Below are positions 1 through 64,000 of a stretch of 64,000 bases of DNA, one piece after another. Source of the DNA: Aquipseudomonas alcaligenes MRY13-0052 (GTDB lineage Bacteria; Pseudomonadota; Gammaproteobacteria; Pseudomonadales; Pseudomonadaceae); NCBI GenBank assembly GCA_000474255.1, contig BATO01000031.1, positions 1 through 64,000 of the forward strand, given 5' to 3'. The notes below the pieces were generated by a model. The model saw nothing but the letters and a program-made list of their open reading frames with translations. It ran no database searches and had not been told where the DNA came from. The translations under genes and the position numbers were made by a program. How positions within the stretch are numbered: the first letter of the stretch is position 1; each line of letters begins with the position of its first letter.

Positions 1-1236
1 TTGCTGGTCGTTACTTCTTCTCTCTCAGGTCGAACTGGCGGATTGTCTTATGGATGAAAATCACATCGTAGACACCATCCACACCGGTGGGGCGTATTGC
101 GATTCGCTCGCCCAATAACCCACCACCGACGAACCGGCTTTTCCCTTTGAATTGCACCTGTCCGGTTCCCCCTACCTTGAGCACCTTGTCCTCCGGCTCG
201 TACTCGATTTCCGGCAATTGCTCCGGGTACGCCCTTAGGCTTGGCTGATAGCGCGATATCGGTGGTAACTGGCCCAGTGCCTCATGAGGTCGTTGTTGGT
301 TGTACTGGTCTCGCCATTGGTCCATCACGCGCTGGCAGTGCTCCATGTCACTGAAGCTGCGATGCAGCAGCTCACGCTTGAGGGTTTGATGGAAACGCTC
401 AAGCTTGCCTTGGGTCTGTGGGTGGTAAGGGCGGCTATGACTGACGTCGATGCCTAGGCGCATCAGCCAGACCTCCATCGCAGATAGGCCGCCCTCGATG
501 TTTGAGCCCCAGGGCGGGCCGTTGTCGGCCGTTATCCGGCATGGCAGCCCATAGCGACGGAAAACCGTGGCCAGCTTGGGGCGCACCAGCTCCAGGCGCT
601 CCCCTTCACAGCCCTCCAGGCAGAGCGCAAAGCGTGAATGGTCATCGAGTACCGTCAGCGGGTGGCAACGTGGTGAGTTGCGGTCCGAAAGATGGAAGTT
701 GCCCTTGAAGTCGATCTGCCAGAGCTCGTTTGGCCGCTTGTGCTCGTAGCGATGGGTAGCTGGCGCCTGTACGTCCTCGGCGTGATAGCGCACCTGGCAG
801 CCATGGCGCCGAAGAATCGCATCGAGGGTGCTGTGATGAGGGCGATCCATGGCCTTTGGCAACAGATGGAGCAGCTTGCGAGCGCCCCAATAAGGGAATT
901 GGTGATGCAGGCGCACCACCTCTCGCTCCAGCTCGGCGCTGCTGCGTCCAGGACTCGTCAGCGGACGACGGGACTGATCCTGCTGGCCGGAATCCCCCAG
1001 TTCTTGATATCGCTCCAGCCATTTGTAAGCCGTCTTGGGGCTGATGCCATAGCGTCGACAGAGCTCCCGGATGTTGCTCTGCGGGTGTTGGGCCAACAAT
1101 ACGAATTCACGTCGTATCGACATGGTGGTGCACTCCTGCCACGGCATCGCTCGAACTCCTCTTCGAAGGATTCCGTAAGCCTAAATGCGTTACCTATGTC
1201 TCCCGACACCTGTCACCTATGTCCCCCGGCTGAACA
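1..1236 (-). mobile_element. IS481-family insertion sequence, left end outside window
   Basis: The element is one transposase gene on the minus strand plus a terminal region at about 1190-1236. The outer edge reads TGTTCAGCCGGGGGACATAG on the minus strand and ends at 1236. The motif CCTATGTCYCCCG occurs twice there, at 1193-1205 and 1216-1228, as is common at the ends of this IS subgroup. The opposite end lies beyond base 1, so terminal inverted repeats and target duplication cannot be compared. Confidence 0.8.
11..1147 (-). CDS. IS481-family DDE transposase
   Basis: This 378-aa protein cuts and joins the ends of its own IS. The N-terminus carries a helix-turn-helix (ELCRRYGISPKTAYKWLERY, about residues 28-47). 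An integrase core follows with the DDE triad in the contexts WQIDFKG, TADNGP and GKLERFHQT. The family (IS481, rve-type core) is recognised from this arrangement and the full-length size. The start at 1147 has AGGAG 8 nt upstream, and the N-terminus MPWQECTTM resembles other IS481 transposases. No frameshift or internal stop is present, so it may be active. It is the only transposase seen in the window. Confidence 0.92.
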   Translation of the reverse strand: MPWQECTTMSIRREFVLLAQHPQSNIRELCRRYGISPKTAYKWLERYQELGDSGQQDQSRRPLTSPGRSSAELEREVVRLHHQFPYWGARKLLHLLPKAMDRPHHSTLDAILRRHGCQVRYHAEDVQAPATHRYEHKRPNELWQIDFKGNFHLSDRNSPRCHPLTVLDDHSRFALCLEGCEGERLELVRPKLATVFRRYGLPCRITADNGPPWGSNIEGGLSAMEVWLMRLGIDVSHSRPYHPQTQGKLERFHQTLKRELLHRSFSDMEHCQRVMDQWRDQYNQQRPHEALGQLPPISRYQPSLRAYPEQLPEIEYEPEDKVLKVGGTGQVQFKGKSRFVGGGLLGERIAIRPTGVDGVYDVIFIHKTIRQFDLREKK

Positions 1237-1240
1237 CACG

Positions 1241-1440
1241 GCACACCCTACGACCGAGCCGCGTGCATCGGGCCGAGCCCGTGCATCAATGTGCGTTGCA
1301 ATGCACACGGTCGAGCCTCGTGCGCCGATGTGTTCTTGTAGGGTGTGCTGCGCGCACCGGTCCCGAGCTCGGTACTTCCGGCGAGCTCCGAAAGGCTCCG
1401 TGCCACTCCCACCTTTTGAGGTGCGCACGGCACACCCTAC
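1241..1440. repeat. Cluster of GTAGGGTGTGC intergenic repeats next to the IS
   Basis: The 11-mer GCACACCCTAC occurs at 1241-1251 and 1430-1440, and its reverse complement GTAGGGTGTGC at 1338-1348. Together they make an inverted plus direct arrangement over 200 bp. The stretch begins 4 bp after the IS end and runs to the stop of the small secreted protein gene. Such repeats are common between genes in pseudomonads, and no protein-coding signal was found here. Confidence 0.6.
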
Positions 1441-1676
1441 GGCACGCGCTCACCCCGGTCCTTCTCCTGCGGTGTCGGCTCCGCCTCCCGCCGCTCACGA
1501 TTCAGCTCATCCATCACCTGCTGGAAGATCGGGTCCTGTTCGCTGCAGACCGCGCCATCGCGCTTCAGGGCGCAGGGGTCGACGCGAGCGGGCGGCGGCT
1601 CATCCGCTCCAGGTTGTGCCACCGCTGCACCGGCGCTGAGCACGAGTGCTAGCAGCAGGCCGGGTTTCCATGGCAT
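1437..1676 (-). CDS. Small secreted protein of unknown function
   Basis: From the start chosen at 1676 the product is 79 aa. It has a signal peptide (hydrophobic LLLALVLSAGAAVA, cleavage probably after AVA-Q) and a short charged mature part with two cysteines, ending in an E/R-rich tail. The 1676 ATG has GAGG about 6 nt upstream. An alternative ATG at 1706 overlaps the stop of the upstream regulator (ATGA) but would put ten extra residues before the signal peptide. It is probably co-transcribed with the GlxA-type regulator. No family was recognised; the function is unknown. Confidence 0.6.
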   Translation of the reverse strand: MPWKPGLLLALVLSAGAAVAQPGADEPPPARVDPCALKRDGAVCSEQDPIFQQVMDELNRERREAEPTPQEKDRGERVP

Positions 1677-1702
1677 AGCGCACCTCGTCCGCATCGCCGT
1701 CT

Positions 1703-2665
1703 TCATCCCTGCACCCGTCCGAAGCGCTGCCGGTATTGCACGGGCGTCAGTTCGGTCAGTTCCTTGAACATGCGCGTGAGGTTCGAATCGCTGCTGAAGC
1801 CCAGCTCGTCGCTGATGGTCTTCAGCGGGGCGGAGGTCAGGGTCAGGCGCTCGCTGACCTGGCTCAGCTTGATGCGCCGCGCATAGGTGGCCGCCGCCAC
1901 CCCGGTTTCATCGCGCACCTTGCGGGCCAGGGTGCGCTCCGACATGCCCAGTTCGGCCGCCAGCTTCTGCACCGTGATCTGCTCGGCCGGCAGCCCCTGC
2001 ACCAGGCCGTGCACGCGGCGCAGCAATGGGCTGGGCTGCTCGATCAGGCTGAGGGATTGGAAGGCATCGTGCACCTGGGCCGGGCGTGGCAACACCATCA
2101 AACGGTCGAGGTCGTGGAACACGCTCTGGCTCACCTGCCGCTCGATCAGGGCCTGGGCCAGCGGCAGGTAACCGTTGACACCACTGGCGGTGGCGCTGCG
2201 TGTGTTGAAGATGCAATTGCTCTCGCTCTGCCAGCGCACCTTGGAGTAGCGCTTGAGCAATGCATCCGCCAGCCACCAGGTCACGGTGGCGGGCTGCCCA
2301 TCGAGGCGGCCACTGGCGGCGACCAGGCACACGCCCGTGCAATAGCTCCACAGCTGGCAGCGCTTGTGCAGCCGAGCCAGGGCACCCAGCAATGCGGCGT
2401 TGCCGGCCAGCATCGCCTCGACCTGTTGCGGAGACTCCGCCCAGAAGCCCGGAATCAGCACGGCATCCAGCTCGCCCTCGGCGATGCCCTGGCTCGCCGC
2501 CAGCACCAGCCCATGGGCGCACTCCACCGGGCCGCCGTGCATGCCCACGAAACAGGTTTCGAACAACTCGCCCCCGGCCAGGCGGTTGGCCGCGTGGAGC
2601 ATGTCGCCAAAAGCCAGCAGCCCCGCGGGCATGCAACCGGGAAACAACAGCAGGCCGATCTTCAT
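1703..2665 (-). CDS. GlxA-type AraC family transcriptional regulator
   Basis: This 320-aa protein has an N-terminal DJ-1/PfpI-like domain (about 1-190, MKIGLLLFPGC onward). The C-terminal AraC/XylS DNA-binding domain (about 220-315) contains two helix-turn-helix units, AAELGMSERTLARKVRDETG and ISDELGFSSDSNLTRMFKEL. This is the GlxA/FtrA architecture, and members typically sense small nitrogenous or amine-related ligands. The start at 2665 is where the PfpI fold begins; upstream in-frame sequence has no domain character. It is divergent from the MBL-fold hydrolase gene (start 2778, 112 bp away), the likeliest target. The ligand is unknown. Confidence 0.85.
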   Translation of the reverse strand: MKIGLLLFPGCMPAGLLAFGDMLHAANRLAGGELFETCFVGMHGGPVECAHGLVLAASQGIAEGELDAVLIPGFWAESPQQVEAMLAGNAALLGALARLHKRCQLWSYCTGVCLVAASGRLDGQPATVTWWLADALLKRYSKVRWQSESNCIFNTRSATASGVNGYLPLAQALIERQVSQSVFHDLDRLMVLPRPAQVHDAFQSLSLIEQPSPLLRRVHGLVQGLPAEQITVQKLAAELGMSERTLARKVRDETGVAAATYARRIKLSQVSERLTLTSAPLKTISDELGFSSDSNLTRMFKELTELTPVQYRQRFGRVQG

Positions 2666-2777
2666 AGGGGCACCGTGGCGGAGAATGACGTGACTGGAAA
2701 TGAATGAATTATGTCCATTCCCGCCATTATCGCCAGACCCGGTCCTCGGCACCATGGCGCCATACCCTAGGAGGAAC

Positions 2778-3557
2778 ATGATGAAGATCCAGCAACTCCG
2801 CAACGCAACGATCATTCTCGACCTGGGCCAGCAGCGCATCCTGGTGGACCCCATGCTGGCGCGCAAAGGCACCCTGCCCTCGCTGCGCATCTTCGCCGGG
2901 CGGCAGCGCAACCCCACGGTCGAGCTGCCCGAATCGGCACCGCAGGCGCTGGAGTCCGTCACCCATTGCCTGATCACCCACTGCCAGAAAGGCCACTTCG
3001 ACCACCTGGACCGCGCCGGTACGCGCTGGCTGCGGGAGCGGCAGATCCCGGTCATCTGCACCCCGCACGACGCGCCCTACCTGGCGCGGCTGGGCTTGAA
3101 CGTGCAGCCGCTGCCGGAGGGTCACGCGGAGCCGGTGCCCTTTTTCGGCGGGACCATTCGCACCGTGCGCTGTACCCACGGCAAGGGCCTGGTCGGGCGC
3201 CTGATGGAGCACGGCGTCGGCTACCTGATCGAACTGCCCGGCGAACCCAGCCTGTACCTGGCCGGCGACACCATCCTCACGCCCGGGGTGCGCGACTTCG
3301 TGCTGCGCCATCAGCCCCAGGTGTGCGTGGTACCGGCCGGTGGCGCGCGCTTCGATATCGGCGACGACATCATCATGGGCCTGGACGAGGTGCTCGAATT
3401 CACCCGCCTCAGCCGGGGCATCGTGGTCGCCAACCACCTGCAGGCCATCAACCACTGCCCGGTCACCCGCGAGGAGCTCGCGGAGGCAGCGCACGCCAGC
3501 GGCCTGGCCCGGCGCCTGCTGATTCCCGCCGACGGTCAGGTGCTGGAGCTGGCCTGA
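2778..3557 (+). CDS. Metallo-beta-lactamase-fold hydrolase (UlaG-like)
   Basis: The 259-aa cytoplasmic protein looks like the UlaG/L-ascorbate-6-phosphate-lactonase-like branch of the MBL superfamily. The start region (NATIILDLGQQRILVDPML) is typical. The metal motif reads THCQKGHFDHLD, an expanded form of HxHxDH with three residues inserted after the first His. Later ligands are likely in CTHGKG, LAGDT and VVANHLQAINH. The start at 2778 follows AGGAGGAAC; an adjacent ATG at 2781 is also possible. It is transcribed away from a GlxA-type regulator. The substrate is not predictable from sequence. Confidence 0.82.
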   Translation: MMKIQQLRNATIILDLGQQRILVDPMLARKGTLPSLRIFAGRQRNPTVELPESAPQALESVTHCLITHCQKGHFDHLDRAGTRWLRERQIPVICTPHDAPYLARLGLNVQPLPEGHAEPVPFFGGTIRTVRCTHGKGLVGRLMEHGVGYLIELPGEPSLYLAGDTILTPGVRDFVLRHQPQVCVVPAGGARFDIGDDIIMGLDEVLEFTRLSRGIVVANHLQAINHCPVTREELAEAAHASGLARRLLIPADGQVLELA

Positions 3558-3750
3558 GGCAGCAGGCCTGTCCGATTTCCATCGTTTTTTGTCCGGAGCG
3601 CTTCTCGCGCTCCACGCCTGGCGGCTGGTTCACTGCACCCCGGTGAAACACCTTCCACACGGCAGAGAAAACAATGAGAAGAACCGCTGCGTATCGCCCC
3701 ACCTTCATCTACATCCCCGACTGCCAATCGCTAGACGCCGAGGCCGCCCG

Positions 3751-4962
3751 ATGAGCCGCCTCCCGGTAAAACGCCTGCTACTGGCAGCCGCCCTGCTGGT
3801 GGGCGGCATCGTCCTGGTGCTCGCCACGCAACTGGGCATGCGCCTGTGGCACTTCCACACCCTGTTCGACCCCGAGCGGATCACCCAGAACTTCCGCTCC
3901 ATGCCGACGATCTTCCAGGCGCGCCCGATCCCCAAGGGCCCCGCGAGCGTCCCCCTGCAGACGGCACCCAAGGCGCTGGTGGAGCGCTTCCACTTCCAGG
4001 GCCGGGACCAGGCCCTGGGCGACTGGCTGGTGACCTCGGGCACCACCGGCATGCTGGTCATGGCGGCCGACCGGGTCGTCTACGAGCAGTACTTCCGGGG
4101 CAACCGCGAGGATTCCCGGGCCATCTCCTGGTCGGTGGGCAAGTCCTTCGTTTCCGCCCTGGTGGGCATCGCCCTGAAGGAAGGTGCGATCCGCGATATC
4201 CGCGACCCGGTCAGTGACTACGCGCCCGCGCTCAAGGGCAGCGGCTACGACGGCGTGCCGCTGCAGGACGTGCTGGAAATGGCTTCTGGCATCGCCTTCA
4301 ACGAGGATTACGCCGACCCCGAGGCGGGCATCAACCAGCTGGGCCAGACCATCGCCCTCGGCGGCTCGGTGGATGCCTGGGTGGCGCAGCTCAAAAGCGC
4401 CGGCGCCTCCGGCACCGAGCACCACTACGTGAGCGTGGACACCCAGGTGCTGGGCATGGTGCTCAAGGGCGCCACCGGCCGCGACCTGGCCGACTACATG
4501 GCCGAGAAGCTGTGGTCCCCCCTCGGCGCCGAGTGCGACGGCCAGTGGCTGACCGACAACGACGGCGCGGAGATCGCCTTCGGCGGCCTCAACCTGTGCC
4601 TGCGCGACTACGCCCGCTTCGGCCTGCTGTACCTGCACGAGGGCCGCAACCTGGCGGGCGAGCAGATCGTGCCGCGGCAGTGGGTGCAGCAATCGGTCAC
4701 CCCCGCGAAGGATTTCCTCCGCCCCGGGCGCTATAAGGAGCAGGGCCAGCCGAACCTCGGCTACGGCTACCAATGGTGGGTGCCGCAGGGCGACGAAGGC
4801 GAGTACATGGCCGTGGGCGTCTATGGCCAGTTCATCTACGTCAACCCGACGCGCCGCGTGGTGATCGCCAAGACCTCCGCCTATGCACGCTATAACGAGG
4901 ACGGCACGCGCATGGAATACGAATCGCTCGAAGCCTTCCGCGCCATTGCGCGCAACCTGTGA
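3751..4962 (+). CDS. Membrane-anchored serine hydrolase, beta-lactamase/EstB-like
   Basis: This 403-aa protein has an N-terminal transmembrane anchor (about residues 9-28) and a periplasmic class-C-beta-lactamase fold. The nucleophile motif SxxK is S128-V-G-K131 in ISWSVGKSF. The fold is shared by 6-aminohexanoate-dimer hydrolases, esterases and D-aminopeptidases, so the exact substrate is open. The start at 3751 has GAGG 7 nt upstream. The next gene, an AraC regulator, starts 17 bp after the stop and is probably co-transcribed. The 193 bp before this gene contain no recognisable gene. Confidence 0.85.
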   Translation: MSRLPVKRLLLAAALLVGGIVLVLATQLGMRLWHFHTLFDPERITQNFRSMPTIFQARPIPKGPASVPLQTAPKALVERFHFQGRDQALGDWLVTSGTTGMLVMAADRVVYEQYFRGNREDSRAISWSVGKSFVSALVGIALKEGAIRDIRDPVSDYAPALKGSGYDGVPLQDVLEMASGIAFNEDYADPEAGINQLGQTIALGGSVDAWVAQLKSAGASGTEHHYVSVDTQVLGMVLKGATGRDLADYMAEKLWSPLGAECDGQWLTDNDGAEIAFGGLNLCLRDYARFGLLYLHEGRNLAGEQIVPRQWVQQSVTPAKDFLRPGRYKEQGQPNLGYGYQWWVPQGDEGEYMAVGVYGQFIYVNPTRRVVIAKTSAYARYNEDGTRMEYESLEAFRAIARNL

Positions 4963-4979
4963 TCCCTGAGGAGCCCGGC

Positions 4980-6008
4980 ATGCCGCCGTCAGCGCTGACC
5001 TTCGACTTCGAGTGGCGACCGCTGCAGAACTACCTGCACGCCCGGGGCCTGGAGGCGCCGCAACTGCTGCTCGCCGACAGCCCCGACGAGCAGCCGCCCA
5101 GCCACGCCCTGTACGACTGGATCGTGCGCAACCATGGCGAAGCCATCGACGGCCTGAGCCTGGGCGAGCAGTACCGCGCTACCGATTACGGCATGGCCGG
5201 CCTCGCCCTGATGAGCGCGGAAACCCTCGCCGACGCCCTGAAGGTGGTCCGCGCCTACATGCTGCTGTTCAACCCGGACATCGCCGACATCCTGGTCGAG
5301 GCGCAAGGCCAGGGGGATGTCCGGGTCACCACCCGCTTCCGCATCCGGGCGGGCTGGGACGCCCGGCAGCGCCAGTTCCACGCCAACGTGCTGGCCTCCG
5401 CCGCCTACCACCTGTTCAACCAGTTGATGGGCCGCCCGCTGCAGGGGCTCGGCCTCACCCTGCCCGCCGGGCTGGAGAGCACCCAGCCCTACCTCGCCTA
5501 CTTCGGCATGCCGGTGCGCTCCCGTGGCAGCGACATCGTCTTCCACCTGCCGGCGGGCCTGCTCGAATCCAGAATTCCCACCGCCAATCCGGCGGTGTTC
5601 CAGGCAGCCCTGGCGCTGGCCAGCGAGGGCTTCAACAAGCTGCTGGAGAGCGAGATGGGCGGCACCCGCCAGCGTGTCACCGCCCTGCTCGCCTCGCTGC
5701 CGGACCGTTACCCGGACATCGGCCAGATCGCCCAGCACCTCAAGCTCACCGAACGCACCCTGCGCCGACGCCTGGCCGACGAGGGCTGCAGCTACCGGCA
5801 GATACTCGACCAGGCCCGCCTGCAGCGGGTGCGGGAACTGCTGGGGCGCACCCAGCTGACCACCGAACAGATCGCCGAGCTGCTCGGCTACAACGACGGC
5901 TCCAGCCTGCGCCAGGCCTTCCGCCGCTGGACCGGCACCACGCTCAACCAGTACCGCCAGGGCCTTCGCCAGGAGGCGCCGGAAGACGAAGGGAGAGCCG
6001 GTGGTTAG
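4980..6008 (+). CDS. AraC family regulator with arabinose-binding-type N-domain
   Basis: The 342-aa protein has an N-terminal Arabinose_bd-type sensor domain (about 25-205), as in the OruR/GadX-like group. The C-terminal AraC DNA-binding domain (about 235-335) contains IAQHLKLTERTLRRRLADEG and IAELLGYNDGSSLRQAFRRW. The start at 4980 has TGAGGAG 6 nt upstream. It lies 17 bp behind the serine hydrolase gene, which suggests joint transcription and possible control of that hydrolase. Its effector is unknown. Confidence 0.87.
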   Translation: MPPSALTFDFEWRPLQNYLHARGLEAPQLLLADSPDEQPPSHALYDWIVRNHGEAIDGLSLGEQYRATDYGMAGLALMSAETLADALKVVRAYMLLFNPDIADILVEAQGQGDVRVTTRFRIRAGWDARQRQFHANVLASAAYHLFNQLMGRPLQGLGLTLPAGLESTQPYLAYFGMPVRSRGSDIVFHLPAGLLESRIPTANPAVFQAALALASEGFNKLLESEMGGTRQRVTALLASLPDRYPDIGQIAQHLKLTERTLRRRLADEGCSYRQILDQARLQRVRELLGRTQLTTEQIAELLGYNDGSSLRQAFRRWTGTTLNQYRQGLRQEAPEDEGRAGG

Positions 6009-6040
6009 ACTGGCCGCCCTTCCCCAGGCATGAGCCGACC

Positions 6041-6493
6041 ATGACGCTCCCCACCGTGCGACGCGCCCGCAGCGCGGATACCGAAGCTCTCGTGGCGCTG
6101 GACCCCATCGCCCGCGAGCAGCCGAGCCGTAAGGCCTTCATCGCCCAGGCGGTAGCGGCCGACCAATGCTGGGTAGCGGTGGAAACCCACGATGATTCGA
6201 CGCTGCTCGGCTACGGCGTGCTCGACCGCTCCTTCTTCGAACACGACTTCATCGCCCTGGTAATGGTGAAGGACGGGGCACGCCGCCGAGGCGTCGCCTC
6301 AGCGCTGATGGCGGAGCTGGAGCGGCAATGCACCGGGCCCAAGCTGTTCACCTCGACCAACGCCTCCAACGCACCGATGCTCGCCCTGCTGGCCCGGCAC
6401 GGCTTCACCCCCAACGGCCGCATCGACAACCTGGATGAGGGCGACCCCGAGTGGGTATTCGTCAAGTTCACCGCTCACACCAGCAACGGTTGA
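6041..6493 (+). CDS. GNAT family N-acetyltransferase
   Basis: This 150-aa single-domain protein transfers an acetyl group from acetyl-CoA to an amine. The acetyl-CoA-binding motif A is visible as LVMVKDGARRRGVASALM (R-R-x-G-V-A at about residues 84-89), followed by the STNASN segment of motif B. It starts 32 bp after the AraC gene and may belong to the same transcript. The stop is 10 bp from the converging CHAD gene. The substrate cannot be inferred. Confidence 0.85.
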   Translation: MTLPTVRRARSADTEALVALDPIAREQPSRKAFIAQAVAADQCWVAVETHDDSTLLGYGVLDRSFFEHDFIALVMVKDGARRRGVASALMAELERQCTGPKLFTSTNASNAPMLALLARHGFTPNGRIDNLDEGDPEWVFVKFTAHTSNG

Positions 6494-6503
6494 TCGCGGG
6501 TTT

Positions 6504-7268
6504 TCAGTTTCCTTCGAGGCGTTCCAGCAGGTTCTGCAACTCTGCTTCCGCCGCCTTCAACGAGGCCTCCATGGCGATCTCCCACGGGCGGCGCAGGGGC
6601 TCCAGGTCACGCTCGCTGTCGACCTTCAGGCACCACTGGAAGTGGTCGTGCCAATCCCCCAGCGCGCCCTGCACGGCCTTGAGGTAGGCGGCGGCCTTGG
6701 CCGAAATCGGCGACAGGCTCGGGTAGGCGTCGTGGGCGTAGCGCATGCGCTTGACCAGGATGCGCAAGGCGTGGCGGTCGTAGGCGGGGTCGCGCAGTGC
6801 GGCCACCAGCGTGTCGCGCTGCTTCTTCAGGCGCTTGCGGATGAAGTCGCGCAACGCCCGCAGCTCGCCCGCACGCTGGGCGTCACGGAACTGCTCCGGC
6901 CAGTCATCGAGGCTGGCCATCAGCTTGCGGAGGGTGGGGCTGTCCTCGACCATCCGGTAGCCCTGCTCCAGACGCTGGCGGCGCAGTTGCGCCAGGTCGG
7001 GCAGCCCCTGGCGCTCCAGCTCGATGATCATCACTTCCAGGTCGCGGATAGGCGTGGTCAGCCGCCCCACCTCCGCTGCTGCGGTATCCAGCTCACGCAC
7101 CGACTCCAGGTTGCGAATGGGCCGCAACAGGCTGCGCAGCCGCCGCAGGCCGATGCGCAGGTCATGCAGGGCTTCACCATCGGTCCGGCACAACAGGCGC
7201 ACGCTGCTGTGGTGAATCCCCAGTTCTATGCGCAACACCTGCTCAACGATCGAATCGACGAAGGACAT
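6504..7268 (-). CDS. CHAD domain protein
   Basis: The 254-aa protein is almost entirely a CHAD (conserved histidine alpha-helical) domain. It starts with VLRIELGIHHSSVRLL and has regularly spaced basic/histidine helices, including LHDLRIGLRRLRSLLRP and HALRILVKRMRYAHDAYP. CHAD domains bind polyphosphate and often associate with polyphosphate granules or CYTH enzymes. No CYTH domain is fused or adjacent here, so this is a stand-alone version. It is cytoplasmic, with no signal peptide. Confidence 0.85.
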   Translation of the reverse strand: MSFVDSIVEQVLRIELGIHHSSVRLLCRTDGEALHDLRIGLRRLRSLLRPIRNLESVRELDTAAAEVGRLTTPIRDLEVMIIELERQGLPDLAQLRRQRLEQGYRMVEDSPTLRKLMASLDDWPEQFRDAQRAGELRALRDFIRKRLKKQRDTLVAALRDPAYDRHALRILVKRMRYAHDAYPSLSPISAKAAAYLKAVQGALGDWHDHFQWCLKVDSERDLEPLRRPWEIAMEASLKAAEAELQNLLERLEGN

Positions 7269-7409
7269 CGGGCTCTCCAGGGGTGGGAAGGTCAGTGGCC
7301 AGGGGCAATTCCGCGCCGAGCATAAAGGTCGGGAGGGAGTGCCAGGAACACGGAATTCGTTAATCCATTTTTCATCCGGCGGATGCAGGCTACGCCGCCC
7401 ACATGACCG

Positions 7410-8276
7410 TCATGCCTTCACGTGCAGCACCATGGCGCCGAGCAGCACCAGGGTCACGCCAACCACTTGCACGGGCGCCAGCCGCTCCTTGAAGAACAGG
7501 TAGCCGAGGATAGCCGCGATCCCGCCGGACAGCGTGCTGATCACCGTCACCACCGACACCGAGCCAGCCATGGCGCCGAACGCGAAGGCCGAGAAACCGC
7601 CCAGGTTCATCAGGCTGGTGCCCGCCAGCGCGAAGGCATGCCGGGGCGCGGGCGGCTTGAGGCTGCCACCGCGGCTCAGCATCAGTACCAGCAACAGGCT
7701 GACGCCCACCAGGTAGCCCAGCCAGAGCATGCCCACCGTGCCCAGGCGCGGCAGGGTGAAGTGCCCCTGCAACCACAGGCTGGTGCCGTACAGCAGCGCC
7801 CCGAGCAGTGCATAGGCGATGGAGCGGCGCGGCTCGACATGATGCGGCGTGTCGGACCCACGGGTGATGCTGGAGAGGATCACACCGACCACGCACAGGC
7901 CGATGCACACCAGCTGCAACCCGCTGAGCCGCTCGCCACCCAGCCAGGCAAGCAGGGTGGTGACCACGCCATAGGAGGTAACCACCGGCGCGACGATCGA
8001 CGCCTTGCCGATGGAGAAGGCCTTCGACAGCGCCAGCGCGCCGCACAGGGTGAAGCAGGCCGCCAGCACGCCCATGCCCCAATCCCCCGGCGCGGCGCCG
8101 GTCAGCTTGAGCAGGAAGGCGGGAAACACCACGAGCAGCAGGCTCATCAGCAGCAGCCCCAGGGTCTGGCTGAAGAACACCGCGCGCTGCACGCCGACGG
8201 CCCGGGCATTCAACCCGACCATGAAATCCGTTCCACCCCAAAGCAGGGCCGCAAGCAACCCCATGAGCACATCCAT
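7410..8276 (-). CDS. EamA-family (DMT) transporter
   Basis: This 288-aa integral membrane protein shows ten hydrophobic segments arranged as two EamA repeats. The start MDVLMGLLAALLWGGTDF is typical of the first helix of drug/metabolite transporters. Members export or exchange metabolites such as amino acids. No partner gene fixes the substrate. The 133 bp upstream (8277-8409) presumably hold its promoter. The 141 bp downstream contain no gene. Confidence 0.87.
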   Translation of the reverse strand: MDVLMGLLAALLWGGTDFMVGLNARAVGVQRAVFFSQTLGLLLMSLLLVVFPAFLLKLTGAAPGDWGMGVLAACFTLCGALALSKAFSIGKASIVAPVVTSYGVVTTLLAWLGGERLSGLQLVCIGLCVVGVILSSITRGSDTPHHVEPRRSIAYALLGALLYGTSLWLQGHFTLPRLGTVGMLWLGYLVGVSLLLVLMLSRGGSLKPPAPRHAFALAGTSLMNLGGFSAFAFGAMAGSVSVVTVISTLSGGIAAILGYLFFKERLAPVQVVGVTLVLLGAMVLHVKA

Positions 8277-8409
8277 GCCCAGCCTCCGCTACCGTGCGCG
8301 TCGAGAAAAAGACTCCGACTATGCAACGGCGAACGGACGGCCAGCCAGTATCAGTTCGGGTGTTTCTGTCCATAGCAGTTCGCGTGCGGGGCCAGGGGGA
8401 GATGGCAGG

Positions 8410-8622
8410 TCACGGCTTCGCCTCCTGCACGGCATCCGGCCCCGCCACCGGCTCGATGCCCCACTCCCCCTGTTCGTGCCAATCCTCGCCGAAGGTCTCC
8501 ACCGGGTGCATGGTGCGGTCCGCGCCATTGCCGCAGGCCAGGTCGCTCGCCGCGCAATAGCGGTCGCAGCCCCAGCAGATGCGCTCGGGGTGCTTGGGGT
8601 TGAGGGGAAAGGGCTTGGCCAT
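8410..8622 (-). CDS. DUF3079 small Cys-rich protein
   Basis: The 70-aa protein starts MAKPFPLNPKHPERICWGCD, a highly characteristic N-terminus of the DUF3079 family. It carries four cysteines in its first half (CWGC, YC and AC), possibly a metal site. The start at 8622 is set by this conserved beginning; longer in-frame starts lack family similarity. The function is unknown. It is adjacent to the following minus-strand small gene but separated by 120 bp. Confidence 0.8.
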   Translation of the reverse strand: MAKPFPLNPKHPERICWGCDRYCAASDLACGNGADRTMHPVETFGEDWHEQGEWGIEPVAGPDAVQEAKP

Positions 8623-8742
8623 GTGGACGCTCGGGCTTCGGCTACGGGTTGCCCCAACGTTACCGCGCCCATCCGCGTGCGCCTTGACCGCGATCAAGCC
8701 TGTACCGTGCGGTTTCAACCGCGAAAAATATCCAGCGGCCGC

Positions 8743-9060
8743 CTAGAGCCTGTGCAGCAAGGCTTCCAACTGGCTGCGCTCCCACTGGCTCAACAGCTGA
8801 GTGGGGTCGGTGCCGAACCGCGCCCAGGCCTCGGGCGCGCCCTGCCGGCCGTCCGCCGAGGTGCAGGCGCTGCAGTGGTCGAGGTGGCCGAATTCGTTGT
8901 ACAGCGTCAGCTGCCAGCCATCGACCGCGAGCTCGACGTCACCGCGATGGTCTCGGCTCCAGCCCTGCTCCGTGCCGCGGCGCATAAGGCGCACGCCCAG
9001 GGCGATGTCCTTGAGCAGTTGGTAGACCTCGCGTGCGCTGAGGAAGCCATCGGGTTTCAT
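8743..9060 (-). CDS. Small conserved Pseudomonas protein (DUF7693-like)
   Basis: The 105-aa cytoplasmic protein begins MKPDGFLSAREVYQLLKDIA and contains VDGWQLTLYNEFGHLDHCSAC followed by a PDGR-like segment. I associate this pattern with a Pseudomonas-restricted small-protein family (DUF7693), from memory only. No catalytic motif is evident. Function unknown. Confidence 0.6.
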   Translation of the reverse strand: MKPDGFLSAREVYQLLKDIALGVRLMRRGTEQGWSRDHRGDVELAVDGWQLTLYNEFGHLDHCSACTSADGRQGAPEAWARFGTDPTQLLSQWERSQLEALLHRL

Positions 9061-9274
9061 GGGGTTCTATCGTTTGAAGTGTTATTGAACGGTGCCGAGA
9101 GAGGAGCTTATCGCTGGCAAATGATGGAGTGCGAGGTATCGCAACGGAGTAACCAATCAATCCATCCGAGTATCCCGCGAGCGATATAAAAACAACGCAA
9201 TGGCCTCCTGTGCTCATTGCCTGTTCAAACACGATCGAATAGCCAGGCCGACGTTATCGCTCTTTCACCCGCAA

Positions 9275-9298
9275 CAAAAAGCCCGCCGAAGCGGGCTG
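9275..9298 (-). terminator. Rho-independent terminator of mvaU
   Basis: Read on the minus strand, the hairpin AGCCCGC-TTCG-GCGGGCT is followed directly by TTTTTGTTG. It lies about 22 bp after the mvaU stop codon, with a GC-rich 7-bp stem, UUCG-type loop and U-tract. Confidence 0.88.
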
Positions 9299-9319
9299 TT
9301 TGCAACTGGGCAGAAGCGC

Positions 9320-9679
9320 TTACTGCAGCCAGCTTTCCACGGTTTCAGCACCGTGTTCGGCTTTCCAGGCTTTCAATACACCGTGGTTGCCGCCCTTGGT
9401 TTCGACGCGCTCGTTGGTCTTCGGGTTGATATAGACCTTCACCGCGCGCTCGCGGCGCTGACCGCCGGCTTTAGCGGCAACGGGGCTGCGCGAAACGCTC
9501 GGGTCGAGGATGGCGATCACATTGCGCAGCGAGAAGTTGTACTCGCCCAGCAGCGAACGCAGCTTCTGTTCGAATTCGATTTCACGCTTGAGTTCTTTAT
9601 CGTTCTTCAGTGCATCGAGTTGAGCCAGTTGTTCGGCCAGCTTGGCTTCGAGAGCCTTGAATTCTGCAAGTTTGGACAT
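9320..9679 (-). CDS. mvaU: H-NS-like xenogeneic silencer, MvaT/MvaU family
   Basis: This 119-aa nucleoid protein silences AT-rich and horizontally acquired DNA. The N-terminal coiled-coil oligomerisation region (about 1-60) starts MSKLAEFKALEAKLAEQLAQ, which is closer to MvaU than to MvaT. The C-terminal DNA-binding domain contains ETKGGNHGVLKAWK, the conserved minor-groove loop of the family. The start at 9679 has GAAGG 6 nt upstream, and a strong terminator follows. The paralogue assignment (MvaU rather than MvaT) is by remembered N-terminal similarity. Confidence 0.9.
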   Translation of the reverse strand: MSKLAEFKALEAKLAEQLAQLDALKNDKELKREIEFEQKLRSLLGEYNFSLRNVIAILDPSVSRSPVAAKAGGQRRERAVKVYINPKTNERVETKGGNHGVLKAWKAEHGAETVESWLQ

Positions 9680-10053
9680 GGAAAACCTTCGGGTGGGTTG
9701 TTTCAGTGATTCTGACAGGCAAGCGCACGCAGAGTTTACTGGATCCCAGAGTTTTATCGCTGTTATTTACACTCGCCGCGCCTCTTTTTTCATTGTCTTA
9801 GTTGGCGTTACTCCCGCCCGGCCTTTGATCGGGCCCTGATCATTAGGTGATCGGGCAGGCACCGCCATGGAACGATGGAAGAACATTGAATGACCGATGA
9901 GCAGGCGCGTCCAATACCCGCAGGACGCCCGTACCGGCGCTCCCGCAGGCTTTACAAACCCTGAAAAGGAACTAGTTTTCAGTGCCTCGCAGCTCTGCTT
10001 TATTCTTTGCGCGGACGCAGCTGATTCACGCTATTCATGAAGGAGAAAGAGCA
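9680..10053. other. Intergenic region with divergent promoters of mvaU and the DUF5064 gene
   Basis: These 374 bp contain no convincing gene. The mvaU side (about 9720-9830) is markedly AT-richer than the surroundings, as expected for an autoregulated H-NS-like gene. TGATCGGGC is repeated directly at 9826-9834 and 9848-9856. An inverted repeat lies at 9961-9982. An AAGGAG ribosome-binding site precedes the DUF5064 gene. Confidence 0.6.
9961..9982. promoter_or_regulatory. Inverted repeat CTGAAAA-N8-TTTTCAG upstream of the DUF5064 gene
   Basis: The arms CTGAAAA (9961-9967) and TTTTCAG (9976-9982) are perfectly complementary around an 8-bp centre. The repeat sits 71 bp before the DUF5064 start, in the position expected for an operator or promoter element. 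The binding protein is unknown. Confidence 0.4.
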
Positions 10054-10416
10054 ATGGCGACATTCGAACCCGGCCACCTGCATATCGAGCGTCATGCGCT
10101 GAACGAGCACGACTTCAGTTACAACCTGTGCATCGACTACGAGGTCACCACGGACCCCAAGGAAGGCAAAGGCATGCTCTTCACCGTCCATGGCAGCATC
10201 TTCAACAAGGAACTGAAGGAGTCCTTCTTCCTGCCCAAGGACCTGGCCTATAACTTCGCCAGCAACATCACCAAGATCGCCGAAAAATACGGCATTCCCA
10301 AAGCCATGAGCAGCATTGGCTCGATGCACAAACACTACGATGCGATGTTCGAAGATGTGCGCGCGCAGTTGAACATGAAGTCCGGCGACCCGGTCAACCC
10401 CGAGCACCTGGAATAA
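10054..10416 (+). CDS. DUF5064 family protein
   Basis: The 120-aa soluble protein begins MATFEPGHLHIERHALNEHD and contains LPKDLAYNFASNITKIAEKY, a pattern I recognise as the Pseudomonas-restricted DUF5064 family. It has no signal peptide or membrane segment. The start at 10054 has GGAG 8 nt upstream; a longer in-frame start lacks family similarity. Function unknown. It is transcribed alone and faces the converging tetR gene. Confidence 0.8.
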   Translation: MATFEPGHLHIERHALNEHDFSYNLCIDYEVTTDPKEGKGMLFTVHGSIFNKELKESFFLPKDLAYNFASNITKIAEKYGIPKAMSSIGSMHKHYDAMFEDVRAQLNMKSGDPVNPEHLE

Positions 10417-10436
10417 CCCCGCCTACCTCCGCCGCG

Positions 10437-10456
10437 CCCTTGCCTCAGTGCAAGGG
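10437..10456. terminator. Hairpin between converging genes
   Basis: CCCTTGC (10437-10443) pairs with GCAAGGG (10450-10456) across a 6-nt loop, 21 bp after the DUF5064 stop and 24 bp before the end of tetR. It probably ends transcription from both sides. No clear U-tract is seen, so the call is tentative. Confidence 0.45.
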
Positions 10457-10479
10457 CCAGCGCACCCTCCGCCCGCCCC

Positions 10480-11115
10480 TTAGGTCCCGGAACCCACTCC
10501 GCCGCCGGCATTGAACAAGTGCTCGAAGCCCTGCAGCGTGCTGTCGACGAAGCGTGCGTCGGTGGTGCCGGCCGGGAATTGCAACACGCCGTGGATCACC
10601 AGCGACGCCAGGCCATGGGTGTAGGACCAGCCCGCCAGCGCGGCGCGGCGAACCTCGGCGCTGTCCATGCCCTGGCCGAGGATCTCGGCGATGATCCGCC
10701 GCAGCTCGCCAAAGGCCCGGTCCCGCGCCTCGATGTAGTCGAGCGGCATCTCGCCGCTGGCCAGCTCCGGGCCGAACATCAACTGGTACAGCGCCGGGTT
10801 GGCCCGGGCGAAACTGAAGTAGGCCAGGCTGGCGTCACGCAGTTTCTGCAGGCCGGTGCTGCCGCCATCTTCGATACGCAGCACGGCGCCCAATTCACGA
10901 AAGCCCTGGGCCGCCAACTGGCCCACCAGCTCGGCGCGGTTGGCGTAGTGGTGGTAGGCGGCCGTCGAACTCACCCCCACCCGCTCCGAAACCGCCCGCA
11001 GCGACAGCTTGCTGGGGCCCACTTCCTCAAGCATCTCCCGCGCGGCATCGAGCAGTTGCGGGGCGAGATTGCCGACGTGGTAGGTGTCGCGGGCGCGTTG
11101 AGGTGTCTTGCTCAT
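10480..11115 (-). CDS. TetR family repressor of the acyl-CoA/flavoprotein cluster
   Basis: This 211-aa protein has the TetR N-terminal helix-turn-helix (about 15-65, LSLRAVSERVGVSSTAAYHH). The C-terminal ligand domain resembles the WHG type (YFSFARANPALYQLMFGPEL). It is divergent from the crotonase gene, 123 bp away. Two ATCTT-N9-AAGAT sites lie between the genes, and a third near-identical site lies before the flavoprotein gene. That arrangement suggests it represses itself and the cluster and is released by an acyl-CoA or hydrophobic ligand (inference from neighbours). Confidence 0.88.
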   Translation of the reverse strand: MSKTPQRARDTYHVGNLAPQLLDAAREMLEEVGPSKLSLRAVSERVGVSSTAAYHHYANRAELVGQLAAQGFRELGAVLRIEDGGSTGLQKLRDASLAYFSFARANPALYQLMFGPELASGEMPLDYIEARDRAFGELRRIIAEILGQGMDSAEVRRAALAGWSYTHGLASLVIHGVLQFPAGTTDARFVDSTLQGFEHLFNAGGGVGSGT

Positions 11116-11175
11116 GGGCGGCGGGGGCCTTGATTTCGTGGGCGGCGGGGCGTCGCGATCTTAGCACTCGGAAAA

Positions 11176-11194
11176 ATCTTGACGCTGCAAAGAT
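11176..11194. promoter_or_regulatory. Putative TetR operator 1 (ATCTT-N9-AAGAT)
   Basis: The perfect inverted repeat ATCTT-N9-AAGAT lies 60 bp upstream of the tetR start. Its centre is 22 bp, about two helical turns, from operator 2, so two dimers could bind on one face of the DNA. Confidence 0.65.
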
Positions 11195-11197
11195 CGA

Positions 11198-11216
11198 ATC
11201 TTAGCATCGCCAAGAT
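11198..11216. promoter_or_regulatory. Putative TetR operator 2 (ATCTT-N9-AAGAT)
   Basis: This second copy has the same half-sites and spacer length and extends to AATCTT/AAGATT. It ends 22 bp before the crotonase ATG, where a bound repressor would block that promoter or leader. Confidence 0.65.
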
Positions 11217-11238
11217 TATCCGCCCCCGAGGTGTTTCC

Positions 11239-12075
11239 ATGGCCCCAATCTATGAGTGTTTCGCCGTCAGCGTCGACAACGGCGTCGCCCACCTGCAGCT
11301 CAATCGCCCCGACAAGGCCAACAGCCTGACGCGCGCCTTCTGGAGCGAACTGCCCGCCGCCGTCGACCAGTTGAGCCGCTCGGGCACGGTACGGGCGCTG
11401 GTCATCTCCGCCCAAGGCAAGGTGTTCTGCGGCGGTCTGGACCTGCAGATGTTCTCCGCTGCCAAGGAATTCCACGCCAGCAACCCGCAGGAGCGCGAGG
11501 TGCTGCAGGTCAACCTGGAACGCATGCAGGGCGCGCTCAATGCCCTGGAGCAGGCGCGCTTCCCGGTGATCGCTGCCGTCCAGGGCGCCTGTATCGGTGG
11601 CGGCTTCGACCTGATCGCCGCCTGCGACCTGTGCTTCGCCACCGAGGCGGCGAAGTTCCGCATCGAGGAAACCAACATCGGCATGATGGCCGACCTCGGC
11701 ATCCTGCAGCGCCTGCCCCGGCTCATCCCGGCCGGCGTGGCCCGCTACCTGGCGCTGACCGGAGACACCCTCGACGCCGCCGAAGCCCACCGCCTGGGGC
11801 TGCTGGCCAAGGTCTTCGCCACCCCGGAAGCCCTGCTCGAAGGCGCCTTCGCCGCCGCCCGCCGCATCGCCGAACGCCCGCCGGTGGCCATCAACGGCAT
11901 CAAGCGCTCGATGCTCTACAGCCGCGACCACGGCGTCTACGAATCCCTCCAGCACACGGTGCTGCTGCAGAGCGCCATCCTCAGCGGCCAGGACATCCTC
12001 CGCGCCGTCGGCGCACGAGCCAGCGGCACCCCGGCGCAGTTCGACGACCTGCATGCATTGCAGGACCGCTTCTAA
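11239..12075 (+). CDS. Enoyl-CoA hydratase/isomerase (dienoyl-CoA-isomerase-like crotonase)
   Basis: The 278-aa crotonase-fold protein has the oxyanion-hole segments GKVFCGGLDLQMF and GACIGGGFDLIAACD. Acidic residues occur in RIEETNIGMMADLG, where Glu and Asp are eight residues apart as in delta3,5-delta2,4-dienoyl-CoA isomerases (from family knowledge). It is therefore more likely an isomerase than a plain hydratase. The start at 11239 has GAGGT upstream. It is the first gene of a cluster under the divergent TetR regulator. The next gene, 88 bp away, has its own putative operator. Confidence 0.85.
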   Translation: MAPIYECFAVSVDNGVAHLQLNRPDKANSLTRAFWSELPAAVDQLSRSGTVRALVISAQGKVFCGGLDLQMFSAAKEFHASNPQEREVLQVNLERMQGALNALEQARFPVIAAVQGACIGGGFDLIAACDLCFATEAAKFRIEETNIGMMADLGILQRLPRLIPAGVARYLALTGDTLDAAEAHRLGLLAKVFATPEALLEGAFAAARRIAERPPVAINGIKRSMLYSRDHGVYESLQHTVLLQSAILSGQDILRAVGARASGTPAQFDDLHALQDRF

Positions 12076-12133
12076 AAAGCGCCTGCGCTCGACGACTTTT
12101 CGTGCAAACCCTAGGCCCCCTTTTTTTGACCAA

Positions 12134-12152
12134 ATCTTATCGTTGATAAGTT
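12134..12152. promoter_or_regulatory. Putative TetR operator 3 (ATCTT-N9-AAGTT)
   Basis: The site matches operators 1 and 2 in half-site and spacer length with one mismatch. It contains the perfect core CTTATC-GTT-GATAAG. It ends 11 bp before the flavoprotein ATG, so that gene probably has its own regulated promoter within the cluster. Confidence 0.6.
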
Positions 12153-12163
12153 CGAGGTGAGCG

Positions 12164-13684
12164 ATGACCCATTACGACGCCGTGGTGATCGGCGCCGGCA
12201 ACGCCGGGCTGACCGCCGCAACCGCGCTGCAGCGCGGCGGTGCCCGCACCCTGCTGCTGGAGCGCCACAACATTCCCGGGGGTTGCGCCACCTCTTTCGT
12301 GCGCGGTGACTTCGAGTTCGAGGTGGCGCTGCACCAGCTCAGCGGCCTGGGCACCGAGGACAAGCCCTTCGTGATGCGCAAGTTCTTCGACAAGCTCGGC
12401 GTGCTGGACAAGGTCGAGTTCATCCAGGAGCACGCTCTGTACCGCCTGGCCGTGCCCGGCGAACTGGACGTCACCCTGCCGGCCAGCTGGTCGGGCATCC
12501 GCCGCCTGCTGCAGGGCATGTACCCGGCGGAAAGCGAGGCCATCGAGCGCTTCATGCTGGTCTGCGAGAAGGTCACCCTGGAAAGCTTCATGACCCTGCC
12601 CCAGGCCAGCCGCGCCAACAGCGAGGCCATGCTCGAATCGCTCTGCCCCTACTACGTGAAGTACGGTTTCCGCCCCGCGCGGGAGGTGCTGGACGAGTTC
12701 TTCACCGACGCCAAGCTGAAGAACATCCTCGCCACCTACTGGCTCTACCTGGGCGTGCCGCCGACCATGCTGCCCTTCGCCGACCTGGCGACCATGCTCT
12801 ACGCCTACGCGGTGTTCAAACCCTGGCACATCAAGGGCGGCTCCCAGGCCATGTCCAGCGCCCTGGTGGAATCCTTCCTCGAAGCCGGTGGCGAGGTGCG
12901 CTTCAACTGCGGCGTGGAGCGCATCCACACCCAGGGCGGGCGCATCTGCGGGGTAAGCATGGAAGGCGGCGAACGGGTCGCCTGCAAGGCGGTGGTGTCC
13001 AACGCCAGCCCGCTGATCACCTTCAACGAACTGCTCGACCTCGAACGCCCGCCGCTGAAGGTCCAGCAGGACTTCAAATCCCGGCGCATGGGCACCTCGG
13101 CCTTCGTCATCTACCTCGGGCTGGATTGCACCCCCGGGGAACTCGGCGTCACCACCGCCTCCAGCTTCATCTACGAAACCCTCGACGAGGAGCAGATCCA
13201 CGCGCGCATGGGCAGCCTGGAGCCACCGCTCGGCGGCATGCTCACCTGCTACAACCTCGAAGACCCCAGCGCCGCGCCGGCGGGCAAGAGCCAGGTGGTG
13301 CTGGTCTGCCTGCAATACGGCGAGGTGTGGAAGGCCGTGCCACCCGAGCGCTACGCGCAGACCAAGTACGCATTCGCCGAGAAGCTCATCGCGGTGATCG
13401 AGAAGGTCTACCCCAAGGTGCGCCAGTACATCGAAGAGGTGGAAGTGGCCACGCCGCTGACCATGATGCGCTACCTCAACACCCCCGGCGGTGCCATCTA
13501 CGGCTTCCAGCAAAGCGCCCAGGACTCGGCCCTGCTGCGCGAACGCCTGGATGCCGTGCCCGGGCTCTACATGGCGGGTTCCTGGACCTCCATGGGCGGC
13601 TTCCAGCCCACCTACATGGCGGGCGAATCCACGGCCAGGGCCGTGCTCAAGCAGTTGAAGACCACGGAGGTGGAGCATGTCTGA
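12164..13684 (+). CDS. Phytoene-desaturase/retinol-saturase-like FAD oxidoreductase
   Basis: This 506-aa flavoprotein has an N-terminal FAD-binding Rossmann motif (VVIGAGNAGLTAATALQRGG, residues 7-26), then the CrtI/RetSat signature region NIPGGCATSFVRGDFEFEVA. The C-terminal FAD motif is GLYMAGSWTSMGGFQPTYMA. The family comprises carotenoid desaturases, isomerases and retinol saturases acting on C=C bonds of lipophilic substrates. No carotenoid synthesis genes are near. The neighbouring acyl-CoA genes suggest an unsaturated acyl or terpenoid substrate (inference). Its end overlaps the next gene by 8 bp, so the two are translationally coupled. Confidence 0.85.
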   Translation: MTHYDAVVIGAGNAGLTAATALQRGGARTLLLERHNIPGGCATSFVRGDFEFEVALHQLSGLGTEDKPFVMRKFFDKLGVLDKVEFIQEHALYRLAVPGELDVTLPASWSGIRRLLQGMYPAESEAIERFMLVCEKVTLESFMTLPQASRANSEAMLESLCPYYVKYGFRPAREVLDEFFTDAKLKNILATYWLYLGVPPTMLPFADLATMLYAYAVFKPWHIKGGSQAMSSALVESFLEAGGEVRFNCGVERIHTQGGRICGVSMEGGERVACKAVVSNASPLITFNELLDLERPPLKVQQDFKSRRMGTSAFVIYLGLDCTPGELGVTTASSFIYETLDEEQIHARMGSLEPPLGGMLTCYNLEDPSAAPAGKSQVVLVCLQYGEVWKAVPPERYAQTKYAFAEKLIAVIEKVYPKVRQYIEEVEVATPLTMMRYLNTPGGAIYGFQQSAQDSALLRERLDAVPGLYMAGSWTSMGGFQPTYMAGESTARAVLKQLKTTEVEHV

Positions 13685-14840
13685 CCGCAACCCGATGAAC
13701 CGCATCGCCGGCTACGCCGAAGCCCTCGCCGCCAAGCAGGCCCTGGAACAGAGCGGCAGCGATTTCGAGGAGGTGCGCGGCGAAGTGGGCAGCACCGTGG
13801 TGCAACTGCACCCCAAGCGCCTGTCGCTGGAGGTGGTCGAGATCATCGACGACACGCCCAGCACCAAGACCCTGCGGCTGAAGGCGAGCGACCGCAAGCC
13901 GCTGCCGCCCTTCCAGGCGGGCCAGTACATCAACCTCTTCGTCGAGATCGACGGCGTACTCACTGCCCGCCCCTACGCCATGTCCTCCTCGCCCGGCGAG
14001 CGTGGCCACTATGACCTCACTGTGAAGCGCGCCAAGGGGGGCTTCGTCTCCAACTACCTGCTCGACCACGTGAGCCTGGGGCAGCACCTGACCAGCTCCG
14101 GGCCCATGGGCACCTTCCACCACAACCCGCTGTTCCATGGCGACGACCTGGTGTTCCTCGCCGGCGGCTCGGGCGTGGCCCCGGCGCGCAGCATCCTGCT
14201 GGACCTGCTCGGGCGCGACCTGCCGCAGCGCTTCCACCTGGTCTACGTGAACAGCCATGTGGACGACGTGATCTTCGAACACCAGCTGCGCGAGCTGGCC
14301 GCGCACCATGAAAACGTCCGACTCACCGAAGTGATCTCGCGGCCGCCCGCTGGCTATCAGGGGCTCGACGGCCGCCTGACCCGCGAGCTGCTGCAGGCGC
14401 AACTGGGCGCTGTCGACGGCAAGATGTTCTACATCTGCGGCCCCACCCCCTTCAACGAAAGCTGCGTCGCGCTGCTCACCGAGCTGGGCGTGCCCCGTCG
14501 GCGCATCCGCGTCGAGACCAACGGCGCGCCCAAGTCCCCGGACCAGCAACCGGGCTGGCCCGCAGGCGTGGCGCTGGAAGACGAGGTGCAGGTCACCGTG
14601 CGCGGCCGTGGCAGCTTCCGCAGCCAGGTCGGCGAGCCCCTGCTCAATGCCCTGGAACGTAACGGCTACTTCGCCGAGAACGCCTGCCGCTCCGGCGAAT
14701 GCAGCCTGTGCCGGGTCAAGCTGCTCTCCGGCCCGGTGTTCAACCCCCAGGAAGCGCACCTGCGCAAATCCGACCGCGACTTCGGCTGGATCTATTCCTG
14801 CGTGGCCTTCCCCACCGGCGATATCGAAGTCCTGCTCTAG
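13677..14840 (+). CDS. FAD/NAD(P)H oxidoreductase with C-terminal 2Fe-2S ferredoxin domain
   Basis: The 387-aa protein has a ferredoxin-reductase FAD domain (RPYAMSSSP, residues about 98-106), an NAD(P)-binding domain (FLAGGSGVAPARS and YICGPTPFNES) and a C-terminal plant-type 2Fe-2S domain. Its ligands are C337, C342, C345 and C375. It moves electrons from NAD(P)H through FAD to the cluster. The 8-bp overlap with the flavoprotein gene suggests that flavoprotein, or an oxygenase encoded elsewhere, is the partner. No oxygenase gene lies in this cluster. Confidence 0.88.
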   Translation: MSDRNPMNRIAGYAEALAAKQALEQSGSDFEEVRGEVGSTVVQLHPKRLSLEVVEIIDDTPSTKTLRLKASDRKPLPPFQAGQYINLFVEIDGVLTARPYAMSSSPGERGHYDLTVKRAKGGFVSNYLLDHVSLGQHLTSSGPMGTFHHNPLFHGDDLVFLAGGSGVAPARSILLDLLGRDLPQRFHLVYVNSHVDDVIFEHQLRELAAHHENVRLTEVISRPPAGYQGLDGRLTRELLQAQLGAVDGKMFYICGPTPFNESCVALLTELGVPRRRIRVETNGAPKSPDQQPGWPAGVALEDEVQVTVRGRGSFRSQVGEPLLNALERNGYFAENACRSGECSLCRVKLLSGPVFNPQEAHLRKSDRDFGWIYSCVAFPTGDIEVLL

Positions 14841-14890
14841 GCGGGCACCGGCACCACCGCATCACCCATAACAACAACAGGAGACAAGGG

Positions 14891-16561
14891 ATGACCACTG
14901 CACGCCGCTGGGAACAGCACTATCCACCGCAGCTGCGGGGCTACCGGCTCGGCGCCGAGGCGCTGTCCGGCAACCTCGCCGATTGCGCCCGTGACGGCGC
15001 CGAGCGTCATGGCGACGCACCGGCCTTCACCCAGGTGATGCCCAACGGGCTGCATGCCGACCTCTCCTTCGCGGAGGTGGAGGCGCTGTCCAGTGCCTTC
15101 GCCGCCTACCTGGTGCACGCGTGCGGTTTGCAGCCGGGTGAGGTGGTGGCCCTGCAACTGCCCAACTGCCTGCATTACCCCGTCGCGGTCCTCGGCTCCT
15201 GGAAGGCCGGCCTGGTGGTCACCAACGTCAACCCGCTGTACACCGAGCGCGAGTTGGATGCGCAGCTGACCGACAGCGGCGCCAGGCTGCTGGTGGCCTG
15301 CGACCTGTTTGCCAAGCGTGCCCAGCAGGTGGTCGCCCGGCACGGCATCGCCCTGGTGCTCGCCAGCCTCAGCGACTTCTTCCCCGAGCCGGTGGCCAGC
15401 GCCATCCAGCAGAAGCTCGAAGAACAGGCCGGCGGCGACCTCACGCCCGAGGTGGGCTTCCAGCGCTTCACCCAGGCCCTGGCCATCGGCCGGCAGGCGG
15501 CGCCGCTGGAGCCGCGTCACCACGACGTCGCCCTCTACCAGTACACCGGCGGCACCACGGGCCGCAGCAAGGGTGCGGTGCTCACCCACGCCAACCTCAA
15601 GGCGGTGCTGCGCATGGCCGAGGACTACCTCAAGGGCTTCGACGCCGAGATCGAGCCGGGCGAGGCCATCGTCACCCTGCCGCCGCTCTATCACATCTTC
15701 GCCTTCAACTTTAATTTCCTGCTGTTCTTCGGCCGTGGCGCACGCAACCTGCTGGTGCCCAGCCCACGGCCGCTGAGCAATGCCCAGCCGGCCTTCGAGC
15801 GCTTCCCGGTGCGCTGGATGACGGGAGTGGACACCCTCTACGCCGGCCTGCTGGCCGAGCCCTGGTTCCAGGCCAGGCCACCCGCGCTCAAGCTCGCCGT
15901 TTCCGGCGGCACCTCCCTGCGCCCGGTCACCGGCGAGCGCTGGCGTGCCGCCGTGGGGCAGATACTCGAAGGCTACGGCCTCACCGAAAGCAGCTGCTTC
16001 GTGGCCTTCAACCCGCCCGGCCCGAAAGAGCGCCCCGGCACCGTCGGCCTGCCCCTGCCGGGCAGCGACGTGCGCATAGCCGACGCCGAGGGCCACGAGC
16101 TGGCACCCAGCACCCCCGGCGAACTGCTGGTGCGCGGGCCGCACATCATCGAGCGCTACCTCAACCGCCCGGAGGAGAGCCATGAGGCCTTCGTCGACGG
16201 CTGGTTCCGCACCGGCGACATCGCGGTGATGGACGAGGACGGCTACCTCCGCATCGTCGACCGCAAGAAGGACATGGTCCTGGTCAGCGGCTTCAACGTG
16301 TACCCCAACGAAGTGGAAGCGGTGATCGCCGAACACCCGGACGTCAGCGAAGTGGCGGTGATCGGTGTGCCCGACGACACCACCGGCGAAGCCCTCTGCG
16401 CCTTCGTCGCCCTGCATAGACCGGGGCTCGACGGCGAGGCGATCATCCGTCACTGTCGCGAGCGGCTCACCGCCTACAAGGTGCCCAAGCGCATCGAATT
16501 CCGCGAACAGCTGCCCAAGTCGCCCATCGGCAAGATCCTCCGGGCACAGCTGCGCACCTGA
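14891..16561 (+). CDS. AMP-forming acyl-CoA synthetase (FadD-like)
   Basis: This 556-aa ANL-superfamily enzyme activates a carboxylic acid to its CoA thioester using ATP. The P-loop-like motif is YTGGTTGRSKGAVLTH, motif A5 is EGYGLTESS, motif A7/A8 is WFRTGDIAVMDEDGYLRIVD, and the catalytic lysine is in KSPIGKILR near the C-terminus. Overall similarity is to long-chain fatty-acid-CoA ligases. The start at 14891 has AGGAGA about 6 nt upstream. It lies 50 bp after the reductase gene in the same direction, and probably supplies the CoA substrate for the crotonase. Confidence 0.9.
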   Translation: MTTARRWEQHYPPQLRGYRLGAEALSGNLADCARDGAERHGDAPAFTQVMPNGLHADLSFAEVEALSSAFAAYLVHACGLQPGEVVALQLPNCLHYPVAVLGSWKAGLVVTNVNPLYTERELDAQLTDSGARLLVACDLFAKRAQQVVARHGIALVLASLSDFFPEPVASAIQQKLEEQAGGDLTPEVGFQRFTQALAIGRQAAPLEPRHHDVALYQYTGGTTGRSKGAVLTHANLKAVLRMAEDYLKGFDAEIEPGEAIVTLPPLYHIFAFNFNFLLFFGRGARNLLVPSPRPLSNAQPAFERFPVRWMTGVDTLYAGLLAEPWFQARPPALKLAVSGGTSLRPVTGERWRAAVGQILEGYGLTESSCFVAFNPPGPKERPGTVGLPLPGSDVRIADAEGHELAPSTPGELLVRGPHIIERYLNRPEESHEAFVDGWFRTGDIAVMDEDGYLRIVDRKKDMVLVSGFNVYPNEVEAVIAEHPDVSEVAVIGVPDDTTGEALCAFVALHRPGLDGEAIIRHCRERLTAYKVPKRIEFREQLPKSPIGKILRAQLRT

Positions 16562-16612
16562 CTCAACCCCTGGCGGGTCCAACCGGCCCGCCCTCCAACC
16601 CAAGGACGTTCG

Positions 16613-17722
16613 ATGTCGACCTGGTTAACCGCCCTGCTTCCGCTCGCCGCCACCGGCCTGGGCTTCCATTACCTGCGCACGGCAGCGCGCAAGCCGCAGC
16701 TGATCTACCAGCGCAACCCCGACAACGACGCCCTCATCCAGCAGGTGCCGCGCCTCACCCGGCGCTTCTGGGCCACGCCCTGGCTGTTCAACGGTCACCT
16801 GCAACTGCTCGGCCTGGGCCTGAAGAAGGTCTTCTCCCCCGCCCTGCGCTACGACCGCGTCGACACCCTGCTCATGGCCGACGGCGGCACCACCGCCCTG
16901 CACTGGCTCGGCGCCGACCTGCCGCCGGAGGTGCCCACACTGGTGGTGCTGCACACCATCACCGGCTCGCCCCACAGCATGCGCGGCTTCGTCCGCGACC
17001 TGCAGCGGCTCACCGGCTGGCGCGTGGTGTTCTGCCAGCGCCGTGGCCACGGCGACCTGTCGCTGACCAGCCCGCGCTTCAACACCATGGGCGACACCGC
17101 CGACCTCCGCGAGCAGCTGCGCCAGATCAGCGAGCGCTACCCGCACTCCGCGCTCTACGCGGCGGGCATCTCCGCCGGCACCGGGCTGCTGGTGCGCTAC
17201 CTCGGTGAACAGGGCGATGACACGCCGCTACAGGGCGCCTTCGCCTACTGCCCGGGCTACGACATACGCGTGGCCTTCGCCCGCTCCCGCGCGCCCTACA
17301 CCCGGCTGATGGCGCGCAAGCCGGTGCGCCAGTTCGTCACCCCCAACCGCCAGGCGCTGGCCCACCTGCCCAGCCTCGCCGCCCTGGAAGGCGCGCAGAG
17401 CCTGGACGAGTTCCACCGGCACCTCTACGAATGCGCGGGCTACCCCAGCCAGCAGGCCTTTCTCGATAACTGCAACCCGATCACGGTGATGGACCGCATC
17501 ACCGTGCCGCTGCTGGTGCTCAACGCCGAGGACGACCCCGTCTGTGTGCTTGGCAACGTGCGCGACCACCAGCAGGCCATGGCGCGCATGCCCCGCACGC
17601 TGCTCGCCGTCACCACGCGCGGCAGCCACTGCGCCTACCTGGCCGGCCTCACCGCGCGCTCCTGGGCCCACCACCTGGCGGCCGACTTCCTCCGTGCGCT
17701 GCACGGGCAGGCCAGCCGCTAG
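16613..17722 (+). CDS. YheT-family alpha/beta hydrolase
   Basis: The 369-aa protein has an N-terminal hydrophobic segment and an alpha/beta-hydrolase core. The oxyanion region LHTITGSPHSMRGF leads to the nucleophile elbow GISAGTGLLVRY, then an acidic residue in LNAEDDPVC and a catalytic His in TTRGSHCAYL. The order and the RRGHGD segment resemble the YheT/ABHD1-3 group acting on lipids or esters. It lies 51 bp after the acyl-CoA synthetase gene and is the last gene of the cluster. It could release or hydrolyse an ester substrate (inference). Confidence 0.85.
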   Translation: MSTWLTALLPLAATGLGFHYLRTAARKPQLIYQRNPDNDALIQQVPRLTRRFWATPWLFNGHLQLLGLGLKKVFSPALRYDRVDTLLMADGGTTALHWLGADLPPEVPTLVVLHTITGSPHSMRGFVRDLQRLTGWRVVFCQRRGHGDLSLTSPRFNTMGDTADLREQLRQISERYPHSALYAAGISAGTGLLVRYLGEQGDDTPLQGAFAYCPGYDIRVAFARSRAPYTRLMARKPVRQFVTPNRQALAHLPSLAALEGAQSLDEFHRHLYECAGYPSQQAFLDNCNPITVMDRITVPLLVLNAEDDPVCVLGNVRDHQQAMARMPRTLLAVTTRGSHCAYLAGLTARSWAHHLAADFLRALHGQASR

Positions 17723-17787
17723 CTCTAAATCGAATCAATAGCCGCAATTTTATTCCATCAGGAGATATCAATAGCGCTGAACGATAT

Positions 17788-17799
17788 TGGTATATACCA
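17788..17799. promoter_or_regulatory. GntR/HutC-type operator TGGTATATACCA
   Basis: This 12-bp perfect palindrome lies in an AT-rich stretch 74 bp before the first gene of the PnuC operon. It has the form TGGT-N4-ACCA bound by UTRA-type GntR regulators (PhnF and NagR/DasR sites are one or two bases different, from memory). A UTRA-type GntR gene sits in the same operon (24565-25359), so autoregulation is likely. Confidence 0.65.
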
Positions 17800-17872
17800 G
17801 GGCGCCGCCCGTTAAATCCGCCCCCACAGGCCCAGTGGGCAATGCGGAGCACGATGGCTGATCGCTGTACGG

Positions 17873-18778
17873 GTGATGCTGGAATATTTTCATCCCTGGC
17901 CGAATTCGGCGGGTTTCTATGTGGCACGGGAACGTGGCTGGTACCGCGACGCCGGGCTCGATGTGCAGTTGCAGGTACCGGACCCCTATCGCGGCGACAC
18001 CCTCGAACACCTGCTGCAAGGCGCCGCCGATCTCGGCGTGTTCCCCAGCAACCGCCTGCTGGTGCGCCGCGCACTCGGCCAGCCGCTGCTGGGCGTGGCG
18101 GCCATCAACCATGCCGGCCTGGAATCCATCCAGACCCTGACCGACTTCGGCATCCAGCGCCCCCGCGACCTGGCCGGCAAGCGCCTGGCGCTCAACCCCA
18201 CCCCGCGCGGCCTGGCCATGGTGCGCCACCTGGTGGCCGCCGACGGTGGCGACCCGGACGCGGTGATCATCGTCGACAGCCAGGTGCGCGAACTGCGCCC
18301 CGAGCAGCTGGCCGCCGGTATCGCCGACGCCAGCTTCGGCGGCTACTGGGCCTGGGAAGCGCTGATGGGCAGCCCCATCCCCGCCGAGCGCCGCGTGGTC
18401 TGGCCGGTGGACGCGATCGGCGCGCCGCGCTACCACAGCTACCTGCTCGGCGGCCGCCAGGACTGGTTCGAGCACAACCCCGACAGCGCCCGCGCCTTCC
18501 TCGCCGCCACCGAGCGCGGCTTCCGTGCCGTGGCGGCCGACCCGCAAAGCGCCCTGCCCGCCTACGAGGCGGCCATCCCCTACTTCCCCACCGAGCTGCT
18601 CAGCCAGTCCCTGGAGCGCATCGCCCCCACCTGGTTGCACGCCGGCCATTGGGGCCAGCAGCGGGAGGAACTGCTCGCCCCTTACGCCCACTGGCTGCAC
18701 AGCCACGGTGTGCTCGCCGACGCGGACGCCTGGCGCGGCGCCACCAGCAACCGGTACCTGACGGAGCAACGGCCGTGA
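17873..18778 (+). CDS. NMT1/THI5-like substrate-binding protein without signal peptide
   Basis: The roughly 300-aa protein has the periplasmic-binding fold of the NMT1/THI5/SsuA type (FHPWPNSAGFYVARERGWYRDAGLDV at the very start, shown as domain onset). The fold begins at residue 2 and there is no signal peptide. Upstream in-frame sequence to the stop at 17813 has no hydrophobic stretch. It may act in the cytoplasm, as THI5-type HMP-P synthases do, or have lost export. The THI5 cysteine-rich motif is absent. The start is uncertain (GTG 17873 or ATG 17876; weak RBS). Its stop overlaps the next gene (GTGA). Confidence 0.75.
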   Translation: MMLEYFHPWPNSAGFYVARERGWYRDAGLDVQLQVPDPYRGDTLEHLLQGAADLGVFPSNRLLVRRALGQPLLGVAAINHAGLESIQTLTDFGIQRPRDLAGKRLALNPTPRGLAMVRHLVAADGGDPDAVIIVDSQVRELRPEQLAAGIADASFGGYWAWEALMGSPIPAERRVVWPVDAIGAPRYHSYLLGGRQDWFEHNPDSARAFLAATERGFRAVAADPQSALPAYEAAIPYFPTELLSQSLERIAPTWLHAGHWGQQREELLAPYAHWLHSHGVLADADAWRGATSNRYLTEQRP

Positions 18779-19929
18779 CCCAGCCGATACGCATCGCCCA
18801 CGGCATGGGCGCGCAGCCGGTGGAGGCCGACTGGCCGGCCCTGCAGCAACGGGATGTGGAGCAGGTGCTGCAACGCTTCCCGCAGCTGGGCGCCGTGCAG
18901 CAGCTCGGCTGGCACAGCCCCCGGCCCTTCTCGGCCGCCGCCCAGGTGCACACCGATCACGGCGAGGTGTTCGTCAAGCGCCACCACCGCCGCGTGCGCG
19001 AACCGGCCTGGCTGGAGGAGGAACACCGCTTCGTCCGCCACCTGCAGGACCGCGGCGCACCGGTCACCCCCGCCCTGCGTGACCGCGACGGGCACAGCGC
19101 GCTGGCCCTGGGCGAGTGGACCTACGAAGTGCTGCCCCGCGCCGCCGGTGACGACCTCTACCGCGAGGCCCTGTCCTGGACGCCCTTCCTCGACCGCCAC
19201 CACGCCCATTCGGCGGGCGCCGCCCTGGCCCGGCTGCACTGTGCCGCAGAAGGCTTCGACGCCGCCCCCCGGCAGGCGCCGGTGCTGTTGGCCAACCTGC
19301 GCTTGTTCAGCCAGCCCGACCCGCTGCGGGCCATCGAGCAGGCCCTGCCCGGGCAACCGGCCCTGGCCCGCTACCTGGCCGGGCACGACTGGCACTACGC
19401 GCTGAAAGAACTGCACCTGCCCTACCACCGCCAACTGCTGCCGCTGCTGGCCGCACAACCGGCGCTCTGGACCCACAACGACTGGCACGCCTCCAACCTG
19501 CTGTGGCGCGGGCAAGGTGGCTCGGCGGAGGTTGAGAGCGTCCTTGATTTCGGCCTGAGCGACCGGACCTTCGCCCTGTTCGACCTGGCAACGGCATTGG
19601 AACGCAATTGCATTCCCTGGCTGGAACTGGATGATGGCGGCCGCGCAACGGCCGATCTCGATGCGGTCGACGCACTGCTGGCGGGCTACGCCAGCCAGCG
19701 CCCCCTCGGCCGCCACGACCTGCTCACGCTCAAGGCCCTGCTGCCCCTGGTGCACGCCGACTTCGCCCTCAACGAAGTCGACTACTTCGAGGGCATCGTC
19801 GGCTCGCGGGCCAGCGCCGACATCGCCTACCACGCGTTCCTGATCGGCCACGCCCGCTGGTTCGGCGACAGCGAGGGCGCCCGCCTGCTCGACCACCTCG
19901 CGCGGCTCGCCCGCACCCATAACAACTAG
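18775..19929 (+). CDS. APH-family small-molecule kinase
   Basis: This 384-aa protein is an aminoglycoside-phosphotransferase/choline-kinase-like enzyme. The catalytic loop is WTHNDWHASNLLW (HxD and Asn) and the metal-binding motif is SVLDFGLSDR. The family includes thiamine, choline and homoserine kinases. It starts at GTG 18775 (GGAG upstream), overlapping the previous stop by 4 bp. In this operon it could trap an imported alcohol or nucleoside by phosphorylation. Thiamine or a thiamine precursor is a reasonable guess from the neighbours, not shown by sequence. Confidence 0.83.
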   Translation: MTQPIRIAHGMGAQPVEADWPALQQRDVEQVLQRFPQLGAVQQLGWHSPRPFSAAAQVHTDHGEVFVKRHHRRVREPAWLEEEHRFVRHLQDRGAPVTPALRDRDGHSALALGEWTYEVLPRAAGDDLYREALSWTPFLDRHHAHSAGAALARLHCAAEGFDAAPRQAPVLLANLRLFSQPDPLRAIEQALPGQPALARYLAGHDWHYALKELHLPYHRQLLPLLAAQPALWTHNDWHASNLLWRGQGGSAEVESVLDFGLSDRTFALFDLATALERNCIPWLELDDGGRATADLDAVDALLAGYASQRPLGRHDLLTLKALLPLVHADFALNEVDYFEGIVGSRASADIAYHAFLIGHARWFGDSEGARLLDHLARLARTHNN

Positions 19930-19939
19930 GAAGACCGCC

Positions 19940-20829
19940 ATGCCCCCGCTTCACGCTGCCACCCTCGTCTCGCCCCAGGCCCTGCACCAGGCCCTGCAGG
20001 CGCCCGGCCTGCTGCTGCTCGATGCCAGCGTGGAACTGGCCGCCGCGCAGTTCGACGGCGACTACCGGGTGGCCAGCGGGCACGCGGCCTGGCAGGCCGA
20101 ACACATCCCCGGCGCCCGCCACGCCGATCTGCTGCATGACCTGGCGGACCCGGAGGCGGGCTTCAGCTTCGCCCTGCCAACGCCCTCGGCCTTGCAGGTG
20201 CCCCTGGCACGCCTGGGCCTCGGCGCCGCCCGGGAGATCGTGCTCTACGACCGCCACGACGGCTTCTGGGCCGCGCGCCTGTGGTGGATGCTGCGCAGCC
20301 TCGGCATCGCCGCCCGTGTGCTGGATGGTGGCCTCAAGGCCTGGCGGCACGCCGGCCTGCCCCTCGCCTCGGGTGACCAACCCGCTGCTGTCGACACCGC
20401 GCCCCTGGCACCGCTGCAGGCCCGGGCGGGCTTCTGGGCCAACCGCCAGGAGGTGCTCGCCGTGGTCGAGGGCCGCGCCCCCGGCACCCTGGTCTGCGCC
20501 CTCTCCGCCGGCCTGTTCGACGGCAGCGCGGTGACCCGCTACGCCCGTCGCGGGCGCATTCCGGGCAGCCTCAACAGCCCGGCCCGCAGCCTCTTCGACG
20601 AACAGGGCCGCTACCTGCCGCCCGCTGAACTGGCCCAGGCGCTGGGCGCCCGCTGCTCGATGGCGGGCAGCCGCTGATTCTTTATTGCGGCGGCGGTATT
20701 TCCGCCGCTGCCACCGCCCTGGCGCTGACCCTGCTGGGCCGCCAACAGGTCTCGATCTACGACGGCTCGCTGCAGGAATGGGCGGCCGATCCAGCCTTGC
20801 CAATGTCCACCGGAGCAGCTCCGGCCTGA
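19940..20829 (+). pseudogene. Two-domain rhodanese sulfurtransferase, frameshifted
   Basis: The gene encodes tandem rhodanese domains as in SseA-type thiosulfate/3-mercaptopyruvate sulfurtransferases. Frame 1 runs from 19940 to a stop at 20677. The missing end, PLLDGGQPLILYCGGGISAA and on to the stop at 20827-20829, continues in another frame from about 20650. A single missing base near the CCC at 20649-20651 explains the shift. The frameshift separates the catalytic cysteine loop (YCGGGISAA) from the rest, so as read the product is inactive. It is either a real mutation or a homopolymer error. It lies 10 bp after the kinase gene. Confidence 0.85.
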
Positions 20830-20939
20830 GATTCAACCCTCTTCTTTCGTCTTTCAGCAGTAGGCACGCCAGCGCCGCCCGCCGGGCCCTCCCGTCGCGC
20901 GGTTCACTCAGCAGCCGGCGTCCATCAAGGAGTTCGTTC

Positions 20940-23108
20940 ATGGTCCCTTCCCTGTTCCTGCAGCACCGCCACGGCTTCGCACTGGCGCTCCTGGCCCTGT
21001 CACTGAGCCCGTCCCTGGCCCAGGCCGCCGACACCGTCACCCTGGATGCCGTCACCGTGCACGGCGACGAGGGCGACGGCTACCAGGCGAAAAGCGCCTC
21101 GGTGGGCGGCTTCGACGACGCCCCACTGCTGGATACCCCCGCCTCCGTCTCGGTGTTCACCGAGCAACTGATCAAGGACCGCCAGGCCAAGCTGCTCAGC
21201 GAAGTGCTGCGCAACGACGCCTCGGTCGGCGACAGCTACGCGCCTATCGGCTACTACGAGAACTTCGTCATCCGCGGCTTCTCCCTCAACGCCGCCAGCA
21301 GCTACAAGATCAACGGCCGCACCATCACCGGCGAGCAGAACGTCGCCCTGGAGAACAAGCAGCGGGTCGAGGTGCTCAAGGGCCTCTCCGGCCTGCAGAG
21401 CGGCGTGTCCGAGCCCGGCGGGCTGGTCAACTACGTCACCAAGCGCCCGGAAGACGTGCGCTCGGTGACCCTGGCCACCAACGAGGAAGGTGAGCGCTAC
21501 ATCGCCACCGACGTCGGCGCCTGGCTCGACGCCGAGCAGCGCTTCGGCCTGCGCGCCAACTTCGCCCACGAGGACATCCGCTCCTACGTCGACAACTCCG
21601 ACGGCACCCGCGACTTCGTCTCCCTGGCCGCCGACTGGAACATCAGCGACGCCGCCCTGCTGCAGCTGGACGCCGAATACCAGACCCGCGAACAACGCTC
21701 GGTGCCCGGCTACCAGCTGCTCGGCGGCAACGTGGTGCCCAGCGGCATCGACCCCAAGGACCGCCTCGCCGACCAGAGCTGGTCCAAGCCCGTGGGCATC
21801 GACTCGCTCAACCTCACCGGGCGCTTCGAGTACCGCTTCAACGACGTCTGGACCGGCAGCCTCAGCGCCGCCCGCAGCCGCGTGGTGATCGACGACTACA
21901 GCTCCTTCGCCTGGGGCTGCTACGGCTCCGCCAGCTGCGCCAGCTCCGCCGTGCCCAACTACTTCAGCCCGGAAGGCGACTACGACGTCTACGACTTCCG
22001 CAACCCCGGCGACACCCGCCGCAACGACGAGCTGCAGGCAGCCCTCGCCGGCCGCTTCGACAGCGGCCCGTTCAGCCATGAGCTGACCGTCGGCACCAGC
22101 GCCTTCCGCCGCCTGCTGGACCGCCGCAAATCCACCAACGAATGGGTCGGCACCGGCAACATCCATCAGCCCACGCCCGCCTTCGACCCCACCGACGTGC
22201 CCCTCGGCCACACCTACCGCCGCCTGGACAGCCGCCAGTACGGCCTGTTCGCCACCGACCGTGTGAGCTACGGCGAACACTGGCAGGCGGTGATCGGCGG
22301 GCGCCAGGTGCGCCTGGACGAAGAAGCCTTCGACAAGAACGGCGACACCACCCGCCACACCGAGCGCTGGGAGTTCCTGCCCAACGCCGCGCTGATCTAC
22401 AAGCCGCGCGCGGACATCTCCCTCTACGGCAGCTACAGCAAGGGCCTGGCCCTGGGCGGCGAAGCGCCCTGGTTCGCCACCAACGCCGACGAAATCCTCG
22501 CGCCCACCACCTCGCGCCAGCTGGAGCTGGGCATCAAGCGTGACTGGCAGCGCCTCAGCCTCACCGCCGCGCTGTTCCAGATCACCAAGGCCTACCAGTA
22601 TTCGCGCCCCAACGGCGACCAGACCTTCACCTACGTGCAGCAGGGAGAGCAGAAGAACGTCGGCCTGGAGCTGTCCGCCACCGGCTGGGTCACCGACCAC
22701 CTGCAGGTCTCGGCCAGCGCTGCGGCCATCCGCGCCCGGGTCGAAGGCACCGCCACCGCCGCCTACGAAGGCCACCAGGCGATCAACGTGCCCACCCTGC
22801 GCGCCAGCCTGCATGGCGACTACGCCATCCCCGGCGTGCCCGGCCTGGCCCTGCTCGGCGGCGTGCAATACAGCGGCAGCAAATACGCCAGCCAGGCCGG
22901 CAACGTGAAGGTGGACGACTACGCCGTGTTCGATATCGGCGGGCGCTACAGCCTGGCGATCGAGGGCTACGAAACCGTGCTGCGCCTGACCGTCGACAAC
23001 CTCTTCGACGCGCGTTACTGGCGCGATGCCGGCGAGTACATGGGCGACGGCTACCTGTTCCAGGGCGCCCCGCGCACCGCGCGGCTGTCCGCCACCGTCA
23101 ACTTCTGA
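20940..23108 (+). CDS. TonB-dependent outer-membrane receptor (siderophore-receptor type)
   Basis: This 722-aa protein has a signal peptide (LALLALSLSPSLAQAADTVT), a plug domain (about 50-170, with SVSVFTEQLIKDRQAKLLSE and VEVLKGLSGLQSGVSEPGGL), and a 22-strand barrel ending in the terminal Phe of ATVNF. The plug start and VEVLKG region match the FhuA/siderophore subgroup. The start at 20940 has AAGGAG 7 nt upstream. The operon context (phosphatase, PnuC transporter, kinase) points to a vitamin or nucleotide-like substrate rather than a siderophore; this is inference. No Fur box was recognised upstream. Confidence 0.9.
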   Translation: MVPSLFLQHRHGFALALLALSLSPSLAQAADTVTLDAVTVHGDEGDGYQAKSASVGGFDDAPLLDTPASVSVFTEQLIKDRQAKLLSEVLRNDASVGDSYAPIGYYENFVIRGFSLNAASSYKINGRTITGEQNVALENKQRVEVLKGLSGLQSGVSEPGGLVNYVTKRPEDVRSVTLATNEEGERYIATDVGAWLDAEQRFGLRANFAHEDIRSYVDNSDGTRDFVSLAADWNISDAALLQLDAEYQTREQRSVPGYQLLGGNVVPSGIDPKDRLADQSWSKPVGIDSLNLTGRFEYRFNDVWTGSLSAARSRVVIDDYSSFAWGCYGSASCASSAVPNYFSPEGDYDVYDFRNPGDTRRNDELQAALAGRFDSGPFSHELTVGTSAFRRLLDRRKSTNEWVGTGNIHQPTPAFDPTDVPLGHTYRRLDSRQYGLFATDRVSYGEHWQAVIGGRQVRLDEEAFDKNGDTTRHTERWEFLPNAALIYKPRADISLYGSYSKGLALGGEAPWFATNADEILAPTTSRQLELGIKRDWQRLSLTAALFQITKAYQYSRPNGDQTFTYVQQGEQKNVGLELSATGWVTDHLQVSASAAAIRARVEGTATAAYEGHQAINVPTLRASLHGDYAIPGVPGLALLGGVQYSGSKYASQAGNVKVDDYAVFDIGGRYSLAIEGYETVLRLTVDNLFDARYWRDAGEYMGDGYLFQGAPRTARLSATVNF

Positions 23109-23118
23109 GGAGCCCGCC

Positions 23119-23952
23119 ATGCGCATTCCCGCCCTGCCCTGCATCGCCCTGCTCGCCGCCCTGCTGGGCGGCTGCCAGCAGCACCCGCCGGCCAACGACC
23201 AGCTGGACGCGGTGCTCTGGACCCAGACCTCCATCGAGCACGACCTGCTGTTCCGCCAGGTGTACGCCAACGCCACCCGCCAGCTGGACAAGGCCCTGGC
23301 CGACCCCGCCTGGGACGCCCTCGCCGGCACCCCGCGCAACCTCCAGGGGCTGCCACCGGCGCTGATCGTCGACATCGACGAGACCCTGCTGGACAACGTG
23401 CCGCTGAACGCCCGTGCCATCCTCGCCGACGCCCCCTACGACTACGCCCAGTGGTACCAGTGGGTGGACCGTGCCGAAGCCCCAGCCCTGCCCGGTGCCT
23501 TGGCCTTCATGCAGGCGGCGGCCCAGCGCGGCATCACCCCCTACTACCTGACCAACCGCGAGCCCGGGCAGGAGCAGGCCACCCTGGCCAACCTCCGGCG
23601 CGCCGGCTTCCCCATCGACGGCACCGCGCAGATCCTCACCGCCGGCACCGCCATCGGCGGCTGCGCCGACGCGGGTTCGGACAAGACCTGCCGGCTCAAC
23701 TGGGTCGGCAGCCAGGCCCGCGTACTGATGCTGGTGGGCGACAGCTTCGGCGACTTCATCAGTGCCAAGGGCAGCCAGGCCGAGCAGCAGCAAGCCGCCG
23801 CGCCCTACCTCGGCTGGCTCGGCGAGCGCTGGTTCCTGCTGCCCAACCCCACCTACGGCCATTGGTACAGCGCCCCCTACCAGGGCCGCGAAGACCTGCC
23901 GGACGCCCAGAAGCGCGCCCTCAAGCACCAGGCGCTGAAACCGCAGTACTGA
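23119..23952 (+). CDS. Lipoprotein HAD acid phosphatase (e(P4)/class C type)
   Basis: The 277-aa protein has a lipoprotein signal with lipobox LLGGC (Cys19) and the DDDD-phosphatase motif I as DIDET (Asp85, Asp87). Other conserved parts are YYLTNREPGQE and LMLVGDSFGDF, typical of the Haemophilus e(P4)-like acid phosphatases that remove phosphate from NMN and other monophosphates in the periplasm. It lies 10 bp after the TonB receptor gene with GAGGAG as RBS. It could dephosphorylate the imported substrate before passage through the PnuC-type carrier. Confidence 0.9.
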   Translation: MRIPALPCIALLAALLGGCQQHPPANDQLDAVLWTQTSIEHDLLFRQVYANATRQLDKALADPAWDALAGTPRNLQGLPPALIVDIDETLLDNVPLNARAILADAPYDYAQWYQWVDRAEAPALPGALAFMQAAAQRGITPYYLTNREPGQEQATLANLRRAGFPIDGTAQILTAGTAIGGCADAGSDKTCRLNWVGSQARVLMLVGDSFGDFISAKGSQAEQQQAAAPYLGWLGERWFLLPNPTYGHWYSAPYQGREDLPDAQKRALKHQALKPQY

Positions 23953-23971
23953 ACCCGCCGAGGCCATCGCC

Positions 23972-24568
23972 ATGTCAACGCTGGAAATCGTCGCCGTGCT
24001 CATCAACATCCTCGGCGTCTGGCTCACCGCCCAACGCATCCGCTGGTGCTGGCCGGTGAGCGTCGTCGCGGTGCTGCTCTACGCCTGGATCTTCTTCGGC
24101 GTGAAGCTCTACTCCGACATGCTCCTGCAACTGGTCTTCGCCCTGCTGCAGGGTTACGGCTGGTGGCGCTGGAGCAGCGGCCAGAGCGTGGCCGGGAAGG
24201 TCCGCGTGGAGCGCCTGCCGCCGCGTGTGGCCCGGGTCAGCCTGCTGGCCGGCCTGCTCGGCGCGGTGCTGCTGGGCAGCCTGATGCACCACTTCACCGA
24301 CGCGGCCGTGCCCTGGGTCGACGCCCTGCTCACCGCCTTCAGCCTGGTGGCCAGCTTCTGGGCCGCGCGCAAGTACCTGGCCAGCTGGGGCCTGTGGATC
24401 GTGCTGGATATCGCCTACGTCGGCCTGTTCCTCTACAAGGACCTGCAGCTCACCGCGGCGCTCTATGCCGGCTTCGTGATCCTCGCCGCCTACGGCCTGC
24501 ACGCCTGGCGCAAGGACCTGGACGCCCAGGACCGCGCCCTGCCCCAGGCCGCCGGGGCCACCTCGTGA
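23972..24568 (+). CDS. PnuC-family vitamin transporter
   Basis: This 198-aa inner-membrane protein has seven hydrophobic segments and PnuC-family hallmarks: start region EIVAVLINILGVWLTAQRIR, the aromatic motif GYGWWRW, and a late WIVLDIAYVGLFLYKDLQLT segment. PnuC proteins are facilitators for unphosphorylated vitamins (nicotinamide riboside, thiamine, riboflavin) and depend on an intracellular kinase for trapping. The kinase and periplasmic phosphatase in this operon fit that mode. Which vitamin is carried cannot be read from the sequence. The stop overlaps the regulator start (GTGA). Confidence 0.88.
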   Translation: MSTLEIVAVLINILGVWLTAQRIRWCWPVSVVAVLLYAWIFFGVKLYSDMLLQLVFALLQGYGWWRWSSGQSVAGKVRVERLPPRVARVSLLAGLLGAVLLGSLMHHFTDAAVPWVDALLTAFSLVASFWAARKYLASWGLWIVLDIAYVGLFLYKDLQLTAALYAGFVILAAYGLHAWRKDLDAQDRALPQAAGATS

Positions 24569-25359
24569 ACCTCAACCCGGCGCGGCCCTCGTTCGTCAGC
24601 GAATCCCAGCCCCCGGGTGCCTGGCGCGCCTCGCTGCCGCACTACCTGCGCATCCGCGACCAGCTGGTGGCCGACCTCGCCGCCGGCCTCCTACCCGGCG
24701 ACAGCAAGCTACCGGCGGAGCGCGAGCTGGCCGAGCGCTTCGCCTGCACCCGCGTCACCCTGCGCCAGGCCCTGCAGCTGCTGGAGCGCGACGGCCTGAT
24801 CTACCGGCAGAACCGCCGTGGCTGGTACGTCAGCCCGCCGCGCATCCGCTACGACCCCACCGGCATCATCGGCTTCATGGAATACGTCGCCCGCCAGGGC
24901 CGCGAGCCGCGCACCGAATGCCTGCACGCCGAGCGCCGCCCGGCCGGTGCCTGGCTGGCCAAGCGCATGGGCCTGGAGCACCCCGAGGAGCCGGTGTTCG
25001 TCCTCCAGCGGCGGCGCTGGGTCGACCAGCGCCCGGTGCTGCTGGAATGCAACGTGGTGCTGGTGGACTGGTGCCCGGAACTGCTCTCCGCCGACCTCGA
25101 CACCTCGTTGACCACCCTGCTGCGCGAGCGCTTCGGCCGGGTGCAATCACGCAGCGAACTGCTGATGCACGCCGAAACCATGAACGAGGCCCAGGCCGGC
25201 CTGCTGCAGGTATCCCCGGGCTCCAGCAGCTTCTACCTGGAACGGCTCAACTTCGGCGAGCAGGGCCAACCGGTGGAGTTCGACCAGGAGTTCTGGCGCC
25301 CGGACGCCCTCGCCGTGGTGCTGGAAACCCGCTACCCGGGGAAGCCGGCCCAGCCATGA
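24565..25359 (+). CDS. GntR family regulator with UTRA ligand domain
   Basis: The 264-aa protein has an N-terminal GntR winged helix (about 25-95, KLPAERELAERFACTRVTLR) and a C-terminal UTRA effector domain (about 110-255), the HutC/PhnF subfamily. The start is GTG at 24565, overlapping the pnuC stop; the end overlaps the HAD gene by 4 bp (ATGA). The palindrome TGGTATATACCA before the operon (17788-17799) matches the operator style of this subfamily. The regulator probably represses its own operon and responds to a phosphorylated or amino-substituted metabolite. Confidence 0.88.
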   Translation: MNLNPARPSFVSESQPPGAWRASLPHYLRIRDQLVADLAAGLLPGDSKLPAERELAERFACTRVTLRQALQLLERDGLIYRQNRRGWYVSPPRIRYDPTGIIGFMEYVARQGREPRTECLHAERRPAGAWLAKRMGLEHPEEPVFVLQRRRWVDQRPVLLECNVVLVDWCPELLSADLDTSLTTLLRERFGRVQSRSELLMHAETMNEAQAGLLQVSPGSSSFYLERLNFGEQGQPVEFDQEFWRPDALAVVLETRYPGKPAQP

Positions 25360-25997
25360 GCCCGCTCGACGCACTGCTGCAGCGCGCCGAAGGCTTGATC
25401 TTCGATTGCGACGGCACCCTGGTGGACAGCCTGCCGCTGTATGCCAGCGCCTGGAATGCCGGCTTCGCCGCGTGCGGCAAGGCCATGGACCCGGCCTGGC
25501 ACGCCGCACGCTGCGGGCTCTCCGAAGCACTGCTGATGGACGCCTTCGAGCACGAACACGGCGTGACGCTGCACCGCGAACAGGTCTCGGCACGCATGCG
25601 CCAGCACTACCTGGCCCACCTGGACACGCACCTGCGGGAAATCACCCCGATCACCGCCATCGCCCGCCGCTTCGCCGGGCTCAAGCCCATGGCGGTGGCC
25701 TCCAGCGGCTCGCGGGCCATCGTCACCCGCTCCCTGGCCGCCCTGGGCCTGGCGCCGCTGTTCGACGCCGTCGTCACCCTCGACGATACCGGCCAGGCCA
25801 AGCCCCACCCGGCCATCCACCTGGAGGCGGCCCGCCGCCTCGGCCTGCCGCCACAACGCTGCCTGGTATTCGAAGACAGCGTCCAGGGCATCGAGGCCGC
25901 CCTGCGCGGCGGCCTGCCGGTGGTGGATGTGCTGCCGTTGATCGGCTCGGGCTACAAAGGATCGACGCACTTCTCAGACGCACCACTCGCCCTCTGA
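25356..25997 (+). CDS. HAD-superfamily phosphatase (beta-PGM/YqaB-like)
   Basis: This 213-aa cytoplasmic enzyme has the four HAD motifs: DCDGTLVDS (I), VASSGS (II), KPHP (III) and FEDSVQG (IV), with a helical cap after motif I. It resembles sugar-phosphate phosphatases such as YqaB and phosphoglycolate phosphatase-like enzymes. It starts by a 4-bp overlap with the gntR stop, so it is the last gene of the PnuC operon. It may remove phosphate from an intermediate or recycle a dead-end product. It converges on the permease gene, with 17 bp between stops. Confidence 0.87.
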   Translation: MSPLDALLQRAEGLIFDCDGTLVDSLPLYASAWNAGFAACGKAMDPAWHAARCGLSEALLMDAFEHEHGVTLHREQVSARMRQHYLAHLDTHLREITPITAIARRFAGLKPMAVASSGSRAIVTRSLAALGLAPLFDAVVTLDDTGQAKPHPAIHLEAARRLGLPPQRCLVFEDSVQGIEAALRGGLPVVDVLPLIGSGYKGSTHFSDAPLAL

Positions 25998-26014
25998 GGC
26001 CGCAAGAACACCGC

Positions 26015-27361
26015 TTACCCAATGGTCAGCAACACCAGGAAAGGCGCACCGAACAGCAGCGTCATCCGGAACGCCTCGGTGAAGACGGCCGTGACCAGCA
26101 CCAGCGCCATCAGCACCAGCCCTATCAGGGTCCCGTAGGGGTAGAGCGGCAGCTTGAACGTCAATGCCTGCTGCTTGCGGGCGTAGTAACGGCGGAAGAA
26201 CAGGTGGGTCACGAAGATCATCAGCCAGGTGAAGATCGCGCCGAACATCGAGATGGCCATCATCAGGCTGAAGGATTCCTCCGGGTAGACCACGCTGAGC
26301 ACGGTCGCCACCGCAATCCCCACGCATGACAGCAGCAGCGCATTGAGCGGGATGCCGGTGCGGGTCAGGCGACCCAGGCCGGCCGGCGCCTGGCCGGCGC
26401 GAGACAGGCTGAACATCATGCGGGTGGTGATGTACAGCTGGCTGTTCATGGCCGACAGCGCCGCCACCAGGATCACGAAGTTCATCACGCCGGTGGCCCC
26501 GGGAATGCCGATGTACTGCATCACCGTGACGAACGGGCTCTGGGTCTTCCCAGCCTCGTCCCAGGGCACGATGGCCAGCATCAGGGCCAGGGTCAGCAGG
26601 TAGAAAACCACCAGCCGCACGATGGTCGCGCGGAACGCCTGGCGCACCGCACGCTCCGGGTCTTCGGCTTCGCCAGCGGCCACGGCGATCATCTCCACGC
26701 TCAGGTAACTGAAGATCGAGATGATCACCGCCACCCACATGCCGCTGAAGCCGTAGGGCATGAAACCGCCATGGTCGGTGTAGTGGTGCAGGCCGTACTC
26801 CCCGCTACTGGAGCCGAACACCAGCCAGACGGCGAGCAGGATGAAGGCCGCGATGGCCGCCAGCTTGATCGCCGAGAACAGGTACTCGGCCTGGCCAAAG
26901 GTCTTCACGCTGACGGAGTTGAGCGCCACCAGCGCACTGGAGAACGACAGGATCCAGATCCAGGCCGGCACGTCCGGGAACCAGTACTTCATATACAGCG
27001 CGATCGCGGTGACCTCGGTGCCCACGGCCAGCACGATGGCCGCCCAGTAGGCATAGCGCACCAGGACGCCCACCATCGGGCTGACGTCATACTCGGCGTA
27101 CGCACCGAACGAGCCGGACGTGGAATGGGCCACGGTCATCTCCGCCAGGCAGCCCATCAGCAGCAACGTGATGAAGGCGCCGATGGCGTAGCTGAGCAGC
27201 ACGCTGGGGCCGGCGTAGCCGATGGCGAAGGCGCTGCCCATGAACAGCCCGGTACCGATGGCACCGCCGATGGCGATCATGCTCATCTGCCCAGCACTCA
27301 GCTGACGGTGAAGGCCCTGTTCACGTTTGGAGATCGAAGCAAATCCAGATGGTTGAGTCAT
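26015..27361 (-). CDS. Amino-acid permease (AAT/APC family)
   Basis: The 448-aa protein has 12 hydrophobic segments. The conserved N-terminal family signature is MSMIAIGGAIGTGLFMGSA, and later parts include SVEMIAVAAGEAEDPERAVR. This is the GABA/AroP/LysP-type amino acid transporter family, driven by proton symport. The start at 27361 precedes a typical cytoplasmic N-terminus (SKREQGLHRQLS). A porin remnant lies 13 bp upstream in the same direction, and a broken Lrp-type regulator is divergent from it. The locus probably once formed a porin-permease uptake unit. Confidence 0.88.
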   Translation of the reverse strand: MTQPSGFASISKREQGLHRQLSAGQMSMIAIGGAIGTGLFMGSAFAIGYAGPSVLLSYAIGAFITLLLMGCLAEMTVAHSTSGSFGAYAEYDVSPMVGVLVRYAYWAAIVLAVGTEVTAIALYMKYWFPDVPAWIWILSFSSALVALNSVSVKTFGQAEYLFSAIKLAAIAAFILLAVWLVFGSSSGEYGLHHYTDHGGFMPYGFSGMWVAVIISIFSYLSVEMIAVAAGEAEDPERAVRQAFRATIVRLVVFYLLTLALMLAIVPWDEAGKTQSPFVTVMQYIGIPGATGVMNFVILVAALSAMNSQLYITTRMMFSLSRAGQAPAGLGRLTRTGIPLNALLLSCVGIAVATVLSVVYPEESFSLMMAISMFGAIFTWLMIFVTHLFFRRYYARKQQALTFKLPLYPYGTLIGLVLMALVLVTAVFTEAFRMTLLFGAPFLVLLTIG

Positions 27362-27374
27362 GTGTGCAGTCCCT

Positions 27375-27641
27375 TCAGAAGATGCTCAGGGGGTATTCGA
27401 TTATCAGCCGCACTTCGTCGCTATCGACGGTGTCGGCCTTCGCCACCTGCTGGCTTGAGCGCAGGGTCGCCTGCCGCACGCGCAACGAGAGGTCGCGCGC
27501 CTTGCCGGATGGCACCACGTAGCGCACTTCGATATCGCGTTCCCAGCGTTGGCCGTCGTCGCCGTAACGGCCATAAGCGGCATGGGCGCCGCCCCGGTAA
27601 TGACTGTCGTCGATGCCATCGCTGGATATGTAGCGGGTCAT
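27375..27641 (-). pseudogene. 3' remnant of an OprD-family porin gene
   Basis: About 88 codons resemble the C-terminal strands of OprD-family specific porins: GDDGQRWERDIEVRYVV, ARDLSLRVRQATLRS and the end DEVRLIIEYPLSIF with terminal Phe. A complete porin is about 420 residues with a signal peptide, so four fifths of the gene, including the 5' end, is missing. An ATG at 27641 has AAGGA 7 nt upstream, so a short product could still be made. No IS or direct repeat marks the deletion edge. It is upstream of and co-directional with the permease. Confidence 0.75.
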
Positions 27642-27778
27642 CACAGGTCCTTGCCGTTGTTCATCTACCGAAAAACCATGAACCAACCGAGGCATAATTT
27701 TCCTGAAAAGTCGCACCCCTTAAACCAGAAAACAGCATAAAATTCTAAGAATCAGAGAAATAACAGAAGGAAATTGCA

Positions 27779-28252
27779 TTGATCAATTTGGATGCCACCG
27801 ACCTGCGCATTCTTCAGGCTCTGCAATACGACGGGCGCATCAGCAACCAGGACCTGGCCGAGAAGGTCGCGCTCTCGCCGTCGGCTTGCCTGCGTGTCTG
27901 CGGCTACTGGAGGAGGAAGGCATCATCAGTGGATACCGCGCGGAACTGAACGCCGAACGATTGGGTGTCGAGTTCGAGGCGATCGTCCATGTGTCGTTGC
28001 GCCAGGACCAGGACGACTGGCACGAGACCTTCATCAAGCGCGTGCAGGAGTGGCCCGAGGTGGTTTCCGGCTATGTCGTCACGGGCGTCAGCAACTATGT
28101 GCTGCGGGTCCAGGCGCGGAACCTCAAGCACTTTTCCGACTTCGTGGTGACACGCTGAACCGCACCGCAGGCATCACCGACATCCGCTCGGAGATCGTGC
28201 TGCAGCGAATCAAGGACAGTCATACCCTGCTCGACCTGATGCTCAGGAAGTG
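27779..28252 (+). pseudogene. Lrp/AsnC family regulator with two frameshifts
   Basis: The conceptual protein (about 157 aa) begins at TTG 27779 with LDATDLRILQALQYDGRISN, a typical Lrp helix-turn-helix start, with GAAGGA 8 nt upstream. After SPSACLR (about 27896) the frame changes to LLEEEGIISGYRAELNAERL, and after FSDFVV (about 28150) it changes again to TLNRTAGITDIRSEIVLQ and the stop at 28252. Each shift equals one missing base. The first falls in the family's usual CLRRVRLLE segment. The gene is non-functional as read. It is divergent from the porin remnant and permease and overlaps the antR end by 10 bp. Confidence 0.85.
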
Positions 28253-29247
28253 AAGGAAGCCTTGCCGCGCGCCAGGCTCTGCGAGGGCTGTTCGCCAAAG
28301 GCCTGCTGATAATCGCTGGCGAACCGGCCCAGGTGGGTAAAACCCCAACGGGTGGCCGTGGCGGCAACCGTGTAGACACCGCGCTCCTCCAGCAGATCGC
28401 GACGCACGCCGTTCAGGCGCAAGCGCTTCAGATAACCCAGCGGCGACACCCCGAACCGGCGCTTGAAGCCCTCATGCAGCCGCTGTGGCGATACACCGGC
28501 TACCGCCTGGATCTCCATCAGGGTCAGCTCATTCTGGGCATTGCGCTCGATGAACTCGCGAGCCTTGCCCACGTATGCCGGGCAACGGGGCTCACCGACC
28601 TGGGCCAGTGCAGCGGAATAGTTATTGGGTTGCGACAGAAGCAGGCCCTTGATCAGGCTGCTCTCCAGGTCGCGGGCCAACAGCAACTGACTGGTGATCG
28701 GGCTGGCCTGCTCCAGCTCATCGGCCAGGTAACGCACCATTCGCCACCAGCCGGCGGTCGCCCCCTGCTCGGCATCGACGCGGGCATCGAAATGCACCGG
28801 TGCTTCGACCGGCTGCTGCAGCAAGTGCTCGAGCACCTGCTGCATCGATTGGCAAGGAATCACCACCTGCAGCTTGCGGCAGTCAGCGGCGATGGTCAGG
28901 CGTTGCTGCTCACGGGGGCAAACGATGATCCCGGTCTGGGTATCGGAACCATGCACCTGCCGGCCCTGACGGATTTCCTGCTCGCCATCCAGCGGCAGGC
29001 TGATGCTGTAGCTGGCAAACCCCTCGCGCGCCTCCACGCCTATCACCACCTCGGTGCCGTAGTGGATGCGCCCGATAACGGTGGACAGCGGCCCCAGCCG
29101 ACTGGCGGCATGCTCGAAGGCCAAGGGGTGCTCGGCACTCACCGACAGGCTGTGGGGGCCGGCGATCGCCGTCATCCAATCACGGGCACCGCCGATGTCG
29201 CGCAGGCTGGCTTTGAGTCCCGAAGCACAGGGGTGAGAAAACGGCAT
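28243..29247 (-). CDS. antR: AraC/XylS-type activator, probable AntR
   Basis: This 334-aa protein has an N-terminal AraC-binding-like (cupin_6) sensor domain (about 40-200) and a C-terminal AraC domain with IQAVAGVSPQRLHEGFKRRF and ATATRWGFTHLGRFASDYQQ. It belongs to the XylS/BenR/AntR type of aromatic-acid-responsive activators. The start at 29247 has GAGGAA 7 nt upstream. It is divergent from antA, 182 bp away, the usual arrangement for an anthranilate-responsive activator. The name rests on context; direct identity to characterised AntR was not measured. Confidence 0.82.
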   Translation of the reverse strand: MPFSHPCASGLKASLRDIGGARDWMTAIAGPHSLSVSAEHPLAFEHAASRLGPLSTVIGRIHYGTEVVIGVEAREGFASYSISLPLDGEQEIRQGRQVHGSDTQTGIIVCPREQQRLTIAADCRKLQVVIPCQSMQQVLEHLLQQPVEAPVHFDARVDAEQGATAGWWRMVRYLADELEQASPITSQLLLARDLESSLIKGLLLSQPNNYSAALAQVGEPRCPAYVGKAREFIERNAQNELTLMEIQAVAGVSPQRLHEGFKRRFGVSPLGYLKRLRLNGVRRDLLEERGVYTVAATATRWGFTHLGRFASDYQQAFGEQPSQSLARGKASFTS

Positions 29248-29352
29248 AGTCAGTTCCTCAAGGCAGAGCGGCTTATCGTTGTTATGCCGCAAAGCATAGG
29301 GCGGCCGGGCGCTCTTTCGCCATAGGCGCCACGAAAACCGGCCAGGGTTGGA

Positions 29353-29366
29353 TGCAAAAGCGGATA
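29353..29366 (+). promoter_or_regulatory. XylS/AntR-like half-site TGCA-N5-GGATA
   Basis: The site TGCAAAAGCGGATA lies 64 bp upstream of antA. XylS-type regulators bind TGCA-N6-GGNTA; this copy is one base shorter in the spacer. A possible -10 element TAATTC lies at 29390-29395. A clear second half-site at 21 bp was not found. Confidence 0.5.
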
Positions 29367-29429
29367 GAAGCCGGGACAGGGGCTGGGTCTAATTCGGTGG
29401 CATCGGCCCACAACAACAAGGTACGCCTG

Positions 29430-30824
29430 ATGACCTCCCGATCCCCCGCTCAATGGCAACGTTTCGTCGAAGGGTGCCTGGACTTCCGCCCCGTGGAAGG
29501 CATTTACCGCATCGCCCGCGACATGTTTACCGAACCCGAACTGTTCGACCTCGAGATGGAACTGATCTTCGAGAAGAACTGGATCTACGCCTGCCACGAA
29601 AGCGAAATCGCCAAGCCCCATGACTTCGTCACGATCCGCGCGGGCCGCCAGCCGCTGATCATCACCCGCGACGGCGAAGGCCGGCTCAATGCCCTCATCA
29701 ACGCTTGCCAGCATCGCGGCACCACCCTCACCCGGGTCATGAAGGGCAACCAGAGCACCTTCACCTGCCCCTTTCATGCCTGGTGCTACAAAAGCGACGG
29801 GCGCCTGGTCAAGGTCAAGGCGCCGGGGGAATACCCGGCCGACTTCGACAAGGCCAGCCGCGGCCTGAAGAAGGCACGCATCGAAAGCTACAAAGGCTTC
29901 GTGTTCGTCAGCCTCGACACCGAAGGTGTCGACAGCCTCGAGAGCTACCTGGGCGATGCCAAGGTGTTCTTCGACATGATGACCGCCCAATCCCCCACCG
30001 GTGAGCTGGAAGTGTTGCCTGGCCGCAGCAGCTACACCTACGAGGGCAACTGGAAGCTGCAGAACGAAAACGGCCTCGACGGCTATCACGTCAGCACCGT
30101 GCACTACAACTACGTGGCCACCGTGCAGCACCGGCAGCAAGTCAACGCCGAAAAAGGACACGCCGCTGGCGACACCCTCGACTACAGCAAGCTCGGCGCC
30201 GGAGACAGCGCCACCGACGACGGCTGGTTCGCCTTCGACAACGGCCACAGCGTGCTCTTCAGCGAAATGCCCAACCCCTCGGTACGCCCCGGCTACGCGA
30301 GCATCATGCCGCGCCTGGTGGAGGAATACGGCCAAGGCCGCGCCGAATGGATGATGCACCGCCTGCGCAACCTCAACGTCTACCCGAGCATGTTCTTCAT
30401 CGACCAGATCAGCTCGCAGCTGCGCATCGTCCGCCCCCTGGCCTGGAACAAGACCGAGGTTCATAGCTTCTGCCTGGGCGTGAAAGGCGAATCCGACGCC
30501 GACCGGGAAAACCGCATCCGCCAGTTCGAGGACTTCTTCAACGTCTCCGGCATGGGCACACCGGATGACCTCGTGGAGTTCCGCGAAGCCCAGCGTGGCT
30601 TCCAGGCGCGCCTGGAACGCTGGAGCGACATCTCCCGGGGCGCGGGTCACTGGGTCGAAGGGGCGACGCCCAACAGCGAGGCGCTGGGGATAGCCCCGGT
30701 GCTGACCGGCATCGAATTCACCCACGAAGGGCTCTACGTGAATCAACATGGAGCCTGGCAGCGTTTTCTACTCGACGGACTGGCCCGCAAGGCCGCCGCG
30801 CTCATCGATGTGCAGGAGCTCTGA
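29430..30824 (+). CDS. antA: Anthranilate 1,2-dioxygenase large subunit
   Basis: The 464-aa alpha subunit is the usual AntA length. It catalyses dioxygenation of anthranilate to catechol with loss of CO2 and ammonia. The Rieske 2Fe-2S ligands are C93, H95, C113 and H116 (NACQHRG and TCPFHAW). The mononuclear-iron segment is NGLDGYHVSTVHYN. The sequence agrees closely, from memory, with P. aeruginosa AntA through the Rieske and C-terminal parts (GTPDDLVEFREAQRGFQARL). The start at 29430 gives MTSRSPAQWQRF. antB follows after 3 bp. Confidence 0.93.
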   Translation: MTSRSPAQWQRFVEGCLDFRPVEGIYRIARDMFTEPELFDLEMELIFEKNWIYACHESEIAKPHDFVTIRAGRQPLIITRDGEGRLNALINACQHRGTTLTRVMKGNQSTFTCPFHAWCYKSDGRLVKVKAPGEYPADFDKASRGLKKARIESYKGFVFVSLDTEGVDSLESYLGDAKVFFDMMTAQSPTGELEVLPGRSSYTYEGNWKLQNENGLDGYHVSTVHYNYVATVQHRQQVNAEKGHAAGDTLDYSKLGAGDSATDDGWFAFDNGHSVLFSEMPNPSVRPGYASIMPRLVEEYGQGRAEWMMHRLRNLNVYPSMFFIDQISSQLRIVRPLAWNKTEVHSFCLGVKGESDADRENRIRQFEDFFNVSGMGTPDDLVEFREAQRGFQARLERWSDISRGAGHWVEGATPNSEALGIAPVLTGIEFTHEGLYVNQHGAWQRFLLDGLARKAAALIDVQEL

Positions 30825-30827
30825 ATC

Positions 30828-31319
30828 ATGAATGCCGAGCTTCAATACCGGGTCGAACAATTCCTCTTCAACAAGGCCGCCTTGTGCGACGCCCAGGACT
30901 GGGACCGCTACCTGGCACTGTTCAGCGAAGACAGCGAATTCCACCTGCCACAGTGGGACTCGGAGCACGTGTACACCACTGATCCGAAAACCAGCATGTC
31001 GCTGATCTACTACGCCAACCGCGGCGGCCTGGAAGACCGGGTGTTCCGCCTGCGCACCGGCAAGGCCGCCTCGGCCACGCCCATGCCGCGCACCCTGCAC
31101 CAGGTCGGCAACGTCCGTATCAGCGCACTCGCCAACGGGGATCTCGAGGTCAAGGCGAACTGGCACACCCTGTTCCACCGCCTCGCCAGCACCGACCAGT
31201 TCTACGGCCACGCCACCTACCATCTGCGCCCCCATGGCGACAGCTGGCTGATCAGCCGCAAGCATGTGCTGCTGCTCAACGACACCATCAACTCGGTGCT
31301 GGATTTCTACCACCTCTGA
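30828..31319 (+). CDS. antB: Anthranilate 1,2-dioxygenase small subunit
   Basis: The 163-aa beta subunit has the usual AntB length and the NTF2-like ring-hydroxylating beta fold. It starts NAELQYRVEQFLFNKAALCD and ends SWLISRKHVLLLNDTINSVL. It has a structural role in the alpha3beta3 dioxygenase and no catalytic residues of its own. The gene starts 3 bp after antA with GGAG upstream, and antC begins 19 bp after its stop. Confidence 0.93.
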   Translation: MNAELQYRVEQFLFNKAALCDAQDWDRYLALFSEDSEFHLPQWDSEHVYTTDPKTSMSLIYYANRGGLEDRVFRLRTGKAASATPMPRTLHQVGNVRISALANGDLEVKANWHTLFHRLASTDQFYGHATYHLRPHGDSWLISRKHVLLLNDTINSVLDFYHL

Positions 31320-31338
31320 CTGCACGAGACTCCAGGTC

Positions 31339-32358
31339 ATGACACACAAGGTTGCCTTCAGCTTCGCCGACGGCAAGACCCTGTTCTGCCCCGTGCAGAA
31401 CGATGAAATCCTCCTCGACGCCGCTTTGCGCGCCGGCATCAAGATCCCCCTGGATTGCCGTGAAGGCGTCTGTGGCACCTGCCAGGGCCGCTGCGAAAGC
31501 GGCCGCTATACCCAGGACTATGTAGATGACGAAGCCCTGAGCCCGGCCGACCTGGCCCAGGGCCGAATGCTCACCTGCCAGACCCGCGTGCACTCCGATG
31601 CCAGGTTCTATTTCGACTTCGACTCCAGCGTCTGCCATGCCGCTGGCCCCGAATGCATCACGGCCACTGTGCGCGAGGTCGTGCAGGTCTCCGACAGCAC
31701 GGCACTGCTGTGGCTCGATGCCAGCCAGTTACCCCGCCAGCTGGACTTCCTCCCTGGGCAGTACGCACGCATGCGGGTGCCGGGCACCGACACCTGGCGG
31801 GCGTACTCCTTCGCCAACCGACCTGGCGCTAGCAACCAGCTGCAGTTCCTCGTGCGGCTGCTGCCCGATGGGGTGATGAGCCGCTACCTGCGCGAGCGCT
31901 GGCAGCCCGGCGACATCCTCGAGCTCGAAGCGCCCCTGGGCAGTTTCTACCTGCGCCAACTGGAGCGCCCCGTGGTAATGGCGGCGGGCGGCACCGGGCT
32001 TTCGGCCTTCCTCGGGATGCTCGACGACATGGCGGAGAGCGGCCCCCATGGGCAACCGGTCACGCTGTTCTACGGGGTCAACCAGGAGGCCGACCTGTGC
32101 GAGCTGGAGCGCCTGGCCAGCTATCACCAACGCATCCCGGGGTTCACCCTGCATACGGTGGTCAACCAGCCCGGCGAGGCCTGGAGCGGCAAGCGGGGCT
32201 ATATCCCCGAGCACCTGGATGTTCCCCTCGAGCCCGAGCAGAACTTCGACCTCTATGTGTGCGGGCCGCCTCCAATGGTCGACGCAATCAAGCAATGGGC
32301 CACCGACCATTGCGTCACCGGAGCTCGGATATTCGCCGAAAAATTCATAGGCAGTTGA
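31339..32358 (+). CDS. antC: Anthranilate 1,2-dioxygenase electron-transfer component
   Basis: This 339-aa reductase passes electrons from NADH to the AntAB oxygenase. The N-terminal 2Fe-2S ferredoxin domain uses C40, C45, C48 and C80 (DCREGVCGTC then LTCQ). It is followed by an FAD domain (RAYSFANRPG) and an NAD domain (VMAAGGTGLSAFLG and YVCGPPPMVD). This order, ferredoxin first, is that of BenC/AntC. The start at 31339 places the ferredoxin fold at residue 3. Confidence 0.93.
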   Translation: MTHKVAFSFADGKTLFCPVQNDEILLDAALRAGIKIPLDCREGVCGTCQGRCESGRYTQDYVDDEALSPADLAQGRMLTCQTRVHSDARFYFDFDSSVCHAAGPECITATVREVVQVSDSTALLWLDASQLPRQLDFLPGQYARMRVPGTDTWRAYSFANRPGASNQLQFLVRLLPDGVMSRYLRERWQPGDILELEAPLGSFYLRQLERPVVMAAGGTGLSAFLGMLDDMAESGPHGQPVTLFYGVNQEADLCELERLASYHQRIPGFTLHTVVNQPGEAWSGKRGYIPEHLDVPLEPEQNFDLYVCGPPPMVDAIKQWATDHCVTGARIFAEKFIGS

Positions 32359-32425
32359 ACCCAGGGCCAGCGCCGACCCAGCACACTCCCCATCATTCCG
32401 CAGCACCCGAAGGGAGCCCAACGCC

Positions 32426-33301
32426 ATGAGTCGCCCCCAAGATCCAGCTGCACTCGCCGCCTATTTCGAAGCCCAGTACAACGCCCGCGCGAGCGTCGAC
32501 AACTATGAGCGATACCCGCTCCTGTACCGCGAACTGAGCGACAGCGCCCACGCTTCCCTGCCCTGCCACCGCGATGTGCCCTACGGTCCCGGGGCGAATG
32601 AGAAGCTGGACATCTTCCCCGGCAGCCAGCCAAACGCGCCGGTGCTGCTGTTCGTCCATGGCGGCTATTGGCGCGCGCTTTCCAAGGCCGACTCCGCTTT
32701 CATGGCGCCGGCCCTGACGGCTGCCGGCGCCTGTGTCGCGGTGCTTGAATACGACCTGGCACCGGCAGTGACGCTGGACCATATCGTCGACCAGACCCGC
32801 CGTGCGCTGGCCTGGCTGTACCGGAACGTCGGTGAATTCGGCGGTGCCCCCCAGCGGCTCTACGCGAGCGGCAGCTCCGCCGGCGGCCACCTCACCGGCA
32901 TGCTTCTGGCCGGTGGCTGGCACGCCTCATACGGGGTGCCCGACAACGTGCTGCGCGGGGCCCTGCCCATCAGCGGCCTGTTTGACCTGGACCCGTTGCG
33001 CAGCACCTACGTCAACGACTGGATGCAGTTCGACGCCGATTACGCCCGTCGCAACAGCCCGCTGTTCCACCTGCCAAGCGCAGGCAGCGGTGAGCTGGTA
33101 GCCAGCTACGGCGCACTGGAAAGCGAGGAGTTCGCCTGGCAATCGGCCGAGTTCCTGGCCGCCTGGCGGCGGAACGGTTTCGAAGGCCGCACACTCGCAG
33201 TGCCTGGCAAGAACCACTTCGATGTCGTGCTCGAACTGGGCGAACCGGGCAGCCCTCTGTACCAGGCCATCTGCCAGCTGATGAAGCTCGACGCTCAATA
33301 G
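32426..33301 (+). CDS. Alpha/beta hydrolase, kynurenine-formamidase-like
   Basis: The 291-aa protein has the HGGYW motif (H78-W82), the hallmark of the alpha/beta-hydrolase-type arylformamidases. The nucleophile elbow is GSSAG (Ser151), with a C-terminal His in GKNHFDVV. These enzymes hydrolyse N-formylkynurenine or related N-formyl anilines. It lies 67 bp after antC in the same direction (RBS GAAGGGAG), so its likely job is to produce anthranilate or kynurenine feeding AntABC. N-formylanthranilate deformylation is an alternative. It is unrelated in fold to the usual bacterial metal-dependent KynB. Confidence 0.8.
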   Translation: MSRPQDPAALAAYFEAQYNARASVDNYERYPLLYRELSDSAHASLPCHRDVPYGPGANEKLDIFPGSQPNAPVLLFVHGGYWRALSKADSAFMAPALTAAGACVAVLEYDLAPAVTLDHIVDQTRRALAWLYRNVGEFGGAPQRLYASGSSAGGHLTGMLLAGGWHASYGVPDNVLRGALPISGLFDLDPLRSTYVNDWMQFDADYARRNSPLFHLPSAGSGELVASYGALESEEFAWQSAEFLAAWRRNGFEGRTLAVPGKNHFDVVLELGEPGSPLYQAICQLMKLDAQ

Positions 33302-33334
33302 GGGCTCGGCCATCAGCGGGCCAGCACGGCCTTT

Positions 33335-34105
33335 TCATCGCCCGGGGGCCTGTTCATAACGACGCTGGATGCGCTCCACCTCGCCCGAACGGCGCAACTG
33401 CTCCAGGGCACGGCCCCAGGCGGCGACCACCGCGTCGTCACTGTCGAGGCTGAAGGCGATGTACAGCGATGAGCGATACAGCTCCACGGGAATGCGCCGC
33501 AAGGTGCCGGGGGCGATGCCCAGTTGGCCGCTGTAGTAGGCCACCCCCGCGTCGGTGTCGCCGGCGATCACCGCTGTGCGCCCGGCCAGCAGCATGCGGT
33601 AGAGCTGCTGGCTTTCGGCGGCGCTGCGGTCGAGGTTGTCGAAGCCCTGGGCGGCCAGCGTCTGCGGCACCAGGCCGGCGTGGCGGGTGGTGATCTGCGG
33701 GGCGCGGCGCAACTGCGCCAGGGAATCCAGCGGCTCGGCGGCATTGGCCAGTTGATAGGGATAGATGCTCTCTTCCACGATCGGCCCCACCCACTTGTAC
33801 AGAAGCTCGCGCTCCGGCGTGCGGAACATCGAATACATGATGGTCCTGGGGCGGGTGCGCAGTTCGAGGGCGGCACGCATGCTCGGCAGCACCGCCACGG
33901 AGAAGTCATCCCCGGTCAAGGCCATGATGGCCCGGACGATATCCGTGGCCATGCCGGTGAGCCGGCCATCCTGCTGGTAGTTGTAGGGCGCCCACTCCTC
34001 GGTGACGACCTGGTACTGCGCCGCCCTGGCGGGGAGGCAGAGCAGCAGGCACAGCAAGGTTGCACCGAGTCTCGAATACGTCACGGGGGCGGCCTGGCGC
34101 TCCAT
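33335..34105 (-). CDS. Periplasmic solute-binding protein (SBP_bac_3-like), orphan
   Basis: The 256-aa protein has a signal peptide (LGATLLCLLLCLPARAAQ) and a type-2 periplasmic-binding fold starting YQVVTEEWAPYNYQQDGRLT. The start resembles the group found next to diguanylate cyclases or amino-acid ABC systems. No permease or ATPase gene is adjacent, so it may be an orphan sensor-like protein. The ATG at 34105 is used; a GTG seven codons downstream would give a shorter signal peptide and is also plausible, since neither has a strong RBS. It is divergent from the PhyH gene. Confidence 0.75.
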   Translation of the reverse strand: MERQAAPVTYSRLGATLLCLLLCLPARAAQYQVVTEEWAPYNYQQDGRLTGMATDIVRAIMALTGDDFSVAVLPSMRAALELRTRPRTIMYSMFRTPERELLYKWVGPIVEESIYPYQLANAAEPLDSLAQLRRAPQITTRHAGLVPQTLAAQGFDNLDRSAAESQQLYRMLLAGRTAVIAGDTDAGVAYYSGQLGIAPGTLRRIPVELYRSSLYIAFSLDSDDAVVAAWGRALEQLRRSGEVERIQRRYEQAPGR

Positions 34106-34265
34106 GCGGTTGATGACCGAAGACGTAATCCAAGCATAGATTCGTGCCCCGCGCACAGGCCCATTGGCACCTGTCGTGCCCCAACCGAAAGACAGCACTT
34201 GCCCATCCTCCGGCTCTTGCCCGATGCTTCCGCCCTTTCGGGCTGATAGGGACATCGGGCACACC

Positions 34266-34928
34266 ATGACTGACCGCGAACAACTCCACCGAGATGGCTA
34301 CGCCCTGCTGCGCCAGGCGATCCCAGCCGGGTGGCTGGACGAGCTGCGCACCCTGTTCGACGCCGGGGTCAAGCCTTCGGACCAATGGCCGGTGCCCCGG
34401 GGCCGGGACTGGCGCCACTCCCTGCTGGACCTGGAGCCCAGGGTCCAGGCCCTGTGCCGCCTGCCAGCGGTACTGGCGGCGGTGGGCGAACTGATCGGCG
34501 AACGCTTCTTCCTCGCCCAGGTGGAAGGCCGCGAACCCTTGGCCGGCGGCGGCTACCAGCAATTGCACCGTGACCTCTCGGCACAGCGCCCCGGCGACAC
34601 CATCAACGCCCTGGCCTACCTCGACGACTACGGCCCCGACAACGGCGCGACGCGCATCGTCCCCGGCAGCCACCGCCCGGCGGCGGGAGAACCGCCGCTC
34701 GACGTCAATGACGAAACCCGCACCCTGCAGCTCTCGGGCAACGCAGGGGACATCCTGGTGTTCGACGCCGACCTGGTGCACGCCGGCAGCCTCAACACCC
34801 TCGGCGGCCGCCGTCGCACCCTGCTGATCGGCTATTGCGCCGAACCCCTCTACGCCTCGTACCTGGACACACGGCAGCTGCGCGGTATCCGCATGGACGC
34901 CCAGGAGCGTTTCGATCCCGCGGGGTAG
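34266..34928 (+). CDS. Phytanoyl-CoA dioxygenase (PhyH) family protein
   Basis: The 220-aa protein resembles Fe(II)/2-oxoglutarate oxygenases of the PhyH family. It starts with LHRDGYALLRQAIPAGWLDE; the metal-binding HxD is in QLHRDLS, the distal His in LVHAGS, and the 2-oxoglutarate-binding Arg probably in GGRRRTL. It hydroxylates an unknown small molecule in the cytoplasm. The start at 34266 precedes the family's usual N-terminus. It is divergent from the solute-binding-protein gene. A repeat and a hairpin follow its stop. Confidence 0.85.
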   Translation: MTDREQLHRDGYALLRQAIPAGWLDELRTLFDAGVKPSDQWPVPRGRDWRHSLLDLEPRVQALCRLPAVLAAVGELIGERFFLAQVEGREPLAGGGYQQLHRDLSAQRPGDTINALAYLDDYGPDNGATRIVPGSHRPAAGEPPLDVNDETRTLQLSGNAGDILVFDADLVHAGSLNTLGGRRRTLLIGYCAEPLYASYLDTRQLRGIRMDAQERFDPAG

Positions 34929-34943
34929 CACCGAGCGTGCCGT

Positions 34944-34978
34944 GATGGGTTTCGCTTCGCTCTACGCCATCCTACGAA
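34944..34978. repeat. Single copy of the GTAGGATGGCGTAGAGCGAA repeat
   Basis: The 35 bp are the reverse complement of a sequence found at about 54847-54882 and 55088-55122. This copy stands alone, 16 bp after the PhyH stop. Confidence 0.7.
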
Positions 34979-34984
34979 CAGCCG

Positions 34985-35002
34985 CAGCCCCGCGTGGGGC
35001 TG
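34985..35002. terminator. Strong hairpin after the PhyH gene
   Basis: CAGCCCC (34985-34991) pairs with GGGGCTG (34996-35002) around GCGT. The hairpin is 57 bp after the PhyH stop. There is no U-tract, so termination is only probable. Confidence 0.45.
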
Positions 35003-35105
35003 TGCGCAACGATTGAGTCGGGCACCATTTTCGCGGCGCACTGTCGTACCTCAGCGGCCTCAGTCGTGCAATCGAGCGCTGATTCCCCACACTGAGGACC
35101 TTCCC

Positions 35106-36467
35106 ATGCCAGGCCATTGCCACCGTTCGCTGTCGCTCGTTTTCGCCCTCACCGCCCCACTGGCCGCCGATGCGCTGGAACTGCGCGTCAACACCTTCGC
35201 CGATGAAGACGACGGCCAGTGCACCCAGGCCCATTGCTCCCTGCGCGAGGCCATTTCCACCGCCAATGCCACGCCGGGGGAGACCGTCATCCTCCTCGGC
35301 GCCGGCGACTACCTGCTGCAGAAGGCCAACCCCGACCCGGCCGGCAACTGGCCCGTGGAAGAAGACGCCAACGCCATCGGCGACTTCGACGTACACGGCC
35401 AGGTCAGCCTGGTCGGCCGGGGCGCGGCGGTGACCCGCCTCAATGCCAACCGCCTGGACCGCCTGTTCCACGTGCACGCCGGCGCCCAGCTGAAGCTGCG
35501 CAGCCTCGGCCTCACCGGTGGCCAGCAGATCTACGACGGCGGCGCCCTACTCAATTACGGCCAGGTGCAGCTCAACCAGGTGGAGCTGGTGGACAACCGC
35601 GTGTTCGTCTACATGCCCTACCCGGCCGCGCAGGCCGGCAACGGCGGCGCCATCGCCAACTTCGGCGTGCTGGAGGTGCACCGCTCGACCTTCCGCGACA
35701 ACCGCAACTTCGGTGAGGAAGCCCAGAGCGCCGGCAAGGGCGGCGCCCTGTACAACGAGGGCACGCTCACCGTCCGCGACAGCCTGTTCAACGCCAACCG
35801 GGCGTCCGACTACGGCGAATGGGGCATGGGTGGCGGGCTCTACAACCAGGGCTCGGCGGACATCGCCCGCACCACCTTCCAGGCCAACGAGGTGCTCAGG
35901 AGCGGCTACGGCGCGGCCATCGCCAATGCCGGGCAACTGCGCCTGGCCAACAGCACCCTCAGCGGCAACCGCAGTATCGAACGGGGCGCCTTCGAGAACG
36001 GCCACCCCTTCCTGCCGCAGCTGTCCGCCCAGTCCCGTGCCGAGCTGCTGCACGTGACCATCGCCGGCAACGACGGCTGGGGCGTCACCAACCGGGGCGA
36101 CCTGCTGCTGCGCAACAGCATCGTCGCCGGCAACCGCGCCACGGAGTTCGACGAGGTGCGCAACTGCCAGGGCCTGCCGGGCGCCGTCGACTTCCGCGCC
36201 CGTGGCCTGCTGCTGGGCACGGACGGCAGCAACTGCCTGGCGGAGAACTACATCGCCGACGCGGCGACCTTCACCCACCAGCTGTTCCCCCTGCAGGAAA
36301 ACAACGGTGCCTGGGTGCACCCGCTGCGCCGCACCAGCGCCGCCATCGACGCCGGCGTGGGCAACTGTTCCAGCCACGACCAGCGCGGGCTCGACCGCCA
36401 GCGCGACGGCAACGGCGATGGCCTGGTCAACTGCGACCTCGGCGCCTTCGAGCGCGCCTACCCCTGA
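35106..36467 (+). CDS. Secreted CSLREAI-domain beta-helix protein
   Basis: This 453-aa protein has a signal peptide (residues about 1-24) and, near the mature start, DDGQCTQAHCSLREAI, the CSLREAI domain that gives the family its name. The rest is a right-handed parallel beta-helix, seen as repeated short turns such as GGALLNYGQVQLNQVELVDN and GGGLYNQGSADIARTTFQAN, with N/G-rich corners. It ends with a choice-of-anchor-like cysteine segment. No transmembrane anchor or autotransporter barrel is present. Possible roles are surface polysaccharide binding or adhesion; the function is not established. Its stop abuts that of selU. Confidence 0.8.
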   Translation: MPGHCHRSLSLVFALTAPLAADALELRVNTFADEDDGQCTQAHCSLREAISTANATPGETVILLGAGDYLLQKANPDPAGNWPVEEDANAIGDFDVHGQVSLVGRGAAVTRLNANRLDRLFHVHAGAQLKLRSLGLTGGQQIYDGGALLNYGQVQLNQVELVDNRVFVYMPYPAAQAGNGGAIANFGVLEVHRSTFRDNRNFGEEAQSAGKGGALYNEGTLTVRDSLFNANRASDYGEWGMGGGLYNQGSADIARTTFQANEVLRSGYGAAIANAGQLRLANSTLSGNRSIERGAFENGHPFLPQLSAQSRAELLHVTIAGNDGWGVTNRGDLLLRNSIVAGNRATEFDEVRNCQGLPGAVDFRARGLLLGTDGSNCLAENYIADAATFTHQLFPLQENNGAWVHPLRRTSAAIDAGVGNCSSHDQRGLDRQRDGNGDGLVNCDLGAFERAYP

Positions 36468-37568
36468 CTAGCGCTGCGCCTGGCGCGCCTGCAGGTAGGC
36501 GAGGATCGCCGGGGCGTCGCCGGCGAACTCGATGCGCGCGCCCTTGCTCTCGCGCTGGTAGGCGTACATCGGGTCGTAGTACTCGCGCAGCAGCCCCTCG
36601 ATCCAGCCGCGGTGCAGCTCCACCGCGCCGCTGCGGCGCTGCTCGTCGAGGGCCTCCTGCATCACCGCGCGCAGGCGCTGGTAGCGTTCGCCGCCGAGGC
36701 GTTTCTGGATGTTGTCCATGCTTTGCAGCAGGCGCTCGGCGAAGCGCTCGAAGCCCTGCTCCTCGCCCTGCACGGTGCGGAACTCGGCGACCAGGTCGGT
36801 CACATAGTCCTTGAGTATCCGCTCGATGCGCCCTTCCAGGCTGTCCTCCAGCCACACCAGCGGGAAGCGCTGCAGGCCCTGGTGCAGCGACAGCGGCAAC
36901 GAGCAGGCGCCGATCATGCGGCTCTCGTCCTCCAGCACGAACTGCTGCTGCCCACGGGCGCGGCGCTTGAGCAGGTCGACGGCGATGCGGTTCTCGAAGT
37001 CGATCTGCGAGGGCTGCCCCGTGGCGCGCTTGCCGAAGCTGGAGCCCCGGTGGTTGGCGTGCCCCTCGAGGTCGATGCTGTTGGCCAGCGCCGCCACCAC
37101 TTCGGTCTTGCCGGTGCCGGTCATGCCGCCGACGATGACGAAATCGCACTCCGCGACCGCGGCATCGAGGGTCTCGATGAGGAAGGTACGCATCGCCTTG
37201 TAGCCACCGATCACCCGCGGGTAATCGATGCCCGCCTCCTTCAGCCACTGCTGCACGATCTGCGAGCGCAGGCCGCCACGGAAGCAGTACAGATAACCCT
37301 CGGGGTGGGCCCTGGCGAAGGCCGCCCAGGCCGCCACCCGTTCCGCCTTGACCTTGCCGGAGACCAGTTGGTGGCCCAGCTCGATGGCGGCCTGCTGGCC
37401 CTTCTGCTTATAGCAGGTGCCGACCTTCTGCCGCTCGATGTCGGTCATCAACGGCAGGCTTTCGGTATTGGGGAAGGCGCCCTTGGTGTATTCCACCGGG
37501 GCACGCATATCCATCATGGGAACGTCGTTGAGGAAAAGCTCGCGGTAGTCGGTGGCGTTGTCGCGCAT
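36468..37568 (-). CDS. mnmH: tRNA 2-selenouridine synthase (MnmH/SelU)
   Basis: The 366-aa enzyme replaces sulfur with selenium at wobble uridine of tRNAs, via a geranyl intermediate, using selenophosphate. The N-terminal rhodanese domain (about 1-130) carries the catalytic cysteine in [18 protein letters not shown]. The C-terminal P-loop domain begins [15 protein letters not shown]. The start at 37568 overlaps the selD stop (ATGA), so the two are translationally coupled; SelD makes the selenophosphate it needs. Confidence 0.95.
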
Positions 37569-38602
37569 CACAGCACCTCTACCGCGTGGCTCTGTCGCTC
37601 GATCAGCTGGCCGATGGGCGCCAGCGTCAGCCGCAGCTCGGCCGCCACGGCGAGGAACTCTGCCTCGCCCTCCGGGCTCACCGCCACCAGCAGGCCGCCG
37701 CTGGTCTGCGGGTCGCACAGCAGGTCGCGCTGGGCGTCGGTGATCGGCGCGATGCGCTCGCCGTAGCTGTCGAAGTTGCGCAGGGTGCCGCCGGGTACGC
37801 AGCCTTCGGCCAGGTAGTGCTCGACACCCGGCAGGCGCGGCACGCTGGCGTAATCCAGCTGCGCGGTCACGCCGGCGCCGTCGGCCATCTCCACCAGGTG
37901 GCCGAGCAGGCCGAAGCCGGTGACATCGGTCATCGCCTGCACGCCGGCCAGCTTGCCGAAGCGGCTGCCGGGCTTGTTCAGGGTGCACATCCAGTCGCGG
38001 GCCAGGCCCACGTCCTCGGCGCGCAACTTGGCCTTCTTCTCGGCGGTGGTGAGGATGCCGATGCCCAGCGGCTTGGTCAGGTAGAGCTTGCAGCCGGGGG
38101 TGGCGGTGTCGTTGCGCTTCATGTGGCGCTTCTCCACCACACCGGTGACGGCCAGGCCGAAGATCGGCTCCGGCGCGTCGATCGAATGGCCGCCGGCCAG
38201 GGGAATGCCGGCGGCGTCGCACACCGCGCGACCGCCACGGATCACCTCGCGGGCCACTTCCGGCGGCAGCAGGTTCACCGGCCAGCCGAGGATGGCGATG
38301 GCCATCAGCGGGTCGCCGCCCATGGCGTAGATGTCGCTGATGGCGTTGGTGGCGGCGATGCGACCGAAGTCGAAGGGGTCGTCGACGATGGGCATGAAGA
38401 AGTCGGTGGTGGAAACCACGCCGCGCTCGTCGTCCAGGGCGTATACCGCCGCGTCGTCACGCGAGGCGTTGCCAACCCACAGGCGCGGGTCGAGGTTCTG
38501 CGCGCCGCTGCCGGCGAGGATCACCTCCAGCACCTTGGGGGAGATCTTGCAGCCGCAACCGGCGCCATGGCTGTACTGGGTCAAACGGATCGGCTCGCTC
38601 AT
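37568..38602 (-). CDS. selD: Selenophosphate synthetase
   Basis: The 344-aa SelD makes selenophosphate from selenide and ATP. The catalytic motif is HGAGCGCKI with Cys16 and Lys19, so this is the cysteine form and needs no selenocysteine decoding. AIR-synthase-like ATP-binding parts are [27 protein letters not shown] and [13 protein letters not shown]. The start at 38602 gives the normal N-terminus [11 protein letters not shown]. It is divergent from the PhnD-like transporter operon, 154 bp away. Confidence 0.95.
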
Positions 38603-38756
38603 CACACACCTCGCAACTCTGATGGCGGCGGATTCTAGCAAAGCTGGCGTTTGCGCCTCCCATCCCTATAATCGCCGCCGATTCGTCTACCCTCAGCAAG
38701 CGCGCCCGACGCGCGACCGCTGCGCACCTTTTCCGCTATTGAACCGGAGAATCTCC

Positions 38757-39608
38757 ATGCTCAAGCGCATCCTGGCCGCCACCGCCGGCCTCACCCTGTC
38801 CCTGTCCATGCTGGCCACCCAGGCCGCCGAGGTGCTGAAGGTCAGCGCCATCCCCGACGAGGCCCCCACCGAACTGCTGCGCAAGTTCAAGCCGTTGGGC
38901 GCCTACCTGGAGAAGGAACTGGGCATGCCGGTGCAGTTCGTCCCGGTGGCCGACTACCCGGCGGTGGTCGAGGCGCTGGCCACCGACCGCCTGGACCTGG
39001 CCTGGCTGGGCGGCTTCACCTTCGTCCAGGTGCGCCTGAAGACCGGCAACGCCATTCCCCTGGTGCAGCGCGAGCAGGACGCCCAGTTCACCAGCAAGTT
39101 CATCACCGCCGACCCTGCGGTGAAGTCCCTGGCCGACCTCAAGGGCAAGACCTTCGCCTTCGGTTCCATCTCCTCCACCTCCGGCAGCCTGATGCCGCGC
39201 TACTTCATGCTCAAGGACGGCATCAAGCCGGAAGGCTACTTCAGCCGCATCGGCTATTCCGGTGCCCATGACGCCACCGCTGCCTGGGTGCAGGCCGGCA
39301 AGGTGGACGGCGGCGTGCTGAACGCCAGCGTCTGGGACAAGCTGGTCGCCGCCGGCAAGGTCGACACCAGCAAGGTGCGCGTGTTCGCCACTACCCCGGC
39401 CTACTACGACTACAACTGGACCGTGCGCGGCACCCTCGACCCGGCGCTGGCCGAGAAGATCAAAAAGGCCTTCCTCGCCCTCGACCCGGCCAACCCCGAG
39501 CACAAGGCCATCCTCGACCTGCAGGCCGCCAGCCGCTTCATCGAGACCCAGCCGGACAACTACAAAGGCATCGAGGAAGCCGCCCGGGCCGCCGACCTGC
39601 TGAAATGA
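38757..39608 (+). CDS. PhnD-type ABC substrate-binding protein, putative selenium oxyanion
   Basis: This 283-aa periplasmic protein has a signal peptide ([17 protein letters not shown]) and the PhnD/phosphite-binding fold: [20 protein letters not shown], then [20 protein letters not shown] and the anion-binding [16 protein letters not shown]. Related systems beside selD have been annotated as putative selenate transporters; the adjacency here supports a selenium oxyanion over phosphonate. There are no phn C-P lyase genes in the window. The start at 38757 has GGAG upstream. Its stop overlaps the ATPase start (ATGA). Confidence 0.83.
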
Positions 39609-40402
39609 GCCTGCGCCTCACCGACGCCGGCCTGCGACACGGCACCGGCGTCCAGGCCCTGCGTGGCGTCGACCTGGCCATCGCCAGCGGCGAACGGGTC
39701 GCCATCATCGGCCCGTCCGGCGCCGGCAAATCCAGCCTACTGTCCCTGCTGGCCAGCGCCGTGCGCCCCAGTTCGGGCGAGGTGGAGCTGCTCGGCGAAC
39801 GCCCCTGGGCCTGCTCCGCCGCAGCCCGGCAACGCCTGCGCGCGCGCATCGGCCTGATCCACCAGGCACCGCCCCTGCCGCCTCGGCAACGGGTGGTCAC
39901 CGCCGTGCTGGCCGGCAAGCTCGGCCAGTGGGGGCTGGGCCGCGCCCTGCTCAACCTGCTGCATCCGCTGGATGTCCCGGGCGCCCGCGCCGTGCTCGCC
40001 CGGCTGGACCTGGCCGACAAGCTGTTCGCCCAATGCCAGCAGCTCTCCGGCGGCCAGCTGCAACGGGTCGGCATCGCCCGTGCGCTGTACCAGGCCCCGC
40101 AGCTGCTGCTCGCCGACGAACCGGTCTCGGCGATGGACCCGGTGCTCGCCGACCACACCCTCAGCGTGCTCTGCCGCCACGCCAGCGCCCAGGGCGTGAC
40201 ACTGGTCGCCAGCCTCCACGCGGTGGACCTGGCCCTGGCGCATTTCCCGCGCATCATCGGCGTGCGCGAGGGCCGCATCGCCTTCGACCGTCCCGCCGCC
40301 GAGGTCGACCAGCCCCTGCTCGACGCGCTCTACGCCAACGAACAACTGGCCTCGCCGCAGCCGCCATCGGCGACGCTGCCGCTGCAGATCCCCCGATGCT
40401 GA
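39605..40402 (+). CDS. ABC transporter ATPase (PhnC-like)
   Basis: The 265-aa ATP-binding subunit has Walker [10 protein letters not shown] (about residues 39-47), signature [15 protein letters not shown] and Walker [14 protein letters not shown]. The sequence follows the PhnC-type of anion importers. It overlaps the preceding gene by 4 bp and the following permease by 7 bp, so the four transporter genes form one operon. Confidence 0.9.
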
Positions 40403-41223
40403 GCCGCGACACCCGCGACCCCGCTGCCCTGCCCCGCCTGCTGCTGACGCTGCTGGCCGTCGCGCTGCTGTGGCCCGGCATCCGCCTGGCCGAGCTCGCC
40501 CCGGGCGTGCTGCTGCAGGCCGATAGCCAGAGCGAGATGGGCCGCTTCGTCGCCGGCTTCTGGCCGCCAGCGCATACACCCGACTTCCTCGCCCTGCTGC
40601 TGGACGCCACCCTGCAGACCCTGGCCATCGCCACCGCCGGCATGGCCCTGGCGCTGCTGGTGGCGGTGCCCGCCGGCCTGGCCGCCAGCCGTGCCCTGTC
40701 GCTCTCCGCCGCCTCCCGTGGCGGGCGCCCGAGTGCCCTCGGCCAGGCCCTGCGCTGGCCCATCCGCGGGCTGCTGATCTTCCTGCGTAGCGTGCCGGAG
40801 ATCGTCTGGGCGCTGCTCTTCGTCCGCGCCGTCGGCCTCGGCCCCACTGCGGGCGTGCTGGCCATCGCCATCACCTACGCCGGCATGCTCGGCAAGGTCT
40901 ATGCGGAAATCCTCGAATCGGTGGACCAGCGCCCCATGCACGCCCTGCTGCAGGCCGGCAGCGGCCGCCTGGGCGCCTTCGTCTACGGCCTGCTGCCCAA
41001 CGCCGCCGCCGAGCTGACCTCCTACACCCTGTACCGCTGGGAATGCGCCATCCGCGCCTCGGTGGTGATGGGCTTCGTCGGTGCCGGCGGCCTGGGCCAG
41101 CAGATCGACCTGTCGCTGCGCATGTTCGCCGGTGGCGAGGTGGCCAGCATGCTGCTGACCTTCTTCCTCCTGGTGCTGCTCGCCGACCAGCTCAGCCGCG
41201 TGCTGCGCGGGAGGCTGGCATGA
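40396..41223 (+). CDS. ABC transporter permease 1 (PhnE-like)
   Basis: This 275-aa inner-membrane permease has about six hydrophobic segments and the coupling motif in [40 protein letters not shown] near the C-terminus is characteristic of PhnE proteins. It starts inside the ATPase gene end and overlaps the second permease by 4 bp. It probably forms a heterodimer with permease 2. Confidence 0.9.
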
Positions 41224-41987
41224 AGCGCCTGGCCAATGCCGCCCTGCTGCTGGCGGCCCTCGCTGCTGTGGTCGCCTCCTTCCTCTACCTGGGGCTGGAC
41301 CTGCTCGCCCTCACCGAGGCGGGCAACCTCAAGCAGATGGGCGCCTACGCCGCGCGCTTCCTGCAACCGGACCTGAGCGCCCCCCACCTGCAGGCCATCG
41401 CCCACGGCGCCCTGGAAACCCTCGCCATGTCGGCCCTCGGCACCCTGCTGGCGGCCCTCGTCGGGCTGCTCCTTGCGCTGCCCGCCGCCGGGCGCTTCGG
41501 CAGGCCCCTGCAGGCCCTCACCCGCCTGCTGCTCAACGGCCTGCGCGCCATTCCCGAGCTGGTCTGGGCCGCGCTGATGGTGCTCGCCGCCGGCCTCGGC
41601 CCCAACGCCGGCACCCTGGCCCTGGCCCTGCACACCGCCGGCGTGCTCGGCCGCCTGTTCGCCGAAGCCCTGGAAAACACCCCAACGGCCCCAGCCGAGG
41701 CCATCCGCCAACAGGGCGGCGGGCAGGTCGCCGCCTTCTGCTACGGCACCCTGCCCAACCTCTGGCCGCAGCTGCTGGCCTACTCGCTGTACCGCTGGGA
41801 AAACAACATCCGCATGGCCAGCGTGCTCGGCTTCGTCGGCGCCGGCGGCCTGGGGCAGATGCTCTACGTCAGTCTCAGCCTGTTCCAGGAAGCCCAGGCC
41901 AGCAGCGTGATCCTCGCCATGCTGGCGTTGGTGTTCGCCGTCGACGCCCTCAGCGGCTGGACGCGCCAGCGCTGGGTGCGCGCCTAG
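41220..41987 (+). CDS. ABC transporter permease 2 (PhnE-like)
   Basis: The 255-aa second permease resembles permease 1 in its C-terminal half (LYRWENNIRMASVLGFVGAG and GGLGQMLYVSLSLF) and has six predicted membrane segments. The pair would form the channel for the PhnD-like binding protein's ligand. It is the last gene of the transporter operon and converges on the catalase gene, with 15 bp between stops. Confidence 0.9.
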   Translation: MKRLANAALLLAALAAVVASFLYLGLDLLALTEAGNLKQMGAYAARFLQPDLSAPHLQAIAHGALETLAMSALGTLLAALVGLLLALPAAGRFGRPLQALTRLLLNGLRAIPELVWAALMVLAAGLGPNAGTLALALHTAGVLGRLFAEALENTPTAPAEAIRQQGGGQVAAFCYGTLPNLWPQLLAYSLYRWENNIRMASVLGFVGAGGLGQMLYVSLSLFQEAQASSVILAMLALVFAVDALSGWTRQRWVRA

Positions 41988-42002
41988 AACGGCAACGCCC
42001 CG

Positions 42003-43439
42003 CTATTCCGCCAGCCGCGCGATGGCAGCCGCCCCCCCGGCACCGTAGGCCGCATCAGCGCGGGTGCAGTTGCCGATATGCCGGGCCACTACCTCCTCCG
42101 AAACGCCGCTGATGGCGCGGGCGGTGTTGTCGAACAGGGTCTGCCGCTGGGCCTCCGACATCAGCCGGAACAGCGCGCCGGGCTGGGAGTAGTAGTCATC
42201 GTCGACCCGGTGATTCCAGTGGTCGGCGGCGCCTTCCAGGGTGAGCGGCGGTTCGGCGAAGTCCGGCTGCTCGGCCCATTCGCCATAGCTGTTGGGCTCA
42301 TAGGCCAGGCGCCCGCCCTGGTTGCCGTCGACGCGCATCTGGCCGTCGCGGTGGTAGCTGTGCACCGGGCAGCGCGGCGCGTTCACCGGGATGTGCAGGT
42401 GGTTGACGCCGAGGCGGTAGCGCTGGGCATCGCCGTAGGAGAACAGCCGGCCCTGGAGCATCTTGTCCGGCGAGAAGCCGATGCCGGGCACTACGTGGGC
42501 CGGGTTGAAGGCCACCTGCTCCACTTCGGCGAAGACGTTCTCGGGGTTGCGGTTGAGCTCCAGCACGCCCACCTCGATCAGCGGGTAATCCTTGTGCGGC
42601 CAGACCTTGGTCAGGTCGAAGGGGTTGATGGCGTAGCTGCCCGCCTCGCGCTCCGGCATCACCTGTATGTAGAAGGTCCAGCGCGGGAAGTCGCGGTTCT
42701 CGATGCTGCCGAACAGGTCGCGCTGGTGGCTCTCGCGGTCACCGCCCACCAGTTGCGCGGCCTCGGCGTCGCCGAGGTTCTGGATGCCCTGCTGGCTGCG
42801 CCAGGTGAACTTGACCCAGAAGCGCTCGTTGGCGGCGTTGATCAGGCTGAAGGTGTGGCTGCCGAAGCCGTGCATGTGCCGGTAGCTGCGCGGGATGCCG
42901 CGGTCGCTCATGACGATGGTCACCTGGTGCAGCGCCTCGGGCAGGCTGCTCCAGAAATCCCAGTTGTTCTGTGCGCTGCGCATGCCGGTGCGCGGGTCGC
43001 GCTTCACCGCGTGGTTGAGGTCGGGGAACTTCAGCGGGTCGCGGAGGAAGAACACCGGGGTGTTGTTGCCCACCAGGTCCCAGTTGCCCTCCTCGGTGTA
43101 GAACTTCAGGGCGAAGCCGCGGATGTCCCGCTCGGCATCGGCGGCGCCGCGCTCACCGGCGACGGTGGAGAAACGCGCGAACAGCTCGGTGCGCTTGCCC
43201 ACCTCGGCGAACAACGCGGCGCGGGTGTAGCGGGTGATGTCGGCGGTGACGGTGAAGGTGCCATAGGCGCCGGAGCCCTTGGCGTGCATACGCCGCTCGG
43301 GGATCACCTCGCGGTCGAAGTGCGCCAGTTTCTCCAGGAACCAGACGTCCTGCAGCAGCGCCGGGCCGCGCGGCCCGGCGGTCTGCACATTGTTGTTGTC
43401 GACGACGGGCGCGCCGGCGGCGGTGGTCAGCTTGTTCAT
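42003..43439 (-). CDS. Monofunctional haem catalase
   Basis: This 478-aa small-subunit catalase disproportionates hydrogen peroxide. The active-site His is H52 in [12 protein letters not shown], the distal Asn is N125 in GNNTPVFF, and the proximal haem Tyr is in [12 protein letters not shown]. No signal peptide is visible. It begins 71 bp after the end of the upstream gene, in the same direction as the hydrolase operon, so it may be its last gene or have its own promoter. Clade assignment (KatA/KatB type) is by length and N-terminus only. Confidence 0.93.
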
Positions 43440-43510
43440 GCTCTGCTCCTTGTCGAATCACGGTGTGGAGCGCCACGCGGGCACGACTTCCCGGTGGCGC
43501 CGGGCGCGGC

Positions 43511-44248
43511 TCACTCGCCGGCGGACCAGGTGGCGGGTAGCGACAGGTTGCCGGAGGCGACGTCCCACACGCTGCTCACGCACAGCAGCGGGTCGTGCAG
43601 GTCGGCATTGACCTGCAGCGCCGCGGTGACGCCGTCGTAGTTGAAGTTCTTCGGAAAGCCCACGGCGGCCAGCGGCACGCGGATCCGCGCCGCATCCTGC
43701 TTGACGCTGAGGTCGTAGCCGGGCGAGTCGATAAAGATCGGCGCGCCGGGCCAGGTGGCCGGCAGCTTCGGCTTGGCGCCCTCGGGGATGTCGCGCACCT
43801 TGAGCCCACTGGGGCCGCAGCTGGCCTCCTTGGTCAGCACCACCCAGTGGGAGTGCCAGAGGCCGCCGTCGTTGTCCTTCTTGCCGTCCTTGTTCTCGTC
43901 CAGTTGCGGGGTGTCGTCGAAGTCCGGGTGCGAGGTCAGCGCCAGGGCGAGGATGCCCGAGCCCTGCTCGAAGCCCACCGCGCCACTGTCCAGGCTGGTG
44001 GGCCAGACGTAGCTGTACACCTCGGCCCCGGCGAAGCTGCCCTTGGCCGAAGGCACGCGGCTACCGGCCTCGCCGTCCACCAGTTGCTCGAACACCAGCA
44101 TGTCGCCATCGCGGGAGACCCGCGTGTGTACCAGGTCGAAGGCCGCCTCGACCTTGCCGCCCTTCTCGCTGTGGATGCCCCCCGCCTCGTGGGCCGAGGC
44201 CGGTGCGGCGATCGCCCCCGCCACGGCCAGTGCCATGAGCCGTTTCAT
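43511..44248 (-). CDS. Periplasmic protein of unknown function
   Basis: This 245-aa protein has a signal peptide (LMALAVAGAIAAPASA) and begins with a His-containing mature segment HEAGGIHSEKGG. An acidic DENKDGKKDNDGG loop resembles an EF-hand calcium loop, and GGLWHSHWVVLT may hold metal-binding His. No family was recognised. Its start overlaps the stop of the isochorismatase-like gene (ATGA), so it belongs to the same operon as the chloroperoxidase-like protein. Confidence 0.7.
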   Translation of the reverse strand: MKRLMALAVAGAIAAPASAHEAGGIHSEKGGKVEAAFDLVHTRVSRDGDMLVFEQLVDGEAGSRVPSAKGSFAGAEVYSYVWPTSLDSGAVGFEQGSGILALALTSHPDFDDTPQLDENKDGKKDNDGGLWHSHWVVLTKEASCGPSGLKVRDIPEGAKPKLPATWPGAPIFIDSPGYDLSVKQDAARIRVPLAAVGFPKNFNYDGVTAALQVNADLHDPLLCVSSVWDVASGNLSLPATWSAGE

Positions 44249-44814
44249 GCCGCGTTCCTCGCGTGCTGCCCGAGGTATTCGGCGGTGGAAATGACCGGCG
44301 CGTAGCCGAAGCTCAGCGCCGCCATGAACGCGGCGTGCACCTGGGCGGCGGGCACCTTGACCCCGTCGAACTCCAGGTCAAGGGTGGCGCAGGCATCGTG
44401 CAGCACGGTGGTGCGGTAGCCGAAGTCGACGGCGGCGCGGGTGATGCCGTCCACGCACATGTGGCTCATGTTGCCGACCACCACCACCTCGTCCACGCCA
44501 TGCTTGTCGAGCACCGCCTTGAGCTCGGTCTCGCGGAACGAGTTGATGTAGTGCTTGAGCACCACCGGCTCGCCGGGGGCGTTGATGACGCTGGCGTGCA
44601 GGTGCGCGCCCTCGCTGCCGGGGCGAAAGAAGGGGGCGTCCGCACTGGTGAACTCGTGGCGGATGTGCACAACCAGCTCGCCGCTCTCGCGGAACGCGGC
44701 GATCACCTGGGCCGCCTTGGCCGCCGCCGCCTCCACCTTGCTCAGGGTCCACAGGCCACCGGGGAAGTAGTCGTTCTGGATGTCCACCACTATCAATGCC
44801 TTGTTGCCGCTCAT
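44245..44814 (-). CDS. Isochorismatase-fold cysteine hydrolase
   Basis: The 189-aa cytoplasmic enzyme has the cysteine-hydrolase triad: Asp in VVDIQNDYF, Lys in VLKHYINSF and Cys in VGNMSHMCVDGITRAAVDFG. The fold covers nicotinamidases, ureidoacrylate and biuret amidohydrolases, so the substrate is open. The start at 44814 follows a clear gap after the chloroperoxidase-like gene. It is part of the operon transcribed from 46929 towards 42003. Confidence 0.87.
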   Translation of the reverse strand: MSGNKALIVVDIQNDYFPGGLWTLSKVEAAAAKAAQVIAAFRESGELVVHIRHEFTSADAPFFRPGSEGAHLHASVINAPGEPVVLKHYINSFRETELKAVLDKHGVDEVVVVGNMSHMCVDGITRAAVDFGYRTTVLHDACATLDLEFDGVKVPAAQVHAAFMAALSFGYAPVISTAEYLGQHARNAA

Positions 44815-44864
44815 CGTCGTTCTCCTTGAGGGTGTGCCCGCATGGAATGCGGGCGAGTGGCTGC

Positions 44865-45848
44865 TCAGCTGCGCAGGAATGCCAGCAGGTCCGCGTTGAG
44901 TTTTTCCTTGTGGGTGTCGGTGATGCCGTGGGGCGCGCCCGGGTAGATCACCAGCTTGGCGTGGGGCACCAGCCGGGCCGAGGCCCGCGCCGCTGCGTCC
45001 ACCGGGACGATCTGGTCGTCGTCGCCGTGGAGCACCAGGGTGGGCACGTCGAACTTCTTCAGGTCCTCGGTGAAGTCGGTCTCGGAGAAGGCCTTGATGC
45101 AGTCGTAGGCGTTCTTGTGCCCGGCCTGCATGCCCTGCATCCAGAACGCGTCGATCACCCCCTGGGAGGGTTCGGCGCCCGGCCGGTTGTAGCCAAAGAA
45201 GGGGCCGCTGGCGACGTCCTTGTACAGCTGCGAACGGTCGGCCACCGAGGCCGCGCGGATGCCGTCGAACACCGAGATCGGCAGGCCGCCGGGATTGCTC
45301 TCGGTCTTCACCATCAGCGGCGGCACGGCGGAGATCAGCCCCGCCCGGGCCACCCGCGCGGTGCCGTGGCGGCCGATGTAGCGCGCCACCTCGCCACCGC
45401 CCGTGGAAAAGCCGAACAGCGAGGCGTCGCGCACGTCCAGGTGCTCCAGCAGCTGCGCCAGGTCGTCGGCGTAGGTGTTCATCTCGTTGCCGTTCCAGGG
45501 CTGGCTGGAGCGGCCGTGGCCACGGCGGTCGTGGGCGATCACCCGGTAGCCGTTGGAAGCCAGGAAGAACATCTGCGATTCCCAGCTGTCGCTGTTGAGC
45601 GGCCAGCCGTGGCTGAGCACCACGACCGGGCCGCTGCCCCAATCCTTGTAGTAGATCTGCGTACCGTCGCGCGTAGTGATAGTGCCCATGTGCTTCGTTT
45701 CTCCATTGCCGGGTTGCGGGTTGGCTGGGGCGGAGGCATTCCGCACGCAGCCGCCAAGGGGCAGCACCAGTGCCGCGACCAGCGTCGCGGAGCCGAGCAT
45801 CAGCGCACGGCGCTGTGGGTTCACTGCCATGTCCTGTTCAGAGCTCAT
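44865..45848 (-). CDS. Chloroperoxidase-like alpha/beta hydrolase, lipoprotein
   Basis: The 327-aa protein resembles cofactor-free haloperoxidases/perhydrolases. The nucleophile elbow is GFSTGGGE, the acid is in [10 protein letters not shown] and the His in GAPHGITD. The N-terminus has a twin-arginine-like [11 protein letters not shown] and a lipobox LPLGGC, so it may be exported folded and lipidated. Family members can use peroxide with acetate, which fits the neighbouring catalase. It starts 3 bp after the stop of the SMP-30-like gene, so the two are coupled. Confidence 0.85.
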
Positions 45849-45851
45849 CGG

Positions 45852-46929
45852 TCAATCTCCCGTAGGGCGGCCGGGCAGGCGGAACTGCATGAGGTTCCAG
45901 CGCGTGACGCGCTCCTCCCACTCATCCCCCTCGACCGGGGTCAGCGGCAGCGCCAGGTTGGTGACGATCATCCGTTCCCCCTGCACCGCCGAACTGGCGG
46001 GGAACAGCAGCCCGCGCGGCGAGCCGTCGGCGGCCAGGGCCGTCGAAGCCCCCGGCCCTGGCGAGCGGCAGGCCCTGGGCATCCAGGGCGACCACCAGGT
46101 CCGCCTGGTTGGCCACCACCCACAGCAACCCCGCGTGGAACAACAGCCCGTCGGCGCCGGGCAGGCTCTCGGCGAACACCTCCAGCGGGCCCGAGGGCAG
46201 GGTCATGCGCAGCACCCGGCCATCGCCGGCGTTGTTGATGTAGAGCACGCGCTCGTCGGCGTCGAAGGCCAGGCCATTGGCGCCGAAGGGCAGGAAGCCC
46301 GCCGTGGCCAGCAACGGGTCGCGGGACAGCGTCTCCACCTCGCAGGGGGCGCAGTGGGTGGCGTTGGCGATGCGCAGCAGCGCGCCCTGGAAGGAGTCCG
46401 AGACATAGAGGTTGCCGACCCGGTCGAAGACCATGCCGTTGGGGCCGGGCACGCCGCTGGAGCCGAAGGTGACGCGGTCGCGGCTGCCGTCGGGGTTGGT
46501 CACCTGCCGTGCCTCAGGGGCGGCCGGGATCAGGGTCGCGAACTGCACCACGTCCTGCACCGGGGTGCTTTCGTCGAAGTTCGCCGCCAGCCGCTGCAGG
46601 CGCCCTGCACCGAAATTGAGGATGTACAGCTGGCCCTCGGCGAAGGCCAGGCCGGTGAGCGGCGTGGCACCGAACGAGCGCCGCGCCAGCAGCTCGCCCT
46701 TGGCGGAGAAACGCAGCACCTGGTTGTTGCGCTGCTCGGCCGGCAGGCGCGCATCGAAGGTGCCGACGAAGACCTCGCCGCTGTCGGGAGCCACCGCCAG
46801 CCCCTCGGGGTAGCGCACGTCTTCGGGCAGCAGCGCGAAGGGCTCCACGGCGAGTTGCAGCGGGTCGCCATGGGCCACTCCGGCGGTGTACAGCGACAGG
46901 ACGATTCCCAGCGTTCGCAAGGCGTGCAT
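45852..46929 (-). pseudogene. SMP-30/NHL-like periplasmic beta-propeller protein, frameshifted
   Basis: The conceptual protein is about 358 aa with a signal peptide (TLGIVLSLYTAGVAHG) and beta-propeller repeats (YPEGLAVAPDSGEVFVG and PGPNGMVFDRVGNLYVSDSF). After LPLAR the frame breaks; the true end GASTALAADGSPRGLLFP and RWNLMQFRLPGRPTGD continues in another frame to the stop at 45852. One extra base in the C-run at 46049-46053 explains it. The start at 46929 has GGAGGGG 5 nt upstream. It is the first gene of the peroxide-related operon, divergent from the STAND regulator. Sequence error is a real alternative. Confidence 0.82.
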
Positions 46930-47166
46930 AGGCCCCTCCACGGGGTTGGGCAAGCAGCATCGGAACAACGTTTATCCATCGAGAATTCCAGCCTAGCGAA
47001 GCGGCGGAAAAACGTCCTTGCGAAAACCTGATGATTCCTGATTTTTGTGATTAGCTTAAGCACCGCGCGCCCTTGCACAGAGCCAACTTTTCATCGACCT
47101 GGCTGCATCCTGCGCCCTAAATCGCCGAACCACCGCGCCATTCACCCTGCCCCGTGAGGCCGTGCA

Positions 47167-50013
47167 ATGAACGCCCTGCCCCCCGCCCCGATCCGTTTCG
47201 GCCATTGCGAGGTGACGCCCGCGCAGCGCCTGTTGCAGGTCCATGGCCAGCCGGTGGAACTGCAGGGCCGGGCCTTCGACCTGCTGCTCGCGCTGATCGC
47301 GGCCAACGGCCAGGTGGTCAGCAAGGATGCGCTGATGCAGGCCATCTGGCCGGGGCGCATCGTCGAGGAAAACACCCTGGAGGTGCAGGTCTCGCTGCTG
47401 CGCAAGGCCCTGGGTGGCGAGCGCAAGCTGATCCGCACCGTGTCCGGGCGCGGCTACCAGTTCGCCGCCCCACCCGAGCCGGCCCCGACCCGTGAGCGCC
47501 TGCACCTGCCCGCCAGCCTGTCGCGCCTGATCGGCCGCGAGCAGGCCCTCGCCGAGCTGCAGGCGAGCATCCACCAGCAGCGCCTGGTGACCCTGGTCGG
47601 CCCCGGCGGCATCGGCAAGACCCGTCTCGCCCTGGAAGCCGCCCGGGCCGTGGCCGCGCACTTCCCCGACCGGGTGTGCATCGCCGACCTGGCGCCGCTG
47701 TCCACCGACCAGTTCCTCGTCCCCACCCTCGCCGCGGCGCTGGGGTTGGCCCCCTCCGCCGGCAAGGCCAGCCTGGAACAGCTGGCCAAGGGCCTGGTGG
47801 GCAGCCGCATCCTGTTGCTGATCGACAACTGCGAGCACCTGATCGACGCTGCCGCAGGGGCCGTGGAAACGCTGCTGCGCGCCAACGCCACCCTGCAGGT
47901 GCTGGCCACCAGCCGCGAGCCCCTGCGCATCGAAGGCGAATACCTGTTCCGCGTCGCCCCGCTGGAAGTGCCCGCCGCCGACGCCGAACTGCCGGAGGTG
48001 ATGGCCGCCAGCGCCGTGCGCCTGTTCGAGGCGCGCCTGGAGCATGGCCAGCCGCGCGCCCTCTCGCCCACCGTCACGGCGGAGCTGGAAGCACGCATCT
48101 GCCGACGCCTGGACGGCATCCCCCTGGCCATCGAGCTGGCTGCCGCACGGGTGGCCACCCTGGGCCTGGTGCGGGTGGCCGAGCGCCTGGAAAGCCAGTT
48201 GGACCTGCTCAGCGGCGGCAATCGCTCGGCCCTGCCCCGGCAGCAGACGCTGCGCGCCACCCTGGACTGGAGCTTCAACCTGCTGGCCGCGCCGGAACGT
48301 ATCCTGCTGCAGCGCCTTGGCGTGTTCGTCGGCGCCTTCGGCCTCGAAGGTGCGCTGGCGGTGGGCGTCGGCGCGGACCTGGACGCAGACGCCGTGCTGG
48401 CGGGCATCGACAGCCTGGTGAGCAAGTCCCTGCTGACCCTGCGCCAGGAAGACAGCGGCCCGCGCTACCGGTTGCTGGAAGTCACCCGCAGCTACGCCCA
48501 TGAAAAGCTCCGCGAGTGCGCCGAACTGACCCTCACCCGGCGCCTGCACGCGCTCTACCTGCTGGAGGTGTTCTCCCGCGCGGCGCCCTTCTGGGAGCTG
48601 GGCGGCTCGGCCCCCTGCCTGCTCTGCGAGGGGTTGCAGGAGGACCTCCGCGAGGCCTTGCGCTGGACCCTGGACGAAGCCCAGGGCACGGTGCTCGGCA
48701 TCGACCTGAGCATCGCCGCCCTGCCGTTCTGGCTGCACCGCTCGCAGGTGGCCGAATGCCTGGCCAGCGCCAGCCGCGCCCTCGCCCACCTCACCAAGCC
48801 GGAACTGTTCGAGCGCAAGGTGATGAAGCTGGAGGTCGCCCGCGGCAAGGCGCTGCTCTACATCGGCGCCACCGTGGAAACCCGCGAAGCCTTCCGCCAT
48901 GCCCTGGCCATCGCCGAGCGCCTCGACGAATACGACCACCAGGCTCTGGCCACCTGGGGGCTCTGGGCCCACGGCTACCTCAACGGTCCCTACACCCAGA
49001 ACCTGCAGATCGCCGAGGACTTCCTGCGGCTCTGCCAGCGCCACCCCGACAGCGGCGACGCCTTCGTGGCCCAGCGCATGGTGGCCCTGTCCCGGCTCTG
49101 CCTGGGCCAGCTGGACGCCACCCGCAGCAGCCTGGAGGACATGCTCCAGCGCTACCCCGACGCCCTGCGCCACCGCCACCTGCTGCGCTACGCCTATGAC
49201 CAGAAGGCCGTCGCCCTCTGCGCGCTGGCCTACACCCTGTGGCTGCAGGGCTTCCCCGACCAGGCCACCGCCACCCTGCGGGAGGCCGAGCGCCAGGCCG
49301 ACGCCAGCGGCCACCTCGCCAGCCGCTGGCACGTGCTCACCATGAGCGCCTGCCCCATCGCTCTGCTCACCGGCGGTGTGGCGGCCCTGGCCACCCCCAG
49401 CCAGCAACTGCTCGACGCCCGCAGCTGGCACCACCCCGGCTCGGCCACGGTGGGTGCCGGGCAGTTCTGGGGCGGCGAATTCTGGAAGGGGCTCTACGCA
49501 CTCTGGCAAGACGAGGCGGACGCCTATGAGCGCATCATCAGCCCGGCGCTGGAGCAACTCGGCCAGGTGCGCTTCGCCTCCTACCTCGCCCCCTACACCT
49601 CGGCGCTGTGCACGGTGCTGGCCCAGCGCGGGCGGGCCGCCGACGCCATGCGCCTGATCGACATGGCCATCACCCACGCCTACGGCGCCGACGACCTCTC
49701 GGCGTTGCCGGAACTCATCCGCTGCCAGGGCGAACTGCTGCTCGCCGGCACCGACGGCGGCTGGTCAGGACCAGGCGAGGAACTGCTGCAGAAAGCCCAA
49801 TCCCTGGCCCGCCAGCACGGCATGAAATCCTGGGAGCTGCGCGCCACCACCAGCCTCGCCCGCCTGTGGATCAGGCAAGGCAAGCACACCCGCGCCAGCC
49901 GCGAACTCGGCGCATTGATGGACAGCTTCAGCGAAGGCTTCGCCACGGCGGATTTCGAAGCCGCACGGCAGGTGTTGCGCACACTCAGCGACGGGGTTGG
50001 GCACAGCTCGTAG
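47167..50013 (+). CDS. Winged-helix STAND ATPase regulator, 948 aa
   Basis: The N-terminal OmpR/PhoB-type winged helix (about 8-100; VVSKDALMQAIWPGRIVEEN) is fused to an NB-ARC-like ATPase. Its Walker A is LVGPGGIGKTRLALEAARAV, Walker B is RILLLIDNCEHLID, and sensor-like segments are LATSREPLRIEGEYLFRV and LDGIPLAIELAAARV. The C-terminal half is an alpha-helical TPR-like region. Such signal-responsive ATPase regulators assemble on ligand binding and activate promoters. It is divergent from the SMP-30/chloroperoxidase/catalase operon, 237 bp away, its probable target. The start at 47167 has GAGG upstream. Confidence 0.88.
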   Translation: MNALPPAPIRFGHCEVTPAQRLLQVHGQPVELQGRAFDLLLALIAANGQVVSKDALMQAIWPGRIVEENTLEVQVSLLRKALGGERKLIRTVSGRGYQFAAPPEPAPTRERLHLPASLSRLIGREQALAELQASIHQQRLVTLVGPGGIGKTRLALEAARAVAAHFPDRVCIADLAPLSTDQFLVPTLAAALGLAPSAGKASLEQLAKGLVGSRILLLIDNCEHLIDAAAGAVETLLRANATLQVLATSREPLRIEGEYLFRVAPLEVPAADAELPEVMAASAVRLFEARLEHGQPRALSPTVTAELEARICRRLDGIPLAIELAAARVATLGLVRVAERLESQLDLLSGGNRSALPRQQTLRATLDWSFNLLAAPERILLQRLGVFVGAFGLEGALAVGVGADLDADAVLAGIDSLVSKSLLTLRQEDSGPRYRLLEVTRSYAHEKLRECAELTLTRRLHALYLLEVFSRAAPFWELGGSAPCLLCEGLQEDLREALRWTLDEAQGTVLGIDLSIAALPFWLHRSQVAECLASASRALAHLTKPELFERKVMKLEVARGKALLYIGATVETREAFRHALAIAERLDEYDHQALATWGLWAHGYLNGPYTQNLQIAEDFLRLCQRHPDSGDAFVAQRMVALSRLCLGQLDATRSSLEDMLQRYPDALRHRHLLRYAYDQKAVALCALAYTLWLQGFPDQATATLREAERQADASGHLASRWHVLTMSACPIALLTGGVAALATPSQQLLDARSWHHPGSATVGAGQFWGGEFWKGLYALWQDEADAYERIISPALEQLGQVRFASYLAPYTSALCTVLAQRGRAADAMRLIDMAITHAYGADDLSALPELIRCQGELLLAGTDGGWSGPGEELLQKAQSLARQHGMKSWELRATTSLARLWIRQGKHTRASRELGALMDSFSEGFATADFEAARQVLRTLSDGVGHSS

Positions 50014-50387
50014 GATGGGTAGAGCTATGCGAAACCCATCAAGCGACGCCACAGGCATCACCCAAATCGCCCCCCGCCACGTTGGGCCTCGCTGCGCTCG
50101 GCGCCAACCTACGGCCCGGCCACGAACGCCGAGGGCGGCACGCCTTCCCATTGCCTGAAACCCTGACAGCATGGGTTTCGCACGGCTCTACCCATCCTAC
50201 GTAACCGGGGTCGTCTCCAATTCCGTGCCCGCACGAACGCCTGTAGGTCGGGTGCAACCCGACAAGGCGAAGCACAAAAGCCAACGCGGAGATGCCTCGT
50301 AGGATGGGTAGAGCTCCGCGAAACCCATCAAGCTGAGCCACAGGCGCGCACCACGCCACGTTGGGCGTCGCTGCGCTCGGCGCCAAC
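50014..50387. repeat. Dispersed intergenic repeats between the STAND and AraC genes
   Basis: The 374 bp hold no gene. Present are two copies of GTAGGATGGGTAGAGC with GCGAAACCCATC (at about 50012 and 50299), CGTTGGGC-TCGCTGCGCTCGGCGCCAACCTACG-type units ending at about 50111 and 50391, and GTAGGTCGGGTGCAACC at about 50244. A copy of the AraC gene tail motif (encoding QWEGV-PSAF on the minus strand) lies at about 50115-50157. Confidence 0.75.
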
Positions 50388-51392
50388 CTACGGGGCGACG
50401 AACGCCGAGGGCGCCACGCCTTCCCATTGTTTGAAGGCGCGCCGGAAGTTGGCCACGTCGCTGTAGCCCAGCACCTGGGCGATTTCCTCCACCGTCAGCC
50501 GCCCGGCGCGGAGGTGTTCGATGGCCAGCACGTGGCGGACTTCCTTGAGGATCTGCTTGTAGCTGGTGCCCTCCGCGAGCAGGCGGCGGTGCAGCGTGCG
50601 GGGCGTCATGTAGAGCAGGCGCGCGATGGTGACGAGGCTGGGGAAGGCGTTCTGCCGTTCGAGAATGAGCCGGCGCACCCGCGCCCCCAGGGAGCTCTTC
50701 TCCCCCAGCTTCTTCAGCTCGCGCTGGCAGATCAGCTCCGCCTCGCGGAAGGCGGAAGGGTCCGCCATGCGCAGCGGCGTATCCAGCATCGCCGTGTCGA
50801 AGGTGAAGCCGGCCCAGGACTGCGCATAGTCCACCGGGCAGCCGAACAACTGCTCGGCCAGTGCCGCGTAGATGGGCTGCGGGGCCGGCAAGCTGATGCG
50901 GCTGGCCGAGCGCCCGGCCGGGGTGATGGCGTCGAAGATGTTCTTCACCGCCAGCATCACCGCTTCCATCACCGTCTGCTCGACCTCGCCAAGCGGGTAC
51001 TCGGCCACGAAGCGCAGGTGCTCCCGGGCCTGGCCCGGTTCGCCGTCGAGCTGCACCCGGGCCAGGGTGGTGCGCACCGCCAGGTAGCGCTCCAGCAGCT
51101 GGATGACCTGGCGCAGGGAGCCGCCCTGCAGCGCGGCGAAACCGAGAACGCCGTGGGTGCCGACACCCAGCCGCTCACCGATCAGCAGCCCCAGCGCCGG
51201 CTCGCCGCTGAGCCGCAGTGCCTGCTGCATCAGCGGCCCGAACAGCTCGATACCGGGCTGGTACTCCGGGTCGTCCAGCAGCGCGGGGGCCACGCCGCAA
51301 TCGGCCAGCCATTCGCCCGGGGCCACACCCATCACCCGCAGCTGTTCCGCAACCTGTCGCAGGTACTGCACGGGGAGTCGGAAGTCAGGCAT
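50388..51392 (-). CDS. AraC family regulator of the AlkB/reductase genes
   Basis: The 334-aa protein has an arabinose-binding-type N-domain (about 20-205) and an AraC DNA-binding domain with IARLLYMTPRTLHRRLLAEG and IAQVLGYSDVANFRRAFKQW. The start at 51392 has GAGG 6 nt upstream; an ATG 21 bp earlier lacks an RBS. It is divergent from the reductase/AlkB pair, with direct repeats between them, so it probably activates those genes on sensing a hydrocarbon or its product. Its last 12 or so codons are also found, slightly changed, in nearby intergenic repeats. Confidence 0.87.
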   Translation of the reverse strand: MPDFRLPVQYLRQVAEQLRVMGVAPGEWLADCGVAPALLDDPEYQPGIELFGPLMQQALRLSGEPALGLLIGERLGVGTHGVLGFAALQGGSLRQVIQLLERYLAVRTTLARVQLDGEPGQAREHLRFVAEYPLGEVEQTVMEAVMLAVKNIFDAITPAGRSASRISLPAPQPIYAALAEQLFGCPVDYAQSWAGFTFDTAMLDTPLRMADPSAFREAELICQRELKKLGEKSSLGARVRRLILERQNAFPSLVTIARLLYMTPRTLHRRLLAEGTSYKQILKEVRHVLAIEHLRAGRLTVEEIAQVLGYSDVANFRRAFKQWEGVAPSAFVAP

Positions 51393-51429
51393 GGGCGCCT
51401 CTGTGGCTCGCATCTGGCGGGGGCGAAAG

Positions 51430-51461
51430 TGTCATTTAATGACCCCCAGAATGTCAATTGA
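51430..51461. promoter_or_regulatory. Direct repeats TGTCA-TTTAATGA / TGTCAATTGA
   Basis: TGTCATTTAATGA (51430-51442) and TGTCAATTGA (51452-51461) are 22 bp apart start to start, the spacing expected for two AraC monomers on one DNA face. The first copy also contains the palindrome GTCATT-T-AATGAC. They lie 72 bp before the reductase ATG. Confidence 0.5.
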
Positions 51462-51533
51462 GGCCCTCTCCTCCTCCCCGGCGACACCCCTAGGATTCAG
51501 CCGTCCGACCCAACAATCACAACAGGAGGACGC

Positions 51534-52568
51534 ATGTTTCCATTCCGCTCCCGATCCCGTCCCAGCCAGGTGCGGATCAACGCCACCGAGATCCTGGTGA
51601 ACCCGAAGGAAACCCTGCTGCAGGCCGCCCTGCGCCACGGCATCGACTTCCCCCACAGCTGCCGCGTGGGCGGTTGCGCCACCTGCAAGTGCAGGCTGCT
51701 GTCCGGCCGCGTGCGCGAGCTGACCGAGGCCAGCTACGTGCTCACGGACGAGGAGCTGGACCAGGGCTACATCCTCGCCTGCCAGAGCGTGCCCCAGGGG
51801 GACCTGCGCATCGAGGTCGACCTCGCCCGGCACAGCGCCAGGCGCCGCGTGCGCGGCAAGGTGGTCGGCCAGCAGAGGCTCACCCACGACATCACCCACC
51901 TGCTGGTGCAGCTCGACGAGGCCCTGCCCTACAAGGCCGGCCAGTACGCGACGCTGACCCTCGACGCCTTGCCCGGCCAGCCGCGGCCGTTCTCCTTCTG
52001 CACGCCGATGCAGCCCGATGCCCAGGTCGGCTTCTTCATCCGCAAGGTGCCCGGCGGCGCCTTCACCGGGTGGGTGGACGAACGCTCGTTGCTGGGCCAG
52101 GGCCTAGTGCTCGAAGGGCCCCAGGGCGACTTCCACCTGCGCCCCGCAACAGCGCCCTTGCTGCTGATCGCCGGCGGCAGCGGCCTGGCGCCCCTGCTGG
52201 CGATCCTGCACGAGGCCCTGGCCGCTGGCGTCACCCGCCCGGCCACCCTGCTGTTCGGCGCTCGCCAGCAGCGCGACCTCTACGCCCTGGAAGAAATCAC
52301 CGCCATCGCCGCGCAATGGCCCGCGCCCTTCCGCTTCGTTCCGGTGCTCTCCGATATCGCCCCCGAGACACCCTGGAGCGGCGCGCGCGGGCTGGTCACG
52401 ACGCAGATCCCGGCGCTGCTGGAGCCCGGCGCCCACGCCTACCTCTGCGGCCCGCCCGCGATGATCGACAGCGCCAGTGCGCTGCTGCGCGGCCTGGGCG
52501 TGGCGCCCGAGCACATCCACGCCGACCGCTTCACCACCACCGCACCGGCGGCCCTGGCCGACGCCTGA
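51534..52568 (+). CDS. XylA-like NADH:ferredoxin-type electron-transfer protein
   Basis: The 344-aa protein has an N-terminal 2Fe-2S domain (C43, C48, C51 and C83 in FPHSCRVGGCATCKCR and LACQ). An FAD domain (RPFSFCTPM) and an NAD domain (LLIAGGSGLAPLLAIL and YLCGPPAMID) follow. This is the XylA/BenC order, in which one chain replaces rubredoxin plus rubredoxin reductase. It starts after ACAGGAGGACGC, a strong RBS. It is followed after 23 bp by the AlkB-like hydroxylase, its likely partner. Confidence 0.9.
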   Translation: MFPFRSRSRPSQVRINATEILVNPKETLLQAALRHGIDFPHSCRVGGCATCKCRLLSGRVRELTEASYVLTDEELDQGYILACQSVPQGDLRIEVDLARHSARRRVRGKVVGQQRLTHDITHLLVQLDEALPYKAGQYATLTLDALPGQPRPFSFCTPMQPDAQVGFFIRKVPGGAFTGWVDERSLLGQGLVLEGPQGDFHLRPATAPLLLIAGGSGLAPLLAILHEALAAGVTRPATLLFGARQQRDLYALEEITAIAAQWPAPFRFVPVLSDIAPETPWSGARGLVTTQIPALLEPGAHAYLCGPPAMIDSASALLRGLGVAPEHIHADRFTTTAPAALADA

Positions 52569-52591
52569 TCACCACAACAAGAGAAACCACC

Positions 52592-53773
52592 ATGAACGCG
52601 TTGCACTACCTGAAGTACTTCCTGTTCCAGGGCATCGGGCTGCTCGCCGCGCTGTCCCTGCTGGCCGGTGGCATCTGGACCAGCGCCGGGCTGCTGGCGA
52701 TCCTCGCCTTCTACCTCGTCGGCGATGCCATCGCGGGGGACGACACCAGCACCCCGCACTTCAAGCACCCCGGCATCCTCACCGTCCAGCTATGGCTGGC
52801 CCTGCCGCTGCTCGGCTTCATCGTCTTCGCGGCGCTGTGGAGCGTCAGCGCAGGCGACCCGTTGGGCTTCGGCGCGGCCCTCAGTCGCCTCAGCGGCCGT
52901 GACCTGATCGCCGCCCGCGACGCCACCGCCGGCATCCACCACGTCTCGGCCTGGCTGCTCACCGGCCTGATGATCGGCATGATCGGCACCATCACCGCCC
53001 ATGAACTCACCCACCGCACCTGGGACCGGGTCTCCATGCTCATCGGCCGCTGGCTGCTGGCCTTCAGCTTCGACACGGTGTTCGCCATCGAGCACGTCTA
53101 CGGCCATCACCGCTACGTCTCCACCACCGAAGACCCGGCCACCGCGCCGCGTGGGCGCAACGTCTACTGGCACGTGCTCGTCTCCACCCTCAAGGGCAAC
53201 CTCAGCGCCTGGCACATCGAGCGCCGCCGCCTCGCCAGGAAGGGCCAAAGCCTGTTCGGCTGGCACAACGCGGTGCTGCGCGGGCACGCCATGAGTCTGC
53301 TGCTGGTGGCCGCCGCCTGGGGCATCGGTGGCTGGCGCGTGGCGCTGTTCTTCATCGCCTGCGCGCTGTGGGGCAAGGCCCTGCTGGAGATCGTCAACTA
53401 CATGGAGCACTACGGCATGGTGCGCAACCCGGCCACGCCGGTGCAGCCCCGTCACTCGTGGAACAGCAACCGGCGCATCAGCTCCTGGAGCATGTTCAAC
53501 CTCACCCGCCACTCCCACCACCACGCCCAGGGTGAGGTGCCCTACCAGGACCTGCGCCCCTTCCCGGACGCGCCGATGATGATCGGCGGCTACCTCACGA
53601 CCATCATGGTCGCCATGATCCCGCCGCTCTGGCACAAGCTGATGACGCCCAAGGTCCTGGCCTGGGACGCGCACTTCGCTAACGAGGAAGAGCGCCAGCT
53701 GGCGGCCGAGGCCAACCGCCGCAGCGGCATCGCGGCCATGGCGGAAAACGCCCACGCCCGCAGGTTGGGCTGA
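52592..53773 (+). CDS. AlkB/XylM-like membrane diiron monooxygenase
   Basis: This 393-aa membrane protein has six or more hydrophobic segments and the histidine clusters of alkane hydroxylases: HELTHR, EHVYGHHRY, NYMEHYG and RHSHHHAQGE. It inserts oxygen into a terminal carbon. The electron donor encoded directly upstream is XylA-like rather than rubredoxin-type, so the pair resembles xylene monooxygenase XylMA. Chain-length or aromatic preference cannot be deduced. The start at 52592 follows a short AT-rich leader without a strong RBS. Confidence 0.88.
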   Translation: MNALHYLKYFLFQGIGLLAALSLLAGGIWTSAGLLAILAFYLVGDAIAGDDTSTPHFKHPGILTVQLWLALPLLGFIVFAALWSVSAGDPLGFGAALSRLSGRDLIAARDATAGIHHVSAWLLTGLMIGMIGTITAHELTHRTWDRVSMLIGRWLLAFSFDTVFAIEHVYGHHRYVSTTEDPATAPRGRNVYWHVLVSTLKGNLSAWHIERRRLARKGQSLFGWHNAVLRGHAMSLLLVAAAWGIGGWRVALFFIACALWGKALLEIVNYMEHYGMVRNPATPVQPRHSWNSNRRISSWSMFNLTRHSHHHAQGEVPYQDLRPFPDAPMMIGGYLTTIMVAMIPPLWHKLMTPKVLAWDAHFANEEERQLAAEANRRSGIAAMAENAHARRLG

Positions 53774-53810
53774 AGCAGGCAAGCCAGGCCGTGCACAGCG
53801 CCCGCGTGGT

Positions 53811-53875
53811 GTAGGTCGGGTGCAACCCAACGGGATGGGGCACAGAAGCCAACGCGGGTTTCACCCGCCCTACGC
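53811..53875. repeat. Intergenic repeat TGTAGGTCGGGTGCAACCC-type
   Basis: The segment GTAGGTCGGGTGCAACCC...AGCCAACGCGGGTTTCACCCGCCCTACGCGG (interrupted here) matches the shorter copy at about 50242-50292 and is a common pseudomonad intergenic element. It lies between the AlkB and LysE stop codons. Confidence 0.65.
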
Positions 53876-53970
53876 GGTGACTCAGAAGGTTGAAGGCTCG
53901 CGCCCGACGACGGCTCAGCCCAGCGGCTTATCGAAGAACACCCGGGCGAAGCCGTCCTCGACCTGGCGCA

Positions 53971-54600
53971 TCAGCGCGCAAATATCCGTTGCAGCCCCAG
54001 CGCCACCAGCGCCGCACCGGCGCAACCATTGATGCCCCGCTCGATGCGCAGGTAGCTCGACCGCAGCGCGGCGGAGCCGAAGACCTGGGCCAGCCCGATA
54101 TGCCAGCCGAACGACAGCACGCCGATCAGCAGGACGGTGACCGGGTAGAACCACAGTGGCGCCCCCACCGGGAAGATGGCGGCGAAGGCGCTGGTCCAGA
54201 AGGCCGCGCCCTTGGGGTTGGTCACGCAGGTGAGCAGGCCGATGCGGTACGCGGCCAGGCGCGAGCCATCGAGCTCGGGCTGCTCCACCGGCGTCCGACG
54301 TGGCGTTGGGTGGAGGGCCGACCGCAGCAGCCGCCCGCCGTACCACACCAGGTAGGCGGCACCAGCCAGGCGCACGCCGGACTCCAGCCAGGGGTGCTGC
54401 GCCAGCAGGGTCGCCAGCCCGGCGATGGACACAATCACCCAGAACACCGAGCCGGTGGTGATGCCGAAGGCGACGTAGCGCGCATCCCGGTGCCGCTGGC
54501 TCAGGGCCATCTGGCTGAGGATGAAGAAGTTCGGCCCGGGGCTGGCGAGCACCGCCAGGTAGATGCCGCTGATCAGCAGCAGGGAATAGGCGTAGGTCAT
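53971..54600 (-). CDS. LysE/RhtB-family amino-acid exporter
   Basis: The 209-aa inner-membrane protein has six predicted membrane segments. The LysE signature is near the N-terminus (SGIYLAVLASPGPNFFILSQ), and TCVTNPKGAAFWTSAF follows in the third segment. Members export amino acids or homoserine lactones by proton exchange. It faces the AlkB gene tail-to-tail with a repeat between, so it is not likely part of that operon. Confidence 0.87.
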   Translation of the reverse strand: MTYAYSLLLISGIYLAVLASPGPNFFILSQMALSQRHRDARYVAFGITTGSVFWVIVSIAGLATLLAQHPWLESGVRLAGAAYLVWYGGRLLRSALHPTPRRTPVEQPELDGSRLAAYRIGLLTCVTNPKGAAFWTSAFAAIFPVGAPLWFYPVTVLLIGVLSFGWHIGLAQVFGSAALRSSYLRIERGINGCAGAALVALGLQRIFAR

Positions 54601-54689
54601 GGTCAGGGCTTCCGGGGGGATGGGGCGTTTTCGAACCCTACCAATGGCCCCCCAAGAGTCGATAGATACAGACGGCCCCGATTTTCGAC

Positions 54690-55135
54690 ATACAGGCTGG
54701 CCGGCCTACGACCCGGTCACGAACGCCGAGGGCACCACGCCTTCCCATTGCCTGAAACCCTGACAGCATGGGTTTCGCACGGCTCTACCCATCCTACGCA
54801 ACCGGGGTCGCCTCCAATTCCGTGTCCACACGACGCAGGGATGATTCGTAGGATGGCGTAGAGCGAAGCGAAACCCATCAGGCGGCGCTACAGGCATCAC
54901 CCCAAATCGAACCCCGCCCCGTTGGGCCTCTCTGCGCTCGGCGCCAACCTACGACCCGGTCACGAACGCCGAGGGCGCCACGCCTTCCCATTGCCTGCAA
55001 CCCTGACAGCATGGGTTTCGCACGACTCTACCCATCCTACGCAACCGGAGTCGCCTCCAATTCCGTGTCCACACGACGCAGGGATGATTCGTAGGATGGC
55101 GTAGAGCGAAGCGAAACCCATGGGATGGCGGTACC
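54690..55135. repeat. 243-bp tandem duplication of composite intergenic repeats
   Basis: The unit starting CGACCCGGTCACGAACGCCG occurs at 54709 and again at 54952, a 243-bp period with a partial second copy. Each unit contains the minus-strand tail motif encoding RQWEGV-PSAFVTGS, a CATGGGTTTCGCACG...CTACCCATCCTACG block, and GTAGGATGGCGTAGAGCGAA. The whole 54601-55167 interval holds no gene other than this. Confidence 0.75.
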
Positions 55136-55167
55136 AGGAATCCCAAGACGCCCCGCGCCAACCCCCG

Positions 55168-56313
55168 CTAGAAAGCGGACTCCACCTGCCGATCGAGGTA
55201 GCACTCGAACCCCTTCGCCCACACCTTGAAGCGCACGCGGATGCCGTCGTGCAGCCAGTACAGCGTGTACACGTTGGGGTGGTCGTCCCTATAGGTGGCG
55301 GCCACATCGAGCATATTCAGGTGCTGGCGCGCAGCCTCGAGATCGACCGTCGCGTCGCCCACGGTGTAGATCTCGAAGGCTTCGCGGCTGCCGTCCGAGA
55401 GCGAGACGTAGTGGCCGAAGCCGTCGAAGGAATAGGCGTCGAGATTCTTCAGCAGGCCGAACAGTTCGCTGAACCCCACGTCCAGCAACGAGGCGGCGCC
55501 CAGGCGCTGGATAAAGGCATCGGGCTTGCCTTCCAGCTCCTGCAGGTAGCGGCTGATAAGGGGCGCGAACGGCCCTTCCATGAAGACCTTGTTGCGGCCG
55601 CTGAACTTGACCTTGCGGGCCTTGGCCGGGCTGATGCTGCCGAGCTGGAGCTTGGTCGGTCGACGGGCGAACGCCACCGTCTCACCGTCGTACTCGCCCA
55701 GTTCGAAGGTGGCGGAGAAGGTGCAGGTCTTCTCGTGATCGTCGGCGGTCATCGCCGTCAGCCCGGACGCGCCCTTGTAGAGAAACAGGCGGCCGTCCTC
55801 GGCCTGCATGCGCATCACGCAGAAGCGCTCGAACAGCGACTCCTTCCACTCGTGGCTCAGCAAGGTCGCCTTGACCGTCACCCGGCCTTCCGGAAGGAAC
55901 AGCTCGGCACTGGCCTTCAGCGGCGGCTTGGGCATAAGCGCGGCGCTGGCCTCGAAGGCCTTCTGCGACACCCGCTTCAGGCCGATGAAATGATGGCGCT
56001 GGCCGCCTTCGTCACGGGACTCACTCAACACCGTGCGGGTCGCGCCCAGATGCACCAGGCCGGGGATCAGCCACAGCGGCGGGTCGATGCGCCCGGCATA
56101 GCCCGCCACGATCAGCGTCGAGTCCTGGCGCTCCAGGCGCTCGATATCAATGCCCTGCTCCGCGCCGTGGGCACCGACAGGCGCCAATGAAGCGAGGCTG
56201 GCCGTCAGCTCGTGGCCGTGGGCCTCGGCGGCAGCGCCGAGGGCTTGCAGCACCTGCTGCGCCTGCGCCTCATCGCTGAACTGCACACGCAGGGTGATGG
56301 CGGTTTCGGACAT
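55168..56313 (-). CDS. Uncharacterised 381-aa protein
   Basis: The start at 56313 has AGGAGG about 9 nt upstream and gives MSETAITLRVQFSDEAQAQQ. The protein has no signal peptide and no membrane segments, is rich in charged residues and has an aromatic C-terminus (YWLHDGIRVRFKVWAKGFEC). Segments such as FSGRNKVFMEGPFAPLISRY look like folded enzyme or carrier cores, but no known motif is seen. Codon use is typical of the neighbours. Function unknown. Confidence 0.75.
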   Translation of the reverse strand: MSETAITLRVQFSDEAQAQQVLQALGAAAEAHGHELTASLASLAPVGAHGAEQGIDIERLERQDSTLIVAGYAGRIDPPLWLIPGLVHLGATRTVLSESRDEGGQRHHFIGLKRVSQKAFEASAALMPKPPLKASAELFLPEGRVTVKATLLSHEWKESLFERFCVMRMQAEDGRLFLYKGASGLTAMTADDHEKTCTFSATFELGEYDGETVAFARRPTKLQLGSISPAKARKVKFSGRNKVFMEGPFAPLISRYLQELEGKPDAFIQRLGAASLLDVGFSELFGLLKNLDAYSFDGFGHYVSLSDGSREAFEIYTVGDATVDLEAARQHLNMLDVAATYRDDHPNVYTLYWLHDGIRVRFKVWAKGFECYLDRQVESAF

Positions 56314-56582
56314 GGGTGGCAGTGCCTCCTTGCGGCTGCGGGCGGGGGTTGCCCGGGAAGGCACCCACGATAGCGCGCCACCGGAACACCTGACTCGGCT
56401 GCAATGGCACATTGCCAACCCCGGCACAGAAACGCGCTGCACATCCCGGGCTTACCCGCCATGGCCGGATGCGATTATCGTAAATACGGCGATCACGCCC
56501 GCCATGGTTCCACGGCCTTCACCGCCTCTCCTTCGGCTCCGGCACCTGCGGACCTCGACAGTCAGGTAGAAGACATGCCACC

Positions 56583-57125
56583 TCAGCCCATCATGATGAA
56601 GGGCAGTCCCGGGATGAAGATATCCAATGCCCTTCCCCCCTCGAAATGAGCCCCTCCCCACAGGAACAGACAGCCAACGCTGGCAGGCCCTACCGCCTGT
56701 GCCGCCCCCGGGCCAGGCTGGTTGGTAACGGTGCGAAACGTCTGGAGTATGGAATTGTGCCTGCGTTGGAAATCACCAGATCGCGAAGCCATGATCGGGT
56801 GGTCCGCCAAATGAACGGGGACACCGATCTTGAGTGCAGCGGTAATCACCTGTTTCAGGCTGATAGGACAAACGAACAGGTTGCCATCCGGGCAAGCCGC
56901 CTGGATTTGCTGACGCGTCCCACCGTTAGTGGCGATCTGCTGCGCGTTGGCCAGCACGCCGCCGTAATGCGCATCCGCCAGTTCGATGAAGAGGTGGGTA
57001 ACCAGCCCTGAGTCGATAAGGTCGATGGCCAGTTGGCGACCTTCGGGTTGGGTGTGGTCCTCACCGATGCCCAACGCACCATTCTCCAGGCACCACCACG
57101 CGCTGCTGTCATGAACCTGCGGCAT
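56583..57125 (-). CDS. Uncharacterised protein with TIKI/ChaN- or toxin-like features
   Basis: The 180-aa product from 57125 (GGAG and AGGG upstream) contains GIGEDHTQPEGRQ, VTHLFIELADAHYGG, VPVHLADHP and CLFLWGGAHFEGG. The spaced GxxH, E, D-H and GGAH elements recall the TIKI/TraB/ChaN-like fold, also seen as a domain in some bacterial toxins. The similarity is by pattern only. Codon use (ATA, AGG, AAT) and lower GC differ from the neighbours, suggesting transfer. Downstream 269 bp (56314-56582) hold no gene. Confidence 0.55.
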   Translation of the reverse strand: MPQVHDSSAWWCLENGALGIGEDHTQPEGRQLAIDLIDSGLVTHLFIELADAHYGGVLANAQQIATNGGTRQQIQAACPDGNLFVCPISLKQVITAALKIGVPVHLADHPIMASRSGDFQRRHNSILQTFRTVTNQPGPGAAQAVGPASVGCLFLWGGAHFEGGRALDIFIPGLPFIMMG

Positions 57126-57236
57126 CTTCCCTGCTCCTGAAATGGCCGGTCCATGCCCGGGTGAACCTGGTGGTTCTGGCGAATTCCGGCAACTCAACAG
57201 TGAAGCGCCGCATCCCGGAATTCGCCAGTCGCCCCG

Positions 57237-58331
57237 TCAGGCCACCGCCCTCTCCGCGCGCTTCTCTTCCTCCAGCTCGCGCACCAGCGGCAGCACATGC
57301 TGGCCGAAGTACTCCACTTCCTCCTGGAAGTGCAGGAAGCCGGAGAGGATCAGGTCCACGCCCACGGCCTTGAGGGCGACGATGCGTTCGGCGATCTGCC
57401 GGGGCGTGCCGATGAGGTTGGTCTTGAAGCCGTCGTTGTATTGCACCAGGTCCTCGAAGCTGGACTTGGCCCAGTTGCCTTCACCCTCGGGGCTGGCGGC
57501 GCCGGCGTTCTTCACTTCGGCGCCGAAGGCGTTGACCGCGTCCGGGTTGGCCTTGTCGATGATTTCCTGCAGCACCGCGCGGGCTTCTGCCTCGGTGTCG
57601 CGGGCGATGATGAAGGCGTTGACCCCGACCTTGACCGAATGGCCGTTGGCCGCCGCCTTGGCGCGGATGTCGTCGACCTGCGCCTTGATGCCTTCCACGC
57701 TGTTGCCGTTGGTGAAGTACCAGTCCGACACGCGCGAGGCCATGTCGCGGGCGGCCCGCGAGCTGCCGCCCTGGAAGATTTCCGGGTGCGGCTGCTGCAG
57801 CGGCTTGGGCTTCAGGCTGTAGTTGCGCAAGCGGTAGAAGTCGCCGTTGAAGGTGAAGTCGTCCTGGGTCCAGATGCCCTTGAGGGCGCGGATGAATTCC
57901 TCCGAGCGGCGGTAGCGCTCGTCATGGTCCAGCCAGGGTTCGCCGATGGCGTGGAATTCGCCACGGAACCAGCCGGACACCACGTTGATGGCGATGCGGC
58001 CGTTGCTGAGGTGGTCGATGGTGGCCAGCTGCTTGGCCGCCAGCACCGGGTTCCACGGGCCGGGCAGGATGGCGGCGATCACCTTGAGGCGCTCGGTTAC
58101 GGCCAGCAGCGCGTGGCTGATGGCCACCGATTCGTGCTGGTTCTCCGCGCCGTAGCCGGCGGTGAAGCGGATCTGCGACAGGGCGTAGTCGAAGCCCGCG
58201 CGCTCGGCGATCTGCGCCAGCTTGCGGTTGTAGTCGGCGTCCCAGCTGGTGCGCTGTTCGATGTTGCTGACCACCAGGCCACCACTGACGTTGGGCACCC
58301 AGTAGGCGAAGCGGATCGGTTGCTGGCTCAT
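57237..58331 (-). CDS. sfnG: FMNH2-dependent dimethyl sulfone monooxygenase
   Basis: The 364-aa class-C flavin monooxygenase oxidises dimethyl sulfone to methanesulfinate as a sulfur source. It has the bacterial-luciferase-like fold with FAYWVPNVSGGLVVSNIEQR at the N-terminus, a start typical of SfnG, and NVVSGWFRGEFHAIGEPWLD, the alkanesulfonate-monooxygenase-like flavin region. It depends on a separate reductase for FMNH2; the gene directly upstream (58359-58913) encodes one, 27 bp away. No SfnR-type sigma-54 regulator is in the window. Confidence 0.9.
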   Translation of the reverse strand: MSQQPIRFAYWVPNVSGGLVVSNIEQRTSWDADYNRKLAQIAERAGFDYALSQIRFTAGYGAENQHESVAISHALLAVTERLKVIAAILPGPWNPVLAAKQLATIDHLSNGRIAINVVSGWFRGEFHAIGEPWLDHDERYRRSEEFIRALKGIWTQDDFTFNGDFYRLRNYSLKPKPLQQPHPEIFQGGSSRAARDMASRVSDWYFTNGNSVEGIKAQVDDIRAKAAANGHSVKVGVNAFIIARDTEAEARAVLQEIIDKANPDAVNAFGAEVKNAGAASPEGEGNWAKSSFEDLVQYNDGFKTNLIGTPRQIAERIVALKAVGVDLILSGFLHFQEEVEYFGQHVLPLVRELEEEKRAERAVA

Positions 58332-58358
58332 GGCATTGACTCCTCGGGGCTTGGGATT

Positions 58359-58913
58359 TCAGGCGGCGCGATCGGCCGCATGGTGGAAGAAGGCGAGCAC
58401 CGGCTCCAGCGCCCGCTCGATGCGTTCGAACTGGGCGGGGTCGGTGAGTTGGTGATCGGTGAAGGCCTCGGTGGTGGCGTAGAGGCCATAGGGCAAGGTG
58501 TGCGCCTGGAAGAAGGCGAACAGCGGGCGCAGCTGGTGGTCGATCACCAGGGCGTGGCGCTCGCCCCCGCCGGTGGCGGCCAGCAACACCGGCACGCCCT
58601 TGAGGGCCTGGTAGTCCACCAGGTCGAACAGGTGCTTGAACAAGCCGGTGTAGGAGGCGCGGTAGACGGGGCTGCCGGCGATGATCAGCTCGGCGTTCTC
58701 GATGGCCTGCAGGTGCGGCAGCAGAGCCGGTGAGGCCGTGTCGCGCTCCAGCGAGCCGGCCAATCCCCCGGCGATATCGGCGACGCGTATCCAGTGCACC
58801 TCGATGGCCAGGCGCGCCTGCAGGCGCTCCACCAGGGCCTGCAGCAACCCATGGGTGCGCGACGGGTTGCGCAGGCTGCCCGAGACCACCACCACTCTTA
58901 TCGTTCGACTCAT
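58359..58913 (-). CDS. NAD(P)H-dependent FMN reductase (MsuE/SsuE type)
   Basis: This 184-aa flavodoxin-like protein supplies FMNH2 to SfnG. The phosphate-binding start is [20 protein letters not shown], and [20 protein letters not shown] is the conserved flavin-interacting segment of SsuE/MsuE proteins. It is the first gene of a two-gene operon with sfnG. Upstream is a leader with two strong hairpins and then a tandem repeat array. Confidence 0.9.
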
Positions 58914-59011
58914 TCCAACCTCTCGTCACGGCGACGTGCATGTAGGGAGGTCAGAGCAGTAGTCGTGCCAATGCAGAAAACACAGCGGGATCAAGCAGAT
59001 AGGAAAAACCG

Positions 59012-59078
59012 CCAACAGCTGCGCTGTTGGGTGCCTGGCAGGAATGCTGAACAGCTGTTGCCCCAGCAACAGCTGTTC
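59012..59078. promoter_or_regulatory. Two CAACAG/CTGTTG hairpins upstream of the FMN reductase/sfnG operon
   Basis: Arms CCAACAG (59012-59018) and CTGTTGG (59024-59030) form one hairpin. The second is a perfect 13-bp stem, GAACAGCTGTTGC (59049-59061) with GCAACAGCTGTTC (59066-59078), closing the loop CCCA. Each arm of the second also contains AACAGCTGTT, itself a palindrome. They lie 99 to 165 bp upstream of the reductase start and could be operators or an attenuating leader. Confidence 0.55.
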
Positions 59079-59096
59079 CCATCCGACACCAGCGCA

Positions 59097-59560
59097 TCCC
59101 AAGGCGGGGTGGCGGTCGCTTTTTGCATCCACCAGCGGTGCCGAGCCGGACTCCGAATGGTGGACGGGTGGAGCGTCGTCCACCGGATCGTCATTTCCAC
59201 CCGGCACAGACGCGCACCGGGCGTAGGGTGGAGGTCGCTCTTTACCTCCACCAGCGGTGCCGCGCCGGGCTCCGAATGGTGGACGGGTGGAGCGTCGTCC
59301 CCCCTACCGGACCGTCATTTCCACCCGGCACAGACGCGCCCCGGGCGTAGGGTGGAGGTCGCTTTTTCACCTCCACCAGCGGTGCCGCGCCGGGCCGCGA
59401 ATGGTGGACGGGTGGAGCGTCGTCCACCCTACCGGACCGTCATTCCCACCCAGCACAGACGCGCCCCGAGCGTAGGGTGGAGGTCGCTTTTCACCTCCAC
59501 CAGCGATGCCGCGCCGTGCTCCGAATGGTGGACGGGTGAAGCGTCGTCCACCCTACCGGT
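59097..59560. repeat. About 124-bp tandem repeat array, 3.7 copies, next to czcA
   Basis: Units start at about 59097, 59221, 59345 and 59470 (spacing about 124, 124 and 125 bp). Each contains GGTGGAGGTCGCT...ACCTCCACC and GGTGGACG...CGTCCACC, two potential hairpins. The last unit is cut short and its edge coincides with the czcA stop codon at 59560-59562. The stretch 58914-59559 contains no gene. Confidence 0.82.
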
Positions 59561-62500
59561 CATGGCGCGACGCCGGGCTCGGGGTCTTCGTCGCGGCGGT
59601 ATATCCAGCGGTACAGCGCCGGCAGCACCAGCAGGGTGAGCACGGTGGAAGAGAGAATCCCACCGATCACCACCGTCGCCAGCGGGCGTTGCACTTCGGC
59701 GCCGGTGCCGGTGGCCAGGGCCATGGGCACGAAGCCGAGGGAGGCCACCAGCGCCGTCATCAGTACCGGACGCAGGCGCGTCAGGGCGCCTTCGATAACG
59801 GCCTCGTGCAGGGGGCGGCCCTCCTCGCGCAGGTTGCGGATGAAGGCGATCATCACCAGGCCGTTGAGCACCGCCACACCGGACAGGGCGATGAAGCCCA
59901 CCCCCGCCGAGATCGACAACGGAATGTCCCGCAGCCACAGCGCCAGCACGCCGCCAGTGAGGGCGAAGGGAATGCCGGTGAACACCAGCAGCCCGTCGCG
60001 GATGTTGTTGAACATCATGAACAGCAGCACGAAGACCAGCAGCAGCGCCACCGGCACCACCACCTGCAGGCGCTTGGCCGCCGATTGCAGTTGCTCGAAC
60101 TGCCCGCCCCAGGTGGTCCAGTAGCCGGCGGGCACCTTCACCTCACGCTCCAGGCGGCTGGCCGCTTCCTCCACGAAGGAACCGATATCACGCCCGCGCA
60201 CGTTGGCGCTGACCACCACCAGGCGCTTGCCGTTCTCGCGGCTGACCTGGTTGGGGCCGAGCACCAGGTCGAGGCTGGCCACCTCCGCCAGGCTGATGAA
60301 GGCGATGCGCTCCGAGCCGCTGCCCGGCAACGGCGGCACCGGGATGAGCAGGCGCGAGAGGCCGTCGATATCGGTGCGCAGCGGGTCGGCCAGGCGCACC
60401 ACCATGTCGAAGCGGCGGTCGCCCTCGAACAGCGTGCCCGCCTTCTGCCCGCCCACCGCCACGGCGATGGTGTCCTGCACGTCGCCGGCATTGAGGCCGT
60501 AGCGCGCGGCCTTGTCGCGGTCGATGTTGATGGTCAGCACCGGCAGGCCCGAGGTCTGCTCGACCTTGACCTCCGAGGCGCCGGCAACGCCTTCCAGGGC
60601 CTGGGCTATCTCGCCGGCGGTGCGGTTGAGCACGGCCATGTCGTCGCCGAAGACCTTCACCGCCACGTCGCTGCGCACGCCGGAGATCAGCTCGTTGAAG
60701 CGCAGCTGGATGGGCTGCGACAGCTCGTGGTTGCTGCCCGGCACCGAGGCGGCGACGCGCTGCAGGTCGGCGATGATCGCCTCGCGGGGCTTGCCCGGGT
60801 CGGGCCACTGGTCCTTGGGCTTGAGCATCACGTAGGCGTCGGAGATGTTCGGCGGCATCGGGTCGGAGGCGATCTCCGCGGTGCCGGTACGGGCGAACAC
60901 CCGCTCGATCTCCGGCACCTGGGCGATCAGCGCCTTTTCCAGGCGCGCCTGCATGTCCACCGACTGGGTGAGGCTGGTGCCGGGCACCCGCAGCGCCTGC
61001 AGGGCGAAGTCCCCCTCGCTGAGGCTGGGCACGAACTCGCTGCCCATGCGGCTGGCCAGCACGCCGGACATCAGCACCAGCAGCAAGGCACCGCCGAACA
61101 CCGGCACGCGGTGGCCCATCACCCAGCCCAGCACCGGCTCGTAGCCACGGCGCGCCAGGCGCATCACGACGTTCTCCTCTTCCTTGACCTTGCCGGTGAC
61201 GAACAGCGCGATGGCCGCCGGGACGAAGGTCACCGAGAGGATCATCGCCCCCAGCAGCGCCGTGACCACGGTGAAGGCCATGGGGTGGAACATTTTCCCC
61301 TCCACCCCGGTGAGGGCGAAGATCGGCAGGTACACCACCATGATGATCAGTTGGCCGAAGATCAGCGCGCGGCGCGCTTCCTTCGAGGCGGCGAACACCT
61401 CGTGCAGGCGCTCGGAGCGGGTCAGCATGCGGCCGTGGTGCTGCTGCGCATGGGCCAGGCGGCGGATGGCGTTTTCCACGATCACCACCGCGCCGTCGAC
61501 GATGATGCCGAAGTCCAGCGCCCCGAGGCTCATGAGGTTGGCGCTGACCTTGTTGCCGAACATGCCGGTGAAGGTGAACAGCATCGACAGCGGGATCACC
61601 ATCGCGGTGATCAGTGCCGCGCGGATGTTGCCGAGGAACAGGAAGAGCACCGCCACCACCAGGATGGCGCCCTCGATGAGGTTCTTCTTCACCGTGGCGA
61701 TGGCCTTGTCCACCAGCTGGGTGCGGTCGTAGACCGGCACCGCGACCACGCCCTCGGGCAGCGAGCGGTTGATTTCGTCGAGGCGCGCCGCCACCGCCTG
61801 GGAAACGGCGCGGCTGTTCTCGCCGATGAGCATGAACACCGTGCCCAGCACCACCTCGCGGCCGTTCTCGGTGGCCGCCCCGGTGCGCAGCTCGCGGCCG
61901 ATCTGCACCTCGGCCACCTGGCTGACGCGGATCGGCGTGCCCGCCACATTGGCGATGACGATGTTGGCGATGTCGGCCAGGTCCTTCACCTGCCCCGGCG
62001 CGCGCACCAGCAGCTGCTCGCCGTTGCGCTCGATGAAACCGGCGCCGACGTTGGCATTGTTGCGCTCCAGGGCGGTGAGCAGGTCCACCAGGGTCAGGCC
62101 GTAGGCAGCCAGGCGCTTGGGATCGGGGGCGACCTGGAATTCCTTGGCGTAGCCGCCGATGGTGTTGATCTCCGCCACGCCGGGCACGTTGCGCAGCTGC
62201 GGCTTGATGATCCAGTCCTGGATCACCCGCAGGTCGGTGGGCGTGTAGGCCGTGCCGTCCTCCTTCAGGGCGCCGTCTTCGGCTTCCACCGTCCACAGGA
62301 AGATCTCGCCGAGGCCGGTGGAAATCGGTCCCATCACCGCCTCGGCGCCTTCGGGCAACTGCTCCCGGGCCACCTGCAGGCGCTCGTTGATCAACTGCCG
62401 GGCGAAGTACAGGTCGGTGCCGTCCTCGAAGATAACCGTGACCTGGGAGAAGCCCGAGCGCGACAGCGAGCGGGTCTGCTTCAGGTGCGGCAGGCCGGCC

Positions 62501-62718
62501 ATGGCCGTCTCGATGGGAAAGGTGATGCGCTGTTCGGTTTCCAGCGGCGAGAAGCCGGCGGCGGCGGTGTTGATCTGCACCTGGACGTTGGTGATATCGG
62601 GTACGGCGTCGATGGGTAGCTTCTGGTAGCTGGCGACGCCAAGCCCGGCCATGGCCAACACCAGCAGCAACACGATGATGCGCTGCTCGATGGCGAACTG
62701 GATGATACGTTCGAACAT
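59560..62718 (-). CDS. czcA: Heavy-metal efflux RND pump (CzcA/CusA family)
   Basis: This 1052-aa proton-driven pump has 12 membrane segments and two large periplasmic loops. The proton-relay motif is DFGIIVDGAVVIVENAIRRL in the fourth membrane helix, typical of CzcA/CnrA-type divalent cation exporters. The start MFERIIQFAIEQRIIVLLLV is conserved. It is 21 bp from the adaptor gene, in one operon. The metal (Co/Zn/Cd or Ni) is not determined. No metal-sensor gene is in view. Confidence 0.92.
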   Translation of the reverse strand: MFERIIQFAIEQRIIVLLLVLAMAGLGVASYQKLPIDAVPDITNVQVQINTAAAGFSPLETEQRITFPIETAMAGLPHLKQTRSLSRSGFSQVTVIFEDGTDLYFARQLINERLQVAREQLPEGAEAVMGPISTGLGEIFLWTVEAEDGALKEDGTAYTPTDLRVIQDWIIKPQLRNVPGVAEINTIGGYAKEFQVAPDPKRLAAYGLTLVDLLTALERNNANVGAGFIERNGEQLLVRAPGQVKDLADIANIVIANVAGTPIRVSQVAEVQIGRELRTGAATENGREVVLGTVFMLIGENSRAVSQAVAARLDEINRSLPEGVVAVPVYDRTQLVDKAIATVKKNLIEGAILVVAVLFLFLGNIRAALITAMVIPLSMLFTFTGMFGNKVSANLMSLGALDFGIIVDGAVVIVENAIRRLAHAQQHHGRMLTRSERLHEVFAASKEARRALIFGQLIIMVVYLPIFALTGVEGKMFHPMAFTVVTALLGAMILSVTFVPAAIALFVTGKVKEEENVVMRLARRGYEPVLGWVMGHRVPVFGGALLLVLMSGVLASRMGSEFVPSLSEGDFALQALRVPGTSLTQSVDMQARLEKALIAQVPEIERVFARTGTAEIASDPMPPNISDAYVMLKPKDQWPDPGKPREAIIADLQRVAASVPGSNHELSQPIQLRFNELISGVRSDVAVKVFGDDMAVLNRTAGEIAQALEGVAGASEVKVEQTSGLPVLTINIDRDKAARYGLNAGDVQDTIAVAVGGQKAGTLFEGDRRFDMVVRLADPLRTDIDGLSRLLIPVPPLPGSGSERIAFISLAEVASLDLVLGPNQVSRENGKRLVVVSANVRGRDIGSFVEEAASRLEREVKVPAGYWTTWGGQFEQLQSAAKRLQVVVPVALLLVFVLLFMMFNNIRDGLLVFTGIPFALTGGVLALWLRDIPLSISAGVGFIALSGVAVLNGLVMIAFIRNLREEGRPLHEAVIEGALTRLRPVLMTALVASLGFVPMALATGTGAEVQRPLATVVIGGILSSTVLTLLVLPALYRWIYRRDEDPEPGVAP

Positions 62719-62739
62719 GTCGTGGTCTCGTGGTGGCGG

Positions 62740-64000
62740 TCAGTGGGCGTGGTCGGCCGAGCCCTTGCCCAGCTCCGACTTGAGAATGAAGCTGCCCTCG
62801 GCGGCCACGGCGGTGCCGGCGGCCAGGCCTTCGGTCACCTCGACGAAGCCGTCGCTGCGGGTGCCGAGGCTGACGGGCTGCGCGACGAAGCCCTCCGCCA
62901 CCTGCACGAACACGCTGGGGCGCTCCTCGATGCTTTGCACCGCCTGCTCCGGCACGGTGACGCCGGCCTGGCTGGAAGCGGTCGCCAGCTCGATGCTGAC
63001 GAACAGCCCCGGGCGCCAGGCGCCTTCCGGGTTCTTCAGCACCGCCCGCGCGGTGGCGGTACGGGTCTGCTCGCCCAGCAGGTTGCCGATATAGGCCACC
63101 TGCCCGAGCACCTCGCTGCCCAGCTCCGGCGAGATGACCTTCACCGCGCGCCCCACCCGGGCCTCGCCCAGGTCCTTGGGCGAGAGGCTGAAGGTGGCCC
63201 ACACCTGGCTCAGGTCGGACAGGGTGAAGGCGTTGCTCGCCTGGCTCACCACCTCACCGGGCACCAGGTGCTTCTCCACCACCGTGCCGGCGAAGGGCGC
63301 GCGCAGCTCGTAGCGGTTGCCCTGGGCCTGTTGCCCGGCGCCGCCCACCGCAGCCAGCTTGTGCCGGGCGTTGGCGACGGCGATCTCGGCTTCCTGCAGG
63401 GCCTGCCGCGCCTGGAGGAAGTCCTGCTCGGCGGAGATGCCCTCCTTCCACAGCTGCTGCTCGCGCTGGTGGGTGGTGCGGGCCAGCTCGGTGCGGCGCT
63501 CGGCGGCGGCCAGTTCGCTGCGCTGCTCAGACAGCTGCGGGCTGGCGATCACCGCCAGCAGTTGGCCCTTCTCCACCTCCTGCCCGAGGTTCACCGCCAC
63601 GCTCTCCACCACCCCTGCCGTGCGCGGCACCAGGTGGGCGGTGCGGTCCTCGTCGAAGCGGATCTCCCCCGGCAGCTTCACCCGCGTGTCCAGGCTGCGG
63701 GCCTGGGCGGTGGCCAGGCGGATGCCGGCAGCGGTCATCTGCTCGGTGCTCAGGGCCAGCAAACCTTCCTCCTTGGTGTACTCGAAACGCGCCGTGCGCC
63801 CATCGCGCTCGACCTCCAGGGTGGCGCTGAAGAAATGCGGCTCGGCGATGCCCGCCGGGCTGACGAAGGCGCCGTCACGGGGAGAGAAGGCCAGTACCTG
63901 GGTCTCCCCCGAGGCGCGCCGCACGCTCATCGACACCCGGCTTTGCCCGTCGGCGACGATGCGGCGGCCGGCGCGGGACAGGTAGACGGACATGGGCACG
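62740..64000 (-). CDS. czcB: RND efflux periplasmic adaptor (CzcB-like), 5' end beyond window
   Basis: The visible 420 or so residues are a CzcB/CusB-type membrane-fusion protein. There is an N-terminal beta region (FSPRDGAFVSPAGIAEPHFF), then barrel-sandwich and helical-hairpin parts (RTAGVVESVAVNLGQEVEKG, AAERRTELARTTHQREQQLW, RAPFAGTVVEKHLVPGEVVS), and a short His-containing tail SADHAH. The frame stays open to the window edge with a putative ATG at 63999. The family is usually 400-520 aa with a signal peptide, which is not seen, so the true start lies outside. Confidence 0.85.
   Translation of the reverse strand, partial: VPMSVYLSRAGRRIVADGQSRVSMSVRRASGETQVLAFSPRDGAFVSPAGIAEPHFFSATLEVERDGRTARFEYTKEEGLLALSTEQMTAAGIRLATAQARSLDTRVKLPGEIRFDEDRTAHLVPRTAGVVESVAVNLGQEVEKGQLLAVIASPQLSEQRSELAAAERRTELARTTHQREQQLWKEGISAEQDFLQARQALQEAEIAVANARHKLAAVGGAGQQAQGNRYELRAPFAGTVVEKHLVPGEVVSQASNAFTLSDLSQVWATFSLSPKDLGEARVGRAVKVISPELGSEVLGQVAYIGNLLGEQTRTATARAVLKNPEGAWRPGLFVSIELATASSQAGVTVPEQAVQSIEERPSVFVQVAEGFVAQPVSLGTRSDGFVEVTEGLAAGTAVAAEGSFILKSELGKGSADHAH

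Follow-up and report, generated by a model that had tools for sequence, protein, structure and literature searches.

Open reading frames and profile matches in a 64,000-nucleotide stretch of Aquipseudomonas alcaligenes MRY13-0052 (contig BATO01000031.1; hereafter the window, and its strain the window genome) place eight co-directional genes, orfA to orfH, between 17,858 and 25,997, downstream of a palindrome:

17787..17800, unstranded: palindromic operator TTGGTATATACCAG, where the GntR/UTRA regulator orfG is predicted to act
17858..18778, + strand: orfA, cytosolic NMT1/THI5-fold protein (PF09084, 1.2e-53)
18775..19929, + strand: orfB, APH-family kinase (PF01636, 3.1e-20)
19940..20829, + strand: orfC, double rhodanese, 3-mercaptopyruvate-sulfurtransferase-like (PF00581); frameshifted in the window genome
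20940..23108, + strand: orfD, TonB-dependent outer-membrane receptor of siderophore-receptor type (TIGR01783)
23119..23952, + strand: orfE, lipoprotein acid phosphatase, e(P4)-like HAD IIIB; optional member
23972..24568, + strand: orfF, PnuC-family inner-membrane carrier (PF04973 and PnuC model)
24565..25359, + strand: orfG, GntR/UTRA regulator (scores below cut-off on PhnR, the nearest NCBIfam model)
25356..25997, + strand: orfH, HAD hydrolase, beta-phosphoglucomutase-like; only in the same species

Neighbouring genes overlap by 4 bp (orfA/orfB, orfF/orfG and orfG/orfH) or are separated by 10 bp (orfB-orfC and orfD-orfE) or 19 bp (orfE-orfF). An earlier note on this DNA had described an eight-gene operon with overlaps or gaps of 10-20 bp; coordinates and family matches confirm the operon, and the spacing holds with the exception of about 110 bp between orfC and orfD. 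The six genes it named (receptor, lipoprotein phosphatase, PnuC, APH kinase, GntR regulator and HAD phosphatase) were correctly identified, and the two it left unnamed are the NMT1/THI5-like orfA and the rhodanese orfC. Its siderophore-type assignment of the receptor agrees with the score of orfD on TIGR01783 (434 bits, cut-off 223.5), while orfE scores 153 on the e(P4) model, under the cut-off of 216. A promoter scan returned no candidate.

Comparison with a same-species genome (99.6% identity) revealed one base missing from orfC at 20,648, the first frame ending at 20677, and no further indel within the operon; orfC is intact in all 16 relatives examined. The orfA N-terminus shared by relatives starts at 17858, but the window genome has an altered start codon at that position, followed by GTG 17873 and ATG 17876. 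No signal peptide was found in this conserved N-terminus.

A conserved gene pair with exchangeable uptake modules

Conservation and uptake-module exchange, like the gene content, operator sequence and predicted fold, were established by computation. Within the family, orfA occurs in 17 of 148 genomes, and the orfC type is found in the same 17 and in none besides. Scattered context in relatives, which the earlier note regarded as decisive against its proposal, did not occur: all but one of the 17 family loci (16) share the same gene order. Wider searches, in which the best few candidates per genome were scored, recovered orfA from the window genome alone (1 of 321 class genomes, 1 of 394 and 1 of 200), and plasmids yielded no match at 1e-30. 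Together with thiamine-type importers, the pair is shared among Pseudomonas, Acinetobacter, Xanthomonas, Acetobacter and Actinobacteria.

Across 42 distinct orfA loci, orfC is retained in 41 while the importer varies: a TonB receptor and PnuC accompany the pair in Gram-negatives, and a thiamin-type ABC or a YkoE-type HMP/thiamine ECF system in Actinobacteria. PnuC, on which the earlier note had centred the operon, is thus replaceable, and the constant element is orfA-orfC. The exception, L093, has orfA without orfC, and a further locus, L048, has the kinase and PnuC with neither gene and gave no Rfam match. A kinase drawn from one of two families is encoded in 41 of the 42 loci, the remaining locus being cut. 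Phosphatases are less constant. An orfE-type periplasmic enzyme is present in 11 of 31 Gram-negative loci, in one of them at just 26% identity, and orfH, found once among the 17 family loci (in the same species) and once among the 31, is not a conserved member. The route proposed earlier, in which the substrate is dephosphorylated, imported and rephosphorylated, is coherent; because both phosphatases are optional, however, an external substrate carrying a phosphate cannot be assumed for all loci. An FMN monooxygenase related to DmoA and RcaE is linked to part of the loci, but most Pseudomonas copies of the operon lack it.

The GntR/UTRA operator announced in the earlier note is real, in that a conserved palindrome lies upstream of an operon encoding such a regulator. 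TTGGTATATACCAG at 17,787-17,800 is the sole exact copy of TTGGTATATACCA in the window genome. In all 30 Gram-negative loci of the window-operon type the operator precedes the orfA match by 79-113 bp (25 exact copies, three with one mismatch and two with two), and 27 of these 30 loci also carry the regulator gene. In the 12 loci of other types no copy precedes orfA; there, however, orfA sits within its cluster. The palindrome resembles the HutC-type consensus of GntR/UTRA operators, and orfG would bind there. No TPP riboswitch was detected in the window or in 27 scanned orfA loci; the same scan detects the one at the thiC locus of the window genome.

Candidate ligand and the orfA and orfC proteins

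A thiamine-type ligand for the predicted import step is fairly well supported by the replacement importers and the predicted orfA structure, which point to thiamine or its pyrimidine. Of the two substrates suggested earlier, thiamine fits better than a nucleotide, since the Actinobacterial importers beside orfA-orfC are of thiamin-type ABC or YkoE-type ECF kind. We consider it probable that the cluster takes up vitamin B1 (thiamine) for intracellular processing by the orfA-orfC pair, which travels as a unit between distant bacteria. Thiamine would presumably also be the ligand of the PnuC carrier orfF and of the kinase orfB, for which a PDB search gave no significant relative (best E 0.08).

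orfA shares both the NMT1/THI5 fold and a cytosolic location with the THI5 HMP-P synthases. Its predicted structure, modelled with a pLDDT of 92.5 from a 23-row alignment including exported SBPs and of 42.7 from a 9-row alignment, is nearest to a thiamin-bound protein (4nmy), an FAMP-binding protein and THI5. A THI5-type active site was rejected on the basis of a profile alignment, in which K62/H66 are replaced by F56/R60 and the CCCFC stretch by Y186-H187-S188-Y189. K62 and the CCCFC stretch are active-site elements of THI5; H66 is the residue mutated in THI5 structure 4esw, according to its title. Among 14 copies of orfA, F56, R60 and Y186-H187-S188 are invariant or nearly so. A role as a ThiXYZ-type ABC substrate-binding protein was likewise rejected, given that orfA has no signal sequence and the window operon no ABC genes. 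orfA could be a binding protein rather than an enzyme.

orfC is a double rhodanese with its active-site Cys in an uncharged loop, as in 3-mercaptopyruvate sulfurtransferases (MSTs). The best PDB matches are MSTs, and the best NCBIfam match, below its cut-off, is PRK11493 3-mercaptopyruvate sulfurtransferase. The loop YCGGGISA is found in 40 of the 42 distinct loci, L091 being cut and L093 lacking the gene.

Proposed thiamine route and competing explanations

We tentatively propose a GntR-controlled thiamine utilisation locus that combines import, phosphorylation, opening by orfA and sulfur removal by orfC. Thiamine would cross the outer membrane via orfD and the inner membrane via orfF, its phosphates being dephosphorylated first where orfE is present, and phosphorylation by orfB would trap it in the cell. 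orfA would then bind phosphorylated thiamine and open and cleave the thiazolium half, releasing an FAMP-type pyrimidine and an alpha-mercaptoketone (5-hydroxy-3-mercapto-2-pentanone phosphate), whose sulfur orfC would take up by forming an enzyme persulfide. The linked DmoA/RcaE-related FMN monooxygenase may act additionally in some bacteria. We infer both chemical steps, cleavage by orfA and sulfur removal by orfC. With slightly greater reserve, we suggest that this may be the first bacterial gene set for thiamine catabolism, built on ring opening by orfA and desulfuration by orfC, the latter a mercaptopyruvate-type sulfurtransferase put to a new use, and that the pair passes between phyla, joining whichever thiamine importer and kinase are available.

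A rather unlikely, though serious, alternative is vitamin supply: thiamine or its phosphates would be imported and trapped as a cofactor precursor, with orfA as a cytosolic carrier or store and orfC as an accessory, for example providing sulfur for thiazole synthesis or repair of damaged thiamine. It accounts well for three uptake types of which two are thiamine-type, for a kinase in every locus but the cut one, and for the position of orfA among thiamin- and FAMP-binding proteins. However, of the 16 carriers tested ThiC is present in 14 and ThiG in 15. The two without ThiC include the one without ThiG (G471), so that supply could be relevant to some carriers. Most carriers thus being equipped with ThiC and ThiG, and no TPP riboswitch having been found in the window and 27 loci, the "salvage" of the earlier note is doubtful; GntR-type control and an occurrence that is both rare and patchy (the window genome alone among 321 class genomes, on the best few candidates each) also suit scavenging better. 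TenA, present in 14 of 16 carrier genomes and 7 of 14 controls, does not discriminate. The earlier interpretation as a whole is partly supported: the thiamine route remains coherent, whereas PnuC is not the centre of the operon, salvage is doubtful and a phosphorylated substrate would not apply to every locus.

The relationship of orfA to an FAMP-binding protein, together with the FMN monooxygenases linked to some of the loci, would also suit a salvage or detoxification role in which orfA and orfC convert a modified thiamine or pyrimidine (degraded or oxidised thiamine, or a bacimethrin- or methoxythiamine-like antivitamin) to a usable form. We consider this unlikely, as nothing indicates one particular analogue and ylmB/tenA were not recognised among the few neighbours annotated. 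Less likely still is salvage of nicotinamide riboside or nucleosides, as the PnuC annotation implies, with orfA and orfC serving a different substrate. orfF does exceed the NCBIfam equivalog cut-off for nicotinamide riboside PnuC (71.6 vs 42.45), and the second PnuC of the window genome, its nearest paralog (55% identical), has counterparts in two relatives (L053 and L055) that adjoin a kinase NadR-like by eye; yet thiamine-type importers replace PnuC beside the same orfA-orfC pair, and the families of the operon include no NadR-type kinase. A Dsz-like route that scavenges sulfur from some other heterocycle, with a DszB-like orfA and a DszA-like monooxygenase, is very improbable.

The proposed thiamine catabolism, if true, would offer a first genetic handle on bacterial breakdown of the vitamin. 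It might also give a cytosolic protein of binding-protein fold an enzymatic role alongside THI5 and extend the range of sulfurtransferase donors, and such sinks would affect vitamin B1 turnover in soil and water. Through the orfA-orfC pair, thiamine catabolism or some other, unknown conversion of thiamine can be tested directly. Titles and abstract openings of the papers found in open-licence PMC contained no description of the gene set or of a genetic thiamine catabolism pathway.

Relation to known systems

TonB receptor-PnuT-kinase thiamine uptake loci occur in Bacteroides and unite the same three-part set in one operon. Unlike them, the orfA operon has a GntR operator and no TPP riboswitch that we could find, uses an APH kinase and adds orfA and orfC. 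In contrast to yeast and C. albicans Thi5, orfA is linked to a sulfurtransferase and an importer. The best structural and sequence relatives of orfA, ThiY (which binds FAMP/HMP) and 4nmy, a thiamin-bound SBP, are binding proteins of ABC importers, whereas orfA lacks a signal peptide and orfA loci with an ABC system encode a separate SBP too.

The riboflavin catabolic cluster, in which we know of no counterpart of orfA or orfC, is likewise a vitamin-processing gene cluster. It contains the RcaE monooxygenase (PMC12746152). The monooxygenase of orfA loci, whose PDB relatives include riboflavin lyase, is optional and closer to DmoA. Finally, orfC shares with SseA and human MST the double rhodanese architecture and an uncharged active-site loop, CGGGISA being close to, yet different from, the MST loop CGSGVTA. 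In MST, Arg188 and Arg197 hold the substrate (PMC12926118). With these positions assigned in the orfC alignment by their nine-residue spacing, the Arg197 position is kept, whereas all 40 copies read have a residue other than Arg at the Arg188 position; orfC differs from MST in its operon setting as well.

Conservation of orfA and orfC within the operon

The source genome of the window is a 6.9 Mb draft in 237 contigs. Eight genes, all on the plus strand, occupy 17,858-25,997 and were assigned by Pfam and NCBIfam matches as follows.

orfA, + strand: NMT1/THI5-like protein
orfB, + strand: APH kinase
orfC, + strand: rhodanese; best NCBIfam match 3-mercaptopyruvate sulfurtransferase (MST), below cut-off
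orfD, + strand: TonB receptor of siderophore type
orfE, + strand: lipoprotein acid phosphatase of e(P4) type, below cut-off
orfF, + strand: PnuC
orfG, + strand: GntR/UTRA regulator; nearest model PhnR, below cut-off
orfH, + strand: HAD hydrolase

The operon described in the earlier note is real and conserved, with orfA and orfC as members that the note had left unnamed. A PnuC search matched 95 of the 148 family genomes, 18 of which, including the window's own, carry a copy with at least 70% identity. Comparison of the loci in the other 17 revealed orfB and orfF in all, orfA, orfC, orfD and orfG in 16 each, orfE in five and orfH in one. One of these loci (L048 in genome G114, 8216-9991) holds orfB and orfF only and lacks orfA, orfC, the receptor and the regulator; the kinase-PnuC uptake pair can thus stand alone. 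The search independent of PnuC gave a sharper result: orfA was found in 17 of the 148 genomes, and orfC-type proteins (at least 63% identity and 347 bits) were confined to the same 17, the next orfC-like proteins reaching at most 40% identity and 121 bits.

The region is 99.6% identical to that of a same-species genome, with a single indel within the operon, a base missing at window position 20,648 that shifts the orfC frame in the second rhodanese domain. Intact orfC was found in all 16 relatives examined. The orfA start codon of the same-species genome (17858) is also altered in the window genome, and these changes reflect either decay of the system in this strain or draft errors. Downstream of the operon (28243-32358), an AraC-type regulator and a Rieske ring-hydroxylating dioxygenase cluster were recognized by eye.

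Exchange of importers and kinases around the pair

An orfA-alignment scan of named genomes yielded at least 31 loci, with Pseudomonas, Xanthomonas, Acinetobacter, Acetobacter, Actinoplanes, Acrocarpospora, Mycobacterium and Leifsonia among the matches listed. Together with the 16 orfA-bearing family loci these made 47, of which 42 distinct loci were analysed after removal of five duplicates, recognized as identical contigs by their length (L038, L040, L041, L044 and L046). Because the loci were found through orfA, its constancy is by construction; orfC was present in 41 of them, incomplete in L091, where the contig ends, and, on checking, missing from L093. The latter, an Actinoplanes locus (9001-12177) and the only one without orfC, contains orfA, a PNPOx-like gene, a kinase and a monooxygenase.

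The import module and the kinase vary among the 42 loci. The 31 Gram-negative loci carry PnuC (29, the remaining two being cut by a contig end), the APH kinase (all) and an orfD-type receptor (30, Acetobacter being without), and the 11 Actinobacterial loci carry an ABC (seven) or ECF (four) system with a PRK06547-type P-loop kinase (10, L091 being cut). The binding protein of L090 matched the thiamin-bound C. difficile structure 4nmy (1.5e-96), and the sole match of the L094 S-component was YkoE, a putative HMP/thiamine permease (4e-28); the type of the remaining ABC and ECF loci was deduced from their resemblance to these two systems. Both matches support the thiamine guess of the earlier note, and the ligand is probably thiamine-type. 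In L094 (Leifsonia), a cupin gene identified by eye follows orfC (10846-11313).

The system looks rare outside Pseudomonas: with the best few candidates scored per genome, orfA was found in one of 321 class genomes, the window's own, and in two other groups searched only in the centre genome. Among 16 carriers tested for thiamine genes (seven family genomes and nine reached through loci), 14 encode ThiC, 15 ThiG and 14 a TenA-family protein, the last compared with seven of 14 control genomes. Thiamine synthesis is probably within reach of most tested carriers. The Leifsonia genome carrying L094 (G471) lacks ThiC and ThiG and is the sole tested carrier seemingly auxotrophic for both thiamine halves.

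Operon control and the linked monooxygenase

The sequence TTGGTATATACCA, located at 17,787 on the 5' side of orfA, contains a perfect palindrome with a single exact copy in the genome; allowing up to two mismatches, 26 matches were found genome-wide versus 10 for a reversed control pattern. All 30 Gram-negative loci of this type have the palindrome 79-113 bp ahead of the orfA match: 25 copies are exact, three have one mismatch and two have two, and the arms TTGGT and ACCA are always retained. Of these loci, 27 also showed the UTRA regulator itself, and in the remaining three the stretch is cut or ends early. In Acetobacter and the 11 Actinobacterial loci no such site precedes orfA, the best candidates having 5-7 mismatches; this control is weak because orfA there sits inside its cluster. 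In paenibacilli, ThiXYZ- and YkoC-F-type importers are reported to be controlled by TPP riboswitches (PMC5627462). Scans for a TPP riboswitch gave no match in the window or in 27 orfA loci, and the same scan did detect the one at the thiC locus of this genome.

Several clusters include a gene for an NtaA/DmoA-family FMN monooxygenase: in L071, L073 and L074 it sits between PnuC and GntR, and L086, L088, L090, L093 and L097 also have it within the cluster. The L071 and L073 proteins share 73-74% identity with the Actinoplanes copy. In L092 (Mycobacterium, 10826-13712), orfA-orfC is followed by an SfnG-like monooxygenase gene and then by SfnB/DszC-like and SsuE-like FMN-reductase genes. Counting any match to the monooxygenase queries within the fetched stretches, 18 of the 42 distinct orfA loci contain a luciferase-like protein versus none of 13 other loci, a contrast softer than apparent because three of the 18 are source loci of the queries, the 13 controls all belong to the window's family, and dozens of such proteins occur in Actinobacterial genomes; Gram-negative loci alone give 12 of 31. 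The L090 monooxygenase has PDB relatives in DmoA (481 bits), LadA, a hexachlorobenzene dehalogenase and, at 289 bits, riboflavin lyase. Dimethylsulfone-monooxygenase-like and FMN-reductase-like genes, seen by eye on the minus strand at 57237-58913, about 31 kb from the operon, served as queries.

Proposed thiamine breakdown and the predicted orfC donor

Several observations count against a system for thiamine import and breakdown. OrfF scores above the cut-off of the nicotinamide-riboside PnuC model, and the window's genome (G000) encodes two further PnuC paralogs (55% and 39%; L049 and L050, at C131 and C199). These may themselves be nicotinamide riboside carriers, since counterparts in some relatives (L053, L055; L056) adjoin kinase or NadR-like genes by eye; the counterparts of the 55% paralog, which in L053 and L055 adjoin a kinase of NadR-like appearance by eye, are counted on the same side. 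No significant solved relative was found for the operon kinase. The absence of orfC from L093, of orfA-orfC from L048 and of the monooxygenase from most Pseudomonas copies of the operon weigh likewise. Of the earlier note, the uptake logic finds support and the PnuC-centred salvage reading partial support. The full mechanism of import and breakdown is tentative, and its most far-reaching version, that of a first pathway for thiamine catabolism, somewhat more doubtful still.

The motif YCGGGISA is present in all 40 readable orfC copies. An intermediate of thiamine breakdown is 5-hydroxy-3-mercapto-2-pentanone (PMC6270652). This compound is an alpha-mercaptoketone like 3-mercaptopyruvate, minus the carboxylate, and the remaining half released by thiamine hydrolysis is a FAMP-type pyrimidine, bound by a close relative of orfA. 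Pairing orfA with orfC would be chemically sensible on a thiamine breakdown route. In human MST, Arg188 and Arg197 hold 3-mercaptopyruvate (PMC12926118). In the orfC-MST alignment, where the two positions were located by their spacing of nine, orfC shares the Arg197 position with the human enzyme and differs at the Arg188 position, which is Arg in none of the 40 copies; this makes orfC MST-like, its donor site being changed.
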